A DNA stretch of 48,076 bases from IMG/VR virus record IMGVR_UViG_3300008117_002898, positions 1-48,076 of that record; one strand, written 5' to 3'. Shown piece by piece: positions 1 through 48,076 of the stretch. A model generated the notes under the pieces. That model was not told the origin of the DNA. It saw only the letters and a program-made list of their open reading frames with translations, and made no database searches. Source of the stretch: a virus. The translations under genes and the position numbers were made by a program. The first letter of the stretch is position 1; each line of letters starts with the position of its first letter.

Positions 1-2
1 TC

Positions 3-917
3 AAGAAGAAAGAAGAAAAGGTCGATGAAGCAAGTGGTGTACGTGCAACAGACAAAAAGAAAGGCAAAGTTGAAAAGTCTGAAAAGAAGCAATACTTTGT
101 CAAGTTAGAAAAAGACGGCGCGACGAAAGGCATGACTATTACTGCTGACGAAGGCGAAGCGCAAAGTGAAGTGCGTGATCGTGCCGCACGTGATGCACGT
201 AGTGGCGGATGGACAGTGGCTAGCATTCGTCTTAAAGACAGTGGTTCAGGTGAAGAATTAGACGAAGCTAAAAAATCAAAGAAAGCTAAAAGAGACTTTG
301 ATAAAGATGGTGAAGTAGAAACTGAAAAAGAAGAAGTATTTGGTTCACGTCGTAAAGCAGCCGGTTTACCATTTAAAGAATCTGCAGAAGAAAAATTTGC
401 CAAAGAACGACAAGCCAAACGTGATGCTGAAGAAGATGAATGGGCAAAAAGCCATGCACTAGACAAAGTTAATCTCCGCCGTCGAAACAAACAGGATGCT
501 GAAGATGAAGAATTTTTAGCCAGCAGATCTGGTTCTAAAACAAAAGAAAGCATAGGACAAATAGGTAATAAACTTAGTGCTGCTGCTAAATCTGCCATCC
601 CAGCAACAGCAACAACTACAGTACCAGGCATGAGAGCCACTGGCGCAGATTTAAAGAAAGCAAATGCCAGTGCGGCACTTGGTGAAGGCAAATGCAACCA
701 TACACCTAAAGGTAAAGCATGTCCAGTCCACGGTTTAAAAGAATGTGGCACATACATGGAAGCTAAAAAAGGAACTGGTGATGTAGGCAAGCCTAACACT
801 GGTGGGAACAAAGGTTTCAAAGGTGTAGTTACTAGTGCTAAAAAATCTGGTTATTCAACTGAAGTTGCTAACAAGATTGCTGGCAAAGTTAAAAAAGACA
901 TAATGGCAAAGAAATAA
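3..917 (+). CDS. Lys/Glu-rich probable virion protein, 5' end outside window
   Basis: The reading frame is open to the left edge, so the true start lies upstream; an internal ATG at 132 is not the likely start. The visible part is about 304 residues. It begins with a lysine-rich linker, then a compact segment (about residues 30-65 of the visible part, around the words YFVKLEKDGATKG and SGGWTVASIRL), then highly charged Lys/Glu/Asp sequence. A small Cys/His cluster follows (CNHTPKGKACPVHGLKEC), which could bind a metal. The end is lysine-rich. The same Ala/Lys-rich style continues in the next two genes, which suggests one set of structural or scaffold-like proteins. No family was recognised. 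Function is not known. Confidence 0.6.
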   Translation, partial: KKKEEKVDEASGVRATDKKKGKVEKSEKKQYFVKLEKDGATKGMTITADEGEAQSEVRDRAARDARSGGWTVASIRLKDSGSGEELDEAKKSKKAKRDFDKDGEVETEKEEVFGSRRKAAGLPFKESAEEKFAKERQAKRDAEEDEWAKSHALDKVNLRRRNKQDAEDEEFLASRSGSKTKESIGQIGNKLSAAAKSAIPATATTTVPGMRATGADLKKANASAALGEGKCNHTPKGKACPVHGLKECGTYMEAKKGTGDVGKPNTGGNKGFKGVVTSAKKSGYSTEVANKIAGKVKKDIMAKK

Positions 918-921
918 TACC

Positions 922-978
922 ATGGACATGAAGAAACTCCTATCCATTGTTGATAACAGTGGAACTAACTACTCCTAA
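922..978 (+). other. Short in-frame start of the next gene, closed by a stop (18 codons)
   Basis: ATG at 922 opens MDMKKLLSIVDNSGTNYS and ends at TAA 976-978. This resembles the start of the downstream gene at 2402 (MDLRALINKMDQLSE): both begin with MD, a basic residue and a hydrophobic helix. The long frame starting near 947 is in the +1 frame and has only a weak TTG start. The two pieces probably belong to one gene separated by a +1 shift at TCC-TAA-G. No clear ribosome binding site is seen. Confidence 0.4.
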
Positions 979-2380
979 GTTCAAAAGCAACATTAATGAA
1001 TATTTAAAAGTAGTCAATAATGAAATGCTAGGTGCGCTACAAGAACAGCAAGAGCAGAAAAAGATACAAGTTAAAAAGATTGTCAATCGTGTTTTGACTC
1101 GTATGGACGAGGGCAAAACTGTTAAAGCTGAAGCTCCTAAGCCACGCAACTTTGTAGCTAAAAACGCAACAACAAGTGGCGCTGGCGCACACAAAGATAA
1201 AAAGAAAGCTGACAAGCAAGGCGATGTTAAGCACAAAGCCAAAGCATTGGAACTAGCTGAGTTACGTACTGAAGTAAAAGATAAAGATGGTAAAGTCACA
1301 AGTTGGAAAGATGAAGGCGAGTGGAAAAAGTCCACTGCTAATAAAGATGGTCGTGGCAAAGTTACTAACCTAAGTGACAAAGCACGTCGTGAAACAGAGA
1401 AGTTGTCTAAGAAAGAACAAGATATTGACGAAGCAGCCAAAAAAGGTCTTTACTATAATGTAAACAAGCGCAAGGCTGCAGGTACTAGTAGACCAGCTAG
1501 CCATCCAAAAGCACCCACAGCACAAGCATGGAAGGATGCTGCCAAGACAGCTAAGAAAGAAAGCATAGCAGAAAGCTATGGTAGTGTAGAAGTTGGCGCA
1601 CCAGTTAAAGTATACAGCAACGTACTAAAGAAAGCAGTATTTGGCAAAGTTGTTAAACTTAGAGAAGGTCGTGCTTATGTTCAATATGATAATACAAAAA
1701 TTATCATGGGACACCCAATTGACGCTGTTCAATTGAAAGAAGCAGCAACGGTTCCAGCACCAGCACCAGGCATGTTAGCGGGAGCAGGTAAGTTGGCAGG
1801 TAGATTTTTACCAGGACTTGGCGCAATAGCTGGCGGTGTTGATGCTTACGATAGAATTAAGAAAGGTGATTACACTGGTGCTGCACTATCAGCCGGTGCT
1901 GGTTTAGCAAGTTTTGTTCCAGTTGTTGGCACAGCGGCAGCAATGGGATTGACCGCAGCACAGCTAGGTAGAGATAAAGCACGTACTGGTAGTTTCCTTC
2001 CAAGCGAAGAAGAACAATTAGCAGCGGCAGCTAAAGATAAAAAGGCAGCAGCTCCTGGTCAAACGGCAACTCCGGCTCCAGGCGCAATGACTCCTAATCC
2101 AAAAGCTCCAGCAACTGCCGCAGCTAAACCTCAAGGAAATTTGGGAGTTAAGCAAATGCAAAAAGAATTAGGTGTTGATGCTGATGGCATAATTGGCCCA
2201 TTAACTAAAGCAGCAATTGCTAAGAATCCCACAGTAGCAGCAAAATATGGTTTTGGTCCTGATGGCGCTGCATTACCTCAACAAGCAGCAACTCCTGGTC
2301 CTGGCGGCAAAATAGCATCAGCAGTTACAGCGGCCCTTCCAGTTGCCGGTGCGGCAGCTAGACAAGCATTAACTAAATAA
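947..2380 (+). CDS. Probable virion protein with glycine-zipper segment and peptidoglycan-binding-like domain
   Basis: The frame is open from TTG 947, but the true start is probably ATG 922 in another frame (see the short fragment there). The N-terminal 200 residues are charged and Lys-rich. Residues about 210-265 form a compact domain (VKVYSNVLKK, GKVVKLREGRAYVQYDN). Residues about 275-345 are Gly/Ala-rich and hydrophobic with glycine-zipper spacing, as seen in membrane-active phage proteins. An Ala/Pro linker follows. Residues about 400-432 (VKQMQKELGVDADGIIGPLTKAAI) read like a PG_binding_1 repeat. Together these suggest a virion protein that contacts the cell wall or membrane during DNA entry; that is inference. 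The domain calls are by eye. Confidence 0.6.
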   Translation: MLITVELTTPKFKSNINEYLKVVNNEMLGALQEQQEQKKIQVKKIVNRVLTRMDEGKTVKAEAPKPRNFVAKNATTSGAGAHKDKKKADKQGDVKHKAKALELAELRTEVKDKDGKVTSWKDEGEWKKSTANKDGRGKVTNLSDKARRETEKLSKKEQDIDEAAKKGLYYNVNKRKAAGTSRPASHPKAPTAQAWKDAAKTAKKESIAESYGSVEVGAPVKVYSNVLKKAVFGKVVKLREGRAYVQYDNTKIIMGHPIDAVQLKEAATVPAPAPGMLAGAGKLAGRFLPGLGAIAGGVDAYDRIKKGDYTGAALSAGAGLASFVPVVGTAAAMGLTAAQLGRDKARTGSFLPSEEEQLAAAAKDKKAAAPGQTATPAPGAMTPNPKAPATAAAKPQGNLGVKQMQKELGVDADGIIGPLTKAAIAKNPTVAAKYGFGPDGAALPQQAATPGPGGKIASAVTAALPVAGAAARQALTK

Positions 2381-2401
2381 ACAGAATTCAAGGAAACTAT
2401 C

Positions 2402-4033
2402 ATGGACTTACGAGCACTTATCAACAAAATGGATCAGCTTTCAGAAGCTGAAGATCCAACAGCAGTTATTGCAAAATATACAGAAATGGGTAAAAAGCCC
2501 ACAGTAGACATGCCAGCATTTATTGACCCAAAGGATGGCAAGGTCAAATACATGGATCAAACTAATGCACGTATGGGGGGTGGCGAACCTCAAATTAAAG
2601 TTATGCCAAGTGACTGGATCAAACGTTATGCTCCAGATTTGGCAGCAGCAATAGCGGCACAAGGTGCTACTGGATCTGCTTATGGCTCACAAGAAAAAGG
2701 TGGGTTATTTGGTATTAAGGGCCTTGGCAATTTTGATAAGGGAACTAGCGTTAATACTCAACAAGCTACTGGTGATGCGGAACACAAGAAAACTATTGCA
2801 AAAGCTAAAGAATTAATTACCAAAATTAAGGCAGCAATCAGCACACCAAATACTGGAAGTCCAAATAGCGGAAGTAGTTATACTGGATCAGTTGGCAACG
2901 CTACTAATGAAACTTTAAACTTCAAAGGAGCAATTGCTCGCCAGTTAGCTGAAAGTTTTGGGTATCAGTTAGTAGAAGGTGTTGAAGAAGCAAAGCCATT
3001 AATGGCAGAACTTGGAAAAATTGTACAGGGTTTTGGATCTACAGAAGACCCTGAAATGTTAGCCATTGCGCAACAATATTCAGAGTTACAAAATTCTATG
3101 AACAAGACTGCAACAGCTCCAGGTCAAACAGCAACTCCAACTCCGGGTCAAACAGCAACACCAACACCAGGTAGTCCATCAACTCAAGACTTAACAAAAG
3201 CAGCTGGAGAAGCAGGCGAAGTTGTAGGTAAAAAATTACAACGTTTTAAAGAGCTACTAGCAAAGGCAAATGGAAAACCTGCGGCTGCGGCGGCAGGTGG
3301 TGCGCCAGCGGCAACCAATGCAGCAACATTAAGGGCAGCACAAAATCGAGCTTCTGGTTCTAATCCTTTATCAGCAGACTCAATTACTGCCAATGCAGCT
3401 CCTAAAAAGGAAAATATGAGTGAAGCAGAAAAGTATGCAGCTTTACGTGATCGTTTAGAAGCAATTGAATCAAGAGTTGACGAAGGTCCATTAGACTTAG
3501 TTAAAGGTGCATGGAATGCTGGTAAAGGTATTTACCAAGCTGCCAAGACAGGTTTATCAGGTGCACCAGTTGCAACTGGTAAACTAACATCAACTGGTGC
3601 TGCACAAATGACTGGTCAAGGTTCAAAGAAATTTGCAAAGCAATTGGCAACAATGCCAGCTGCTCAACGTGGTGCTTATCAAGCAGCTAAAGTTGTAAAA
3701 AATAATCCAGGCAAAACAGCACTTGCCGCAACAGCAGCTGGAGCAACGTTAGGTTACGGTTTAAGTGGTAGTCCAGAAACTCCAGAAACTCCGCCAACTC
3801 CAACCGCTACTCCGGTACCAGGTGGTGGTGGCGGAGGTGGCGGAGGTACACGTCCAACTCCACAACCAACTCCACAACCAACTCCACAACCAACTCCATC
3901 AACTGGCGCACTAAGCGATGAAGAAATGAAAGAGTTAGACACATTAGCTCGATCTTTTAATGACAGCGAAGATGAAGAAATCTTAGGATTACAAAAACAA
4001 TATAGTGATTTCAAATACTCACTACAGAAGTAA
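2402..4033 (+). CDS. Probable virion protein, Pro/Thr/Gly-rich with internal repeat
   Basis: The start ATG has a ribosome binding site (AAGGA at about 2390). The protein is 543 residues. Residues 200-235 (LGKIVQGFGSTEDPEMLAIAQQYSEL) and 506-543 (LDTLARSFNDSEDEEILGLQKQYSDF) are clearly related, so the protein carries a duplicated helical module. TPTPGQ repeats lie near residues 238-260. Residues about 365-450 resemble the Gly/Ala hydrophobic segment of the preceding gene. A run of glycines and then PTPQ repeats form a flexible linker before the last module. This design is typical of extended virion or secreted proteins. No family was recognised. It is the last gene before a terminator, so it ends a transcription unit. 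Confidence 0.6.
   Translation: MDLRALINKMDQLSEAEDPTAVIAKYTEMGKKPTVDMPAFIDPKDGKVKYMDQTNARMGGGEPQIKVMPSDWIKRYAPDLAAAIAAQGATGSAYGSQEKGGLFGIKGLGNFDKGTSVNTQQATGDAEHKKTIAKAKELITKIKAAISTPNTGSPNSGSSYTGSVGNATNETLNFKGAIARQLAESFGYQLVEGVEEAKPLMAELGKIVQGFGSTEDPEMLAIAQQYSELQNSMNKTATAPGQTATPTPGQTATPTPGSPSTQDLTKAAGEAGEVVGKKLQRFKELLAKANGKPAAAAAGGAPAATNAATLRAAQNRASGSNPLSADSITANAAPKKENMSEAEKYAALRDRLEAIESRVDEGPLDLVKGAWNAGKGIYQAAKTGLSGAPVATGKLTSTGAAQMTGQGSKKFAKQLATMPAAQRGAYQAAKVVKNNPGKTALAATAAGATLGYGLSGSPETPETPPTPTATPVPGGGGGGGGGTRPTPQPTPQPTPQPTPSTGALSDEEMKELDTLARSFNDSEDEEILGLQKQYSDFKYSLQK
3854..3898 (+). repeat. 12-bp tandem repeat coding for PTPQ units
   Basis: The unit CCAACTCCACAA occurs three times in a row (3854, 3866, 3878) plus a partial copy. 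It encodes the PTPQPTPQ linker of the surrounding gene. Such repeats can change copy number and so change linker length. A glycine-codon run lies just before it. Confidence 0.85.
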
Positions 4034-4048
4034 TCAAGTATAAGCATT

Positions 4049-4080
4049 AATGGCAGATTTATTCTGCCATTTTTGTCTTT
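4049..4080 (+). terminator. Rho-independent terminator after the virion-protein genes
   Basis: A 9-bp perfect stem (AATGGCAGA / TCTGCCATT) with a 5-nt loop is followed by TTTGTCTTT. It lies 16 nt after the stop of the gene ending at 4033 and just before a new promoter, which marks a transcription-unit boundary. Confidence 0.8.
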
Positions 4081-4095
4081 AAAATTTCTTAGGTG

Positions 4096-4124
4096 TTGAC
4101 ACAGGATGATAATTAATATATAAT
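4096..4124 (+). promoter_or_regulatory. Consensus sigma70 promoter (early)
   Basis: TTGACA at 4096-4101 and TATAAT at 4119-4124, with a spacer of exactly 17 bp. Transcription would start near 4131, just before the AAGGAG ribosome binding site (4135-4140) of the gene at 4148. It should drive the DsbA-like gene and the DNA polymerase region. Confidence 0.85.
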
Positions 4125-4147
4125 AGGCTATGTAAAGGAGAATCAAT

Positions 4148-4405
4148 ATGTCAGGTCGTAATTACGGTGCAGAAGAAAAGGCAAAATTGGAGCGTTTGAT
4201 TAGTGAAGGTTCTACAGTACTTCGTGAAATTGAAGATTTATCAGAAGGCTTGAAAGAAACAGTTAAGGCAGTAGCAGAAGAACTCAATGTAAAACCCAGC
4301 GTCATTAATCGTGCTATCAAAATTGCACATAAAGGCGATTGGTCAGCGCACAATGAAGATTGGGCAGAGATTGAAGCAATTCTTGATATCACCAAGCGTA
4401 TCTAA
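4148..4405 (+). CDS. DsbA-like double-stranded DNA-binding / late transcription protein
   Basis: This 85-residue protein follows a strong AAGGAG site. Its length and pattern resemble T4 DsbA (89 residues, a dsDNA-binding protein linked to late promoters). It has an N-terminal helical part with Leu/Ile heptads, then ELNVKPSVINRAIKIAHKGDW, which matches the DsbA segment ELGVDGKMFNRLLALYHK. The C-terminal part is acidic with Trp residues. It sits directly behind a consensus promoter and ahead of the DNA polymerase, as expected for an early regulatory gene. The family call rests on my recollection of the T4 protein and on pattern similarity. A small unrelated helical protein remains possible. Confidence 0.55.
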   Translation: MSGRNYGAEEKAKLERLISEGSTVLREIEDLSEGLKETVKAVAEELNVKPSVINRAIKIAHKGDWSAHNEDWAEIEAILDITKRI

Positions 4406-4427
4406 TAAATATTGCTAGGAAAGGTCG

Positions 4428-4473
4428 GCGGGCCATAAACCGCAACATGGGTGTTTGTCAGCCGCAAATGACA
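4428..4473 (+). promoter_or_regulatory. Two tandem RNA hairpins with 8-nt loops; candidate DNA-polymerase autoregulatory operator
   Basis: Hairpin 1 is GCGG-(GCCATAAA)-CCGC at 4428-4443. Hairpin 2 is TGTCA-(GCCGCAAA)-TGACA at 4456-4473 and ends one base before the AAGGAG site (4475-4480) of the DNA polymerase gene. Both loops are 8 nt and agree as GCCRYAAA. In T4, gp43 represses its own translation by binding a 5-bp-stem, 8-nt-loop hairpin beside its ribosome binding site. The size and position here match that design; binding itself is inferred. Confidence 0.5.
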
Positions 4474-4484
4474 TAAGGAGAGAT

Positions 4485-5978
4485 ATGAGCTATGTAGACG
4501 CATGGTTCGACAGAGACAATGACGTTGTCAAAGTTGTCGAACGCAATAAAGACGGCAAGAGGGAATTTAAAGATATCCCGGCCCGTTACTCATTTTACTA
4601 CGATGATGCAAGAGGAAAACACCAAAGTATACACGGTACTCCAGTTAGCAAAGTTGTTTGTAAAACACAAAAAGATTTCCGCAAGGAAATGGCAATCCAC
4701 TCCAACAAGAAACTATACGAAGCAGATATTAACCAAGTATTTGTATGTTTGAGTGAGAATTATATCAATGCCGAACCACCAAAGCTACACGTAGCATGGT
4801 TCGACATTGAGGTGGACTTTGATCCAGAAAGAGGCTACGCAAGTCCAGATGATGCGTTTATGCCAATTACTGCGATTGCTGTTCACCTACAATGGTTAGA
4901 TACAATGGTTTGTTTAGCAGTGCCTCCAAAGACAATGACAATGGAGCAGGCTAAAGAATCAATCAAAGACATTCCAGACACTATGCTGTTTGAAACAGAA
5001 GCAGAAATGTTAGACACATTCTTAGATATCATTCAAGATGCAGACATTTTAAGTGGCTGGAACAGCGAGGGATTTGATATCCCGTACACCGTTAATCGTG
5101 TGACCAAAACTCTAAGCAAAGAAGACACTAGACGTTTTTGTTTGTTTAATCAATTCCCAAAACGCAGAGAGTATGAGAAGTTTGGAAAAAGTGCTGTAAC
5201 TTATGATCTCATTGGTCGTGTACACTTGGACAGTTTAGAATTGTATCGCAAATACACATATGAAGAACGTCACACATATAGACTAGATGCTATTGGTGAA
5301 ATCGAAGTTGGTGAAAACAAAGTTCCATATGAAGGAACTTTGGATCAACTTTATAATCATGATTTCCGCAAGTTTATTGAATACAACAGACAAGATACTG
5401 CCTTGTTGGACAAGATGGATAAGAAGTTAAAGTTTATGGATCTTGCCAATACACTGGCACACGAAAACACAGTATTGTTACAAACAATTATGGGTGCTGT
5501 GGCTGTTACTGAACAGGCCATTATCAACGAGGCACATCGTAGAGGCATGGTTGTACCCAATCGTGTTAAGATGGCTGAACGTGAAAATACTGCGGCAGCT
5601 GGTGCGTATGTTGCACATCCAAAAGAAGGCTTGCAAGATTGGATCGGCTCACTGGATATTAATTCACTGTATCCGTCTGCAATTCGTGCGCTTAATATGG
5701 GACCAGAAACTATTGTTGGGCAGTTACGTCAAACAATGACACAAAACTATATTGACAGTTTAATGGCCAAAGGTAAAAGTTTTGCTGGTAGTTGGGAAGG
5801 CGTGTTTGCGGCTTTGGAATATACCGCAGTAATGAATCAAGAAGTAGGCACCGAAATTACAATTGATTGGGAAAACGGAGACAGTGATGTACTAAGTTTG
5901 GGTGCTGAGTGCAAATGGTACAATCTTCACTTACGAAAAAGAAGGTATTATTCCTGGCTTGTTAAAGCGGTGGTATAG
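4485..5978 (+). CDS. 43: DNA polymerase gp43-like, N-terminal part (exonuclease and start of palm); reading frame broken
   Basis: This is the N-terminal part of a T4-type family B replicative DNA polymerase. The start is ATG 4485 behind AAGGAG; a TTG 30 nt upstream is less likely. The 3'-5' exonuclease motifs are complete: Exo I D107-I-E109, Exo II N193 with F197-D198, and Exo III Y300 to D304. Polymerase motif A is D391 followed by NSLYPS. After about residue 471 (DVLS) the frame leaves the family pattern. Its last 25 or so residues are an out-of-frame reading of sequence that the next ORF reads correctly. Motifs B and C are in the next ORF. This piece alone should lack polymerase activity, unless the two parts associate as in naturally split gp43 proteins. 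Confidence 0.85.
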   Translation: MSYVDAWFDRDNDVVKVVERNKDGKREFKDIPARYSFYYDDARGKHQSIHGTPVSKVVCKTQKDFRKEMAIHSNKKLYEADINQVFVCLSENYINAEPPKLHVAWFDIEVDFDPERGYASPDDAFMPITAIAVHLQWLDTMVCLAVPPKTMTMEQAKESIKDIPDTMLFETEAEMLDTFLDIIQDADILSGWNSEGFDIPYTVNRVTKTLSKEDTRRFCLFNQFPKRREYEKFGKSAVTYDLIGRVHLDSLELYRKYTYEERHTYRLDAIGEIEVGENKVPYEGTLDQLYNHDFRKFIEYNRQDTALLDKMDKKLKFMDLANTLAHENTVLLQTIMGAVAVTEQAIINEAHRRGMVVPNRVKMAERENTAAAGAYVAHPKEGLQDWIGSLDINSLYPSAIRALNMGPETIVGQLRQTMTQNYIDSLMAKGKSFAGSWEGVFAALEYTAVMNQEVGTEITIDWENGDSDVLSLGAECKWYNLHLRKRRYYSWLVKAVV

Positions 5979-7110
5979 TGAACGTAAGGAAATGCAAGCC
6001 AAACTAAAAGACGCTATCAAAGCTGGTAATAAAATTGAAGAAGAATATTGGGATAAAAGACAACTGGTTAAGAAGATTAACCTAAATAGTTTATATGGTG
6101 CTATTCTTAACAGTGGTTGTAGATTCTTTGACAATCGTATTGGGCAGTCAACTACATTGACTGGACGCACCATTTGTAAACACATGGCTGGCAAGGTAAA
6201 TGAAATTATTACAGGCGATTACGACCATGTGGGTAAAGCTATTATTTACGGTGATACTGATAGTTGCTATTTCTCAGCGTATAAAACTTTGAAGAAAGAT
6301 ATTGATAACGGATCATTACCATGGAGTAAAGAAACTGTTGTTTCATTATATGATCAAATTGGAGAAGAAGTAAACAGTACATTCCCACAGTTTATGCTTG
6401 ACTCATTCCATTGTCCAAAGTCACGTGGAGAAGTTATCAAAGCTGGACGTGAAATTGTTGCTAGTAAAGGTTTGTTTATTACTAAGAAACGTTATGCTGT
6501 TCTTTACTATGATAAAGAAGGCAAACGTAGTGATATAGATGGCAAACCTGGTAAGATTAAAGCTATGGGTTTGGATTTGAAACGTAGTGACACTCCCGTG
6601 TTTATTCAAAACTTCTTAAGCGATGTATTGGAAAAAGTACTAACTGGTGCAACTGAAAAAGAAGTACTAGAAAATATTACTCAATTTAGAAGTGAATTTA
6701 AAGCACGTCCAGGTTGGGAGAAGGGTAGTCCCAAACGTGCTAACAACATTGCGGAATATCAAGAGAAAGAAAAGAAAGCTGGTAAAGCTAATATGCCTGG
6801 TCACGTTCGAGCAAGCATTAACTGGAATACTCTAAAGCGTATGATGGACGACAAGTACAGTCAACAAATTGTAGACGGTATGAAAGTTATTGTTTGTAAA
6901 GTAAAACAAAATCCATTAGGGTATACTAGCGTTGCTTACCCAGTAGATGAATTGCGTTTGCCGCAATGGTTTAAAGATTTGCCTTTTGACCACGCAGAAA
7001 TGGAACAATCAATTATTGATAATAAACTTGATAACTTGATTGGTGTATTGAAGTGGGACGTGCAAAGTACAGAGGAGAAGAACACGTTTAATAAACTGTT
7101 CGAATTTTAA
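5902..7110 (+). CDS. 43: DNA polymerase gp43-like, C-terminal part (palm motifs B and C, thumb)
   Basis: The open frame follows TAA 5893-5895. The first possible start is GTG 5902, and no ribosome binding site is seen. Residues 1-20 (LSANGTIFTYEKEGIIPG) match the gp43 segment that follows motif A. Motif B is NSLYG at 62-66 and motif C is YGDTDS at 116-121. The thumb region ends LFEF, close to the clamp-binding LFDMFDF tail of T4 gp43. The two ORFs together give about 870 residues, compared with 898 for T4 gp43. The frame is +1 relative to the first part, and a short piece between the parts appears to be missing. Confidence 0.85.
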   Translation: MLSANGTIFTYEKEGIIPGLLKRWYSERKEMQAKLKDAIKAGNKIEEEYWDKRQLVKKINLNSLYGAILNSGCRFFDNRIGQSTTLTGRTICKHMAGKVNEIITGDYDHVGKAIIYGDTDSCYFSAYKTLKKDIDNGSLPWSKETVVSLYDQIGEEVNSTFPQFMLDSFHCPKSRGEVIKAGREIVASKGLFITKKRYAVLYYDKEGKRSDIDGKPGKIKAMGLDLKRSDTPVFIQNFLSDVLEKVLTGATEKEVLENITQFRSEFKARPGWEKGSPKRANNIAEYQEKEKKAGKANMPGHVRASINWNTLKRMMDDKYSQQIVDGMKVIVCKVKQNPLGYTSVAYPVDELRLPQWFKDLPFDHAEMEQSIIDNKLDNLIGVLKWDVQSTEEKNTFNKLFEF

Positions 7111-7111
7111 T

Positions 7112-7906
7112 ATGAAATTTATTATTGCAGGTTACGGATTTGTAGGTAAGGCAGTTAAGGCTGCTTTAAAATACACTTATGAAACTGAAGTAGTTGATCC
7201 AGCACTCACTGAAGTTAAAATTTCAGATCATTATGATGCCGCTGGAATTATTATCTGTGTTAATACCCCTAGTGACGATAATGGGGATTGTGATATCAGC
7301 AACGTGTTAGACGTTATTAGTCAAACACCAGTTCATATGCCAATCTTAATTAAAAGCACAGTAAGTCCAGACAAACTTAAAGCTATTACAGAAAAATATT
7401 CTGAACATAGCATTGCGTATAGTCCAGAGTTTTTAAGAGCAAAGTCAGCAATTGAAGATTTTGCCAAGCAAAAGTATATGATTATTGGCGGTGATGATCC
7501 GTTGGATTTTTGGCACTGTGCTTTTAGGGGAGCAATGCCAAACTTGTTAGTAGTACACAAGTGTTCAATTGAAGAAGCTGCAATTATCAAATACGCAACA
7601 AATAGTTTTTTAGCAATGAAAGTATCGTTCTTTAATCACATATATGATATATGTGAGGCAAGTGGACATGACTTTGATATTGTTAGACACTTAATTTGCC
7701 AAGATAACCGAATTGGCACAAGTCACAGCATGGTTCCCGGACCTGATGGTGAAAGAGGTTGGGGAGGGCATTGCTTTCCAAAAGATACATCGGCGTTTAT
7801 TCATTACATTAATTCATTAGATCAAAAATTTGATTTATTGGAAACGGTAATAGAGTACAACAAAAAAGTAAAAAAAGGTGTTGACACAAGCGTCAATATC
7901 AGTTAA
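7112..7906 (+). CDS. ugd: UDP-glucose/GDP-mannose 6-dehydrogenase family protein, short form
   Basis: The family oxidises the C6 hydroxyl of a nucleotide sugar to a uronic acid with two NAD+. The N-terminal Rossmann motif is GYGFVG (residues 7-12). The substrate-side pattern continues with CVNTPS, KSTVSP, YSPEFLR and the helix KYATNSFLAMKVSF. The catalytic Cys is C221 in GGHCFPKD. The protein is 264 residues, while cellular enzymes have about 400-450, so the C-terminal UDP-binding domain is missing and sugar choice may differ. It starts 1 nt after the polymerase stop, so it belongs to the same transcript. It could supply an activated sugar acid for glycosyltransferases in this window. Confidence 0.85.
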   Translation: MKFIIAGYGFVGKAVKAALKYTYETEVVDPALTEVKISDHYDAAGIIICVNTPSDDNGDCDISNVLDVISQTPVHMPILIKSTVSPDKLKAITEKYSEHSIAYSPEFLRAKSAIEDFAKQKYMIIGGDDPLDFWHCAFRGAMPNLLVVHKCSIEEAAIIKYATNSFLAMKVSFFNHIYDICEASGHDFDIVRHLICQDNRIGTSHSMVPGPDGERGWGGHCFPKDTSAFIHYINSLDQKFDLLETVIEYNKKVKKGVDTSVNIS

Positions 7907-7909
7907 AAT
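7881..7909 (+). promoter_or_regulatory. Sigma70 promoter for sliding clamp and DpdA genes
   Basis: TTGACA at 7881-7886 and TAAAAT at 7904-7909, spacer 17 bp. It lies in the last codons of the preceding dehydrogenase gene. The expected start near 7916 gives a leader of about 12 nt containing GGAG before ATG 7928. TTGAC and GTCAA (7881-7895) also form a small inverted repeat. Confidence 0.75.
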
Positions 7910-7927
7910 ACAAACTTGGAGACCCAT

Positions 7928-8659
7928 ATGAAAAACATTTTACAAGACATCGTAGCACATACACATAGCCTAGGCTTTTTGCCAACAGTTAAAGTTTCTG
8001 GTGAGAACGGAGAAACAACTATTGAATCAATGGCAGAAGACCGTAGCGTTATTGTTAATGCTAAAACACACAAGGTAGTTACTGAATTTGCAGGCGTATT
8101 TGGTATGCCTAACTTAGACAAATTAGCACTACACTTGAAGAATCCAGAATATAAAGAAAACGCAAAGATTAATGTTGTTACTAGTCAACGCAACGGCGTA
8201 GATATTCCAACAAGTTTGCACTTTGAAAATGCAACTGGCGACTTTGTTAACGATTATAGATTTATGAGTACTGAAGTTATTAACGAAAAGTTAAAAAGCG
8301 TCAAGTACAAAGGCAACGGTTGGGACATTGAATTTGAACCTTCACTGAGCTCAATCAGTCGTTTGAAATTGCAAGCGGCTGCACATACAGAAGAAAACGT
8401 GTTCCAAGTCAAAACAGACAATGGCAATTTAGTTGTAAGTTTTGGTGATGCAAGTACACACGCTGGTAACTTTGTATTCCAACCAAATGTTGTTGGTAAA
8501 TTGAAACACACATGGTCATGGCCAATTAACGCTGTTATTAGTATTCTTAACTTAGATGGTAAGAGCACAGTACGCATTAGTGATCAAGGCGCTATGCAAA
8601 TTACAGTTGATAGTGGTATTACAGAATACAACTATATTCTTCCAGCTCAATCTAAGTAA
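7928..8659 (+). CDS. 45: Sliding clamp (gp45-like DNA polymerase processivity factor)
   Basis: This is a 243-residue beta-rich protein; T4 gp45 has 228. The start is ATG 7928 with GGAG 7 nt upstream; an in-frame upstream ATG at 7916 lies at the expected transcription start and is less likely. The pattern fits two clamp domains. The first has the turn GVFGMPNLDKLALHL, like the gp45 segment that leads into its IDCL region. The second has FEPSLSSISRLKLQAAAHTEENVF and ends with alternating strands (VRISDQGAMQITV). Trimeric gp45 tethers the polymerase to DNA and helps late transcription in T4. The place beside the polymerase and a strong own promoter agree. No single residue is diagnostic, so this is a pattern call. 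Confidence 0.65.
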   Translation: MKNILQDIVAHTHSLGFLPTVKVSGENGETTIESMAEDRSVIVNAKTHKVVTEFAGVFGMPNLDKLALHLKNPEYKENAKINVVTSQRNGVDIPTSLHFENATGDFVNDYRFMSTEVINEKLKSVKYKGNGWDIEFEPSLSSISRLKLQAAAHTEENVFQVKTDNGNLVVSFGDASTHAGNFVFQPNVVGKLKHTWSWPINAVISILNLDGKSTVRISDQGAMQITVDSGITEYNYILPAQSK

Positions 8660-10236
8660 TGAATACAAACTTAACGGCTACACAAAGCGATTACGCAAAG
8701 TTTTTGCCAGCAACGTCGACATTTTATTCGACGTTTGTTGGTAAACAACGTCATTTTAATTATGTAGACCCCACTCGTATTCCGCCATCATTTGCACACG
8801 GTGCGGAGAGTCTCAACTATTTGGATCCAGACAAGGGTGCATTTTATTATCACTGGTGCTTGTATAGTGCTGGACATGCTAACTTAGACTTGAATAAGTT
8901 TGATCCAAAAGAGGATATGTTCCGTAACAGAGATCGCAATACATCTTGGGTGTTAGGTGACTCTGGTGGTTTCCAAATTGGTAAAGGCAAATGGACTGGT
9001 GATTGGAAAGATCCCAACTGTCCACGTGCAATGAAAAAGCGTAAACAAGTTTTAGCTTGGATGGATACCTTAATGGACTATGGTATGTGTCTTGATATTC
9101 CAAGTTGGACTGCTAAAAATCCAGAAAGTCCTAAACTAATCGGCATTAGCAGTTATGCTGATGCAGTTAATGGCACATATATTAATAATGATTACTTTGT
9201 TAATAATCGAAACGGCAATTGCAAGTTCTTAAACGTATTACAAGGCGAGAATCACGGTCAAGCAGATGACTGGTATGATCGCATGAAAAAGTATTGTGAT
9301 CCAAAGCAATACGGTGATCGTGCATTTAATGGCTGGGGTATGGGTGGCCAGAACATGTGTGATGTCGAGCTTGTACTAAGACGATTAGTTGAATTACGTT
9401 TTGATGGATTGTTAGAAAAAGGTCATCAAGATTGGATGCACTTTTTAGGTACAAGTAAATTAGAATGGGCAGTATTACTTACAGATATTCAACGTGTTGT
9501 TCGCAAACATCATAACGAAAACTTTAGTATCAGCTTTGACTGTGCAAGCCCGTTCTTAGCAACTGCTAACGGACAGATTTATATTCAAACAGAAACAGAA
9601 GATCGTAAAAAATGGACATACAGAATGACATCAAGTGCTGATGACAAGAAGTATGCTAACGATACACGTTTGTATAAAGACGCAGTTATTCAAGATGGCA
9701 TTTTAAAAGTATTTGAATCTAGTCCCATTATTGATCAGATTAAACTCAATGAAATTTGCATTTACGGCCCAGGCGATACTAACAAGTTTGGACAAGTTAA
9801 TAAAACATCGTGGGATAGTTTTAGTTATGGCATTATGATGGGTCATAATGTTTGGATGCATTTGAACGCTGTTCAAGAAGCCAACAGACAATATGATGCT
9901 GGTCGTTGCCCTAATATGTTAGTTGACGAACGTTTTGATCAGATATTCTTTAAAGACATTGTTGAAGCATTGTTTGCTACAAGCGACAAAGGTACTGCGT
10001 TAAAAGTTATCGATGAATTTAGATTCTTTTGGAATCGTGTTATTGGTACACGTGGCGCAAGTGGTAAGAAAGCTATCAATGCTCATACAAATTTTGAAAA
10101 CTTGTTTGAGGTTGTAGAAACTGCTCCAGTTGTTGCACAACCAGTTGTTGAACATAGCGATGAATTTAGTGAAGATGAAATTAACAAACTTGATGAACTA
10201 GAAACTGAAATCGAGAAAGAAGATGACGCTACCTGA
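8659..10236 (+). CDS. dpdA: DpdA-like DNA transglycosylase (TGT superfamily), inserts 7-deazaguanine into DNA
   Basis: The protein is 525 residues and belongs to the tRNA-guanine transglycosylase superfamily. DSGGFQ (residues 101-106) is the classic TGT substrate motif with the catalytic Asp. FDCASPF (293-299) corresponds to the FDCVLPT nucleophile region. FLNVLQGEN (189-197), GWGMGGQ (225-231) and HFLGTSKLEW fit the barrel. Phage DpdA proteins exchange guanine in DNA for preQ0 or derivatives and protect against restriction. The sequence lacks the usual zinc-binding Cys set of tRNA-type TGT at its C-terminus, which is acidic instead. ATG overlaps the clamp stop by 1 nt (TAATG). FolE, QueD-like, QueE and QueC-like genes elsewhere in the window would supply preQ0. 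Confidence 0.8.
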   Translation: MNTNLTATQSDYAKFLPATSTFYSTFVGKQRHFNYVDPTRIPPSFAHGAESLNYLDPDKGAFYYHWCLYSAGHANLDLNKFDPKEDMFRNRDRNTSWVLGDSGGFQIGKGKWTGDWKDPNCPRAMKKRKQVLAWMDTLMDYGMCLDIPSWTAKNPESPKLIGISSYADAVNGTYINNDYFVNNRNGNCKFLNVLQGENHGQADDWYDRMKKYCDPKQYGDRAFNGWGMGGQNMCDVELVLRRLVELRFDGLLEKGHQDWMHFLGTSKLEWAVLLTDIQRVVRKHHNENFSISFDCASPFLATANGQIYIQTETEDRKKWTYRMTSSADDKKYANDTRLYKDAVIQDGILKVFESSPIIDQIKLNEICIYGPGDTNKFGQVNKTSWDSFSYGIMMGHNVWMHLNAVQEANRQYDAGRCPNMLVDERFDQIFFKDIVEALFATSDKGTALKVIDEFRFFWNRVIGTRGASGKKAINAHTNFENLFEVVETAPVVAQPVVEHSDEFSEDEINKLDELETEIEKEDDAT

Positions 10237-10468
10237 TGAAAGATATCGAGCAGTATTGCAGACTCAAAAGTTTTTACTTGAGATTCTAACTACTCCTCGA
10301 GTTCCAAAAGCAATTAAAGACGGCGCTAGAAGTTGTTTGCGTCATTATCCTAGCGACTGGGATATGGAGCAGGCCGCAGAAGCAAGCCCGCATGTGTTTG
10401 CCAAACGCATGGAAGAGGTAACTCGAATGTTTAAATCCTACGAGGAAAAGAAAAATGAGCAAGCGTAG
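10223..10468 (+). CDS. Small BPSL0761-type protein
   Basis: 81 residues. The pattern MTLPDERYRAVLQTQKFL, TPRVPKAIKDGARSCLRHYPS and D-M-E-Q-A resembles the small bacterial BPSL0761 family, whose role is unknown. It overlaps the end of dpdA by 14 nt, so translation is probably coupled. The C-terminal third is a charged helix. Confidence 0.55.
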   Translation: MTLPDERYRAVLQTQKFLLEILTTPRVPKAIKDGARSCLRHYPSDWDMEQAAEASPHVFAKRMEEVTRMFKSYEEKKNEQA

Positions 10469-11339
10469 TCTAGTCATTGGTATGGGTATTGGAAACTTGT
10501 ACAAATCTGTGCTAGACAAACTTGGCCACGAAGTTATTACTGTGGATCAGGATATTACAAAAGGTGCAATGTTACCCAGTATTGATTCTGCTATACTATT
10601 GTATGCTCCGTTTGATACTGTACATATTTGTACACCTAACTTTACACATTTTGACATTGCAACCCGAGTTGCACCTGTAAGTAAAATTGTATTTGTTGAA
10701 AAACCTGGTGTTGCTCGATCAGAAAACTGGGCTACATTGGTTCAAACATTTAGCAATACACGCTTCATGATGGTTAAAAATAACATGTGGCGTAGTAATA
10801 TAAGTGAATTAAAGGAATTAGCCGCTAAAGCAAAGACTGTAGACATATTTTGGAGTAGGAAAAATTGTATTCCCAATCCAGGCAGCTGGTTTACTACTAA
10901 AAAATTAGCGTTTGGCGGAGTTAGTAGAGATCTAATGCCACACTTACTAAGTCTTTATGTTGCTATGAATCCAAACTGGCTAAAAGAACAACAAACTGGA
11001 AGACACTCACTACAATGTCATAATCTGGAAAATATTAAAAGTACTGAATATGGAACTATAAATCCTAATGGGACATACGATGTGGATGATCGTTGCCATC
11101 TGTTATTTGGTAATAAATGGACTTTACTAGCAGATTGGGCTAATATGCATGAAGACGATAGCTCTATTAAATTTACAATGGAAGATGGTAGCGTAGAACG
11201 TTTTGAACTAGGTTGGTGCCCAGAAGAAGCATATCATAATATGATTGTTGATACTATTGAAAACCTAACTAACAACAATTTTTGGCAAGAACAATTACAA
11301 CAAGACTTTTGGATACATGAAAGGATAGAAGATTTATGA
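10455..11339 (+). CDS. Gfo/Idh/MocA-like NAD(P)-dependent oxidoreductase
   Basis: 294 residues. The N-terminus is a Rossmann fold (SLVIGMGIGNLYKSVLDKLGHEVITVD). YAPFDTVHICTPNFTHFDIA and IVFVEKPGV follow; the last carries the EKP signature of Gfo/Idh/MocA sugar dehydrogenases. The C-terminal part has the expected alpha/beta substrate domain, with FGGVSRDLMPHLLSL near the usual GG-x3-D-x-g-x-H active-site segment. Many members act on sugars or their nucleotide-linked forms. GAGGA upstream serves as ribosome binding site inside the previous gene (14-nt overlap). It is linked by an ATGA overlap to the next dehydrogenase, so the two probably act in one pathway, possibly sugar synthesis for DNA or protein decoration. 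Confidence 0.75.
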   Translation: MSKRSLVIGMGIGNLYKSVLDKLGHEVITVDQDITKGAMLPSIDSAILLYAPFDTVHICTPNFTHFDIATRVAPVSKIVFVEKPGVARSENWATLVQTFSNTRFMMVKNNMWRSNISELKELAAKAKTVDIFWSRKNCIPNPGSWFTTKKLAFGGVSRDLMPHLLSLYVAMNPNWLKEQQTGRHSLQCHNLENIKSTEYGTINPNGTYDVDDRCHLLFGNKWTLLADWANMHEDDSSIKFTMEDGSVERFELGWCPEEAYHNMIVDTIENLTNNNFWQEQLQQDFWIHERIEDL

Positions 11340-12229
11340 TAGTAGATACATTACAAACAGACGGTAAAGGTGCTTTCTTTGAAGCAAAGTACGATGTACA
11401 GCCTCCTGGAGAAACAGAAATCCAAGTAGCAGCGGTTATGACTGGTATTTGTAGAAGTGACATTGATATGATGCAAGGAAAGTTTGCGTTATTGCCATCA
11501 AATATGCATGGTCACGAAGGATTGGGTCAAATTATTGAAATTGGTAATAAAGTAACTGATGTTAAAGTAGGAGACCTTGTGGCAACACGTGGCGAGCCTG
11601 CGTATGCGGATGTATATAATGTACGTGCTAGAGAATATGTTAAGGTACCCGAAGCTGATCCTAAATACATACTAGAACCAGTAGCATGCGGGATTAATAT
11701 TATTCATCAACCCATTAGAGAAATTGCAGAACGAAGTGGGCCAGGTAAGAGATTGCTGATTATAGGCAGTGGCTTCCTTGCTTGGGTTGCGTATCATACA
11801 ATTAAACTAAATCATTTAGATTTTGAAATCACAGTAAAAGGTAAAAGCAATAAACGTCAGTGGGGAGAACTGCTTTCTGAAGAATACACTGGAACCTTTG
11901 ACGTTATTATTGATTTGGGTTCAGGCCCAGATGTATTTGATCAACCAATCGTAAACAACGAAGCGTTAATTGTGTTTGGAAATCAAAAGCAAGTAAACAC
12001 TGATTTTGGTAATTTACTTTGGAAAGCATGTACTATTATGTTCCCTAGTCCAAGAACTGAAGGTTTTTATAAATGTATGCAAGATGCGGCTACTTGGATT
12101 GAAAACGGTGACATAATTGTTGATAGATTTTGGTCAAACGCATATCCTAGAGTATCACAGTGGGAACAAGCATTTGAAGAAAGTATTAATCGAAAAGCCA
12201 ATCAAAGCAGAGGCTACTTACTTTGGTAA
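11336..12229 (+). CDS. Zinc-type medium-chain alcohol dehydrogenase (MDR) family protein
   Basis: 297 residues, shorter than the usual 340-380. The N-terminal catalytic domain shows TGICRSDIDMMQG (Cys zinc ligand), GHEGLGQIIEIG (GHE motif with His and Glu) and VKVGDLVATRGEP. EPVACGINIIHQ matches the helix leading into the cofactor domain, whose Rossmann segment is LLIIGSGFLAWVAYHTI. The structural-zinc Cys loop is not seen. ATG overlaps the previous stop (ATGA). Substrate unknown. The pairing with a Gfo/Idh protein resembles sugar or cyclitol pathways; that link is inference. Confidence 0.75.
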   Translation: MIVDTLQTDGKGAFFEAKYDVQPPGETEIQVAAVMTGICRSDIDMMQGKFALLPSNMHGHEGLGQIIEIGNKVTDVKVGDLVATRGEPAYADVYNVRAREYVKVPEADPKYILEPVACGINIIHQPIREIAERSGPGKRLLIIGSGFLAWVAYHTIKLNHLDFEITVKGKSNKRQWGELLSEEYTGTFDVIIDLGSGPDVFDQPIVNNEALIVFGNQKQVNTDFGNLLWKACTIMFPSPRTEGFYKCMQDAATWIENGDIIVDRFWSNAYPRVSQWEQAFEESINRKANQSRGYLLW

Positions 12230-12237
12230 AATTGGAT

Positions 12238-12266
12238 TTGACTTTATATATTAATTATTATATACT
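12238..12266 (+). promoter_or_regulatory. Sigma70 promoter placed 7 bp before a start codon
   Basis: TTGACT at 12238-12243 and TATACT at 12261-12266, spacer 17 bp. The ATG of the next gene is at 12273, where transcription itself should start, so the transcript would have almost no leader. Confidence 0.7.
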
Positions 12267-12272
12267 TACAAC

Positions 12273-12809
12273 ATGTTAGATACACAACAAAGACAAGACG
12301 TCACATATTTTACAGGCTACGAAGTAGAGCATACTGTTTGTCATGGCATGTTCACTTTGTTTGTTGTAGGCACACCTCCTTTAGAAGACATACTTCGTAA
12401 GGCAGGGGATACACAAGCATACTTGGACGAAAGCAAACGTATTAAACATATTTACTTTGGCACTAGTCAAAGTTTTAATCCTAAAAGTATTAGCCACGAA
12501 GAATATAAAGCATGGGATGAAGTTATTATTGGCTGTTTAAAAGCAGACTATTGGGTTACTTTAGACTTTGGTGTTGAACACATTGAAGGTGTATTGGAAT
12601 CAGCATATAACGAATATCCTCGATTTGTTCCCATGATTAGTGTCAAGTTACCTTACATTAATCAACTCAACTATAATGCCACACTTAAACTGGACGACCG
12701 AACTTGGGGTGCTACAAATCCAGGTGTGTGGACACATCACTTACAGAGCTTGATGAGTAAAGACAAGTACACTCATTGGGATCAGTACACACAAGATACA
12801 ACACTATGA
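12273..12809 (+). CDS. Conserved-type phage protein of unknown function, possibly leaderless
   Basis: 178 residues. No family was recognised. Features are YFTGYEVEHTVCHGMFTLFVVG, an alpha/beta N-terminal half (IKHIYFGTSQSF, VTLDFGVEHIEGVL), and a C-terminal half ending WGATNPGVWTHHLQSL. Trp and His residues are frequent, as in small enzymes. No ribosome binding site precedes ATG 12273, and the promoter position predicts a leaderless message. The stop overlaps the start of the QueD-like gene (ATGA), so the two are probably co-expressed. Confidence 0.6.
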   Translation: MLDTQQRQDVTYFTGYEVEHTVCHGMFTLFVVGTPPLEDILRKAGDTQAYLDESKRIKHIYFGTSQSFNPKSISHEEYKAWDEVIIGCLKADYWVTLDFGVEHIEGVLESAYNEYPRFVPMISVKLPYINQLNYNATLKLDDRTWGATNPGVWTHHLQSLMSKDKYTHWDQYTQDTTL

Positions 12810-13201
12810 TTCTTAAACAAGATATACGGCCGCTTAAAATGATTTGGGTCACATTTCAAAAGGAAGGCATCCATTGCTATCCTGCGGCCGCAACAGACCC
12901 TAACCTAGCAACAGGAGATCAATATGATGTATCGTTTCTTGCTAATCCTCATCGTCATATTTTCCATTTTAGGGTATGGCTTAGTGTCACCCACAATGAC
13001 AGAGATGTGGAATTCATACAATTCAAGCGATGGCTTGAACAACTGTATTCTAGCGCACAAGGTGTTTTGTCGCTAGATCATAAGAGTTGCGAAATGATGT
13101 CGGACGAATTGTACGACACTATTTCCAATAAGTATCCAGGCCGTGAGGTTTGGATTGAGGTCTCCGAAGACGGAGAAAATGGTTCATTTATTAAGTACTA
13201 A
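12806..13201 (+). CDS. QueD-like protein (6-pyruvoyl/6-carboxy-tetrahydropterin synthase fold)
   Basis: 131 residues from ATG 12806, which overlaps the previous stop. The pattern fits the QueD/PTPS fold: an N-terminal strand with H23, then the H49-x-H51 pair in PHRHIFHFRVWLSV (zinc ligands in the family), then VEFIQFKRWLEQL in place of the usual DFxxLK helix, LDHKSCEMMSDEL (LDH motif), and IEVSEDGENG near the end (strand with the catalytic Glu region). QueD turns dihydroneopterin triphosphate into carboxytetrahydropterin, the second step to preQ0. The family's catalytic Cys is not clear here; C24 next to H23 is a candidate. It could act in another pterin reaction. Confidence 0.55.
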   Translation: MILKQDIRPLKMIWVTFQKEGIHCYPAAATDPNLATGDQYDVSFLANPHRHIFHFRVWLSVTHNDRDVEFIQFKRWLEQLYSSAQGVLSLDHKSCEMMSDELYDTISNKYPGREVWIEVSEDGENGSFIKY

Positions 13202-13220
13202 AATTAAAGGAAATACTCCT

Positions 13221-13460
13221 ATGAAAAACGAAGTCGTTAAGATTTTTGATGACCTGGACAACTATCTCGACTTTTGTCGCTTTGAGTTGCGTAACTATAA
13301 CCCAGCCGACCTTTATAATAGGGAAAGTCAAAATTGGCGAGATTTTGAGTACAGCCGTCGACCTAAGAAGGCATGGAACGGTGAACGTAAACCTTATTTG
13401 GGCAAGAATCCTCGTCCACATAATCCAAATTTTAACAGCAAACCAAGGTTCAAAGACTGA
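13221..13460 (+). CDS. Small basic, Arg/Asn-rich phage protein
   Basis: 79 residues from ATG 13221 behind AAGGA. The N-terminal half is helical and acidic (EVVKIFDDLDNYLDFCRFEL). The C-terminal half is basic and disordered (RRPKKAWNGERKPYLGKN, then Asn/Pro/Arg repeats), which suggests nucleic-acid binding. The stop overlaps the next ATG by one base. Function unknown. Confidence 0.6.
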   Translation: MKNEVVKIFDDLDNYLDFCRFELRNYNPADLYNRESQNWRDFEYSRRPKKAWNGERKPYLGKNPRPHNPNFNSKPRFKD

Positions 13461-14533
13461 TGAAAGTCTTTTTAGTCGACCTTGAAGCAGTTGACACACG
13501 GTACACTGGTCAATGGAAAACTAGTGTACCCAAACTACTTAAAAAGGCAGGACACAATGTTCAAATTATCTCTGGTCCTATGGACATACCTAGTGCTACC
13601 ACTCCAGGAGCGTTTCTTAACTTTGGCGGGACTAATATATACAAGGCTAGTCAAGTTGAGCAGATGGGTCGTTTATTTTGTAACGGAGCCGTTCATTCCG
13701 GCGATCACTTTATCTTTACTGATGCTTGGCATCCTGGTATCATAAACTTAAAGTACATGAGTGAGTTGCTAGGTATTCCGGTAACTACACACGGCTTATG
13801 GCATGCTGGATCATATGATCCACAAGACTTTCTTGGACGCTTGGTTGGTGCTAAACCTTGGGTTAGACATGCTGAGAAAAGTTTCTTCCATTCATTTGAT
13901 TATAACTACTTTGCTACAGAGTTTCATATTAACATGTTTACTGAAAACTTGTTCCATGATACTCTTACTCCACCAAACTATTATACTAATCAAAGTAAAA
14001 TTATACGCACAGGATGGCCCATGGAGTATATGGAAGATACGTTAACAATGTATAAGAACATGCCCAAGCGTGATCTTATCTTATTCCCACATCGTATTGC
14101 TCCAGAAAAACAAGTTAATATTTTTAGAGATTTAAAAGAACACTTACCACAATATGAATTTGTCGTATGTCAAGATCAACAACTGACTAAAAATGAATAT
14201 CATAATTTATTGGGTGAGGCAAAACTAGTGTTTAGTGCTAATTTGCAAGAAACATTAGGCATTAGTTGTTATGAAGGCACTGTTGTAGATGCAATTCCAA
14301 TGGTTCCTGACAGACTAAGTTACAAAGAAATGTACTTGGACACATTTAAGTATCCAAGTAAGTGGACCGAAAGCTGGGACGCATATAATGTATATCGTCC
14401 TAATTTGTGTAAAGAAATTATACAGCATATGGATAATTACAGAACTAGGATTCCACAAATTAGAAAACAAAAGGATATCTTAAATGAACAGTTCTTTAGC
14501 GCCAGAGACTTACTCAATAACATTAAACAGTGA
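13460..14533 (+). CDS. GT-B-type glycosyltransferase (group 1 / GT4-like)
   Basis: 357 residues. The N-terminal half is a Rossmann-like acceptor domain (MKVFLVDLEAVDTRYTGQW, FTDAWHPG, VTTHGLWHAGSYD). The C-terminal half carries the nucleotide-sugar domain: LILFPHRIAPEKQVNIFRDL, as in GT4 enzymes, then GEAKLVFSANLQETLGISCYEG, where the family has E-x7-E. It would transfer a sugar from a nucleotide sugar. Possible targets are modified DNA bases, as for T4 alpha-glucosyltransferase, or a virion protein. It begins 1 nt inside the previous stop and continues the operon. Confidence 0.7.
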   Translation: MKVFLVDLEAVDTRYTGQWKTSVPKLLKKAGHNVQIISGPMDIPSATTPGAFLNFGGTNIYKASQVEQMGRLFCNGAVHSGDHFIFTDAWHPGIINLKYMSELLGIPVTTHGLWHAGSYDPQDFLGRLVGAKPWVRHAEKSFFHSFDYNYFATEFHINMFTENLFHDTLTPPNYYTNQSKIIRTGWPMEYMEDTLTMYKNMPKRDLILFPHRIAPEKQVNIFRDLKEHLPQYEFVVCQDQQLTKNEYHNLLGEAKLVFSANLQETLGISCYEGTVVDAIPMVPDRLSYKEMYLDTFKYPSKWTESWDAYNVYRPNLCKEIIQHMDNYRTRIPQIRKQKDILNEQFFSARDLLNNIKQ

Positions 14534-14849
14534 CACAATTGACTTGTCGTCAATAACAAGTGCCAATACTGTAACTATAGACACTTCCGTGTTTGCTGGA
14601 AGTTATACACTTGCAAGCGGAAGTATTAGTACAATCTCTCCTTTAGATACTATTACTATTGGTGGATCAGATAATTGGAGTTTTAATTTACCAATTGAAT
14701 GGGTTGATAGTTTCCCTAGCTACTCAGAAGTTGAAAAAATGTGTAAGGAATATCCTGCTTTAAAAATTGCATTTGAAAAATTCAAACAAACTTATGCAAT
14801 GATTGAGGACGATTGGGAAGCAAAGAAAGGCAATAAATATGCTTCTTAA
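14484..14849 (+). CDS. Ser/Thr-rich phage protein with Lys-rich C-terminal helix module
   Basis: 121 residues. AAGGA precedes ATG 14484, which lies 50 nt inside the glycosyltransferase gene. Residues 1-70 are Ser/Thr/Ile-rich and beta-like, similar to tail-fibre repeats. Residues 75-121 (PSYSEVEKMCKEYPALKIAFEKFKQTYAMIEDDWEAKKG) form a helical module that recurs in the gene at 15257. The pair looks like virion or assembly proteins. No known family was recognised. Confidence 0.6.
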   Translation: MNSSLAPETYSITLNSDTIDLSSITSANTVTIDTSVFAGSYTLASGSISTISPLDTITIGGSDNWSFNLPIEWVDSFPSYSEVEKMCKEYPALKIAFEKFKQTYAMIEDDWEAKKGNKYAS

Positions 14850-15294
14850 ATTTTTAGAACACATTGGACGTAAACGTATTATTATGGATCGCCAAAACGG
14901 TGCTCCACTTATCACACGTTACTATTTGTTCCTAAAGGATCGTAACTGGTTTCCGTTTAACATATTTTTACACAAGTTTCATCAGTCAGATCCTGGCGAT
15001 GTACATGATCATCCGTGGCCTTATGCTACACTGATTTTAAAAGGCGGATACTATGAATGGATTCCGTTATTTGACGAGCAAGGTAATATGTCAGGTGAAA
15101 TGTGTAAATGGCGAGGTCCAGGACATTTTCGTATATGTAGTGCTAACAGCTATCATCGTATTGAGCTTGATCCTAACGTAACTGCGTGGACATTGTTCAT
15201 GCCAGGTCCACAAAAACAAGAATGGGGATTCCTTGTTAAAAATAAATGGATACATAATGAGCTATATCTTGAAGAACGCAAACAACATAGCTAA
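14839..15294 (+). CDS. Cupin-like protein
   Basis: 151 residues from ATG 14839. HQSDPGDVHDHPWPYATLILKGGYYEWIP has the cupin arrangement, with an H-x-H pair and a Gly turn. CKWRGPGHFRICSANSYHRIEL carries a second His late in the barrel. A metal-binding beta barrel is likely. Such proteins can be dioxygenases, isomerases or sugar epimerases, and the substrate is unknown. It overlaps both neighbours (11 and 38 nt). It may belong to the sugar-modifying set in this region. Confidence 0.6.
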   Translation: MLLKFLEHIGRKRIIMDRQNGAPLITRYYLFLKDRNWFPFNIFLHKFHQSDPGDVHDHPWPYATLILKGGYYEWIPLFDEQGNMSGEMCKWRGPGHFRICSANSYHRIELDPNVTAWTLFMPGPQKQEWGFLVKNKWIHNELYLEERKQHS

Positions 15295-15625
15295 TACTAC
15301 TAGTGGTGGCTACGTTTATACAACTACCAATACATCAGGACAGTTTTTAACAAGTGGGTCTAACGGTACAACGTGGACTAATCCAAATGACAATGTTATG
15401 ATTGTTAAACAAACTCCGCCAGAATTAGAAGTTAAAGGTCGAATGGTTATTAACGGCCGTGACTTGGAAGAACGGTTAAACACAATTGAAAAAGTCTTGC
15501 AAATTCCCGAAAGAGATGTTATACTTGAAAAGAAATATCCAAAACTAAAAAAGATGTATGACGAATACATAAATGCATTGGGTAAGTATAGAACATTTGA
15601 ATCAATTAAAGGCGATCATGACTGA
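15257..15625 (+). CDS. Phage protein with beta N-terminus and Lys-rich C-terminal helix module
   Basis: 122 residues from ATG 15257. The N-terminus (NTTSGGYVYTTTNTSGQFLTSG) resembles the short Gly/Thr repeats of phage fibre proteins. VKGRMVINGRDLEERLNTIEKVLQI is a trimer-like coiled-coil start. The last 45 residues (KKYPKLKKMYDEYINALGKYRTFE) parallel the C-terminus of the gene at 14484. The two share a module around the cupin gene. Function unknown; a small structural protein is plausible. Confidence 0.6.
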   Translation: MSYILKNANNIANTTSGGYVYTTTNTSGQFLTSGSNGTTWTNPNDNVMIVKQTPPELEVKGRMVINGRDLEERLNTIEKVLQIPERDVILEKKYPKLKKMYDEYINALGKYRTFESIKGDHD

Positions 15626-15845
15626 TAAACCAAAAGCAACTAAAATCGAATTTGCACCAGGCTGCTTTGATAATTTTGATGGCACACAAGAAGAACTTGA
15701 CGAACTTGTTTCTGAAATTCATCGTATGTTCAAAAGTGGAGAACTTGAAGAAAACTCCCATGAGGTAGATATAGAAGATTTAGATGAAGACATTGTTGAA
15801 GCAATTATGCGTTCAGAAGAAGATGATAATCGTAATTTACAGTAA
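15618..15845 (+). CDS. Small acidic phage protein
   Basis: 75 residues from ATG 15618, overlapping the previous gene by 8 nt. It is strongly acidic (Asp/Glu about one third of residues), with CFDNFDGTQEELDELVSEIHRMF and a tail VDIEDLDEDIVEAIM. It could mimic DNA or act as an adaptor. No family recognised. Confidence 0.6.
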   Translation: MTDKPKATKIEFAPGCFDNFDGTQEELDELVSEIHRMFKSGELEENSHEVDIEDLDEDIVEAIMRSEEDDNRNLQ

Positions 15846-15853
15846 GGCACTTA

Positions 15854-16405
15854 ATGAAAAAGGTTTACTATAGCTGGAGTCAAATTGAAGGTGCTTGTTT
15901 AGATATTGCTAGACAGCTACAGCAAGACAACTGGCGTCCAGATTATATTGTAGGTATCACACGTGGCGGTGCTGTGCCAGCAGTACTGCTTAGTCAATAT
16001 ATGGGAATTCCCATGCGTCCATTACAAGTAAGTTTACGTGATGGTGGAGATTGTGTAAGCGACTTAGGCATGGCTGAAGATGCATTTGGTTGTGTCCCTA
16101 GTGAAATACGAGAATCCACTGGCACGTTTGTTGATCCGGCTTACAGAAAAAAAATTCTTATTGTAGACGACATTAATGATCAAGGTAGCACTATTGCCTG
16201 GATCAAACAAGACTGGCCAAGTGGCTGTCATCCCGATCACGATTTTTGGAATCACGTGTGGGGAGGCAATGTTCGATTTGCTACACTAACTAACAATATG
16301 GCAAGTAAAGAAACTGTTGACTACTCTGTTTGGGAAGTCAACAAAGCAGAAGAGGACTGTTGGTTAGTTTATCCTTGGGAAGAGTTTTGGCGCAATGACA
16401 ACTGA
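15854..16405 (+). CDS. Phosphoribosyltransferase (type I PRTase) family protein
   Basis: 183 residues. YYSWSQIEGACLDIARQL and YIVGITRGGAVPAVLLSQ match the N-terminal PRTase helix and pyrophosphate loop. ILIVDDINDQGSTIAW is the PRPP-binding motif (two acidic residues, then a Gly-Ser-Thr loop). Such enzymes transfer ribose-5-phosphate between PRPP and bases. The insert HPDHDFWNHVWGG is unusual. In phages this family may salvage bases. AAGG precedes the ATG by 7 nt. The base specificity cannot be read. Confidence 0.8.
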   Translation: MKKVYYSWSQIEGACLDIARQLQQDNWRPDYIVGITRGGAVPAVLLSQYMGIPMRPLQVSLRDGGDCVSDLGMAEDAFGCVPSEIRESTGTFVDPAYRKKILIVDDINDQGSTIAWIKQDWPSGCHPDHDFWNHVWGGNVRFATLTNNMASKETVDYSVWEVNKAEEDCWLVYPWEEFWRNDN

Positions 16406-16775
16406 TATTGAAAGGGCACTTGATGAAAAACGAGCACCGTGGACCGGTATTGAATACCGAACTAAAGACTATTGGGTCTTCCGAGATGCATACCCAGTTA
16501 CGGAAGGACATCTGTTATTTGTGCCTACCAAAGAAGACTGGGACCATCTCTGGGATTGTTACAAAGCCGCATACAAATTTGGTTACATGGGCGTCGAGTC
16601 GGGCAGGTGGGACGCTTTTAATGTCGGACAAAACTGTGGCGAGGCTGCTGGACAAACAATAATGTATCCACATGTACATATGATTCCTAGACGCAAGGGT
16701 GATATGGAAGATCCACGTGGAGGTGTTAGACATGTTATTCCAGAAAAAGGAAACTATCGTGTTAGCGACAAATGA
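16395..16775 (+). CDS. HIT-family nucleotide hydrolase/transferase
   Basis: 126 residues. GHLLFVPTKEDWDHL, FNVGQNCGEAAGQTIMYPHVHMIPRR gives the HIT signature. The usual H-x-H-x-H is Y91-x-H93-x-H95, so the middle (catalytic) and last His are kept while the first is Tyr. Members hydrolyse or transfer nucleotidyl groups. Overlap with the previous gene is 11 nt, so the PRTase and HIT proteins probably work in one nucleotide step. Good call. Confidence 0.8.
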   Translation: MTTDIERALDEKRAPWTGIEYRTKDYWVFRDAYPVTEGHLLFVPTKEDWDHLWDCYKAAYKFGYMGVESGRWDAFNVGQNCGEAAGQTIMYPHVHMIPRRKGDMEDPRGGVRHVIPEKGNYRVSDK

Positions 16776-16968
16776 GAATCAAGTAGCAGTATTATGGGAC
16801 AACCAAAATGGTTTTTGGTGGAATGAAACATGTGCTCTAGTACTAGAAGTATTTGGATTGCCTGGAAACAGATACGAATCTCATCCTGAAGAAGATTGCA
16901 TGACCTTTACATTTAAAAATAAAAAAGATGCTGATTTATGTCGTATACTTTTGAGCGAACGACTATGA
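16759..16968 (+). CDS. Small Trp-containing phage protein
   Basis: 69 residues from GTG 16759, chosen because AAGGA lies 7 nt upstream; an ATG at 16732 would lengthen it by nine codons. VAVLWDNQNGFWWNETCALVLEVFGL and FTFKNKKDADLCRILL suggest an alpha/beta fold. It overlaps the HIT gene by 17 nt. No family recognised. Confidence 0.55.
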   Translation: MLATNENQVAVLWDNQNGFWWNETCALVLEVFGLPGNRYESHPEEDCMTFTFKNKKDADLCRILLSERL

Positions 16969-17162
16969 AGGATATTATCATTGTCATACTTGCCGTTACA
17001 ATATTGAGTATCTTTGGATATATGATTATACAAAATCAACCTCAAGGTAGATATTACGATTGCGGAATGGCAGAATGGCATCCAGATATTCCGCAATCAG
17101 TTAAAGAAGAATGCCGCAAGCGGCACTACGAAAACTATAAAAAAGATCGCAACATAATTTGA
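16965..17162 (+). CDS. Small single-span membrane protein
   Basis: 65 residues, ATGA overlap with the previous gene. Residues 2-24 (KDIIIVILAVTILSIFGYMII) form one membrane segment. The polar part has DCGMAEWHPDIPQSVKEECRKRH. It has no lipobox Cys, so it is an anchored inner-membrane protein. Function unknown. Confidence 0.6.
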   Translation: MKDIIIVILAVTILSIFGYMIIQNQPQGRYYDCGMAEWHPDIPQSVKEECRKRHYENYKKDRNII

Positions 17163-17174
17163 TGGAAACAACAT

Positions 17175-17282
17175 ATGACTCTTAAAAATAAGATAGAAAA
17201 TTTACTTGAAAAATATTGGTTAGAATATGTAATTTTCTGGTTTGGTATAGGGTTTGTTGTATCTTATGGATACTTTAGTTGA
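17175..17282 (+). CDS. 35-residue membrane microprotein
   Basis: ATG 17175 to TGA 17282. A short charged helix (LKNKIENLLEKYW) is followed by a membrane span (YVIFWFGIGFVVSYGYF). It fills the gap after another small membrane protein. The stop codon overlaps the -35 box of the next promoter. A weak upstream purine stretch is the only binding site seen. Confidence 0.4.
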   Translation: MTLKNKIENLLEKYWLEYVIFWFGIGFVVSYGYFS

Positions 17283-17307
17283 CATTTGCCTAAATAATCT
17301 ATATAAT
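17279..17307 (+). promoter_or_regulatory. Consensus sigma70 promoter for folE
   Basis: TTGACA at 17279-17284 and TATAAT at 17302-17307, with a 17-bp spacer. The start near 17314 leaves a short leader with GGAGA before TTG 17331. It should drive folE through the genes to about 24348. Confidence 0.85.
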
Positions 17308-17330
17308 GTACAAATGATCGGAGAATTAAC

Positions 17331-18101
17331 TTGACAACATTTACAACAGAAGACTTGAAGAACGCACTTACCGGTGCAGAACAACAAGGCGACGACAACA
17401 AAGATTACAAAGAAGCATACTTAGGCGATCATATTCGTTTTAAGATGAAACGTGAAGGTAAACGTTTTTGGGCAGGTGATAACATCAGTGAATACTTGCA
17501 CGAAGGTGATATAGAAAAATTAATTGACGAAGCAACACCTGCATTTGAGCAAGTGCTTGATAGTTTACTTATTGATAGAGAAAACGATCCTAATAGCAAA
17601 GGCACAGCACGTAGACTTGCTAAGATGTATTTTAACGAAATTATGGCAGGTAGATATGAATCAGCACCAGACGCAACATGTTTTCCAAATGATTCGGCGG
17701 ACCGTTATGAAGGCATGCTGGTTGTTCGTAGCGAGCTTCGCAGTATGTGTAGCCATCATCACCAACCCGTTACTGGCGTTGCTTATATTGGTATTATTGC
17801 GGCTGAGAAACTCATCGGACTTAGCAAGTATACAAGGATCGCTCAGTGGTGTGCCCGTCGAGGTACTCTCCAGGAGGAACTTTGCAATGACATTGCTAGG
17901 GAAATCAGCCGAGCAACAAATTCCAAAAACGTAGCAGTATACATTCAAGCAACACACGGTTGCTGTGAGAATCGCGGCATTATGGCACATAGTTCATTAA
18001 CACAGACAACTGTACTTACTGGTTCATTTAAAACTGATCCAGGTGCTAAGAAAGAGTTTTTTGATAACATTAAATTACAACAGGAGTTTGCCCCAAGATG
18101 A
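17331..18101 (+). CDS. folE: GTP cyclohydrolase I
   Basis: FolE turns GTP into dihydroneopterin triphosphate, the first step to folate and to preQ0. The start is TTG 17331, well supported by GGAGA 7 nt upstream. Zinc ligands: C140 in MCSHHHQPVTGVAYIG, then C211/C212 in HGCCENRGI. GLSKYTRIAQWCARRGTLQEEL is the family's substrate helix. HHHQP differs from the usual EHHFVP and CCENRG from CMxxRG. The protein is 256 residues, somewhat longer than bacterial FolE. It is the promoter-proximal gene of an operon that also carries queE, which supports a 7-deazaguanine role. Confidence 0.9.
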   Translation: MTTFTTEDLKNALTGAEQQGDDNKDYKEAYLGDHIRFKMKREGKRFWAGDNISEYLHEGDIEKLIDEATPAFEQVLDSLLIDRENDPNSKGTARRLAKMYFNEIMAGRYESAPDATCFPNDSADRYEGMLVVRSELRSMCSHHHQPVTGVAYIGIIAAEKLIGLSKYTRIAQWCARRGTLQEELCNDIAREISRATNSKNVAVYIQATHGCCENRGIMAHSSLTQTTVLTGSFKTDPGAKKEFFDNIKLQQEFAPR

Positions 18102-18316
18102 CAACAGCTAAAGACTTAACTGATCAATTAATTTTCCGTGCAAAGAATTTACAAGAATTTATTGTAGAGAGAGAATTCGATCACATACCAGCAGGTGTGG
18201 TTAAATTTGATATACAACATACAGTTGGACATCCAGCACGTATTTTTGTTCCGGCGTTAACGCAAGACGAAGCAGAAACAATGGTTGACGAATGGTTTGA
18301 GGAAGATGTAGAATGA
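18098..18316 (+). CDS. Small phage protein
   Basis: 72 residues, joined to folE by an ATGA overlap. It has a helical start (LTDQLIFRAKNLQEFIV), a beta segment (VVKFDIQHTVG), and an acidic tail (DEAETMVDEWFEEDVE). No family recognised. Confidence 0.55.
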   Translation: MTTAKDLTDQLIFRAKNLQEFIVEREFDHIPAGVVKFDIQHTVGHPARIFVPALTQDEAETMVDEWFEEDVE

Positions 18317-18645
18317 AATGGTTTGATAAATGGTTATATACCAAAGTTCGAGACATGTGGGAAAATAGAGACCACTACGATCAAATAAATTCAACAGTAT
18401 GGTTACAGGATAAACATAAAATGGCAATTGGTATGGGAACAGCAATGGTAGAACGTGGCCGTGCAGAAGGCGAAGGTCCCATTACATTTGAACTAAGCAA
18501 TGCAGTTGGTGGTAAGATTCTCAATGTTCGACATTATGATGACCGTAAGGATCGACACGATCAACAAACTTATGTCATTCCCACTGGTGAAAATGTCGGT
18601 GAGCGTGTTGCTAAAATTATTAATTTAGAGATGTTCAAACAATGA
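18313..18645 (+). CDS. Phage protein of unknown function
   Basis: 110 residues, ATGA overlaps on both sides. An aromatic N-terminus (MKWFDKWLYTKVRDMWENRDHYDQ) precedes GITFELSNAVGG-like strands and HYDDRKDRHDQQTYVIP, which has several His/Asp. Fold and role unknown. Confidence 0.55.
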   Translation: MKWFDKWLYTKVRDMWENRDHYDQINSTVWLQDKHKMAIGMGTAMVERGRAEGEGPITFELSNAVGGKILNVRHYDDRKDRHDQQTYVIPTGENVGERVAKIINLEMFKQ

Positions 18646-19031
18646 AAGCCCAAACTCCAGCAGAAGGTATTTTGAAGCAAAACGATTGGGGCGATTCAAA
18701 AGTTTATCGAGTTGCTTGCGAATGTTCTAATACAGATTGTGATCACAATGTCTGGGTAGAGTCTGATGATACAGGTATTTCTGTTAACATCTATGTTACT
18801 ACTAGAACAAACTTTTGGTCAAAGTCACGCTGGACACATATTTGGACATTACTTACCAAAGGGTATATTGATACCGAATCGACTATTTGTTTGAAAGAGC
18901 AACAAACAATTAATTATGCTCAAACTCTTGTAACTGCATCAGCAGACGTTAAAGAGTTTCGTAATACTAGACAAAATAAAGAAGAACGTGCTATAATAAC
19001 AAAAATGGCAAAAGAACAGGATTGTGTATGA
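18642..19031 (+). CDS. Phage protein with Cys/His cluster
   Basis: 129 residues. CECSNTDCDH (residues about 26-35) has three Cys and a His that could bind zinc. It also has a tryptophan-containing region NFWSKSRWTHIWTLLTKGYI. It starts by ATGA overlap and ends overlapping queE. Function unknown. Confidence 0.55.
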   Translation: MKAQTPAEGILKQNDWGDSKVYRVACECSNTDCDHNVWVESDDTGISVNIYVTTRTNFWSKSRWTHIWTLLTKGYIDTESTICLKEQQTINYAQTLVTASADVKEFRNTRQNKEERAIITKMAKEQDCV

Positions 19032-19894
19032 GTAAAATTAAAATAGCGGAACTGTTTTACAGTATCCAAGGTGAAGGACGCTACATGGGTGTCCCGTCTG
19101 TGTTTCTGCGTACATTTGGGTGTAACTTTAAATGCGCAGGCTTTGGCATGCCACGTGGTGAAGTCAGTCACGAAGCTACTGACATTGCGGCAACACACAA
19201 AATGATTGAGTCTTTTCAAAAGTATGAAGACTTGCCGCTTGTAAGCACAGGTTGTGACAGCTATGCATCATGGATGCCAGAGTTTAAAGATCTAAGTCCA
19301 ATGTTAGAAAGTAACGCTATTGTAAATCGTATTATGGAGATACTTCCGCACAAGCGTTGGGAAGATGAGCATCTAGTTATTACAGGCGGAGAGCCGTTGT
19401 TAGGTTGGCAACGTGCTTATCCAGATTTGTTAGATCATCCTAGTATGTGGCGTCTTAGAGAAATTACTTTTGAAACAAACGGTACTCAAAAATTAACTCC
19501 AGAATTTGCTTCATATTTGCATACTTGGAAAAGTCATCATGATCAAGATTTTTGGCGTGAGATTACATTTAGTGTAAGTGCTAAACTTCCTTGTAGTGGC
19601 GAGAAGTGGGAAGAAGCAATCTGTCCTGAGATTGTATGTGAGTACGAAGAGTATGGTACAGCATATTTAAAATTTGTTATTGCTACAGAACAAGACTTTG
19701 CCGATGCAGAACGTGCTACTGAAGAATATCGTAAAGCAGGTTTCACTGGACATGTTTATCTAATGCCAGTTGGCGGTGTAGAAAGTGTGTATGCATTAAA
19801 CAATCGTAAGGTGGCCGATCTTGCTATGAAACGTGGATGGCGTTATAGTGACAGATTACAAGTGCCACTATTTAAAAATGAGTGGGGTACCTAA
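19028..19894 (+). CDS. queE: 7-carboxy-7-deazaguanine synthase (QueE-like radical SAM enzyme)
   Basis: QueE converts carboxytetrahydropterin to 7-carboxy-7-deazaguanine, the third step to preQ0. ATG 19028 overlaps the previous stop. The N-terminus AELFYSIQGEG and GVPSVFLRTFGCNFKC is typical of QueE. Cluster Cys candidates are C32, C36 and C76 in STGCDSYASW, which gives a spacing of C-x3-C-x39-C instead of C-x3-C-x2-C. TGGEPL (SAM-binding) follows. The FolE gene is in the same operon. It is 288 residues, longer than most QueE, owing to the insert after C36. The call is strong; cluster binding with this spacing is inferred. Confidence 0.85.
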   Translation: MSKIKIAELFYSIQGEGRYMGVPSVFLRTFGCNFKCAGFGMPRGEVSHEATDIAATHKMIESFQKYEDLPLVSTGCDSYASWMPEFKDLSPMLESNAIVNRIMEILPHKRWEDEHLVITGGEPLLGWQRAYPDLLDHPSMWRLREITFETNGTQKLTPEFASYLHTWKSHHDQDFWREITFSVSAKLPCSGEKWEEAICPEIVCEYEEYGTAYLKFVIATEQDFADAERATEEYRKAGFTGHVYLMPVGGVESVYALNNRKVADLAMKRGWRYSDRLQVPLFKNEWGT

Positions 19895-20442
19895 TGGCAA
19901 AATTACTAGTACTCGGATGTGGTAAGAAAGAACGTCCAGGAAATCCTGGAGATACTATTGTTACTGTAGACATTAACGAAAATGTTGGTGCTGATGTAGT
20001 ACACAACTTAGATGTATTTCCATGGCCGTTTGAGAGTGGTGAGTTTGATGTTGTACATTTAGACAATGTATTAGAACATTTAAACAACATTGTTAAAACA
20101 ATGGAAGAAATTCATCGCATAACCAAACCAGGTGCTACTGTTACTATTATTGTGCCGTATTTCCGCAGTAAATGGGCCTGCGTTGATCCAACACATGTTC
20201 ACTTTTTTACAGTAGATACATTGAGCTATTTTGTAAAAGGACATACATATCATGAAAGATATGCATATAGTCCTTGTAAATTTAAAATGCATCGCAAAAC
20301 ATTTAACGAAGGAATTGATCAAACTTGGTTCCAAAAATTGTTAATACCATTTGCTGAATCAAATTTAGAATTTTACGAGAATAAAATTAGTCCAATATTC
20401 CCGTTAGAAACATTAACATATCATATGGAAACGATAAAATGA
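19894..20442 (+). CDS. Class I SAM-dependent methyltransferase
   Basis: 182 residues from ATG 19894, overlapping the queE stop by one base (TAATG). Motif I is LLVLGCGKK, followed by VTVDINENVGADVVHNLD (acidic loop) and FDVVHLDNVLEHLNNIVKTM, as in type 11 methyltransferases. VDPTHVHFFTVDTLSYF resembles small-molecule or sugar methyltransferases. Substrate unknown. The neighbouring queE opens the possibility of a further methyl group on a deazaguanine; this is speculation. Confidence 0.75.
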   Translation: MAKLLVLGCGKKERPGNPGDTIVTVDINENVGADVVHNLDVFPWPFESGEFDVVHLDNVLEHLNNIVKTMEEIHRITKPGATVTIIVPYFRSKWACVDPTHVHFFTVDTLSYFVKGHTYHERYAYSPCKFKMHRKTFNEGIDQTWFQKLLIPFAESNLEFYENKISPIFPLETLTYHMETIK

Positions 20443-20891
20443 TTAAAGACTTTATAAAGAAAATTACTGGAATTAAAGCAATTGAAGATGCAACAGCAAT
20501 GGCAAAAGCTGAGGCGGCAGTTGCTCAAAAGTTAACAGAACAAAAATTAAAAGAAGCCGCAGACGCAGAAGCCAAAGCAGAGCTTGCCAAATTGACTCCA
20601 AAAGAACGTGCTACACGTAAAGGCGAACCTTGGGTTTCCGTTTTGGATACTCATGTAAACAAAGATAATGTAAGAAACGGCTTTTTTGAGCTTGACTGGA
20701 ACGCTGCTTTTGTAGTACAATTAAAGCAAGAAGGATATGGTTATGACGGTGATCCAGATGAAGAAATTGTGGATCGCTGGTTTAGAGACTTAGCTCGTAA
20801 CATATTAAGCGATGAAGGTCAGGATGCTTCTAGAGGTGCTGGCTACATTAACGTAAGTAAACTTGCAGACGGAAAAGCAGAGGTAAAATGA
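20439..20891 (+). CDS. Phage protein with Ala-rich helix and acidic C-terminal domain
   Basis: 150 residues, ATGA overlap. Residues 18-55 are a long Ala/Lys/Glu coiled-coil-like helix. The rest is a compact domain (PWVSVLDTHVNKDNVRNGFFELDWNAAFV, DEEIVDRWFRDLARNILSDEG). No family was recognised. Position before the exonuclease suggests co-expression with replication genes. Confidence 0.6.
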   Translation: MIKDFIKKITGIKAIEDATAMAKAEAAVAQKLTEQKLKEAADAEAKAELAKLTPKERATRKGEPWVSVLDTHVNKDNVRNGFFELDWNAAFVVQLKQEGYGYDGDPDEEIVDRWFRDLARNILSDEGQDASRGAGYINVSKLADGKAEVK

Positions 20892-21889
20892 AATATATTT
20901 TAGTTGATACAGCAAATACGTTCTTTAGAGCGAGACATGTGATTAATGGAAGTGCTGATATCAAACTAGGTATGGCATTCCACATTACTCTCAACAGTAT
21001 TAAAAAGGCTTGGAATGACTTTGGTGGCGATCACGTAGTGTTCTGCCTCGAGGGTCGTAGCTGGCGCAAAGATCATTATCCTCCGTACAAACGTAACCGT
21101 AGCGAGGCACGTGCCGCACATACTGAAAAAGAAGCTGAAGAAGAAACAGTATTTTGGGAAGCGTTTGATACATTTAAAACGTTTATTGCAGAAAAAACAA
21201 ACTGTACAGTTTTACAACATCAGCAATTAGAAGCAGACGATTTGATTGCTGGCTTCATACAAAGTCATCCAAATGATGATCATATTATCATTTCAACAGA
21301 TACAGATTTCGTACAATTGATTGCACCCAATGTAAAACAATACAACGGTGTAATGGAAACTATTATTACGCACGAAGGCATATTTGATGCTAAAGGTAAG
21401 CGTGTAGTTGATAAGAAAACACAAGAGCATAAAGAAATTCCAAATCCAGAATGGTTACTATTCCAAAAATGTATTCGTGGTGACCCCACTGATAATGTGT
21501 TTAGTGCGTATCCTAAGGTGCGTGTAAACAAACTACAAGAAGCATACAATGATCGAAAAGACAAGGGCTTCGCGTGGAACAATATGATGTTGCAACGTTG
21601 GGTTGACCATAATGGCGAAGAACATCGTGTACTAGAAGACTATGAACGAAATCGTGTACTGATCGATTTGTCTGCACAACCTAAAGAAATTCGAACAATA
21701 ATTAACGAAACAATCGACACACAAGCAGTTCCTAAATCTATTGATCAAGTAGGTATTAGACTGCTAAAGTTCTGCAATTTGTATGATTTGAAGAAAATTA
21801 CTGACAACATTACACAATATGCAGAACCATTCCAATCACGTTACCCTGAGTCAGCGGTAACATGGCGTAAATTACAACAGGAGAAATAA
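20888..21889 (+). CDS. 5'-3' exonuclease / RNase H (FEN-type)
   Basis: 333 residues. It is a T4 RNase H-type 5' nuclease that removes RNA primers from lagging-strand fragments. YILVDTANTFFRAR gives the first metal-binding Asp (D7). LEGRSWRKDHYPPYKRNR is the basic arch. LEADDLIAGF and STDTDFVQLIAP contribute the other acidic metal ligands. GDPTDNVF follows, as in the family. The T4 enzyme has 305 residues. It starts by ATGA overlap within the folE operon. Confidence 0.85.
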   Translation: MKYILVDTANTFFRARHVINGSADIKLGMAFHITLNSIKKAWNDFGGDHVVFCLEGRSWRKDHYPPYKRNRSEARAAHTEKEAEEETVFWEAFDTFKTFIAEKTNCTVLQHQQLEADDLIAGFIQSHPNDDHIIISTDTDFVQLIAPNVKQYNGVMETIITHEGIFDAKGKRVVDKKTQEHKEIPNPEWLLFQKCIRGDPTDNVFSAYPKVRVNKLQEAYNDRKDKGFAWNNMMLQRWVDHNGEEHRVLEDYERNRVLIDLSAQPKEIRTIINETIDTQAVPKSIDQVGIRLLKFCNLYDLKKITDNITQYAEPFQSRYPESAVTWRKLQQEK

Positions 21890-21890
21890 A

Positions 21891-22082
21891 ATGGCAAAAC
21901 TAAGCAAACTAGCAAAAGTAAATGAATCAATTACAATCAACCGTTACGACAATGGTTGGATGGTAGAAGTTGGCGGTCGTGATAATGACAACGAATGGAA
22001 AAATTCTAAGATTGTATGCAATACAGAAGAAGAAGTACTTGCTGTAGTTAAAGAGTACAACGCAATGGAATTAGATAATTAA
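21891..22082 (+). CDS. Small phage protein
   Basis: 63 residues, beginning 1 nt after the exonuclease stop, with an AGGAG site in the end of that gene. MAKLSKLAKVNESITINRYDNGWMVEVGG and EEEVLAVVKEYNAM fit a small alpha/beta domain. No family recognised. Confidence 0.6.
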   Translation: MAKLSKLAKVNESITINRYDNGWMVEVGGRDNDNEWKNSKIVCNTEEEVLAVVKEYNAMELDN

Positions 22083-22093
22083 GGAGTTATCAA

Positions 22094-22759
22094 ATGGCTA
22101 TTTGGAAACTATCTCCACAATATAAAAAATCGGCCGTAGAAAAAATGTTTTTCTACAAAGAAGGTAAGGTCATCACTATTGAGCAAGGATATCGCTGGGC
22201 TACATTTACTGTAGAATCTGACGAACAACCGCTTACCAATGATGAACTCAAAAACGAAGACGGTTACGAATTAAGCTGTATTGATAACGATGAATCGTGG
22301 GAAATGTGGGATATGATTGACGGATGCTGGTGCGATATCGAAGATGGTAACGGCAAAGCATCTGAGGAAGATGTTGAAGAATTTATCACAGCGTGGGAAG
22401 AAGATTCTTTTGATGGTGTGGAAAATTTAGGTTGGCAGTGTGACGATACAGAGTACTATTACTATGGTCCATTGGAACTTACCAATGAAGATACTGGTGA
22501 AGTATTTAAAGGTGAGCCTGACGAAGATGCACCAGTTGCAAACGAAACATTAGAAGAAGCATCAGAAGAATTTCATGAAGAACCCGAAGTTACTGATTGG
22601 TTTCCAGTAAGCATTAATCCAGCAAGACAGGGGGCATATCAAGTAACATCAAGCAACATTCCAAATTGGCCGTTTCCAAGTTATGCACAATGGGACGGCG
22701 TTCAATGGAGTGACGAACATGTAGTCTCATGGAGAGGACTTTTAAAGGAGCCTGAATGA
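22094..22759 (+). CDS. Acidic, Trp-rich phage protein
   Basis: 221 residues with a clear AAGGAG site. Very acidic, with many Trp/Tyr (ESWEMWDMIDGCWCDIEDGNGKASE, DDTEYYYYGP). An acidic linker (about residues 137-170) separates a C-terminal Trp-rich piece (WPFPSYAQWDGVQWSDEHV). The pattern suggests a DNA mimic or a binding protein. No family recognised. Confidence 0.6.
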   Translation: MAIWKLSPQYKKSAVEKMFFYKEGKVITIEQGYRWATFTVESDEQPLTNDELKNEDGYELSCIDNDESWEMWDMIDGCWCDIEDGNGKASEEDVEEFITAWEEDSFDGVENLGWQCDDTEYYYYGPLELTNEDTGEVFKGEPDEDAPVANETLEEASEEFHEEPEVTDWFPVSINPARQGAYQVTSSNIPNWPFPSYAQWDGVQWSDEHVVSWRGLLKEPE

Positions 22760-22935
22760 TTACTAGAGAAAAACTAGAGCATCACATTGCACATTTGCAG
22801 GAAAAACATGACATCCTTGATGAACAAATTACTAAGTTAGAAGCGCATCATGAAAACGTGACTGATCTTAAAAAAGAAAAGTTACACCTCAAAGATGAAA
22901 TTGAGAAATTTAAAGTTAAGGTAAAAAACATATGA
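22756..22935 (+). CDS. Small YdcH/DUF465-like coiled-coil protein
   Basis: 59 residues, ATG 22756 to TGA 22935, overlapping the genes on each side by 4 nt (ATGA both times). REKLEHHIAHLQEKHDILDEQ and DLKKEKLHLKDEIEKF match the DUF465/YdcH pattern, whose hallmark is LKkeKLxLKDEI. The protein is a helical hairpin. Found in many bacteria and phages; role unknown. The overlaps argue strongly that it is a real gene. Confidence 0.75.
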   Translation: MITREKLEHHIAHLQEKHDILDEQITKLEAHHENVTDLKKEKLHLKDEIEKFKVKVKNI

Positions 22936-23405
22936 CAGATCTTCATGCTAAGCCAATCGTAGATGGCAAGCTGTGGGTAGTTGAACAAGACGGCGAACGT
23001 GTTGGGACTCTACATAAAAACGAAAACAACAAATATATGTTGAGTGCTAAAAACGGTGAACTTTACTTTAGTAAAAAATCAGAAATTACAAAGAAATTTG
23101 GTGATAACTTTTTCTTAAAAGGAATTAAGACAACTGTTTCACATAGTAATGAAAATGAGTGTCACGGTTATCCAACTAAATGGAAACCGTACAACTCAAT
23201 GTATGATGTTAGACGCAAGCTACCCTTGTTTACTAAAAGTAATCAAAGTAAAAGTTTATTTTGTGCTGGTCATTATGTAATTAAATTTCCTAAAAATTGG
23301 GTACGTAGTTTTTGTCCAAAATTAATTACTATTGAACGTTATGAGTTTTCAGGTCCATACTTAACTGAAGAAGAATCTAAAGAGGTATTGGCAAATGTCA
23401 AATAA
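22932..23405 (+). CDS. Phage protein of unknown function
   Basis: 157 residues, ATGA overlap. The N-terminal half is beta-like (KLWVVEQDGERVGTLHKNENNKYMLS). HGYPTKWKPYNSMYDVRRKLPLFTKS and HYVIKFPKNWVRSFCPKL follow. The stretch resembles conserved unknown proteins of large marine phages, by memory only. Confidence 0.6.
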   Translation: MTDLHAKPIVDGKLWVVEQDGERVGTLHKNENNKYMLSAKNGELYFSKKSEITKKFGDNFFLKGIKTTVSHSNENECHGYPTKWKPYNSMYDVRRKLPLFTKSNQSKSLFCAGHYVIKFPKNWVRSFCPKLITIERYEFSGPYLTEEESKEVLANVK

Positions 23406-23637
23406 TCCAATTAATACAATACCTTTACAGCAATTCATTCAACAAGTAAAAATGGCTGATATGAGCCAGCAAAAAGAAGTAAAACTGGACATTAGGACTG
23501 CTAAATTGCTAGCATTCACTCTTGGCGAAGTAACTAGTAAGCTAACGCAAGATTATGAAAATCTTTTACACATTTTAAAGCAATCTACCAACGATACCGT
23601 CACTGTTGAGCTTGACGGGGGCGGTTTTAAAGACTAG
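23395..23637 (+). CDS. Small helical phage protein
   Basis: 80 residues, ATG 23395 within the end of the previous gene. A helical core (LDIRTAKLLAFTLGEVTSKLTQDYENLLHILKQ) suggests a small helical binder. It ends VELDGGGFKD. Unknown family. Confidence 0.6.
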   Translation: MSNNPINTIPLQQFIQQVKMADMSQQKEVKLDIRTAKLLAFTLGEVTSKLTQDYENLLHILKQSTNDTVTVELDGGGFKD

Positions 23638-23643
23638 TTATAG

Positions 23644-23679
23644 GATAAATATATGCGTATATTTGAGGAACGCATATAT
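23644..23679 (+). promoter_or_regulatory. Hairpin covering the start codon, with late-promoter-like box
   Basis: A perfect 10-bp inverted repeat, ATATATGCGT (23649-23658) and ACGCATATAT (23670-23679), has an 11-nt loop that holds the GAGGA ribosome binding site of the gene at 23678. The right arm includes the first two bases of its ATG. GATAAATA at 23644-23651 resembles the T4 late box TATAAATA with one mismatch; this is a weaker call. Confidence 0.5.
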
Positions 23680-23962
23680 GAGTCGACCAAAACCAAAGGT
23701 ACTGTTAGAGCATGTTAATAAGAAAAATTACAAATGTGAACAGGTTTTAGAAGCTGATGCCATCTGGGCTGTCTTCTATAAAGGTGCACCTTTTAATTTA
23801 AAGAGCTTTAGCAATATTACAAGTTATCCAGGTCCTAAGTACAAGAAAGTTGCATTTAGTAATCCAGGCCATGCTATTAATTTGGCAAAAAAATTGAACT
23901 TAACTTTTGGATGCAGTGATTTCCAAGTAACAGTTCTAACAACTGGTCAAGTATTGAAATGA
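23678..23962 (+). CDS. Small phage protein
   Basis: 94 residues from ATG 23678. RPKPKVLLEHVNKKNYKCEQVLEA, an alpha/beta pattern, and LNLTFGCSDFQVTVLTTGQV at the end. It is preceded by a hairpin that can hide its start codon, so translation may be regulated. Function unknown. Confidence 0.55.
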   Translation: MSRPKPKVLLEHVNKKNYKCEQVLEADAIWAVFYKGAPFNLKSFSNITSYPGPKYKKVAFSNPGHAINLAKKLNLTFGCSDFQVTVLTTGQVLK

Positions 23963-24348
23963 TCAATTCACTGGCCTACACTAAGATTTTTTTAAAAGAA
24001 CAAGAAAAATCCTTAGATGAAGCTAATGTAAAAATACATCACAGAATGTGGTGGCAAAACACTAGAACAAAAGACAAAGGCGGCTTACGCCTTACTGATG
24101 CTGGATACGAACATGTAACATCAGTCTTAGACTTAAAAGAATACGAAATCCCTTTCACTGAGCATGTGGAGCTAAGTCCACAAACGATCATATTTTTTGA
24201 TCAATTTATCGATTGTCCGTACTATCTGACCAATCAGAGTATAACCGTTTTTTCCGAGAAAAAAGCGTTCGAACTAATGTTGTTTTCGGACGACATCCGC
24301 AAGTACGGACTTATAAAAGCCATTAATTCACGAAAAGAATCTGAGTGA
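23959..24348 (+). CDS. Phage protein of unknown function
   Basis: 129 residues, ATGA overlap. Features are RMWWQNTRTKDKGGLRLTDAGYEHV (possible small HTH-like helix), then ELSPQTIIFFDQF and ITVFSEKKAFELMLFSDDIRKYGL. Last gene before a new promoter. No family recognised. Confidence 0.6.
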   Translation: MINSLAYTKIFLKEQEKSLDEANVKIHHRMWWQNTRTKDKGGLRLTDAGYEHVTSVLDLKEYEIPFTEHVELSPQTIIFFDQFIDCPYYLTNQSITVFSEKKAFELMLFSDDIRKYGLIKAINSRKESE

Positions 24349-24364
24349 TTTAACCAATTTCCTA

Positions 24365-24393
24365 TTGACTTTGTTGTGGAATTGCCGTATAAT
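24365..24393 (+). promoter_or_regulatory. Sigma70 promoter for the MoxR gene
   Basis: TTGACT at 24365-24370 and TATAAT at 24388-24393, spacer 17 bp. The start near 24400 leaves about 45 nt of leader before ATG 24445. Confidence 0.75.
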
Positions 24394-24444
24394 ACATACA
24401 TAGACAGTTAAACAACAACCCTCAACTTAAGATTGGAACATTAA

Positions 24445-25536
24445 ATGAGCGAGATTATTTCACGTACAGTTGGCCCAAAAGCAGCCAAAAAAGCTATTAG
24501 CAAAGGATTTGCAAAACGGCGTCCTTTGTTCCTATGGGGTCCTCCCGGTATTGGTAAATCCGATATTGTCAAGCAACTTGGCGAAGATATGGACGCTCAT
24601 GTAATTGACGTTCGTTTGTCACTTTGGGAACCTACTGATATTAAAGGTATTCCATATTTTGATTCAAACGCTAACACAATGGTTTGGGCTCCCCCAGGCG
24701 AATTGCCTAGCAAAGAGTTTGCTAAAAATCACAAACAAATTATCCTGTTCATGGATGAAATGAACTCTGCTCCGCCAGCAGTACAAGCGGCAGCTTATCA
24801 ACTTATTTTGAATCGTAAAGTTGGTACTTACGAACTTCCAGATAACGTTCTCATTGTTGCGGCGGGTAATCGCGAAGCAGATAAGGGTGTAACTTATCGT
24901 ATGCCCGCTCCGTTGGCTAATCGCTTCTTGCATTTGGAAATGCGTGTAGACTGGGAAGACTACAGTTTTTGGGCTACAGAAAATCGTATTCATAAAGACG
25001 TTGTTGGCTTTTTGACATTCTCTAAAAAGGACTTGTACGATTTTGATCCAAAAAGTTCAAGTCGTGCATTTGCTACTCCACGTAGCTGGACATTTGTAAG
25101 CGAATTGCTTGAAGATGACGATACTGATGAAAACACACTGACTGACTTGATCTCTGGAGCAGTTGGTGAAGGCCTTGCTATTAAGTTTATGGCGCACCGC
25201 AAGGTTGCTAGCAAGATGCCAAATCCAACTGATATTTTGACTGGCAAAGTTAAAAAGATGGATTCAAAAGAGATTTCTGCAATGTATTCATTAGCTGTTA
25301 GTTTGTGCTATGAACTTAAAGATTCTAGCGACAAGAATGCTAAAAATTGGAACGATCAAGTTAACTGTTTCTTTGAATTCATTATGAATAACTTTGAAAC
25401 TGAATTGGTTATTATGAGTACTAAACTTGCTCTTACCCAATACAATTTGCCTCTGGATCCGGATGAGATTAAATGCTTTGATGATTTCCATGCCAAATTT
25501 GGTAAGTATATTTCGGCTGCAACGGAAAAACGTTAA
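24445..25536 (+). CDS. MoxR-type AAA+ ATPase
   Basis: 363 residues. Walker A is GPPGIGKS (32-39) and Walker B is IILFMDEMNSAP (99-110). The segment PAPLANRFLHLEMRVDWEDY (sensor and arginine finger region) and the SRAFATPRSWTFVSELL tail match MoxR ATPases. MoxR proteins remodel or activate partner proteins, usually with a von Willebrand A-domain protein encoded next door, as here. It has its own promoter and no strong ribosome binding site. The pair is separated by a short regulatory region. Confidence 0.85.
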   Translation: MSEIISRTVGPKAAKKAISKGFAKRRPLFLWGPPGIGKSDIVKQLGEDMDAHVIDVRLSLWEPTDIKGIPYFDSNANTMVWAPPGELPSKEFAKNHKQIILFMDEMNSAPPAVQAAAYQLILNRKVGTYELPDNVLIVAAGNREADKGVTYRMPAPLANRFLHLEMRVDWEDYSFWATENRIHKDVVGFLTFSKKDLYDFDPKSSSRAFATPRSWTFVSELLEDDDTDENTLTDLISGAVGEGLAIKFMAHRKVASKMPNPTDILTGKVKKMDSKEISAMYSLAVSLCYELKDSSDKNAKNWNDQVNCFFEFIMNNFETELVIMSTKLALTQYNLPLDPDEIKCFDDFHAKFGKYISAATEKR

Positions 25537-25546
25537 AATAAACCGA

Positions 25547-25575
25547 TTGACACCGCCTTCGGGCGGTGTTATAAT
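25547..25575 (+). promoter_or_regulatory. Consensus sigma70 promoter whose spacer is a terminator-like hairpin
   Basis: TTGACA at 25547-25552 and TATAAT at 25570-25575, with a 17-bp spacer. The region 25550-25569 is an 8-bp perfect stem (ACACCGCC / GGCGGTGT) closed by a TTCG tetraloop. The hairpin lies between the MoxR stop and the VWA gene. It can terminate the MoxR transcript (the following T run is weak) while the same bases form the promoter for the VWA gene. Confidence 0.8.
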
Positions 25576-25603
25576 ATATACTATAGCAACTTAGGAGCAG
25601 AAC

Positions 25604-26782
25604 ATGCAACACAGTCTAGACCCCGTAGTAGACAAAATTATCGTAGCTCGTGTGGGCTTACTTCTTCGCCATCCATTTTTTGGAAATATGGCAACACGCC
25701 TTAAGGTTGTAGACGCCAGCGACTGGTGTAAAACTGCGGCAACTGATGGTCGCAATCTATTTTACAGTCGTTCGTTTTTTGAAACCCTCACTACTAAGCA
25801 AGTAGAGTTTGTCGTTGCACACGAAATTCTTCATAACGTTTTTGACCATATGGGCCGACGTGAAGGACGCGATGCACGTATTTTTAATATTGCCGCAGAC
25901 TATTGTGTTAACGGACAATTGATTCGTGACCGTATTGGAGAACAGCCTCCAGAAATTAAAATCTTTCATGATCCAAAACATTATGGTAAGAGTGCAGAAC
26001 AAGTATATGACGAGATTTATGACAGCATGGACGAACAAGAACTTGCCGCATTAGGCGAGTTACTTGACGAACATATTGACTGGGAAAAAGATCCTAAAGA
26101 CGGAGAAAGCCGTCCGCAATATACAAAAGAAGAACTTAAACAAATCCGTGATGAAATCCGTGAAGCTACTATGCAGGCTGCAAATGCGGCTGGTGCAGGT
26201 AATACCCCGGCCAATATTGCACGTATGATTAAGGAACTTACAGAACCTAAAATGAATTGGCGTGAACTGTTGCGTCAACAAATTCAAAGTTTAATTAAAA
26301 ACGATTACACTTTTGCACGTCCAAGTCGCAAAGGTCAAATGTCAGGTGCTATTTTGCCTGGTATGAAATTTGACGAAACAATTGATGTTGCTATTGCTAT
26401 TGACATGAGTGGTTCTATTGGAGATGATCAAGCAAAAGACTTTATTAGTGAAGTCAAAGGCATTATGGACGAGTACAAAGACTATAAAATTAAATTATGG
26501 TGTTTTGATACCAAAGTATATAACGAACAAGACTTTGACGGATACAGCGGTGAAGATATTCTCAATTACGAAGTTAAAGGCGGCGGCGGCACAGACTTTG
26601 ATGCCAATTGGGAATACATGAAGAAATACGATATCAATCCTAAAAAGTTTATCATGTTTACTGATGGATATCCTTGGGACTCATGGGGTGATGAAAATTA
26701 CTGCGATACGCTATTCATTATTCACGGAAATGATTCTATTGTTCCACCATTTGGTTCTCACGCTTATTACGAGTTTAAATAA
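25604..26782 (+). CDS. Metallopeptidase-like protein with von Willebrand A domain, partner of MoxR
   Basis: 392 residues. The N-terminal part carries HEILH (73-77, zinc-peptidase type) followed by VFDHMGRREGRDARIFNIAADY, as in predicted metallopeptidases of the DUF2201 type. A helical linker rich in Glu follows (150-240). The C-terminal VWA domain has DMSGS (267-271, MIDAS) and GGGGTDF later. TDGYPWD provides a further metal-site Asp. The combination with a MoxR ATPase resembles chaperone or conflict-system pairs. TTAGGAG precedes ATG 25604. It could process or assemble a protein; the target is unknown. Confidence 0.8.
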   Translation: MQHSLDPVVDKIIVARVGLLLRHPFFGNMATRLKVVDASDWCKTAATDGRNLFYSRSFFETLTTKQVEFVVAHEILHNVFDHMGRREGRDARIFNIAADYCVNGQLIRDRIGEQPPEIKIFHDPKHYGKSAEQVYDEIYDSMDEQELAALGELLDEHIDWEKDPKDGESRPQYTKEELKQIRDEIREATMQAANAAGAGNTPANIARMIKELTEPKMNWRELLRQQIQSLIKNDYTFARPSRKGQMSGAILPGMKFDETIDVAIAIDMSGSIGDDQAKDFISEVKGIMDEYKDYKIKLWCFDTKVYNEQDFDGYSGEDILNYEVKGGGGTDFDANWEYMKKYDINPKKFIMFTDGYPWDSWGDENYCDTLFIIHGNDSIVPPFGSHAYYEFK

Positions 26783-26791
26783 GAGAGTGAG

Positions 26792-27070
26792 ATGGCAATA
26801 AAAAATGGTAAACCAAATCCTCTAAATTTGTTGGATCTAAGGAGAGTGGACTTTCCCGCTCACCATTTCTATTACATGACTGTACCCAAGTACAATCCCA
26901 CTTATGTAAAAACAATAGATAGTTGGATCTTCAATAACTTGAACGGCAGATATTATGTTGGGCAAGGTATTGAGCTAGATTCAACTAACTCTATCATCTA
27001 TGTCACAAAAGTTGGATTTGAGCAAGAAAAAGAGATTAGTTTTTTCTTGCTCGCATATTCAAATCTGTAA
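26792..27070 (+). CDS. Small phage protein
   Basis: 92 residues, GAGAG site upstream. KNGKPNPLNLLDLRRVDFPAHHFYYMTV and IDSWIFNNLNGRYYVGQGIELDSTNSIIYV suggest an alpha/beta fold. A 12-bp inverted repeat lies in its last codons (27020-27052). No family recognised. Confidence 0.6.
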   Translation: MAIKNGKPNPLNLLDLRRVDFPAHHFYYMTVPKYNPTYVKTIDSWIFNNLNGRYYVGQGIELDSTNSIIYVTKVGFEQEKEISFFLLAYSNL

Positions 27071-27095
27071 CTCCTAAAATATAATACGGCTATAT

Positions 27096-27121
27096 AATAA
27101 CGACATCACAATGTCGTTATT
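27096..27121 (+). promoter_or_regulatory. Hairpin next to ribosome binding site; two TATAAT boxes nearby
   Basis: AATAACGACA (27096-27105) and TGTCGTTATT (27112-27121) form a perfect 10-bp stem with a 6-nt loop, immediately before AAGGAG (27123-27128) of the gene at 27133. TATAAT occurs at 27080 and 27093, but no -35 box is placed well. A regulated promoter or an mRNA structure is possible. Confidence 0.45.
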
Positions 27122-27132
27122 AAGGAGATACT

Positions 27133-27363
27133 ATGACTGAACAAACTAAAGAACAAGTCCAGGAAACTGCGCCAGAAACCGCACAAGCACCTGACAACGA
27201 TTTAACAATTAATGATCTAAACTCTATGAAGCAGATCATCGACATCGCAAGTTCACGCGGTGCATTTAAGGCAAACGAAATGGAAGCTGTTGGTAAGGTT
27301 TATAATAAATTATCAAACTTCTTAGCTCAAGTAGCCGCAAAAGGACAACAAACAAATGGTTGA
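27133..27363 (+). CDS. Small phage protein
   Basis: 76 residues behind AAGGAG. An acidic, Thr/Gln-rich start (EQTKEQVQETAPETAQAPDND) is followed by a helical part (LNSMKQIIDIASSRGAFKANEMEAVGKVYNKL). The pattern of the last part is seen in T4-like phage conserved unknowns by memory. Function unknown. Confidence 0.6.
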   Translation: MTEQTKEQVQETAPETAQAPDNDLTINDLNSMKQIIDIASSRGAFKANEMEAVGKVYNKLSNFLAQVAAKGQQTNG

Positions 27364-27961
27364 TTTAAAACACGTAGCTAGGTTTATTGATTCTGGCAGA
27401 AAGTGTTTAGTAGCATATAGAACACTTCCTGGCGATGCATATAGCTGCCTAGTAATCCCAACAGAAAATTTACCAGAATCACAACACGATGCACTTATTA
27501 GCATTGTCGAGTCTTCTGCTGCTCAATCGGCAAATGAATTTGCAGAAGTTCTTGCACGTCAGCAATTCCCAGATGGTAGCATTATGCTTGCCGCATTACA
27601 CACCCAAGGTAAATTGATTAAAGTTGCAACTGATGCAATTGAAATGATTCCAAACTTTTCTGCCAAAGTAAGATTAGATAAGTTAAACATTATCATTGCT
27701 GAACAGCGTAATGTTGCAGTTGACGATTTAGCAATCAAACCACCAGGTGGAAAATCTACTCAACTTGCTGAAGTGGTAGAGATTGCAACAGTAAATGAAG
27801 TTCCATCAGTTGCTCCAAAGGTTGATGCTACTGCGCCGGTTGAAGGAGATACGCCAGAGATCGTTGCCAAACGTTATCGCAGTCAAGCAGATAAGTTGGC
27901 AAAAGAAGCTGCACAATTTCGTAGACTAGCAGAGGACTTGGTACCGACTAAGAAAAAATGA
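27356..27961 (+). CDS. Phage protein with C-terminal coiled coil
   Basis: 201 residues, overlapping the previous gene by 8 nt. The N-terminal domain (VARFIDSGRKCLVAYRTLPGDAYSCLVIP, then DALISIVESSAAQSANEF) is alpha/beta. A Pro/Val linker leads to a charged helix (KRYRSQADKLAKEAAQFRRLAEDLV). It may bind a partner by the helix. Family not recognised. Confidence 0.6.
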   Translation: MVDLKHVARFIDSGRKCLVAYRTLPGDAYSCLVIPTENLPESQHDALISIVESSAAQSANEFAEVLARQQFPDGSIMLAALHTQGKLIKVATDAIEMIPNFSAKVRLDKLNIIIAEQRNVAVDDLAIKPPGGKSTQLAEVVEIATVNEVPSVAPKVDATAPVEGDTPEIVAKRYRSQADKLAKEAAQFRRLAEDLVPTKKK

Positions 27962-28272
27962 CATCCAAGAAACTTTCAAAGGATGTTATTGAACGATGGC
28001 CCGAAGTATTTGAAGGGATACAGTTAAATGTAGTTCCCTTAAAATACTTACACTCTATTCAGATACATTTTAAAGATAAGAAGACCTGGGACATTGATAT
28101 TTCTTCTAAAAAAGAAGAAATGACTTGGCAAGATGTTGAGAAAAATATTCACGAATTATTTGCACAATATCAAGACGAAATTGAAAATGTAGATTTTAAA
28201 CTTAATACTGAAAAATTAAAAAGTGATATAATCCAAGGTACTTCAAAATTCCTTAAGAAAAGAAAATTATAA
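27958..28272 (+). CDS. Small phage protein
   Basis: 104 residues, ATGA overlap. KKLSKDVIERWPEVFEGIQLNVVPLKYLHSIQIHF and DVEKNIHELFAQYQDEIENVDF fit an alpha/beta protein. Lys-rich end. No family recognised. ATG of thyX overlaps its stop by one base (TAATG). Confidence 0.6.
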   Translation: MTSKKLSKDVIERWPEVFEGIQLNVVPLKYLHSIQIHFKDKKTWDIDISSKKEEMTWQDVEKNIHELFAQYQDEIENVDFKLNTEKLKSDIIQGTSKFLKKRKL

Positions 28273-28937
28273 TGAAAGTTAAATTAATATCATCAAGTAA
28301 AGCCAGTAGAGAAATGGTAAATGAAGGTATTTACGATGCACAAGAGCTTATTGCCTTTTGTGCAAGAGTAAGTAACCCAGCTAATCAATTCAATACAGAA
28401 ACTAGTGAGAAATTAATCAACTATCTAATCAAGCATCAACATTGGAGTCCGCTCGAAATGGTAAGTGCTTGTTTAGAAATTGAAACCACACGTGATATTG
28501 CAAGGCAAATTTTAAGACACCGTAGTTTTAGTTTCCAAGAGTTCAGTCAACGCTATGCGGATCCTACTAAAGACTTGGACTTTGTCATACGTGAGGCACG
28601 TCTGCAAGATACAACAAATCGTCAAAATTCTGTTGTAACTGATGACGTTGAATTGCAAGCGTGGTGGGATGCCAAGCAAAAGTTTATTATTGAAACTGTT
28701 AAACAAACATACGCAGAAGCTATTTCTAAAGGTATTGCTAAAGAACAGGCTCGTGCTATTTTACCAGAAGGTAATACAGTAAGTCGCTTGTACATGAACG
28801 GTACTTTGCGTAGTTGGATTCACTTTATTGAATTGCGAAGTGCAAACGGCACACAGTTAGAACATCAGCTGGTTGCTCGCGAGTGCGGACGAGTCATTGC
28901 AGAAGTGTTTCCAATGGCATCAAACCATATTAATTAG
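28272..28937 (+). CDS. thyX: FAD-dependent thymidylate synthase ThyX
   Basis: 221 residues. ThyX makes dTMP from dUMP with FAD and methylene-tetrahydrofolate. The ThyX motif RHRx7S is R82-H-R84 to S92 in RHRSFSFQEFSQRY. ISFCARVSNP-like and LIKHQHWSPLEMV segments and the C-terminal LRSWIHFIELR and EHQLVARECGRVI match the family. It is the last gene of the plus-strand block. Its stop overlaps the stop of the opposite-strand gene. Confidence 0.95.
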   Translation: MKVKLISSSKASREMVNEGIYDAQELIAFCARVSNPANQFNTETSEKLINYLIKHQHWSPLEMVSACLEIETTRDIARQILRHRSFSFQEFSQRYADPTKDLDFVIREARLQDTTNRQNSVVTDDVELQAWWDAKQKFIIETVKQTYAEAISKGIAKEQARAILPEGNTVSRLYMNGTLRSWIHFIELRSANGTQLEHQLVARECGRVIAEVFPMASNHIN

Positions 28938-30094
28938 TTGTAAGAGTTATCGCCGGGCCACAGAGGCAACTTTGTTCCCGGCGACCTTTTGGGTATTTTA
29001 CTGTCAGCACTACTTACACAACTAGAAGTAATGCATGATTTAGGACCATCAAATAAGTTAAATCCAGTTTCAATATTGCCTAATGGAGCGTCATGACAAC
29101 TATAGCTACGTTTGATACTGCCGTCAGGTTCACGTATAATAATACTACGGTATCCGCTTGAACATTCCCAATCTTTAAATTTATTAAAGTTAAATGCATT
29201 AAATCGTTCAGCTTGATCCATGTACCAAACTTTTTTATTTTTGTCCACAAACTCTACTTGAAAGTGTTGCGGGATAGTATCTTGTGAATATATAGGATCT
29301 GGAACTTTCTTAAATGTGGGTTCTGGTCTAACTACTAACTTAGCTTCTGCTGCCTTTGCTTCTGTATAGCCACGTTGCGGCATTCCGTTGTGTAATACTT
29401 TAAGCATTTCTGGAGTATACCCATCAACTACACGACTAGCAGTGGGATCACTTTGAGGCTTTAATGTTACATTAATTCCACGATTGTGAAAGTATAATGC
29501 GTTCTCATAATCTTTATCAAACCATTCAGGAACCATTACCATGTTAATAGTTACTTGAACATCATGTTGCTGACATAATTCTAATTTATCAGCAAACTCA
29601 CTCATTTTTTCTTTAGTATTAACGTGTTCAGTATGCAGGCTAGCAGTGATACTTGCTCTATGAAATTTACTAACTGCCTTACAATATTCATCTCGATGCC
29701 ATGCTAAACTACGACTCATATTCGTTGTCATATGTACACTAGTATAGTTTGTGTTTTCTGAATCATTGTTTAAGTGATTCAAAATGTCAATATAACCAGG
29801 ATGAAACGTGGGTTCGCCGCCACTTAAACTAAAATGGAAACTATTAAATCCTCGGTCACGAGCTTGACGTTTAATCTCGTCAACAGTCTTTAAACACAGC
29901 TCAGTTGGTCTATGATCTTTTTTATCGCTTCGTGCGTAAGGCCAGCAGTAACTACACTTATAATTACAGAATCTGCCTAACAGCCAACTTACTGTGAATA
30001 AGTCTCTATAAAGCATTGTACGTTGTCCAACACGTACTATATCGTCATAGGGTATTTGTGTAAAGTCGTATGCAGATGTTTTTAAATCACTCAT
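28934..30094 (-). CDS. Radical SAM protein with C-terminal Cys-rich (SPASM/twitch-like) region
   Basis: 386 residues from ATG at 30094, whose first base overlaps the upstream stop. A GTG at 30109 in frame would add five residues. The [4Fe-4S] motif is C43-x3-C47-x2-C50 and GGEP is at 92-95. The C-terminal half has further Cys residues (DWEC, SYSC, KSCITSSC) that could bind an auxiliary cluster. Such enzymes often modify peptides or proteins. It is the last gene of the minus-strand operon. Substrate unknown. Confidence 0.85.
   Translation of the reverse strand: MSDLKTSAYDFTQIPYDDIVRVGQRTMLYRDLFTVSWLLGRFCNYKCSYCWPYARSDKKDHRPTELCLKTVDEIKRQARDRGFNSFHFSLSGGEPTFHPGYIDILNHLNNDSENTNYTSVHMTTNMSRSLAWHRDEYCKAVSKFHRASITASLHTEHVNTKEKMSEFADKLELCQQHDVQVTINMVMVPEWFDKDYENALYFHNRGINVTLKPQSDPTASRVVDGYTPEMLKVLHNGMPQRGYTEAKAAEAKLVVRPEPTFKKVPDPIYSQDTIPQHFQVEFVDKNKKVWYMDQAERFNAFNFNKFKDWECSSGYRSIIIREPDGSIKRSYSCHDAPLGNIETGFNLFDGPKSCITSSCVSSADSKIPKRSPGTKLPLWPGDNSYN
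28950..28990 (+). terminator. Terminator-like hairpin for thyX, inside the opposite gene
   Basis: TCGCCGGG (28950-28957) and CCCGGCGA (28977-28984) form an 8-bp GC-rich stem, with an inner 5-bp stem (ACAGA / TTTGT, one GU pair). CCTTTT follows on the plus strand. It lies 13 nt after the thyX stop and within the last codons of the minus-strand gene, so no separate intergenic terminator exists. Confidence 0.6.
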
Positions 30095-30558
30095 TAAGAT
30101 TGAATCCACATAACTTTGGGTTTTGTTTCTACAGCATTTTCAAACACTTTCATGTCAACGTGTCTAGCCATAACAGCTTCATATTTGCTTTTATCAGAAC
30201 TTTTGGGAGCGCATAGTCCACAACCACAAGTGTGTTTGGGACATATAATTGTTGGCATTGTACCAGCTTTTAAATGCTCTTCTAATTCTTTTAGAATTTT
30301 GTCGCCTTCGCTTAACTTACCAATTGGTCCGCGGGTTTGACCAAATTGTGCTTGGCATGTTTGATGATGGAATACACTATCAGTTTGTTGTTCAATGTGC
30401 ATAAAGAACCAATTGACGCTACAATGCCAACCTTTAAATTCTCTAAAATCTACAAACTTGCTTTTTCTATCAACACCATCTTGACTTAGACACATGGTTC
30501 TACTACCACAGCACGGTCTACCTATTTTTAGACCCAATTCTTTCTTTTCTTCACTCAT
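30094..30558 (-). CDS. Cys-rich C-terminal part of a radical SAM protein, separate ORF
   Basis: 154 residues, no radical SAM core. Cys residues are grouped (RPCCGSRTMC, GWHC, TCQAQFG, ICPKHTCGCGLC) like an auxiliary-cluster (SPASM/twitch) domain. The gene upstream is a radical SAM core that lacks this part, and the ATGA overlap joins them. The related gene at 28934-30094 has core and tail in one chain. The two may be a split enzyme, or one gene broken by a shift; the -1 frame relation is consistent with either. Confidence 0.7.
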   Translation of the reverse strand: MSEEKKELGLKIGRPCCGSRTMCLSQDGVDRKSKFVDFREFKGWHCSVNWFFMHIEQQTDSVFHHQTCQAQFGQTRGPIGKLSEGDKILKELEEHLKAGTMPTIICPKHTCGCGLCAPKSSDKSKYEAVMARHVDMKVFENAVETKPKVMWIQS

Positions 30559-31265
30559 GCTGCTTGTACCTTTTTAGTGTTATTTGACCAATAATCTTTC
30601 ATCCACTGTAACTGTTCTTCAGTGTATTGATGTGCAAAATTGCTTTTACTGTCTGGTTCTTCGCCAATAATACGTGGAACATATTTTATATCGTTGTCAT
30701 CTAAAAATTCACATAGCTCAACACATTCGTCAAAGTATGCGGCATGAAACATCACATTGATACTGATACTACATTTATTAGCAGGGCCTTCTTTATGAAA
30801 CTGAACCATACGATCTCTGACTTGTTGTTTAAGTGTGTCATCAGCCTCTGCATGGTAACTAACTGTTATGTGTCCAAAATTTTCCATAACTTTCTGAGCC
30901 ATTTTTTTACTCATTGCCCCATTGCTAGTAAGAGCAAAATTACACTCGTACTTGTCTTTATATTTGGTCTCGTATGCTTCTTTGAGGTACTTGGCAAAGG
31001 CAATAAAATTTGGATTTACTGTTGGTTCACCGCCAGTAAAACTAACACTTGCCCTCTTGTAATCTCTATAGGTCATGTACAAATTTACATACTCCAACAT
31101 AAAATCTGCATTTTTGATTAATTCTTCTAACGTGGCATGTGGGCTAAAATTGTCATGCCTATGAGCTGGACAATAACTGCAATCGTAATTACAGCGTCGA
31201 CCAATATCCCAAGTTACTTGGAATACATTGCCATCAAGCAAATCAACTGTATCAAAACTAGCCAT
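30555..31265 (-). CDS. Radical SAM core protein, lacks C-terminal cluster domain
   Basis: 236 residues. The cluster motif is C25-x3-C29-x2-C32 (GRRCNYDCSYCPAH) and GGEP at 79-82 (FTGGEPTVN). NALTSNGAM and HITVSYHAEADDTLKQQV match the SAM barrel. It ends at the last barrel helix (YTEEQLQWMKDYW), then stops. The following ORF gives a matching Cys-rich tail. A run ACTAAAAAGG near the end could allow a -1 slip; weak. Overlaps the gene upstream by one base. Confidence 0.8.
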   Translation of the reverse strand: MASFDTVDLLDGNVFQVTWDIGRRCNYDCSYCPAHRHDNFSPHATLEELIKNADFMLEYVNLYMTYRDYKRASVSFTGGEPTVNPNFIAFAKYLKEAYETKYKDKYECNFALTSNGAMSKKMAQKVMENFGHITVSYHAEADDTLKQQVRDRMVQFHKEGPANKCSISINVMFHAAYFDECVELCEFLDDNDIKYVPRIIGEEPDSKSNFAHQYTEEQLQWMKDYWSNNTKKVQAA

Positions 31266-32563
31266 TAAATATAATCCTTAAACTTTGGTTCTACATCGCA
31301 CAAATTTTCTTGACGAATATTGTCTAATTGCTGTGTGTATTTTATAAATTCATTCCAGTGTGTATCATAATAATTATCGCTGTTCATATAACTTGTTACG
31401 CCTTTAGAAATATCTTCTGCTTGTTTAATTACATGCGCAGGATAATTATTATCTTTTACCCATTGAACAAACTCAACAAACTTAACAGTGACATCTTTTT
31501 TGTATTGTTCTGGAAGGACACGTACATTTAAATGTTTTGGATGATGTGCAACATGATGTGTGATAATTGGGCGTTTTTGTGTGAAGTTTATTTTCTTTAA
31601 ACCGCTTTCTGTTAATTTCCATTTCATAAAATCAATCATATGATTAACATTATACGCTGTTACTGTGAACGCAAGCCAACCAAAAATATTATCTGGCAAT
31701 TGATCAACCTTGTGTAAATTATCTAGTGTCTTTTGCCACTTAGCAGGATGTCGTTGATATTCTTGCATTGCACCCATACCATCAACACTTGCACCAACAC
31801 GAACTTGTTTAAAACTTTTCCATAAATTTGTAACACGAGTAGGAAGTGTACTCATGTTGGTATTGTACTCAATAATAATATGTTTTGCAGCATCTTTTTC
31901 AACACAACGTTCTAAGAAATCATAATGACGTTCAATTAGCATGGGTTCACCTCCCGCAAAATATACGTGTTGGATATTATGTATGTTTGCCTCAAGTTGT
32001 TCCCAAAATGGTTCGTATTCTGGCCAGTCAAAAGCTGGAACATTCCCGTCAACAATTTCCATTATTCCGCCAGTATCTTTAAATTTATTACTGCCAGTTA
32101 ACTTAATCCAATCATCGTACCATGCATTACTATCTGTTGGGCCGCACATACGACATTTTAAATTACAAAAATTTCCAAATCTTAAATCATAATAAACTAC
32201 AGGAAAGGTTTCAGTGGATATACTACCATCTTCAGCAGTTTTACTACGTGCTTCGTCGATAGTTAACTTCCATTGTTCATTTTCGTATGTGCGTCTGCTA
32301 ACTAACCCACTTGTTTCTTCGTTTTTACATCGTCCACATTCTTCGTTCCACACACCATTTAACATATTAAGACGAATTGTTTTCATCATACTGTTGTTAC
32401 GTGCAAGGTCTAAATTATCTTTGCCAGCGTTAAATGCAGTGCCATCATCCTTGCGTATTACACCTTGATTTTTAGTCACATTTGCTTGACAACAAACTCG
32501 CATATCACCGTTTGCACGAATAGCTTGGAAGTTCCAAGGGATTGGGCAAAATGTATTACTCAT
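31265..32563 (-). CDS. Twitch-domain radical SAM protein
   Basis: 432 residues. An N-terminal module FCPIPWNFQAIRANGDMRVCC (C6, C24, C25) and ECGRC (C76, C79) precede the core. The core motif is C133-x3-C137-x2-C140 (FCNLKCRMCGP), and FAGGEPML follows. This order, cysteines before the SAM core, is seen in the twitch-domain radical SAM family of marine phages and bacteria; substrate not established. It is paralogous to the gene at 33410-34828. It overlaps the QueC-like gene by 4 nt. Confidence 0.85.
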   Translation of the reverse strand: MSNTFCPIPWNFQAIRANGDMRVCCQANVTKNQGVIRKDDGTAFNAGKDNLDLARNNSMMKTIRLNMLNGVWNEECGRCKNEETSGLVSRRTYENEQWKLTIDEARSKTAEDGSISTETFPVVYYDLRFGNFCNLKCRMCGPTDSNAWYDDWIKLTGSNKFKDTGGIMEIVDGNVPAFDWPEYEPFWEQLEANIHNIQHVYFAGGEPMLIERHYDFLERCVEKDAAKHIIIEYNTNMSTLPTRVTNLWKSFKQVRVGASVDGMGAMQEYQRHPAKWQKTLDNLHKVDQLPDNIFGWLAFTVTAYNVNHMIDFMKWKLTESGLKKINFTQKRPIITHHVAHHPKHLNVRVLPEQYKKDVTVKFVEFVQWVKDNNYPAHVIKQAEDISKGVTSYMNSDNYYDTHWNEFIKYTQQLDNIRQENLCDVEPKFKDYI

Positions 32564-33417
32564 TTAGGTATCCTAGCTACCATGTCAGGAATTTCTGTTT
32601 CTGCCCAGGAACGTTCTTGACACCAAAAACACTTGCCACAAGTTGGAACATAAATTCCTGGCTTATAATCTATAAGGCTTGGGAAAGTCTGACTAACAAT
32701 TGCATCAGATAAATCGCCCTCGCAACTACGTGTAGTTTCATATAAATCTACAATTTTAAACAAGTAATATTGTGCAAGTATCCAGGATTTGTCAACTAAC
32801 AAAAATGGTAAGAATATGTGAGATCCATTTCTTTTTAAAATTAGTAGAGGTTCTTTTTTATCAGTGTCAATTCGACGTGCTGGCGGTTCACCGTCAATTG
32901 TATAGCTTAACGGATTGTGAGTAGTTGCATTAAATATAGCATCAAATTTATATTTGAAAATACAATATGAATTAAATTCATCAATTTGAATTTGATCACC
33001 AGCTCGTAGCACACCTTTAGACATAATAATTTTACCCATTGCACCATCTTCAATTCCTGGAGCAATAAAATTAGTATGACGATTTTCAATTATATTAGGA
33101 AACATTGATTTTAATTTATTAAAAACTTCTTCCGATATAGGTTCTTGCCAAGGTCTAGTATCCCAACAACGTATATGCGTGATAACATCTATTTTACAAT
33201 CTAGTTTATTATCTTGAATAATTTTACATAACAAGAATGTGAGACAAGCACTATCTGCTCCACCTGATAAATTCACTCCAATTTTTTTCCAAGAAGTAGA
33301 AACTGGGATATCTAATCCGTTAATACGGTGTAATTCTAATTTTGGTAATTCACCACCGTACATTGCTTTGTACTGTGATTTCATTTTGTTATACAAACTA
33401 TTACTAAATTCAAACAT
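32560..33417 (-). CDS. QueC-like PP-loop ATPase
   Basis: 285 residues. The PP-loop SGGADS (51-56) is the ATP-pyrophosphatase motif of QueC and related enzymes. A C-terminal cysteine set, C232 then C260-x2-C263-x2-C266 (TCGKCFWCQER), resembles the QueC zinc site, though the spacing (27 residues) is longer than usual. QueC makes preQ0 from 7-carboxy-7-deazaguanine. It would complete the pathway with FolE, QueE and DpdA. It lies between two radical SAM genes, so a role on that pathway instead is possible. Substrate choice is not certain. Confidence 0.7.
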   Translation of the reverse strand: MFEFSNSLYNKMKSQYKAMYGGELPKLELHRINGLDIPVSTSWKKIGVNLSGGADSACLTFLLCKIIQDNKLDCKIDVITHIRCWDTRPWQEPISEEVFNKLKSMFPNIIENRHTNFIAPGIEDGAMGKIIMSKGVLRAGDQIQIDEFNSYCIFKYKFDAIFNATTHNPLSYTIDGEPPARRIDTDKKEPLLILKRNGSHIFLPFLLVDKSWILAQYYLFKIVDLYETTRSCEGDLSDAIVSQTFPSLIDYKPGIYVPTCGKCFWCQERSWAETEIPDMVARIPK

Positions 33418-34828
33418 TAAAGATCTCCTTCATTTCTGGGAAAGTTTCTGCAAAGCTAATGCCACGCTGTGCATCACATAAATCTAAAAATTCTTTCATT
33501 TCTGGAAGTCTAATGGTCCAATCTTCGCTTTCCATAAATTTTAACATACCGTCTAATCGACTAATACCATAACTAGCATTGCGCCATTGCTCGTAAGTCA
33601 CTTTACCCTTGTGCCATTCTGGTACACCTTTTTCCCAATTAGCTTCCCACCATGGATAAAATTCTTCGTACTTCTTGCGGCATTCTTCTTTAAACCATTT
33701 AGGCAAAACTTTTACATTCAAGTGAGGTGGATGATAAACAAAATGATAATTTACTCCACCAGCGCCAAATGGCCACATATTAATTTTCTTAAAACCTTGT
33801 TCTAATTTCCATTTAATAAAATCAGGTATGTAGTAGATATTTAGAGCTTGGACTGCACACGCAACCGTAACTTCTGTATTGCTTGGTGTTTGTGTATCTA
33901 AAATATGAAATACTTCAGCAGTCCTTGACCACTTGCTAGGATAACGAATGTAATCATTCATTTCCTCAATACTGTCTACACTATAATGAAAACGCACAAG
34001 TTTAAATTGTTTCCACAAATCAAACAAGTCATCTCTCCATTCTACACCGTTACTGTTATAACGCAATTCTAAATTTTTTGCATGTCCTTGACGAATACAC
34101 TCTTCCAAAATTTCATAGTGTTCTTCAATAATTAAACTCTCCCCGCCTGCAAAATACAACTGTTGCATATTAGGAATTTGTTCATAAAACTGCTGCCAGA
34201 ATATAGGATTATTTTTATGCCAGTTATAACTGCTACCATTTGTACTACCTTTATTTGACCACAACGTAGTTTGTTTTAATGTTGAATTTTTAATCTTTGG
34301 ATGTATTGCTTGCCAATCTTTAATCCATCCACTACTATCATGAGGACTGCACATTACACATGCTAACTGACATTTTGTTCCAAATCGCAAATCAATATAA
34401 TTGAGTTTAGGAGGAACAGAACCATCTTCAGCAGTGTCGGCTACCAGTTGATTTAAATCTGTACGTTCCATCCAATATGCAGTTTCCCACATACGTTTGC
34501 TATTATGTCCAGCTGCTTCTTCTTTGTAACATTTAATACAACTAGGAGGTTGTTCGCCGTTAAGCATTTGCTTACGGACATTGCGCATATAGGTGCTGTT
34601 CCAACTTGATTGAAAATCGCTAACATTTAGATTAGCAGGTTTGCCTTCTTCTGTTTTTAGAATTCCAACCATACCCCCATGTTGTTTGTCGTTGGTTGGA
34701 CCAACACTACTTGCATTGGCCGTACAGCATACTCGCATACTTCCATCTGGACGTGTACTTAAATGCACCCACGGCAAAATGCAAAAAGTTTCTGATGGAA
34801 GTTTAGTTGTTGGCTTAGGTGTTGTCAT
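33410..34828 (-). CDS. Twitch-domain radical SAM protein, paralogue of the 31265 gene
   Basis: 472 residues. N-terminal FCILPWVHLSTRPDGSMRVCC (C16, C34, C35) and SCIKC (C97, C100) precede C153-x3-C157-x2-C160 (KCQLACVMCSP). FAGGESLI is the GGEP equivalent with Ser in place of Pro. It shares the N-terminal module and core with the gene at 31265-32563, but is longer and its core differs. The two are likely consecutive or alternate steps of one process. It overlaps its neighbours by 8 and 14 nt. Confidence 0.85.
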   Translation of the reverse strand: MTTPKPTTKLPSETFCILPWVHLSTRPDGSMRVCCTANASSVGPTNDKQHGGMVGILKTEEGKPANLNVSDFQSSWNSTYMRNVRKQMLNGEQPPSCIKCYKEEAAGHNSKRMWETAYWMERTDLNQLVADTAEDGSVPPKLNYIDLRFGTKCQLACVMCSPHDSSGWIKDWQAIHPKIKNSTLKQTTLWSNKGSTNGSSYNWHKNNPIFWQQFYEQIPNMQQLYFAGGESLIIEEHYEILEECIRQGHAKNLELRYNSNGVEWRDDLFDLWKQFKLVRFHYSVDSIEEMNDYIRYPSKWSRTAEVFHILDTQTPSNTEVTVACAVQALNIYYIPDFIKWKLEQGFKKINMWPFGAGGVNYHFVYHPPHLNVKVLPKWFKEECRKKYEEFYPWWEANWEKGVPEWHKGKVTYEQWRNASYGISRLDGMLKFMESEDWTIRLPEMKEFLDLCDAQRGISFAETFPEMKEIFNV

Positions 34829-35945
34829 TTATAAATTTAATCTCGTTTTGATATGCTTTGTTATTGCCGCATGTTCTTATACATTTTTCAATATGCATTT
34901 TATGTGAAGGATCCCAACTTGCTTCAAGTAGACTAGAAAACCACTCATGCGCCAGTATATCATCAATACTGTTATTAACTAGGCTATTCCATCCTGGTTT
35001 GAAGTCTTTAGTTAGTTTTAAAAAGTCATCTCTATGAGTATGGGCCAATTGCCATAGGAAACAACACGGCCACATGGTCAAGTCTGATGCTATAAAAATT
35101 TCACCTTCATGTACTAATTTACAAACTATAGAATCTAAAATTCTTTTTTTCGTTGATTCATCATTTACTACATTTCCAGTAGACTTTCCTATTATTGGAA
35201 CAAATCCTGTAGATGTAGAATATGTATTAATAAACTGTTGTAATTCCTTAACTTGTTCTATTTTACTATGAGCTTTATCACTTGCTGTTGTAATAACAAA
35301 ATCTTCTTTTATTGTTTTTTTAGTTGTTGAGTCTTTTTTAGGCAACTTAGCAACCCAGTCATTAATAGTGTTGCGAATACCTGTTCTAGTAGCAAATTTA
35401 AAACCTAATCTACTAGCAGCCTGTCGTGCAATTTCTAATTCGTGTTCGTTATGATCAAACACAATAAACATCCAAGTAGCTGATGCAAATCCTTTTCCGC
35501 CCATAGCATATGCAGTCATATTTCGTTCAATAACATCAAAAACGGTATTGACTCGATAGATATGATTGGTTTCTTTGTGCCCGTCAACTGCAAATACTAC
35601 ATTAATTAGTTTAGTTTTAGAACTAATTTCCCCTAGTTCTTTCCACCATGCTACTGTTTGATAACCACCGTTAGTACTTATTTGACAATAGCCGTTATGA
35701 TCTGTTAGATATTTTACCATATCTAACATTTCAGGATGTACAACTGGATCTCCTAAAACTCCACAAAATTTAAATTGCTTCTTGGATATTTCTTTACTAG
35801 TTGGAAATAATCGTTTAATATCATTCAATGAAAAAGATTGAATTGTTAGTAGTTCAGGCATTCGTGTGCGTGTACAACCTGGACAGGCAGCATTACAATC
35901 GCTTGTAATTTCTAACTCGATCTTTTTGATATTATCAATGTTCAT
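34815..35945 (-). CDS. Radical SAM protein with C-terminal Cys motif, GGEP-less
   Basis: 376 residues. The motif is C17-x3-C21-x2-C24 (SDCNAACPGCTR). In place of GGEP it has FCGVLGDPVVHPEM, as in the next paralogue. SVHIYRV-like and VFAVDGHKETNHIYR segments match. C-terminal Cys (VCKLV, MWPCCFLW, KCIRTCG) suggest an auxiliary cluster. It shares this plan with the gene at 35942-37105, so it arose by duplication. Product unknown. Confidence 0.85.
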   Translation of the reverse strand: MNIDNIKKIELEITSDCNAACPGCTRTRMPELLTIQSFSLNDIKRLFPTSKEISKKQFKFCGVLGDPVVHPEMLDMVKYLTDHNGYCQISTNGGYQTVAWWKELGEISSKTKLINVVFAVDGHKETNHIYRVNTVFDVIERNMTAYAMGGKGFASATWMFIVFDHNEHELEIARQAASRLGFKFATRTGIRNTINDWVAKLPKKDSTTKKTIKEDFVITTASDKAHSKIEQVKELQQFINTYSTSTGFVPIIGKSTGNVVNDESTKKRILDSIVCKLVHEGEIFIASDLTMWPCCFLWQLAHTHRDDFLKLTKDFKPGWNSLVNNSIDDILAHEWFSSLLEASWDPSHKMHIEKCIRTCGNNKAYQNEIKFINDNT

Positions 35946-37105
35946 TTAAACTGTTCCGCAAAGGCATCATATTTACCACAGGTCTTAGCACATACAGATA
36001 ATTTTCCTTCCGCACAACTGGGCTTGTTCCAGCTATCTGGTATAATCTTTTGAAAATATAGACCGTCTACAATATTCTCTAGAGTATTGATTTTAGCATT
36101 AATACTGTCTTTTCCAACTTGATTTATTGCGTCCCAGATTTGTGTTCCTTCAGAACTATGATACCAAACATACATTTGACCCGCTGTCCAGCAACAAGGT
36201 TGAATAATTCCTTCTGCGCTCACATACACACTTTTTTCTTCAGAAACTTTACAGGTTATGTTTGAAGAATCTAAACTTAATTCCATTTTAGACTTTTTAG
36301 CAGGATCTAAATTAAAACGCTGTGGAGTTTGGATTGCTGTTGCTTCAATTTGTTTAGAAGGAATATACTTAACAGTTTCCTGTTTGCCTAAAACATCACT
36401 TAGTTTATCCAACACCCCATTTCTGTATTTAGGATTAGTCGGTGCTTGTAATAAAGTTGTTGCACCTTTACGATTGGCTGCTTGATGCACTTCTTTTGTA
36501 ACCCCGCTAGTATTACTAAAGAATCTAGCAGACTTTTTAAACTGGAATTTTTCAAAGCCCATTACACGACTTAGTTCTTCAGCAGTTTCAACTTGATGTT
36601 CATTGTGTGCAAAAACAATATAATCCCATCTTGCTCTGCCACCAGCATCAATAAATGCTTGTGCATTTTCTACTATCTTAGACCATACTGTATTTTGTCT
36701 GTATAAATGATTTGTGTCTTCTAATCCATCAATACTGAATACAACGTATGCGTTCTTACCTAACACCCTTGCTAAGTTTGCCCACCACTCAGGCTTTTTA
36801 GCACTGCCGTTTGTATACATTGTAAGATTCATTTTAGGATTGTGTTCTCTAAAATATGCAAACACTTCTAATGTATCTTTGGCCGCAACTGGATCCCCAA
36901 AATTACCGCACATATACATTCTATCTAACTGTGAAATAAATTCAGGTTTAAAAATAGTCTTGCAGTCATCCAAACTTAATTCATTGTCTTTGAGATGTGG
37001 ATTATCTTCACCGCCATTAATATTCCTTGCACACATAGGGCAAGCGGCATTACATGCTTCTGTAATTTCTAAATGAACTGTTTTTAAATCTGAATATCTA
37101 TACAT
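35942..37105 (-). CDS. Radical SAM protein, paralogue with C-terminal Cys motif
   Basis: 387 residues. C18-x3-C22-x2-C25 (EACNAACPMCAR), then MYMCGNFGDPVAAKDTL in place of GGEP, and SIDGLEDTNHLYRQNTVW, shared with the gene at 34815. C-terminal cysteines ITCKV, QPCCWTAG, SCAEGKLSVCAKTCG. The pair could act in turn on one substrate. It starts one base from the small gene upstream. Confidence 0.85.
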   Translation of the reverse strand: MYRYSDLKTVHLEITEACNAACPMCARNINGGEDNPHLKDNELSLDDCKTIFKPEFISQLDRMYMCGNFGDPVAAKDTLEVFAYFREHNPKMNLTMYTNGSAKKPEWWANLARVLGKNAYVVFSIDGLEDTNHLYRQNTVWSKIVENAQAFIDAGGRARWDYIVFAHNEHQVETAEELSRVMGFEKFQFKKSARFFSNTSGVTKEVHQAANRKGATTLLQAPTNPKYRNGVLDKLSDVLGKQETVKYIPSKQIEATAIQTPQRFNLDPAKKSKMELSLDSSNITCKVSEEKSVYVSAEGIIQPCCWTAGQMYVWYHSSEGTQIWDAINQVGKDSINAKINTLENIVDGLYFQKIIPDSWNKPSCAEGKLSVCAKTCGKYDAFAEQFK

Positions 37106-37332
37106 TAAATGTCCATTAATAATCTTATATCTTTTCCAGGACCTACTTTACTAGGCATATCACCGTGTTGTTGGACATACCATTGTATTACGGCTTTGTA
37201 CCAATTTTGACTATTATGATGTGCTTCTTTATTAAACTTATGAATATTGTTACTTGTTGCTTCAAACGTAGATAAGGCTCTTGCTGCCTCTACTTGTAAC
37301 GTTCTCAAATCCAATTCATCTAAGTCTATCAT
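37105..37332 (-). CDS. Small protein, possible peptide substrate or partner
   Basis: 75 residues with no Cys. LDELDLRTLQVEAARALSTFEATSN is helical. HNSQNWYKAVIQWYVQQHGDMPSKVGPGKD follows. It lies between a radical SAM gene and a methyltransferase gene, overlapping them by 1 and 4 nt, so it is co-translated with them. It could be a partner or an acceptor for the modifying enzymes; this is not shown by the sequence. No family recognised. Confidence 0.55.
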   Translation of the reverse strand: MIDLDELDLRTLQVEAARALSTFEATSNNIHKFNKEAHHNSQNWYKAVIQWYVQQHGDMPSKVGPGKDIRLLMDI

Positions 37333-38180
37333 GGTCTTCCAATAAGCATATAACGCTTATACCCTGTTAATTGTAACACACCTTCATACAAAAGTCTAGT
37401 CATTGGAAACTTTTTCTTCATTTCTCCCATGCTGTGTATTGAATTGATATGATCTTCAACTTCATGTAAGTTATTACTTTGAATGACAAATAATGGATCC
37501 GTTTCTAAAGGTCGATTAACAAACTTATGATACCAATCTTCGTGAAAATGTTCTGCGCTAGTATTCACAATTAAATCAGGCGTAGTTTTTTCGTTAATTT
37601 CTTGACCAGTAGTATAATTTTTTATTTTATACTGACAACCTGTTCGATATAGCCAGCTCATATCTGTTAAGTCTAATTCTACAGACTTAACTTGATAGTT
37701 ATTAATAAAATCTATATTAAAGATCTTATCACTAATTTCACATGCATTAGGATCAATATCAACAATTCTCATCTTATCATAAGAGATGTTGGCTATATCA
37801 AAAAACTTACGTAATTGTCCGTACCAGCCAGCTAATAAAAATACAACTTTGAAATCTTTTTGTATTTTTGCCAACTCCGTAACTAACCAAATTTTACTTT
37901 GTACTTGGCCCCTACTAAATGCGTCTTGTAATGCAACTGGGTTATGCCCTTCTCTATAATACTTGTGGAATGTATCTAAAATTTCATTAGGAGCATATTT
38001 ACGCAATGTATTAATAAACTCAACTATCCCAGCACCGTCATTAAATTTTATAATAGGATTGTCTGCATAAATCATATGCATTAGAAAATCTACATATTTT
38101 TTTGACTCTTGATCATTGGCAAACGCAAAATAGTCTTCCAATCCATGTAGCCAACTAATATTATCAGTATTATTTTCCAT
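37329..38180 (-). CDS. SAM-dependent methyltransferase-like protein
   Basis: 283 residues. VVFLLAGWYGQLRKFF, with a glycine-rich loop after a strand, and MRIVDIDPNACEISDKIFN, with acidic residues, fit class I methyltransferase motifs I and II. PDLIVNTSAEHFHEDWY corresponds to motif IV. An N-terminal helical domain of about 105 residues precedes it, perhaps for substrate binding. It is in the minus-strand operon between the small gene and two glycosyltransferases. Substrate unknown. Confidence 0.65.
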   Translation of the reverse strand: MENNTDNISWLHGLEDYFAFANDQESKKYVDFLMHMIYADNPIIKFNDGAGIVEFINTLRKYAPNEILDTFHKYYREGHNPVALQDAFSRGQVQSKIWLVTELAKIQKDFKVVFLLAGWYGQLRKFFDIANISYDKMRIVDIDPNACEISDKIFNIDFINNYQVKSVELDLTDMSWLYRTGCQYKIKNYTTGQEINEKTTPDLIVNTSAEHFHEDWYHKFVNRPLETDPLFVIQSNNLHEVEDHINSIHSMGEMKKKFPMTRLLYEGVLQLTGYKRYMLIGRP

Positions 38181-38859
38181 TACATTCCTTATTAAATTGT
38201 TCAGCTAGCCAATCAAAGTCATTGATTAATTTTAATGCTGTCATGTCGCCTTTATTTGCAATACCGTATCTGGTTCCTGCCTTTGCGCCAGCTAATGCAT
38301 ATTTTCCATATGGTTTGTCTGCGCCCACTGTACACCACGCCTGTAATCTAACATCAGTTTCTTCTGATTTTTGTCTATCAATTACTTTACTAGATAATTT
38401 AACGCATTCTCTAAACGCACTTTTCCAAGTATTAAACTCATCAGTGTTAAAAGCAGTCACATTACTAATTACAGGCACTGCTTTAAAATGCTTACTAATA
38501 CTAGTTGTCATATCTGGCTTGCTAGTATCCATATTAATTGTATCCAATCTAGGCAGAAGTTTTACTCCACCGTTCCCATATTCTAAATAGTTTACAGGGT
38601 TTAAACTTCTCCATACGTGTACAGTTTCTAGCCCACGAGATTCTAGTTTATAATCAAAATCAAAACTATCTAACACTTCTGCATCACCATCAACCACCCA
38701 AATCATTTTTGTAAAACATTTTTTAGCTGCAATGATATGAGCATTGTGTATCCCTTTAACTCCATGAACACGTTTTGTCATAGGAAATCGATTTTTTAAT
38801 TTTAGCCAGTTTGATTCTGCGTTTGGTTCGTTATAACTGATAAAGACGATATCAAACAT
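38170..38859 (-). CDS. GT-A-like glycosyltransferase, short paralogue
   Basis: 229 residues. FDIVFISYNEPNAESNW, FPMTKRVHGVKGIHNAH and WVVDGDAEVLDSF (DxD-like metal site) match the start of a GT-A fold and the next gene. NGGVKLLPR follows. It is clearly a paralogue of the protein at 38859-39773. It may use a nucleotide sugar; the acceptor is unknown. Overlaps neighbours by 11 and 1 nt. Confidence 0.65.
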   Translation of the reverse strand: MFDIVFISYNEPNAESNWLKLKNRFPMTKRVHGVKGIHNAHIIAAKKCFTKMIWVVDGDAEVLDSFDFDYKLESRGLETVHVWRSLNPVNYLEYGNGGVKLLPRLDTINMDTSKPDMTTSISKHFKAVPVISNVTAFNTDEFNTWKSAFRECVKLSSKVIDRQKSEETDVRLQAWCTVGADKPYGKYALAGAKAGTRYGIANKGDMTALKLINDFDWLAEQFNKECNGK

Positions 38860-39773
38860 TACTTGCTCACTATAAATTTATTGGGCATTCTAGGTGGATT
38901 AACATACATGGATTTAAATAGTTTACTTTGTTCGGCAGTAAACATATCTGCCATTTCTAATTCTAATTCGTGTACGAGAGTTTCTCCAATTCCCATAATT
39001 TCATAAGGTAACATTTTATCAGTTACTTTTCCATCATTGTTTTCCCAGTAATTGTTTAACCATTTAAAGTCACGTACATTAACATAATCCCAATCTGTAC
39101 AATTAGTCATGTAGCAACCTTGTCTAGCACCATATATTGCCCAAATGCCATTAGGCACATCTGCACCTATGTGCATCCAGACCATCAAACGTTGAAAATT
39201 CTTCCAGTGAACTTGCTTAACAATATTATCAGCTTTAGATCCCTCAAGCAATCCCATTTTGACACCTTCACGAAAGCCCGCACGCCAGGCTTGCTGTGGG
39301 CTTGCATTATTATGCACGTCACTCATGCATTGTTCCATTTGAATGTAATTAATATCCCAACAAAAATCCACTTGGGTCTTAGCATTATCACTTTCCGCAG
39401 CCTCGTGGGTCTTCATATCTAATACTAATTGCGTGGGCCAACACTTAATACCACCATTACCATATATCAATCCGTTAATAACAGTTTGTGCGCCCCAACT
39501 AATAACACTTTTATCAAGTTCAACGTCATCTTTAAATTCTATAACCTGTTCTAAAAATTCTGGACGTACAATATTGTCCCCGTCAATCACAATTAATCTT
39601 GGAGTACTACACAATCTAGCACAGGCCTTATGTGCTGCATCACTGCCCTCTACCCCGTGTACACGTTTAGCCCAAGGAACTTTTTTTAACAAGTCTGCGT
39701 AATTTTTTTCAGCGTTAGGCTCATCATAACTTAGATATACGATATCACAGTCTATTACTTTTAATGTACTCAT
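38859..39773 (-). CDS. GT-A-like glycosyltransferase, long paralogue
   Basis: 304 residues. CDIVYLSYDEPNAEKNY, WAKRVHGVEGSDAAHKACA, LIVIDGDNIV (DxD-like metal site) and YGNGGIKCWPTQ parallel the shorter neighbour. The shared pattern SY(N/D)EPNAE makes them a paralogous pair. Extra residues at the end lengthen it. Nucleotide sugar and acceptor unknown. Overlaps neighbours by 1 and 4 nt. Confidence 0.65.
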   Translation of the reverse strand: MSTLKVIDCDIVYLSYDEPNAEKNYADLLKKVPWAKRVHGVEGSDAAHKACARLCSTPRLIVIDGDNIVRPEFLEQVIEFKDDVELDKSVISWGAQTVINGLIYGNGGIKCWPTQLVLDMKTHEAAESDNAKTQVDFCWDINYIQMEQCMSDVHNNASPQQAWRAGFREGVKMGLLEGSKADNIVKQVHWKNFQRLMVWMHIGADVPNGIWAIYGARQGCYMTNCTDWDYVNVRDFKWLNNYWENNDGKVTDKMLPYEIMGIGETLVHELELEMADMFTAEQSKLFKSMYVNPPRMPNKFIVSK

Positions 39774-40357
39774 GCTACTAACAACCCATAAGATTTAAAA
39801 TAACCAAAAGTTGAAATGGTAAAAGAATCAATATCTTCTTCTAAACTGGATTTAAAATGTAACTTATTTCCGTCTTTTATATTGGAAACTTGTATGGTAA
39901 TTGTTTTAAGCAAGTAATGGGGGTCTTTTACTGTAGTTAAATAAAAATCAAAAGTTGTAGATGGATTAATTTTAGATATCATAACTTTAGCATCATCACT
40001 TAATAATATTTCCCAACGTTTTTGCTTTTTTTTATGAATGATTGTAAAATCTGTAATACCCTTATCAGTCACTCGAGGGATTTCATAAATCAATGCACTG
40101 GATATTTTAATAGACTCGTCTTTAGTCTGTAATGCATTATCAAATTTAAAATAATCAATATTATATCGACAGTAATCTTTTTTTCCGCTTAAAAAATCAT
40201 GCAATCTAGACTTTGGCACTTCTAAGTATCCACCAGTACTGGGTAAATTAGAAATGCCTGTAATAGTTCCAGCTTCGTCATGCCAAACATACATTGTTTT
40301 AGGTATTTCTGACACTGCTTCTGCTTGTAAAATTTCTTGTAATGTAAGTGTATCCAT
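39770..40357 (-). CDS. Beta-rich protein of unknown function
   Basis: 195 residues. TMYVWHDEAGTITGISNLPS and a series of beta strands (FTIIHKKKQKRWEILLSDDAKVMI, KTITIQVSNIKDGNKLHF) suggest a beta-sandwich. It could be a virion protein or a scaffold for the sugar enzymes beside it. No family recognised. It sits between glycosyltransferase genes. Confidence 0.55.
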   Translation of the reverse strand: MDTLTLQEILQAEAVSEIPKTMYVWHDEAGTITGISNLPSTGGYLEVPKSRLHDFLSGKKDYCRYNIDYFKFDNALQTKDESIKISSALIYEIPRVTDKGITDFTIIHKKKQKRWEILLSDDAKVMISKINPSTTFDFYLTTVKDPHYLLKTITIQVSNIKDGNKLHFKSSLEEDIDSFTISTFGYFKSYGLLVA

Positions 40358-40358
40358 A

Positions 40359-41180
40359 TTAATATCTCAATGTGTTAATAATGTTATTTGTCAAAAAGTC
40401 ATCCTCAGTGTAATGAAATACACCAGTTTGTAAAAAATTACCAATTTTTAACTGTTTATCTTGATTAAAACTAATACCTATTTGATTTATCCAAGACGAA
40501 GGGGGACTGTCCCACCCCTGAATTGCTGGCTTCATGTGTACAAACGATGGAGAAACTTTAGATGTCATTTCGTGTTCTGTTTCCATAAACACTAACGCAA
40601 GTGCCGCATTGACATCCATACTACAAAATCTTTGTTTTGTATTAGGTAAGAATTTATCGTAAAATTGTTCCCAATTTTTAGTAATAACTTCTAACCATTT
40701 ATAAAATTCGTATCCTTGCACTGACTTCTTAAAATAATGAACTCCAGTATATACATTAGGTAGGTTATTTGCAGTAAAAGTTTTTCTGTAATAATCATCA
40801 CTAATTTCTCTACCTTTATAATCTTTTACACACGAAGTAAGACATATTGATTTGTTTTTAAGAAATTCCCACCAATGATCATTCGATGTTAATAACAGCA
40901 TGTCAGTATCATATATCAAACTTTCTTTAAACGGTGTTATATGTGCAATTTTCCACCTGTTTTCAACTTTCCATGTTTTTTCTTTAGCATCATCACCCCA
41001 CGGTATATCTAATATGTGGTCAAATGTGTGTCTGTAATCATCAGGCACTGTATCATTTGTAATTAAACAAGTCTGATTATGCTGTTTATTATTCAATTTG
41101 ATAGATAGTGCAAGAGCATAGGCTTGTGTTACATAGTTTACGTTTGAGTTTTGAGCTAGGAATACATGACCTTTAGACAT
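40359..41180 (-). CDS. GT-A-like (GT8-type) glycosyltransferase
   Basis: 273 residues. The fold begins with NSNVNYVTQAYALALSIKL. LIYDTDMLLL is a DxD-like metal-binding motif typical of GT8. CSMDVNAALALVF, PSFVHMKPAIQGW and VFHYTEDDF fit the acceptor side. Start ATG at 41180. It is a paralogue-like partner of the next gene. Target unknown; perhaps a virion protein or DNA. Confidence 0.65.
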   Translation of the reverse strand: MSKGHVFLAQNSNVNYVTQAYALALSIKLNNKQHNQTCLITNDTVPDDYRHTFDHILDIPWGDDAKEKTWKVENRWKIAHITPFKESLIYDTDMLLLTSNDHWWEFLKNKSICLTSCVKDYKGREISDDYYRKTFTANNLPNVYTGVHYFKKSVQGYEFYKWLEVITKNWEQFYDKFLPNTKQRFCSMDVNAALALVFMETEHEMTSKVSPSFVHMKPAIQGWDSPPSSWINQIGISFNQDKQLKIGNFLQTGVFHYTEDDFLTNNIINTLRY

Positions 41181-42015
41181 TTCGTATAACCCTCAATAAG
41201 CTCTGTTTATTCATAACATGTACGTCTAAAGAATTGGTACTAATTGCAGTGTATTGATCTACTGTATTTTCTTTATTAACTAGCAATGTCATTTTGTTAT
41301 CAGTTGCGCTAATTAAAATGTCTCTGTCTAGGATATAGCTCAATTTATTAGCAATAGGCATGGCAAAATCACCACTAGTAAATCCGTTCATCATATGAAT
41401 AGCAATGCTAAACGCAATATCATTGCGGTAACGTGTACTTGGTACTCTATACAATTTAGCATAGTATACCCAATTATCTTTAATGTGTTCAATTAAAGTG
41501 AAAAAATGTTCAGTTGTTGAATTTTTCCTAAAGAAAAATACAGTAGCCCAATAAAAAGGTATGCTAAACTGATTAATATAATCAAACTCGCTGGTATTTC
41601 TCCACGATGCTAGATCATTATATTTGTTATATATTAAGAAATTATGATTTTGATCCCAGCAATATTCAAGAAATGATGAATTAATTATAAAATCACTATC
41701 TATTACTAGTGTTTCATCATAAGGACTTAGGTAGAAACAATTTGCTCTGTTAGAATTTTTCCATACTAGGTTAGAATAACTATCAGCGCCATCATAAAAT
41801 TTTTTAACTTGCGTGGTTGTGTCAACAGATTCAATGATCTTATCAAATACATCTACATCGTTGGGGAAAGTCTTATATAGCCATTCAGAACTATCAGTTA
41901 CTAGACTAACTGGTTTATTTAAAAAACGTTTTACCCGTTTGGCTGCATATATCGACAACTCCACATAGTCAACTTCAGAATTATTAAAGGCAAATATTAA
42001 TACACCTTGTGTCAT
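41173..42015 (-). CDS. GT-A-like glycosyltransferase
   Basis: 280 residues. NSEVDYVELSIYAAKRVKRF and PVSLVTDSSEW start the fold. TLVIDSDFII is a DxD-like motif. A later RYRNDIAFSIAIHMM is GT8-like, as in the neighbour. It overlaps the next gene by 8 nt and the upstream gene by 4 nt. Sugar donor could come from Ugd. Substrate not known. Confidence 0.65.
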   Translation of the reverse strand: MTQGVLIFAFNNSEVDYVELSIYAAKRVKRFLNKPVSLVTDSSEWLYKTFPNDVDVFDKIIESVDTTTQVKKFYDGADSYSNLVWKNSNRANCFYLSPYDETLVIDSDFIINSSFLEYCWDQNHNFLIYNKYNDLASWRNTSEFDYINQFSIPFYWATVFFFRKNSTTEHFFTLIEHIKDNWVYYAKLYRVPSTRYRNDIAFSIAIHMMNGFTSGDFAMPIANKLSYILDRDILISATDNKMTLLVNKENTVDQYTAISTNSLDVHVMNKQSLLRVIRNV

Positions 42016-42359
42016 AAATCTAACAAACTCTCAACTGATCTACTATTTTTGATTTTTTGATATTGGGTTTGATAACTGTTTGTCGCAGATGCATACACTG
42101 ACAATATGCTGTCTAAAAATTCTGTTAGTGAGGGGATGTCTACTGGAAGATTATTGTCATCAAGAATGACTGAATCAGTATGCTCAAGATCAATTAAAGT
42201 TTTTACAAAATTAATTAATTCTCTAGTGACTTTGAATGTTGCGCCGTTAAAAAAATAAACGCAATTTTGTTGATATTCTTCGTAAATTACCTTTTTTTGA
42301 TTGGCCAACGTTGTTACAAAATTGGCAATTTCAAAGGCTTTTAATAGCTTGTCGTCCAT
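42012..42359 (-). CDS. First gene of the minus-strand operon; small helical phage protein
   Basis: 115 residues. A strong AGGAGGT site (42364-42370) precedes ATG 42359. Helices such as KLLKAFEIANFVTTLANQKKVIYEEY and LINFVKTLIDLEHTD dominate. PSLTEFLDSILSVYASATNSYQTQYQKI ends it. The family is not known. It may be a tail-assembly or regulatory protein; its first place in the operon behind the promoter is notable. Confidence 0.6.
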   Translation of the reverse strand: MDDKLLKAFEIANFVTTLANQKKVIYEEYQQNCVYFFNGATFKVTRELINFVKTLIDLEHTDSVILDDNNLPVDIPSLTEFLDSILSVYASATNSYQTQYQKIKNSRSVESLLDL

Positions 42360-42378
42360 ACGGACCTCCTGAACAATA

Positions 42379-42407
42379 ATTATACTATCTTATAATTATC
42401 GTGTCAA
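42379..42407 (-). promoter_or_regulatory. Perfect sigma70 promoter of the radical SAM/glycosyltransferase operon
   Basis: On the minus strand, TTGACA (42407-42402) and TATAAT (42384-42379) with a 17-bp spacer. The start is near 42372, beside AGGAGGT of the first gene. No other good promoter was seen for the 13 kb downstream, although not every gene start was examined for weaker sites. Confidence 0.85.
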
Positions 42408-42420
42408 GAGCTATAAGGGT

Positions 42421-43383
42421 TTATATTCCGGATTGAGTGAATGCGGGACTAGGAACTGTTACGTTTGCTGATGCGGCTCTTGCAATTTTTACAATACTAG
42501 TTAGTGTACCAGTAACTTGTTCATCAACTCCAGGCCCTGGTCTACGTCCAGGTCGTTGATCTCCGAGGTCTGCGTCATCAAACTCAATAGTAAACGTTAA
42601 TACTGTAGCAGTATTGTTAGCTGCATTCTTTTTAACTAGAATTCTATATTCGTTTTCTAGGTAAACCCCAGGAGTTGTTGGTTTAACAAAAACATATTGA
42701 TCTGAAGTTGTCAACTCATACCAACCAATTGATGTTTTTGGATATCCGCCCGCGGCTTCAGTACCAGTATACGTAGTTCCGTGGGCTGCAAATTTAATTG
42801 TCCCCATTGCTGTTAGCATTTGATCCCAACGACCACCTTTGTCATTAGTTCCGCCTGTATAGCCAGTAATAGTTGCCGAGAATTGAAATGATCCGCCAGC
42901 GTTAAAGAAATGTCTTGCAGCATCACCAGATGCAAAAGTTATTGTAACTGTATGAGTTAACTTGCCATTCCACGGACTGGTTCTTCTAGAAAGTGTTGGA
43001 TCATATAAGTTAACTGGTGGCGCTTCTGTAAGTGCAACCGTAAGTCGATCTGTGCTACAAAGTGAAGCAAAATCTTTATATTGATTAGCAAATGTGTCAT
43101 CAATTAAGTCAGTAGTTGTAGGCAAAGTTAAACTTACGCTTTCATTTAACCCCGTTTGATGCTGACGAATTTTAAGCAAATCAGTTCTCAGTGTATTCCA
43201 TTGACTAACAGTTACTTTAACATCTGCTGCAACTTGTGCGCTACCAACTGCTTGCCCGTAACCAGAATCAGAAAGACCAGCTCCAAGTAAGAACTCAGTT
43301 GTACTTTGAATGTTATTAAAGTCAGCAGCATAAATTATGTTTCCAGCTGCTTTTGGGAATATCCCTGGTGATCCGATTGGCAT
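42421..43383 (-). CDS. Phage tail fibre / virion structural protein
   Basis: 320 residues. The N-terminus MPIGSPGIFPKAAGNIIYAADFN matches the start of fibre-type proteins (PG-IFPKAAG, then NIIYA-ADFN-IQS). HTVTITFASGDAARHFFNAGGSFQFSATITGYTGG and later beta strands are typical of tail structural proteins. GDQRPGRRPGPG is a Pro/Gly/Arg linker near the end. It has a late promoter 24 bp before its ATG. Late structural role. Confidence 0.7.
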   Translation of the reverse strand: MPIGSPGIFPKAAGNIIYAADFNNIQSTTEFLLGAGLSDSGYGQAVGSAQVAADVKVTVSQWNTLRTDLLKIRQHQTGLNESVSLTLPTTTDLIDDTFANQYKDFASLCSTDRLTVALTEAPPVNLYDPTLSRRTSPWNGKLTHTVTITFASGDAARHFFNAGGSFQFSATITGYTGGTNDKGGRWDQMLTAMGTIKFAAHGTTYTGTEAAGGYPKTSIGWYELTTSDQYVFVKPTTPGVYLENEYRILVKKNAANNTATVLTFTIEFDDADLGDQRPGRRPGPGVDEQVTGTLTSIVKIARAASANVTVPSPAFTQSGI

Positions 43384-43406
43384 AAGTAAGTCTCTTTATT
43401 CTGTGA

Positions 43407-43414
43407 TATTTATA
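43407..43414 (-). promoter_or_regulatory. T4-type late promoter (TATAAATA)
   Basis: Reading the minus strand, TATAAATA at 43414-43407 lies in a 31-bp gap between tail genes, 24 bp before ATG 43383. This is the T4 late consensus, recognised by gp55 with gp33 and gp45. Confidence 0.75.
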
Positions 43415-44896
43415 TTATAAAATTAATGCTTCAACTAATTTGACCCCGGTGTCATCACTAGATTGTAATGCAACAGCAAAAACTCCATTTGAGAGTGGCG
43501 CTGCTACTACTGCACAGCCATTATCAGAAGCAATCAACTCGTCTCCCTTTTTAATGGCTCCAATTACTTTAACTGGAACTCGGCCTTTAAGAGCAACAGT
43601 GGTACCACCCTCAAGACTCTTGTTCATTAAAAATGCTGGATGCGCACTTACTGCCCCAATTGCACGTTTACCTAATTTACTAGCAGTAATTTCTGAAGTG
43701 CCGCCAATCATCACTACAGTTCCAATGTCATATTCTGCATCAGCTAAGTATTTTTCTGCCAAGTCAGCATAGTATGCCTCAGTAGCTGTTCCAATAAATA
43801 ATCTTGCCGCTAAATCACCGTCTACTGTTCTTGCCGCAATGGTATTGCCAGTGTCTGATGTTGACGCTGCTCTAGCATTGCCTGCAACATTAACTGCATC
43901 TGCTGTAGTAGCAGTACCTTCAAACGATACTGCATATACTGAGGAAAATCTTGAAGTTGATGATCCAATGTCTGACGTATTATCTGTACCAGGTAATACG
44001 TTAGGTCCAACTAATTTCATAGGGGTGTATGTTGCGCCAGAGGTAGTTCTAAATTCAATTGTACTGCTTAATTGATTTTCAAATACTGGAGTAGTGCCTT
44101 CAATGTAAACCGCAATATCATCATCGTTACCAACAGTATAGCCTAAATCACTAAATCTAATGGCAACTGACGGTAGTGTAGAAACATCATTTCTTACAAA
44201 ACTTGAAGCTGCTACACCACCCAATCTTTCTGAGTTAGAAGCTGTTCCCCAGAATCTATAATCAGATCCAGTAACACCGCGGGCGTCAGCACCGGCAGTT
44301 ACGTTTGGGGTGTTAATTAAAGTTAGGCCTTTCTTAATCACGCTAAACCCAGCAATTGCATTTACAGAATTTTTAAGGGTAAATTCAGTAGGAGAAATAA
44401 TATAAACAGTTGCACCATCTACGACTGCTTCAATGATGGCATGTAATCCATCAGTAGTATCTGTAACACTACGTGATCTTAATTGAGTAGTGTCTGCATC
44501 TGCTACTGCTTGCGGTCCAATTAATGAAAATTGGTCATCGGCTTCGTTCCAAGCAAACAATTGATTAGTATTTGTGTTAAACCAGAAATCACCAGTAGTT
44601 AAACCAGTTGGTTCAGCAACCCCTATTTCAGCGCCGCCAGTTGTACGAAATTGTGTTCCGTCAAAGAATTTTAACTTACTAGAAGTAGCATCAAACCATA
44701 TTTGACCAGTAATTTTCTTAGGAGGAGGATTTTCTCCTGCAAAGTTTTCTAGCAAGAAAACAAAGTTTTCGTTCTGAATTTCCCCGTAACCAGCGTAGTT
44801 TTTACCAACAAGTTTAATATCTAAACTGCTGTCTACGGTACCGTCTTCTACGGTAGCTGCTAAATCTTGATTGTATTTGTTAATATTGTAAGGCAT
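43415..44896 (-). CDS. Tail fibre protein
   Basis: 493 residues. The N-terminal 130 residues (KLVGKNYAGYGEIQNENFVFLLENFAG, ITGQIWFDATSSKLKFFDG, FWFNTNTNQLFAWN) are shared with the next two genes. A middle region of repeats (TTSGATYTPMKLVGPNVLPGTDNTSDIGS) is fibre-like. The C-terminus has YYADLAEKYLADAEYDIGTVVMIGG and a globular domain ending DTGVKLVEALIL. It is preceded by a late box. Likely receptor-contacting or adaptor protein. Confidence 0.8.
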   Translation of the reverse strand: MPYNINKYNQDLAATVEDGTVDSSLDIKLVGKNYAGYGEIQNENFVFLLENFAGENPPPKKITGQIWFDATSSKLKFFDGTQFRTTGGAEIGVAEPTGLTTGDFWFNTNTNQLFAWNEADDQFSLIGPQAVADADTTQLRSRSVTDTTDGLHAIIEAVVDGATVYIISPTEFTLKNSVNAIAGFSVIKKGLTLINTPNVTAGADARGVTGSDYRFWGTASNSERLGGVAASSFVRNDVSTLPSVAIRFSDLGYTVGNDDDIAVYIEGTTPVFENQLSSTIEFRTTSGATYTPMKLVGPNVLPGTDNTSDIGSSTSRFSSVYAVSFEGTATTADAVNVAGNARAASTSDTGNTIAARTVDGDLAARLFIGTATEAYYADLAEKYLADAEYDIGTVVMIGGTSEITASKLGKRAIGAVSAHPAFLMNKSLEGGTTVALKGRVPVKVIGAIKKGDELIASDNGCAVVAAPLSNGVFAVALQSSDDTGVKLVEALIL

Positions 44897-44913
44897 TCCT
44901 CACCCCTTTTGTA

Positions 44914-44921
44914 TATTTATG
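44914..44921 (-). promoter_or_regulatory. Late promoter variant (CATAAATA)
   Basis: On the minus strand CATAAATA at 44921-44914 lies 18 bp before ATG 44896. It differs from the T4 late box at one base. The distance to the start is similar to that of the perfect box at 43407. GGGGTGAGGA is the ribosome binding site. Confidence 0.5.
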
Positions 44922-46223
44922 TTAAACTGGCGCCACTTGATTGTAAGCCCAGCCTCTGTTAACCCCAGTGTAGACCAGTGTAAATGCCCCACCTTCCTTG
45001 TTTGCTTCTAAATTTGACGTTGCTCCGTTGATTTTTCTTGAAAATGTATCTCTAGTTATTGTCAAGTGATTTGTGTCCCATCCAGTAGTTGAACCATCAA
45101 TAAAAGACACTTGCCAACCAATTTGTGGGTTTGCTGGCAATGCAATGCTAAAAGGCGCCAGAGTGGTATCTGCAATGATTTTATCACCATTTACCGCTGT
45201 GTACGCAGAGCTAATTACTTTCCAAGTTGAGGTAATATTACCAGTAACGGTTAAACTGCCATCAATAGTAGCGTCCCCGCCAACATCCAATGTAGTTGTT
45301 GGTACTTCTTTAAAAATACCAACATATTGATCTACTGCATTTACAGAAATTGCTTCAACTAGTAATCCAGAACTCGATTTAACTTTAACTACAAAACTTT
45401 GTCCTGAACGATTACTCACTATCTGAAATGATGACCCACTAACTCTAAGTTCGCTATCTTGATTACCAAGTATTAACGGAACTGGGTTTTGAATAGTTAG
45501 TTGACCAGAGATGCTAGAACTTGCATCAGTAGCCACAAAACTAGTAGTAGTTTTTATTGCGCCAGATGGGTCAACTAGTGCATCAGCTTTACTAGCAGTT
45601 ACATGAAATTTCATGTTGGATAATGTAGAAGCGTTAAACCCTTTTTTAATAATACCAGCGTATCCTTCATTGGTCAACTGGGTTGCTGCCGCTGCGTTAG
45701 GAGTAAATTCTTCTTTACTATAAATTCCTAACAATACTTGACTTGCCCACATCTTAACAACTGTTTTTAAATTTCCTGCAACATCTAACAAGCTAACCAC
45801 TTCATGTCCTGAAATTCCTTGCTCTGCGGTATACAGCGGGCCAGCTAAGACAGTTTCAGTTCCATCGTAAAACCAAAGTTGGTTAGTTAAATTATTAATC
45901 CATAAATCTCCCTGTATTAAAGTTAAGGGAGTATTTGCATCAGACGATACGATAGGACCGCCGCTTGTTCTAAATTCAGTACCTGTGTAAACTTTTAATC
46001 TATTATCGCCAGTATCAAACCAAATTTGACCAGTTATAGGATATGTAGGCTGACTAGTGTTGGCAAAATTTTCTAAAAGTTTTATTAAGTTTTCATTAAA
46101 CACTTCGCCGTAGTTGGAAGAATTTTTACCAATAAGTGTAAGATCGGTACTAACTTGATCAATAGTGCTATCGCCTAATTCAGTAAGAACAGATCCGTTT
46201 GTTTTATTAATAATGTAAGTCAT
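44922..46223 (-). CDS. Tail fibre protein
   Basis: 433 residues. The N-terminus (DLTLIGKNSSNYGEVFNENLIKLLENFAN, ITGQIWFDTGDNRLKVYTG, DLWINNLTNQLWFYDG) is shared with its neighbours. The middle is beta-rich. The end, WKVISSAYTAVNGDKIIADTTLAPFSIALP and NEWGGAFTLVY-like strands, is typical of phage fibre tips. ATG overlaps the upstream stop by one base. It probably assembles as a trimer. Confidence 0.8.
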   Translation of the reverse strand: MTYIINKTNGSVLTELGDSTIDQVSTDLTLIGKNSSNYGEVFNENLIKLLENFANTSQPTYPITGQIWFDTGDNRLKVYTGTEFRTSGGPIVSSDANTPLTLIQGDLWINNLTNQLWFYDGTETVLAGPLYTAEQGISGHEVVSLLDVAGNLKTVVKMWASQVLLGIYSKEEFTPNAAAATQLTNEGYAGIIKKGFNASTLSNMKFHVTASKADALVDPSGAIKTTTSFVATDASSSISGQLTIQNPVPLILGNQDSELRVSGSSFQIVSNRSGQSFVVKVKSSSGLLVEAISVNAVDQYVGIFKEVPTTTLDVGGDATIDGSLTVTGNITSTWKVISSAYTAVNGDKIIADTTLAPFSIALPANPQIGWQVSFIDGSTTGWDTNHLTITRDTFSRKINGATSNLEANKEGGAFTLVYTGVNRGWAYNQVAPV

Positions 46224-48076
46224 TATGCTACCTTCCCAGTAAATATAATGTAATTGATTGTTTGATAATGATTAACAATATCAACTGGGACATTTAGAGT
46301 CTCTGATACTAAATCGTCTGTAAAAATGCCGCCGCTGTCAGTCATTAATTGACCCTGTCCTGTAGCAACTAAACCATTGGATGCTTCAGCATTTGTGTCA
46401 ATTGGGGATCCAGCCCTAGGGGCAAACGCATAGTACTGTGCTCCAGCATTACCTTTCATATCATGAACGTGTTCTGGTAAATTATTACGAGTCAATGATA
46501 CTGAACTGGCGCCGCCTGTGCCGCCAATCTGATCTGCTGCAACTTCAGTAATCCTATCTGCTGGAATACTTCCTCCACCGTTGGACATGTCATCTCTGCC
46601 TAACGGAAATCTTCCTCGAAGGTCAGGGAGTGCAAATGTGCCTGTACCAGTCAATAAACTTATTGATTTATAATTGTATTGTATAATTGCAAATAATTCA
46701 GGGTATGTGGAAATTAATTGTTCACTGCCGTCGCATAGCAAATACCCTAGAGGTACTACAGTTCCAGCAAACGGCATAATTACACCAGTTGGTACTAAGG
46801 GAATATTTGAAATTAAGGAATTTTTGGATAATCTTCTTAACGACCCAGCTCTACTAATTAAAAATTCATCAGTGAGAAAAGAATCAGTGGTTGATGTTTT
46901 GTTGGTAATAAAACTACTACTAATAACTGCTGTTAATACTACTTTTCCTGAAGGGGTAGAACCATTAAAATTGATTGCAGCACTTACAACATCACTTGCT
47001 TGCTCTACTACGCCTAGTGCAGATACCCTATCTCCTAAACTAAATGCAGTTGTACTCGTCAATGTTGTAGCAGCACCAGAAATACTACCGTTTAAGAAAC
47101 CAGTAAAGCTGCCGCTAATTGTGGTAGCATCAATATTATCTGCATAGATATTACTCCATCTATTAATAGATGTTCCAAGATCATAAATGCTATCAGTTCT
47201 TGGAATAATGTTGTCTACAACGCTAGTTCCAATGATGTTTAATCCGCCGCCGGCTCTAATTAATTTTGCTACGCTTACGCCTCCAGCAGTGACAATACTG
47301 CCAGTTGACAAGCTAGTAGAATCAGTAACGTTAGTTAATAATAATTGATTGCTTGCTTTAATACTACCTTCAACATCTAACGCTTCGTCTGGGTTTGTTT
47401 TATTAATTCCAACTCTAGAGCTGCCGTCAATTCTAAGAACAGTTGGGGAGGTTGTTCCGCTTTTAATTTTAAAGTCAATACTAGAACCTGAAACTCTATT
47501 ATAAACTACTGCTGCATTATTTTCAATTGAAATTGACAGCGCAGAGTCTCCGCCAATACTAATACCTGCATTATTTCTTACACTAAATCCAAAATTAGTT
47601 GTACTTGCTTCATCTTTTCTTAAAAAGTTTGTGGCTGCTACAGTAGCAGAACCAATAATTAGTGCTTCAGCTTTTTCTGATATCCCCCAAACTTTGGTAC
47701 CAGTCGCAGATGCTTTGAAATTAGTTGTTGATAAATTTGTACCTTGTCTAATTAATGGGAACCCAACCGTTGACGCTTTTGGGGTAAATTCAGTATCGCT
47801 AATAATTACAACTCTGGTTCCATTTACAAATAAAGTTAGTACTGGAACTTGAACATCGGCAGTTGATGTAATTAGTTCAACTTTTGCACCAGTTGCTTGG
47901 CCAGCACTATATTCTGGTCCCACTAGTACCCAACTTGATCCATTATAAAGATGCAGTTGTTGCGTTGTAGTGTTAACCCAAAGGTCACCAATAACACTAG
48001 TAGTTGGTGCGGACGAAGATTTCTTAACAGAGCCAGCTGCAACCCAATTGGTGTTATCCCAAATTTTTAATTGATT
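46223..48076 (-). CDS. Tail fibre protein with tail-collar domain, 5' end outside window
   Basis: The frame is open to the right edge (617 residues visible), so the true start lies outside; an internal start near 47923 is not needed. NQLKIWDNTNW and IGDLWVNTTTQQLHLYNG repeat the shared fibre module. The C-terminus PTGVIMPFAGTVVPLGYLLCDGSEQ, FALPDLRGRFPLGRD and NLPEHVHDMKG is the phage tail-collar domain (T4 gp12 type). It would sit at the baseplate or fibre end and contact the host surface. Confidence 0.85.
   Translation of the reverse strand, partial: NQLKIWDNTNWVAAGSVKKSSSAPTTSVIGDLWVNTTTQQLHLYNGSSWVLVGPEYSAGQATGAKVELITSTADVQVPVLTLFVNGTRVVIISDTEFTPKASTVGFPLIRQGTNLSTTNFKASATGTKVWGISEKAEALIIGSATVAATNFLRKDEASTTNFGFSVRNNAGISIGGDSALSISIENNAAVVYNRVSGSSIDFKIKSGTTSPTVLRIDGSSRVGINKTNPDEALDVEGSIKASNQLLLTNVTDSTSLSTGSIVTAGGVSVAKLIRAGGGLNIIGTSVVDNIIPRTDSIYDLGTSINRWSNIYADNIDATTISGSFTGFLNGSISGAATTLTSTTAFSLGDRVSALGVVEQASDVVSAAINFNGSTPSGKVVLTAVISSSFITNKTSTTDSFLTDEFLISRAGSLRRLSKNSLISNIPLVPTGVIMPFAGTVVPLGYLLCDGSEQLISTYPELFAIIQYNYKSISLLTGTGTFALPDLRGRFPLGRDDMSNGGGSIPADRITEVAADQIGGTGGASSVSLTRNNLPEHVHDMKGNAGAQYYAFAPRAGSPIDTNAEASNGLVATGQGQLMTDSGGIFTDDLVSETLNVPVDIVNHYQTINYIIFTGKVA

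Follow-up and report, generated by a model that had tools for sequence, protein, structure and literature searches.

A phage operon of radical SAM enzymes and glycosyltransferases with a probable role in making or remodeling an unusual surface sugar

The T4-like Campylobacter phages CP220 and CPt10 carry 11–12 radical SAM genes, an abundance called highly unusual in 2010; five of these genes are clustered with an amidinotransferase in a module that also encodes two proteins with nucleotide-diphospho-sugar-transferase domains and was called interchangeable (PMC2853527). A radical SAM and glycosyltransferase module was reported in 2020 from the pelagimyophage host recognition cluster, for example in Pelagibacter phage Mosig EXVC030M (PMC7029224). 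The window analyzed here is a 48,076-nucleotide stretch of viral DNA whose minus strand carries an operon of radical SAM enzymes, glycosyltransferases, a methyltransferase and a PP-loop ATPase. The initial annotation named no described pathway of this makeup, which holds for the exact composition and has to be qualified by the 2010 and 2020 reports of radical SAM and glycosyltransferase modules in T4-like phages.

Sixteen ORFs run from 42359 to 28934 on the minus strand, overlapping or abutting as first described, with gaps that never exceed 1 bp. Read from g01/g02 to g08/g09, the intergenic distances are -16, -4, -1, -4, -8, -14, -4, and -1 bp, and from g09/g10 to g15/g16 they are -4, -11, -1, -4, +1, -8, and -4 bp; a 61-bp gap separates g16 from the next gene. 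The near gap-free spacing, the conserved order and purifying selection (79–83% amino acid identity while ~60% of four-fold sites changed) rule out a chance run of ORFs. The perfect promoter claimed at the outset matches the consensus at all 12 positions, and AGGAGG lies between it and the g16 start. Its position is kept, with 10–12 of 12 matches and a 17-bp spacer in the majority of the relatives' upstream regions listed; the relatives' promoters lie 17–25 bp from the start and their spacer bases vary. The features are as follows.

42379..42407, minus strand: sigma70-type promoter TTGACA-N17-TATAAT, 12/12 consensus
42012..42359, minus strand: g16, 115-aa protein, first in the operon; family present in 17 relatives
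41173..42015, minus strand: g15, putative glycosyltransferase (GT8-like, DxD); DSD motif
40359..41180, minus strand: g14, putative glycosyltransferase of the g15 family; DTD motif, clusters with g15
39770..40357, minus strand: g13, fast-evolving 195-aa protein; 24–38% identity in most relatives
38859..39773, minus strand: g12, GT-A glycosyltransferase, g11 paralogue; invariant DGD or DAD aspartates
38170..38859, minus strand: g11, GT-A (GT2-like) glycosyltransferase; AlphaFold2 (pLDDT 91) and Foldseek
37329..38180, minus strand: g10, class I SAM-methyltransferase-fold protein; AlphaFold2 (pLDDT 90) and Foldseek
37105..37332, minus strand: g09, 75-aa conserved protein, phage-specific part of the core; 28 invariant residues in 17 sequences
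35942..37105, minus strand: g08, core-triad radical SAM enzyme with auxiliary cysteines at its C-terminus; PF04055 34.8 bits
34815..35945, minus strand: g07, radical SAM, g08 paralogue under the Pfam cut-off; CNAACPGC, PF04055 25.3 bits
33410..34828, minus strand: g06, N-twitch radical SAM, the core enzyme with the highest conservation; NF033640 412.4 bits
32560..33417, minus strand: g05, PP-loop ATPase with QueC-like motifs; SGGADS, CGKCFWCQER (zinc-type)
31265..32563, minus strand: g04, N-twitch radical SAM; NF033640 381.8 bits
30555..31265, minus strand: g03, half of a split enzyme that carries the radical SAM domain; PF04055 46.6 bits
30094..30558, minus strand: g02, C-terminal half of that enzyme, Cys-rich (auxiliary cluster)
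28934..30109, minus strand: g01, core-triad radical SAM enzyme with twitch-type cysteines at its C-terminus; PF04055 60.2 bits

The CxxxCxxC motif is present in six ORFs (g01, g03, g04, g06, g07, and g08), five of which pass the PF04055 cut-off, with g07 below it (25.3 versus 29.5 bits). At a curated cut-off of 170 bits, g04 and g06 belong over their full length to the NF033640 N_Twi_rSAM family and the other four fall outside it. Proteins g03 and g02 align with residues 1–232 and 251–389, respectively, of a 393-aa relative and form a single ~393-aa protein in 32 relatives. The six radical SAM ORFs first counted as five enzymes are thus six enzymes encoded by seven ORFs, because g02 completes g03. 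The g06 protein shares 78–84% identity with most of its viral relatives. Invariant cysteines are C18/22/25, C285, C304, C305, C372, and C376 in g08, and C316, C338, C359, and C364 of g01 are invariant across phage and Bdellovibrionota proteins. At the sequence level, the predicted SAM-cluster and auxiliary-cluster cysteines of the triad g08, g06, and g01 are intact. Among relatives, 599 of 617 radical SAM ORFs retain CxxxCxxC, which rules out a loss of cluster sites. The nearest named radical SAM models score far below cut-off and place no core enzyme in a family of known substrate, and sequence profiles of g06, g08, and g01 against the PDB gave only remote matches (SkfB, NifB, a sulfatase-maturating enzyme, and viperin) and no substrate clue.

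Four GT-A-like proteins had been proposed. The assignment stands for g11, whose predicted structure matches GT2-type structures with a Foldseek probability of 1.00 (PGANT9, PcManGT, RmlT, and SunS), and for its paralogue g12, which missed the Pfam cut-off; the fold together with the invariant DxD aspartates D57 and D59 identifies them as GT-A glycosyltransferases. The designation of g14 and g15 as putative glycosyltransferases comes from their DxD motifs; all family matches of the pair are below cut-off, and a Pfam search with g15 returned nothing above it. The proposed methyltransferase is supported by the predicted structure of g10, which matches O-methyltransferases and spermidine synthase (probability 1.00) and whose modeled Rossmann fold places it among class I SAM-dependent methyltransferases. 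In g05 the PP-loop and zinc-type motifs are present and QueC-like, but the QueC family model does not recognize the protein and only weak PP-loop matches were obtained. The g09 protein has 499 viral relatives, and its profile matched only repetitive designed proteins and chance hits in the PDB.

The operon is carried by a set of large phages from water, none of them cultured. A strong match to the gp23-type capsid protein in a near-identical 132-kb record, along with matches in eight other large records, assigns the source virus by sequence to the T4-like supergroup; the window, being a fragment, does not contain gp23. Relatives reach 383 kb and encode 6–19 radical SAM genes each, with accessory paralogues gained and lost among them; in the window, the radical SAM enzymes of this variable set are g04, g07, and the split g03/g02. 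No close cultured phage relative was found for the window's g06, g08, g10, g11, g12, or g14. Scans seeded independently with g06, g09, g11, and g01 each recovered the linked partners, which rules out scattered, independent homologues; g09-seeded scans found an adjacent g10 in 72 of 80 cases and g08 no more than 2.5 kb away in 58 of 59. Fused ORFs in relatives join g12-g11-g10 (n = 12), an N-twitch radical SAM enzyme with a PP-loop protein (n = 5), and two radical SAM enzymes (n = 1), and none of them joins a radical SAM enzyme to a glycosyltransferase. A core consisting of three radical SAM enzymes, the paired glycosyltransferases, the methyltransferase, and the 75-aa protein occurs in several hundred viral contigs, and this core (g11-g10-g09-g08, g06, and g01) keeps its order, fusions, and co-inheritance.

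Bdellovibrionota are relatives of predatory bacteria. Homologues of g06, g08, and g01 (~41–69% identity) occur in their chromosomes together with g10, g11, or g12. Among 144 Bdellovibrionia genomes, g06 was found in 13, g01 in 15, and g08 in 15; all 13 genomes with g06 also carry g08 and g01, so g06 never occurs alone. GT2 genes account for 13 of 70 neighbors of the triad loci, and one locus, L091, lies beside MoxR-type AAA and S49 peptidase genes rather than sugar genes. Compared with the phage operon, the chromosomal loci are without g09, rearranged in order, and smaller in gene number, and no description of them was found in the literature searched. In the g06 tree, the viral copies and a few MAG contigs form one group with the Bdellovibrionota chromosomal copies outside it; the root is set by a long outgroup, and the direction of transfer is therefore unsure. 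A search for gp23 in a Bdellovibrionales MAG with a phage-like contig found nothing. The linkage seen from each seed, the fusions, and the co-occurrence in Bdellovibrionia argue that the gene set is not a chance assembly. The initial proposal of a single multi-step pathway is partly supported, having survived the two findings that would have spoken against it, scatter of the genes and loss of cluster sites.

The genes that travel with the operon point to sugars. The two large relatives that were profiled encode UDP-glucose/GDP-mannose dehydrogenases, epimerases, and a DegT/StrS aminotransferase, with further cargo (TylF, Methyltransf_13/14, NTP_transf_3, and ADI/amidinotransferase-like proteins); none of the listed cargo families is a flippase, a polymerase, or a lipid-linked transferase. 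A carbamoyltransferase is present in seven loci, and a UDP-glucose-dehydrogenase-like gene lies in the window at 7112–7906. The sugar-biosynthesis cargo of the two relatives and the GT2 neighbors in Bdellovibrionota favor a glycan with radical tailoring over a peptide or a DNA base.

The operon directly follows tail-fiber genes (g17–g20). In the near-identical 132-kb record, the late-type motif ATAAATA shows a 38-fold enrichment upstream of genes. It precedes the fiber-side genes g17 (43413) and g18 (44920) and is absent at g16, which has the sigma70-type promoter. Among relatives, ATAAATA is found upstream of g17 in 6 of 19, of g18 in none of 7, and of g16 in 1 of 17. A second candidate late motif, TATAAATA, was rejected with only 2 copies in 132 kb. 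Read from these promoter motifs, the operon may be expressed early, and the contrast between its sigma70-type promoter and the late-type motifs of the fiber genes gives early modification of the host surface a slight preference over virion decoration.

We infer the substrate and product of the operon from these associations. Its probable task is to make or remodel an unusual surface sugar, and we put at about even odds a cytoplasmic glycan-assembly and tailoring pathway that alters the host envelope glycan early, with fiber decoration less likely. The glycosyltransferases would transfer nucleotide sugars, in keeping with the phage-encoded UDP-glucose-dehydrogenase-like protein. The radical enzymes would take hydrogen from carbons of the sugar or a sugar carrier to dehydrogenate, deoxygenate, epimerize, or cross-link it; g05 may adenylate and then aminate a carboxylate, for example of a uronate, and g10 would methylate. 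Extra genes that vary among the phages, for radical SAM enzymes, carbamoyltransferases, aminotransferases, and oxygenases, could make the product differ between them. The most likely effect of the product is a change in the infected host's envelope glycan early in infection, which would keep out competing phages or mask the cell. More tentatively, a radical SAM relay made up of the fixed triad g08, g06, and g01 and variable N-twitch enzymes may represent an undescribed class of biosynthetic pathway. It would remodel a glycan or glycopeptide and would serve both Bdellovibrionota and large aquatic T4-like phages on cell surfaces.

A similar glycan could instead decorate the tail-fiber or baseplate proteins g17–g20, changing adsorption or shielding the virion. 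The adjacent fiber genes fit this reading, and so does the collar-domain fiber gene, which in all 12 records that possess one shares the operon's strand and lies 12–34 kb upstream; the nearest folds of g11 include the protein/peptide glycosyltransferases PGANT9 and SunS, and related cassettes, like phage Mosig, contain Asp/Arg-hydroxylase genes. Virion decoration is nevertheless unlikely, given the operon's separate promoter beside the late-type motifs at g17 and g18 and the bacterial chromosomes that carry the core without fibers; the acceptor cannot be read from a GT2-like fold. A literature search for virion glycosylation involving radical SAM enzymes returned nothing. Less probable still is a peptide natural product or peptide-derived cofactor for which g09 would be the precursor or scaffold, tailored by the glycosyltransferases, methyltransferase, and PP-loop enzyme. 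Most twitch/SPASM enzymes act on peptides, which counts against a glycan; g09, a small protein encoded within the core, is conserved in ~500 viral contigs, and RiPP clusters also contain hydroxylases and methyltransferases. However, g09 is conserved over its whole length with no leader/core pattern and was not found in the triad-bearing Bdellovibrionota loci, no RiPP equivalog cut-off was reached and maturase models stayed below theirs, and sugar-nucleotide cargo is present.

DNA hypermodification would have the enzymes produce a modified base and add sugar to it, with g05 as a QueC-like member of a deazaguanine pathway. This reading draws on the PP-loop and CGxCxxCxxR motif of g05 and on a ThyX-like gene next door, and DNA glucosylation is known from T-even phages. 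It is set far back by the distribution of QueD (PTPS), which occurs in 5 of 16 records, never beside the cassette in those five, and is missing both from the near-identical 132-kb record and from 10 others, as well as by the core's location among GT2 genes in bacterial chromosomes and the cellular type of sugar biosynthesis in the cargo. A deazaguanine DNA modification system was rejected because 11 of 16 records have no PTPS for the precursor pathway, which the host may supply. A literature search for DNA hypermodification with radical SAM enzymes returned nothing. We consider this reading highly improbable. Last in our estimate, and barely credible, is a general metabolic or fitness module without a single product, built from interchangeable auxiliary radical SAM genes, an idea put forward for Campylobacter phages (PMC2853527). 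The range of 6 to 19 radical SAM genes and the turnover of accessory paralogues agree with it; the retained order, fusions, and co-inheritance of the core do not. Observations that run against the preferred glycan include the Bdellovibrionota locus L091, which lies outside sugar genes, the absence of radical SAM-glycosyltransferase fusions, the lack of a core enzyme assigned to a family of known substrate, and the missing flippase, polymerase, and lipid-linked transferase among the listed cargo families. Of the three products suggested initially, the glycan fits best; the peptide lacks a convincing precursor, and a DNA base is disfavored.

Since the operon defines a conserved core, the 2010 puzzle of radical SAM abundance in phages becomes testable, and the triad in Bdellovibrionota chromosomes may make genetics possible there. 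If the product is a radical-modified surface glycan, phage-host interaction would gain a new chemistry, and the operon would offer new enzymes for modifying sugars. BtrN, NeoN, and BlsE are radical SAM enzymes that act on sugars. AprD4 is a further case of radical SAM chemistry on a sugar (PMC7941887).

Compared with QueC, g05 shares the PP-loop SGGxDS and the CGxCxxCxxR zinc-type motif and differs in having no model match and no linked QueD. CP220 and CPt10 resemble the source virus in being T4-like and having clustered radical SAM genes, but CP220 radical SAM proteins share only 22–28% identity with single cassette members, so the modules are not orthologous, and local profiles of g06 (N-twitch), g09, g10, and g11/g12 had no match in the CP220 region. 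Mosig carries the nearest module among cultured phages; its region lacks the g06-type N-twitch enzyme, g09, and g11/g12, and its g10 relative is just 25% identical. Its likeness lies in a variable fiber-side island with radical SAM genes, glycosyltransferases, a carbamoyltransferase, a sugar aminotransferase, and a g10-type methyltransferase. Within NF033640, a subfamily-level model, g06 forms its own branch, common to these viruses and Bdellovibrionota.

The sixteen ORFs run on the minus strand of the window from 42359 (g16, the first gene) to 28934 (g01, the last) with spacings of -16 to +1 bp, which bears out the gap-free operon of the initial annotation. The nearest upstream gene is 61 bp from g16, and this gap holds the single perfect promoter that had been claimed:

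42407..42379, minus strand, operon promoter TTGACA-17-TATAAT, 12/12 against the consensus

AGGAGG and the g16 start follow downstream. The region upstream of g16 scores 10-12/12 in most relatives. The kept promoters have a constant 17-bp spacer with varying bases and lie 17-25 bp from the start; a minority of loci (for example L036, L054, L077 and L104) have none. Judged from the sequences, promoter retention across relatives exceeds chance. A putative ThyX-like (flavin-type thymidylate synthase) gene recognised by its motifs (28272-28937, plus strand) converges on the operon end.

CxxxCxxC occurs in six window ORFs (g01, g03, g04, g06, g07 and g08). Pfam Radical_SAM is passed by g01, g03, g04, g06 and g08, with g07 below the cut-off; g04 and g06 belong to N_Twi_rSAM along their full length. 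The Cys-rich g02 ORF corresponds to the C-terminal half that has been split off from g03; the two form a single ~393-aa protein in 32 relatives, and the split is common to nine close relatives. The seven ORFs therefore represent six radical SAM enzymes, one more than first counted. Cluster sites are not lost in relatives, where 599/617 radical SAM ORFs keep the motif intact, and no auxiliary cysteine of g01 or g08 varies between virus and bacterium. Compared with its distant relatives in viruses, g06 retains 79-83% protein identity even though ~60% of four-fold degenerate sites have changed, a pattern that indicates strong purifying selection. The g05 protein carries SGGADS and CGKCFWCQER; it is QueC-like in motif but is not a QueC member by the QueC family model.

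The predicted g11 structure (pLDDT 91) has a GT-A fold, nearest to PGANT9, PcManGT, RmlT, WrtF and SunS, and its DxD residues D57 and D59 do not vary. Of the four GT-A-like proteins proposed initially, the fold is thus modeled for g11, g12 is its paralogue, and g14 and g15 are putative glycosyltransferases with DxD motifs only. The g10 model (pLDDT 90) has a class I methyltransferase fold, in agreement with the methyltransferase expected in the operon. The 75-aa g09 has 28 invariant residues.

Seeding with g06 retrieved 177 viral relatives. Among 80 fetched loci, 72 contain g10; in these 72, g11 is directly 5' or fused in 67, g09 is next in 59 and g08 is no more than five genes away in 71. The bias of a g06-based choice was avoided by seeding with g09 (499 relatives), g01 (at least 543) and g11 (at least 598). 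Around g09, g10 adjoins in 72/80 fetched loci, g08 lies within 2.5 kb in 58/59, and g06 proper is no more than 10 kb away in 27/31 loci with full flanks. Further radical SAM genes are present in each of the 48 full g01-seeded loci (median, seven radical SAM stretches per 21 kb), and 25 contain g06 proper. The homologues are thus not scattered independently, since the g09 and g01 seeds recover linked partners. Fused ORFs (g12-g11-g10, n = 12; N-twitch with PP-loop, n = 5; two radical SAM, n = 1) support a shared function.

The window, an IMG/VR virus record, is 99-100% identical in protein over the common stretch to a 132-kb relative (G001, locus L061) that encodes a T4-type gp23 capsid protein (E = 2e-96). 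Eight further large relatives have gp23 matches, some of them partial; the relatives are up to 383 kb long, and each record has between 6 and 19 radical SAM genes. Among 50,697 phage records, g10, g11, g12 and g14 had zero matches, and g06 and g08 had remote matches only (22-24%). The window DNA polymerase gene (4455-7110, plus strand) is split into two frames. It is 100% identical on either side of a short gap to the single 898-aa ORF of G001 and lacks residues 482-495, reflecting a small deletion or an assembly error.

In a single scan of bacterial genomes, relatives of g06 (~55-63% identity) turned up in MAGs of Bdellovibrionota, where they lie on contigs of up to 936 kb beside g08 and g01 and often also g10, g11 or g12. 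Among 144 Bdellovibrionia genomes, in counts that ignore relatedness, g06 occurs in 13, g01 in 15 and g08 in 15; all 13 g06 genomes have both g01 and g08, with g01 a few kb from g06 on the same contig in 11. The 70 neighbor proteins of nine such loci include 13 GT2 transferases, an epimerase and an AT3/SGNH acyltransferase. In a quick g06 tree, one supported group unites the viral copies with a few MAG contigs, possibly phage themselves, and chromosomal copies fall outside it; the long outgroup branch leaves the root uncertain. The tree gives no sign of recent g06 exchange between viruses and Bdellovibrionota. A phage-like contig binned in a Bdellovibrionales MAG carries the cassette with g14-g17 homologues (L104, 10001-21365), a possible hint at a Bdellovibrionota host; no gp23 was found in that MAG. 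In one Bdellovibrionota locus a transposase-like gene (L091, 11635-12519, minus strand) separates g06 and g08 and is missing in the near-identical L092. Phage and Bdellovibrionota cassettes also share a small PLP-enzyme-like family (~290 aa; weak Beta_elim_lyase match):

L044 17579-18463, minus strand, PLP-enzyme-like copy
L093 2467-3318, minus strand, PLP-enzyme-like copy
L095 15194-16078, minus strand, PLP-enzyme-like copy

In two large relatives (G003 and G008), the cargo around the core genes includes UDP-glucose/GDP-mannose dehydrogenases, epimerases, a DegT/StrS-type sugar aminotransferase, TylF- and Methyltransf_13/14-type methyltransferases, a nucleotidyltransferase, 2OG oxygenases and an ADI/amidinotransferase-like protein. 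Elsewhere it includes carbamoyltransferases, a B12-binding radical SAM enzyme, Asp/Arg hydroxylases and desaturases. By analogy with aminoglycoside and O-antigen pathways, this is sugar biosynthesis and tailoring equipment. A UDP-glucose-dehydrogenase-like gene outside the operon (7112-7906, plus strand; phrog_9148, E = 7.6e-41) could supply it with sugar nucleotides. From these cargo types and this gene we infer a glycan pathway. Radical SAM enzymes of such sugar-tailoring pathways, BtrN, NeoN and BlsE for example, have sugar substrates. AprD4 likewise acts on a sugar (PMC7941887). The glycosyltransferases would assemble a glycan, g10 would methylate it, the radical enzymes would remodel it and g05 might amidate it.

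The glycan could be destined for the fibers or for the host surface. In 12/12 records having a collar-domain fiber gene, that gene is found on the cassette strand 12-34 kb upstream, which places the cassette in the host-recognition region. In the intergenic regions of G001, ATAAATA shows a 38-fold enrichment ahead of genes and is a likely late promoter motif; its sequence resembles T4-type late promoters. In the window it immediately precedes the fiber-side genes g17 (43413) and g18 (44920) and is absent from the minus strand inside the operon, whose start has a sigma70-type promoter instead. This contrast is only suggestive because ATAAATA is missing on the fiber side in many relatives (present before g17 in 6/19 and before g18 in 0/7). 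Several 11-12/12 sigma70-type sites occur on the minus strand of the G001 replication side. Early expression, as read from the promoter, together with the presence of the core in bacteria, makes a host-surface glycan slightly more likely than decoration of the fibers.

Excerpts of three papers describe related modules. Campylobacter phages CP220 and CPt10 carry radical SAM gene clusters with an amidinotransferase and sugar-transferase-domain proteins, termed a highly unusual, interchangeable module (PMC2853527); the host recognition cluster of pelagimyophages holds radical SAM cassettes and glycosyltransferases (PMC7029224); and both gene types are prominent among the auxiliary genes of Tasman Sea phages (PMC7150976). 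These excerpts assign no product. The window enzymes have no orthology to the CP220 ones, and their sole link to Pelagibacter phage Mosig is a g10 relative at 25% identity. The literature searched, which left most subscription journals and all preprints outside, yielded neither the exact core nor its promoter, fusions or bacterial counterpart. The view that no described pathway has this composition holds for the exact composition and is tempered by the radical SAM/glycosyltransferase phage modules already known.
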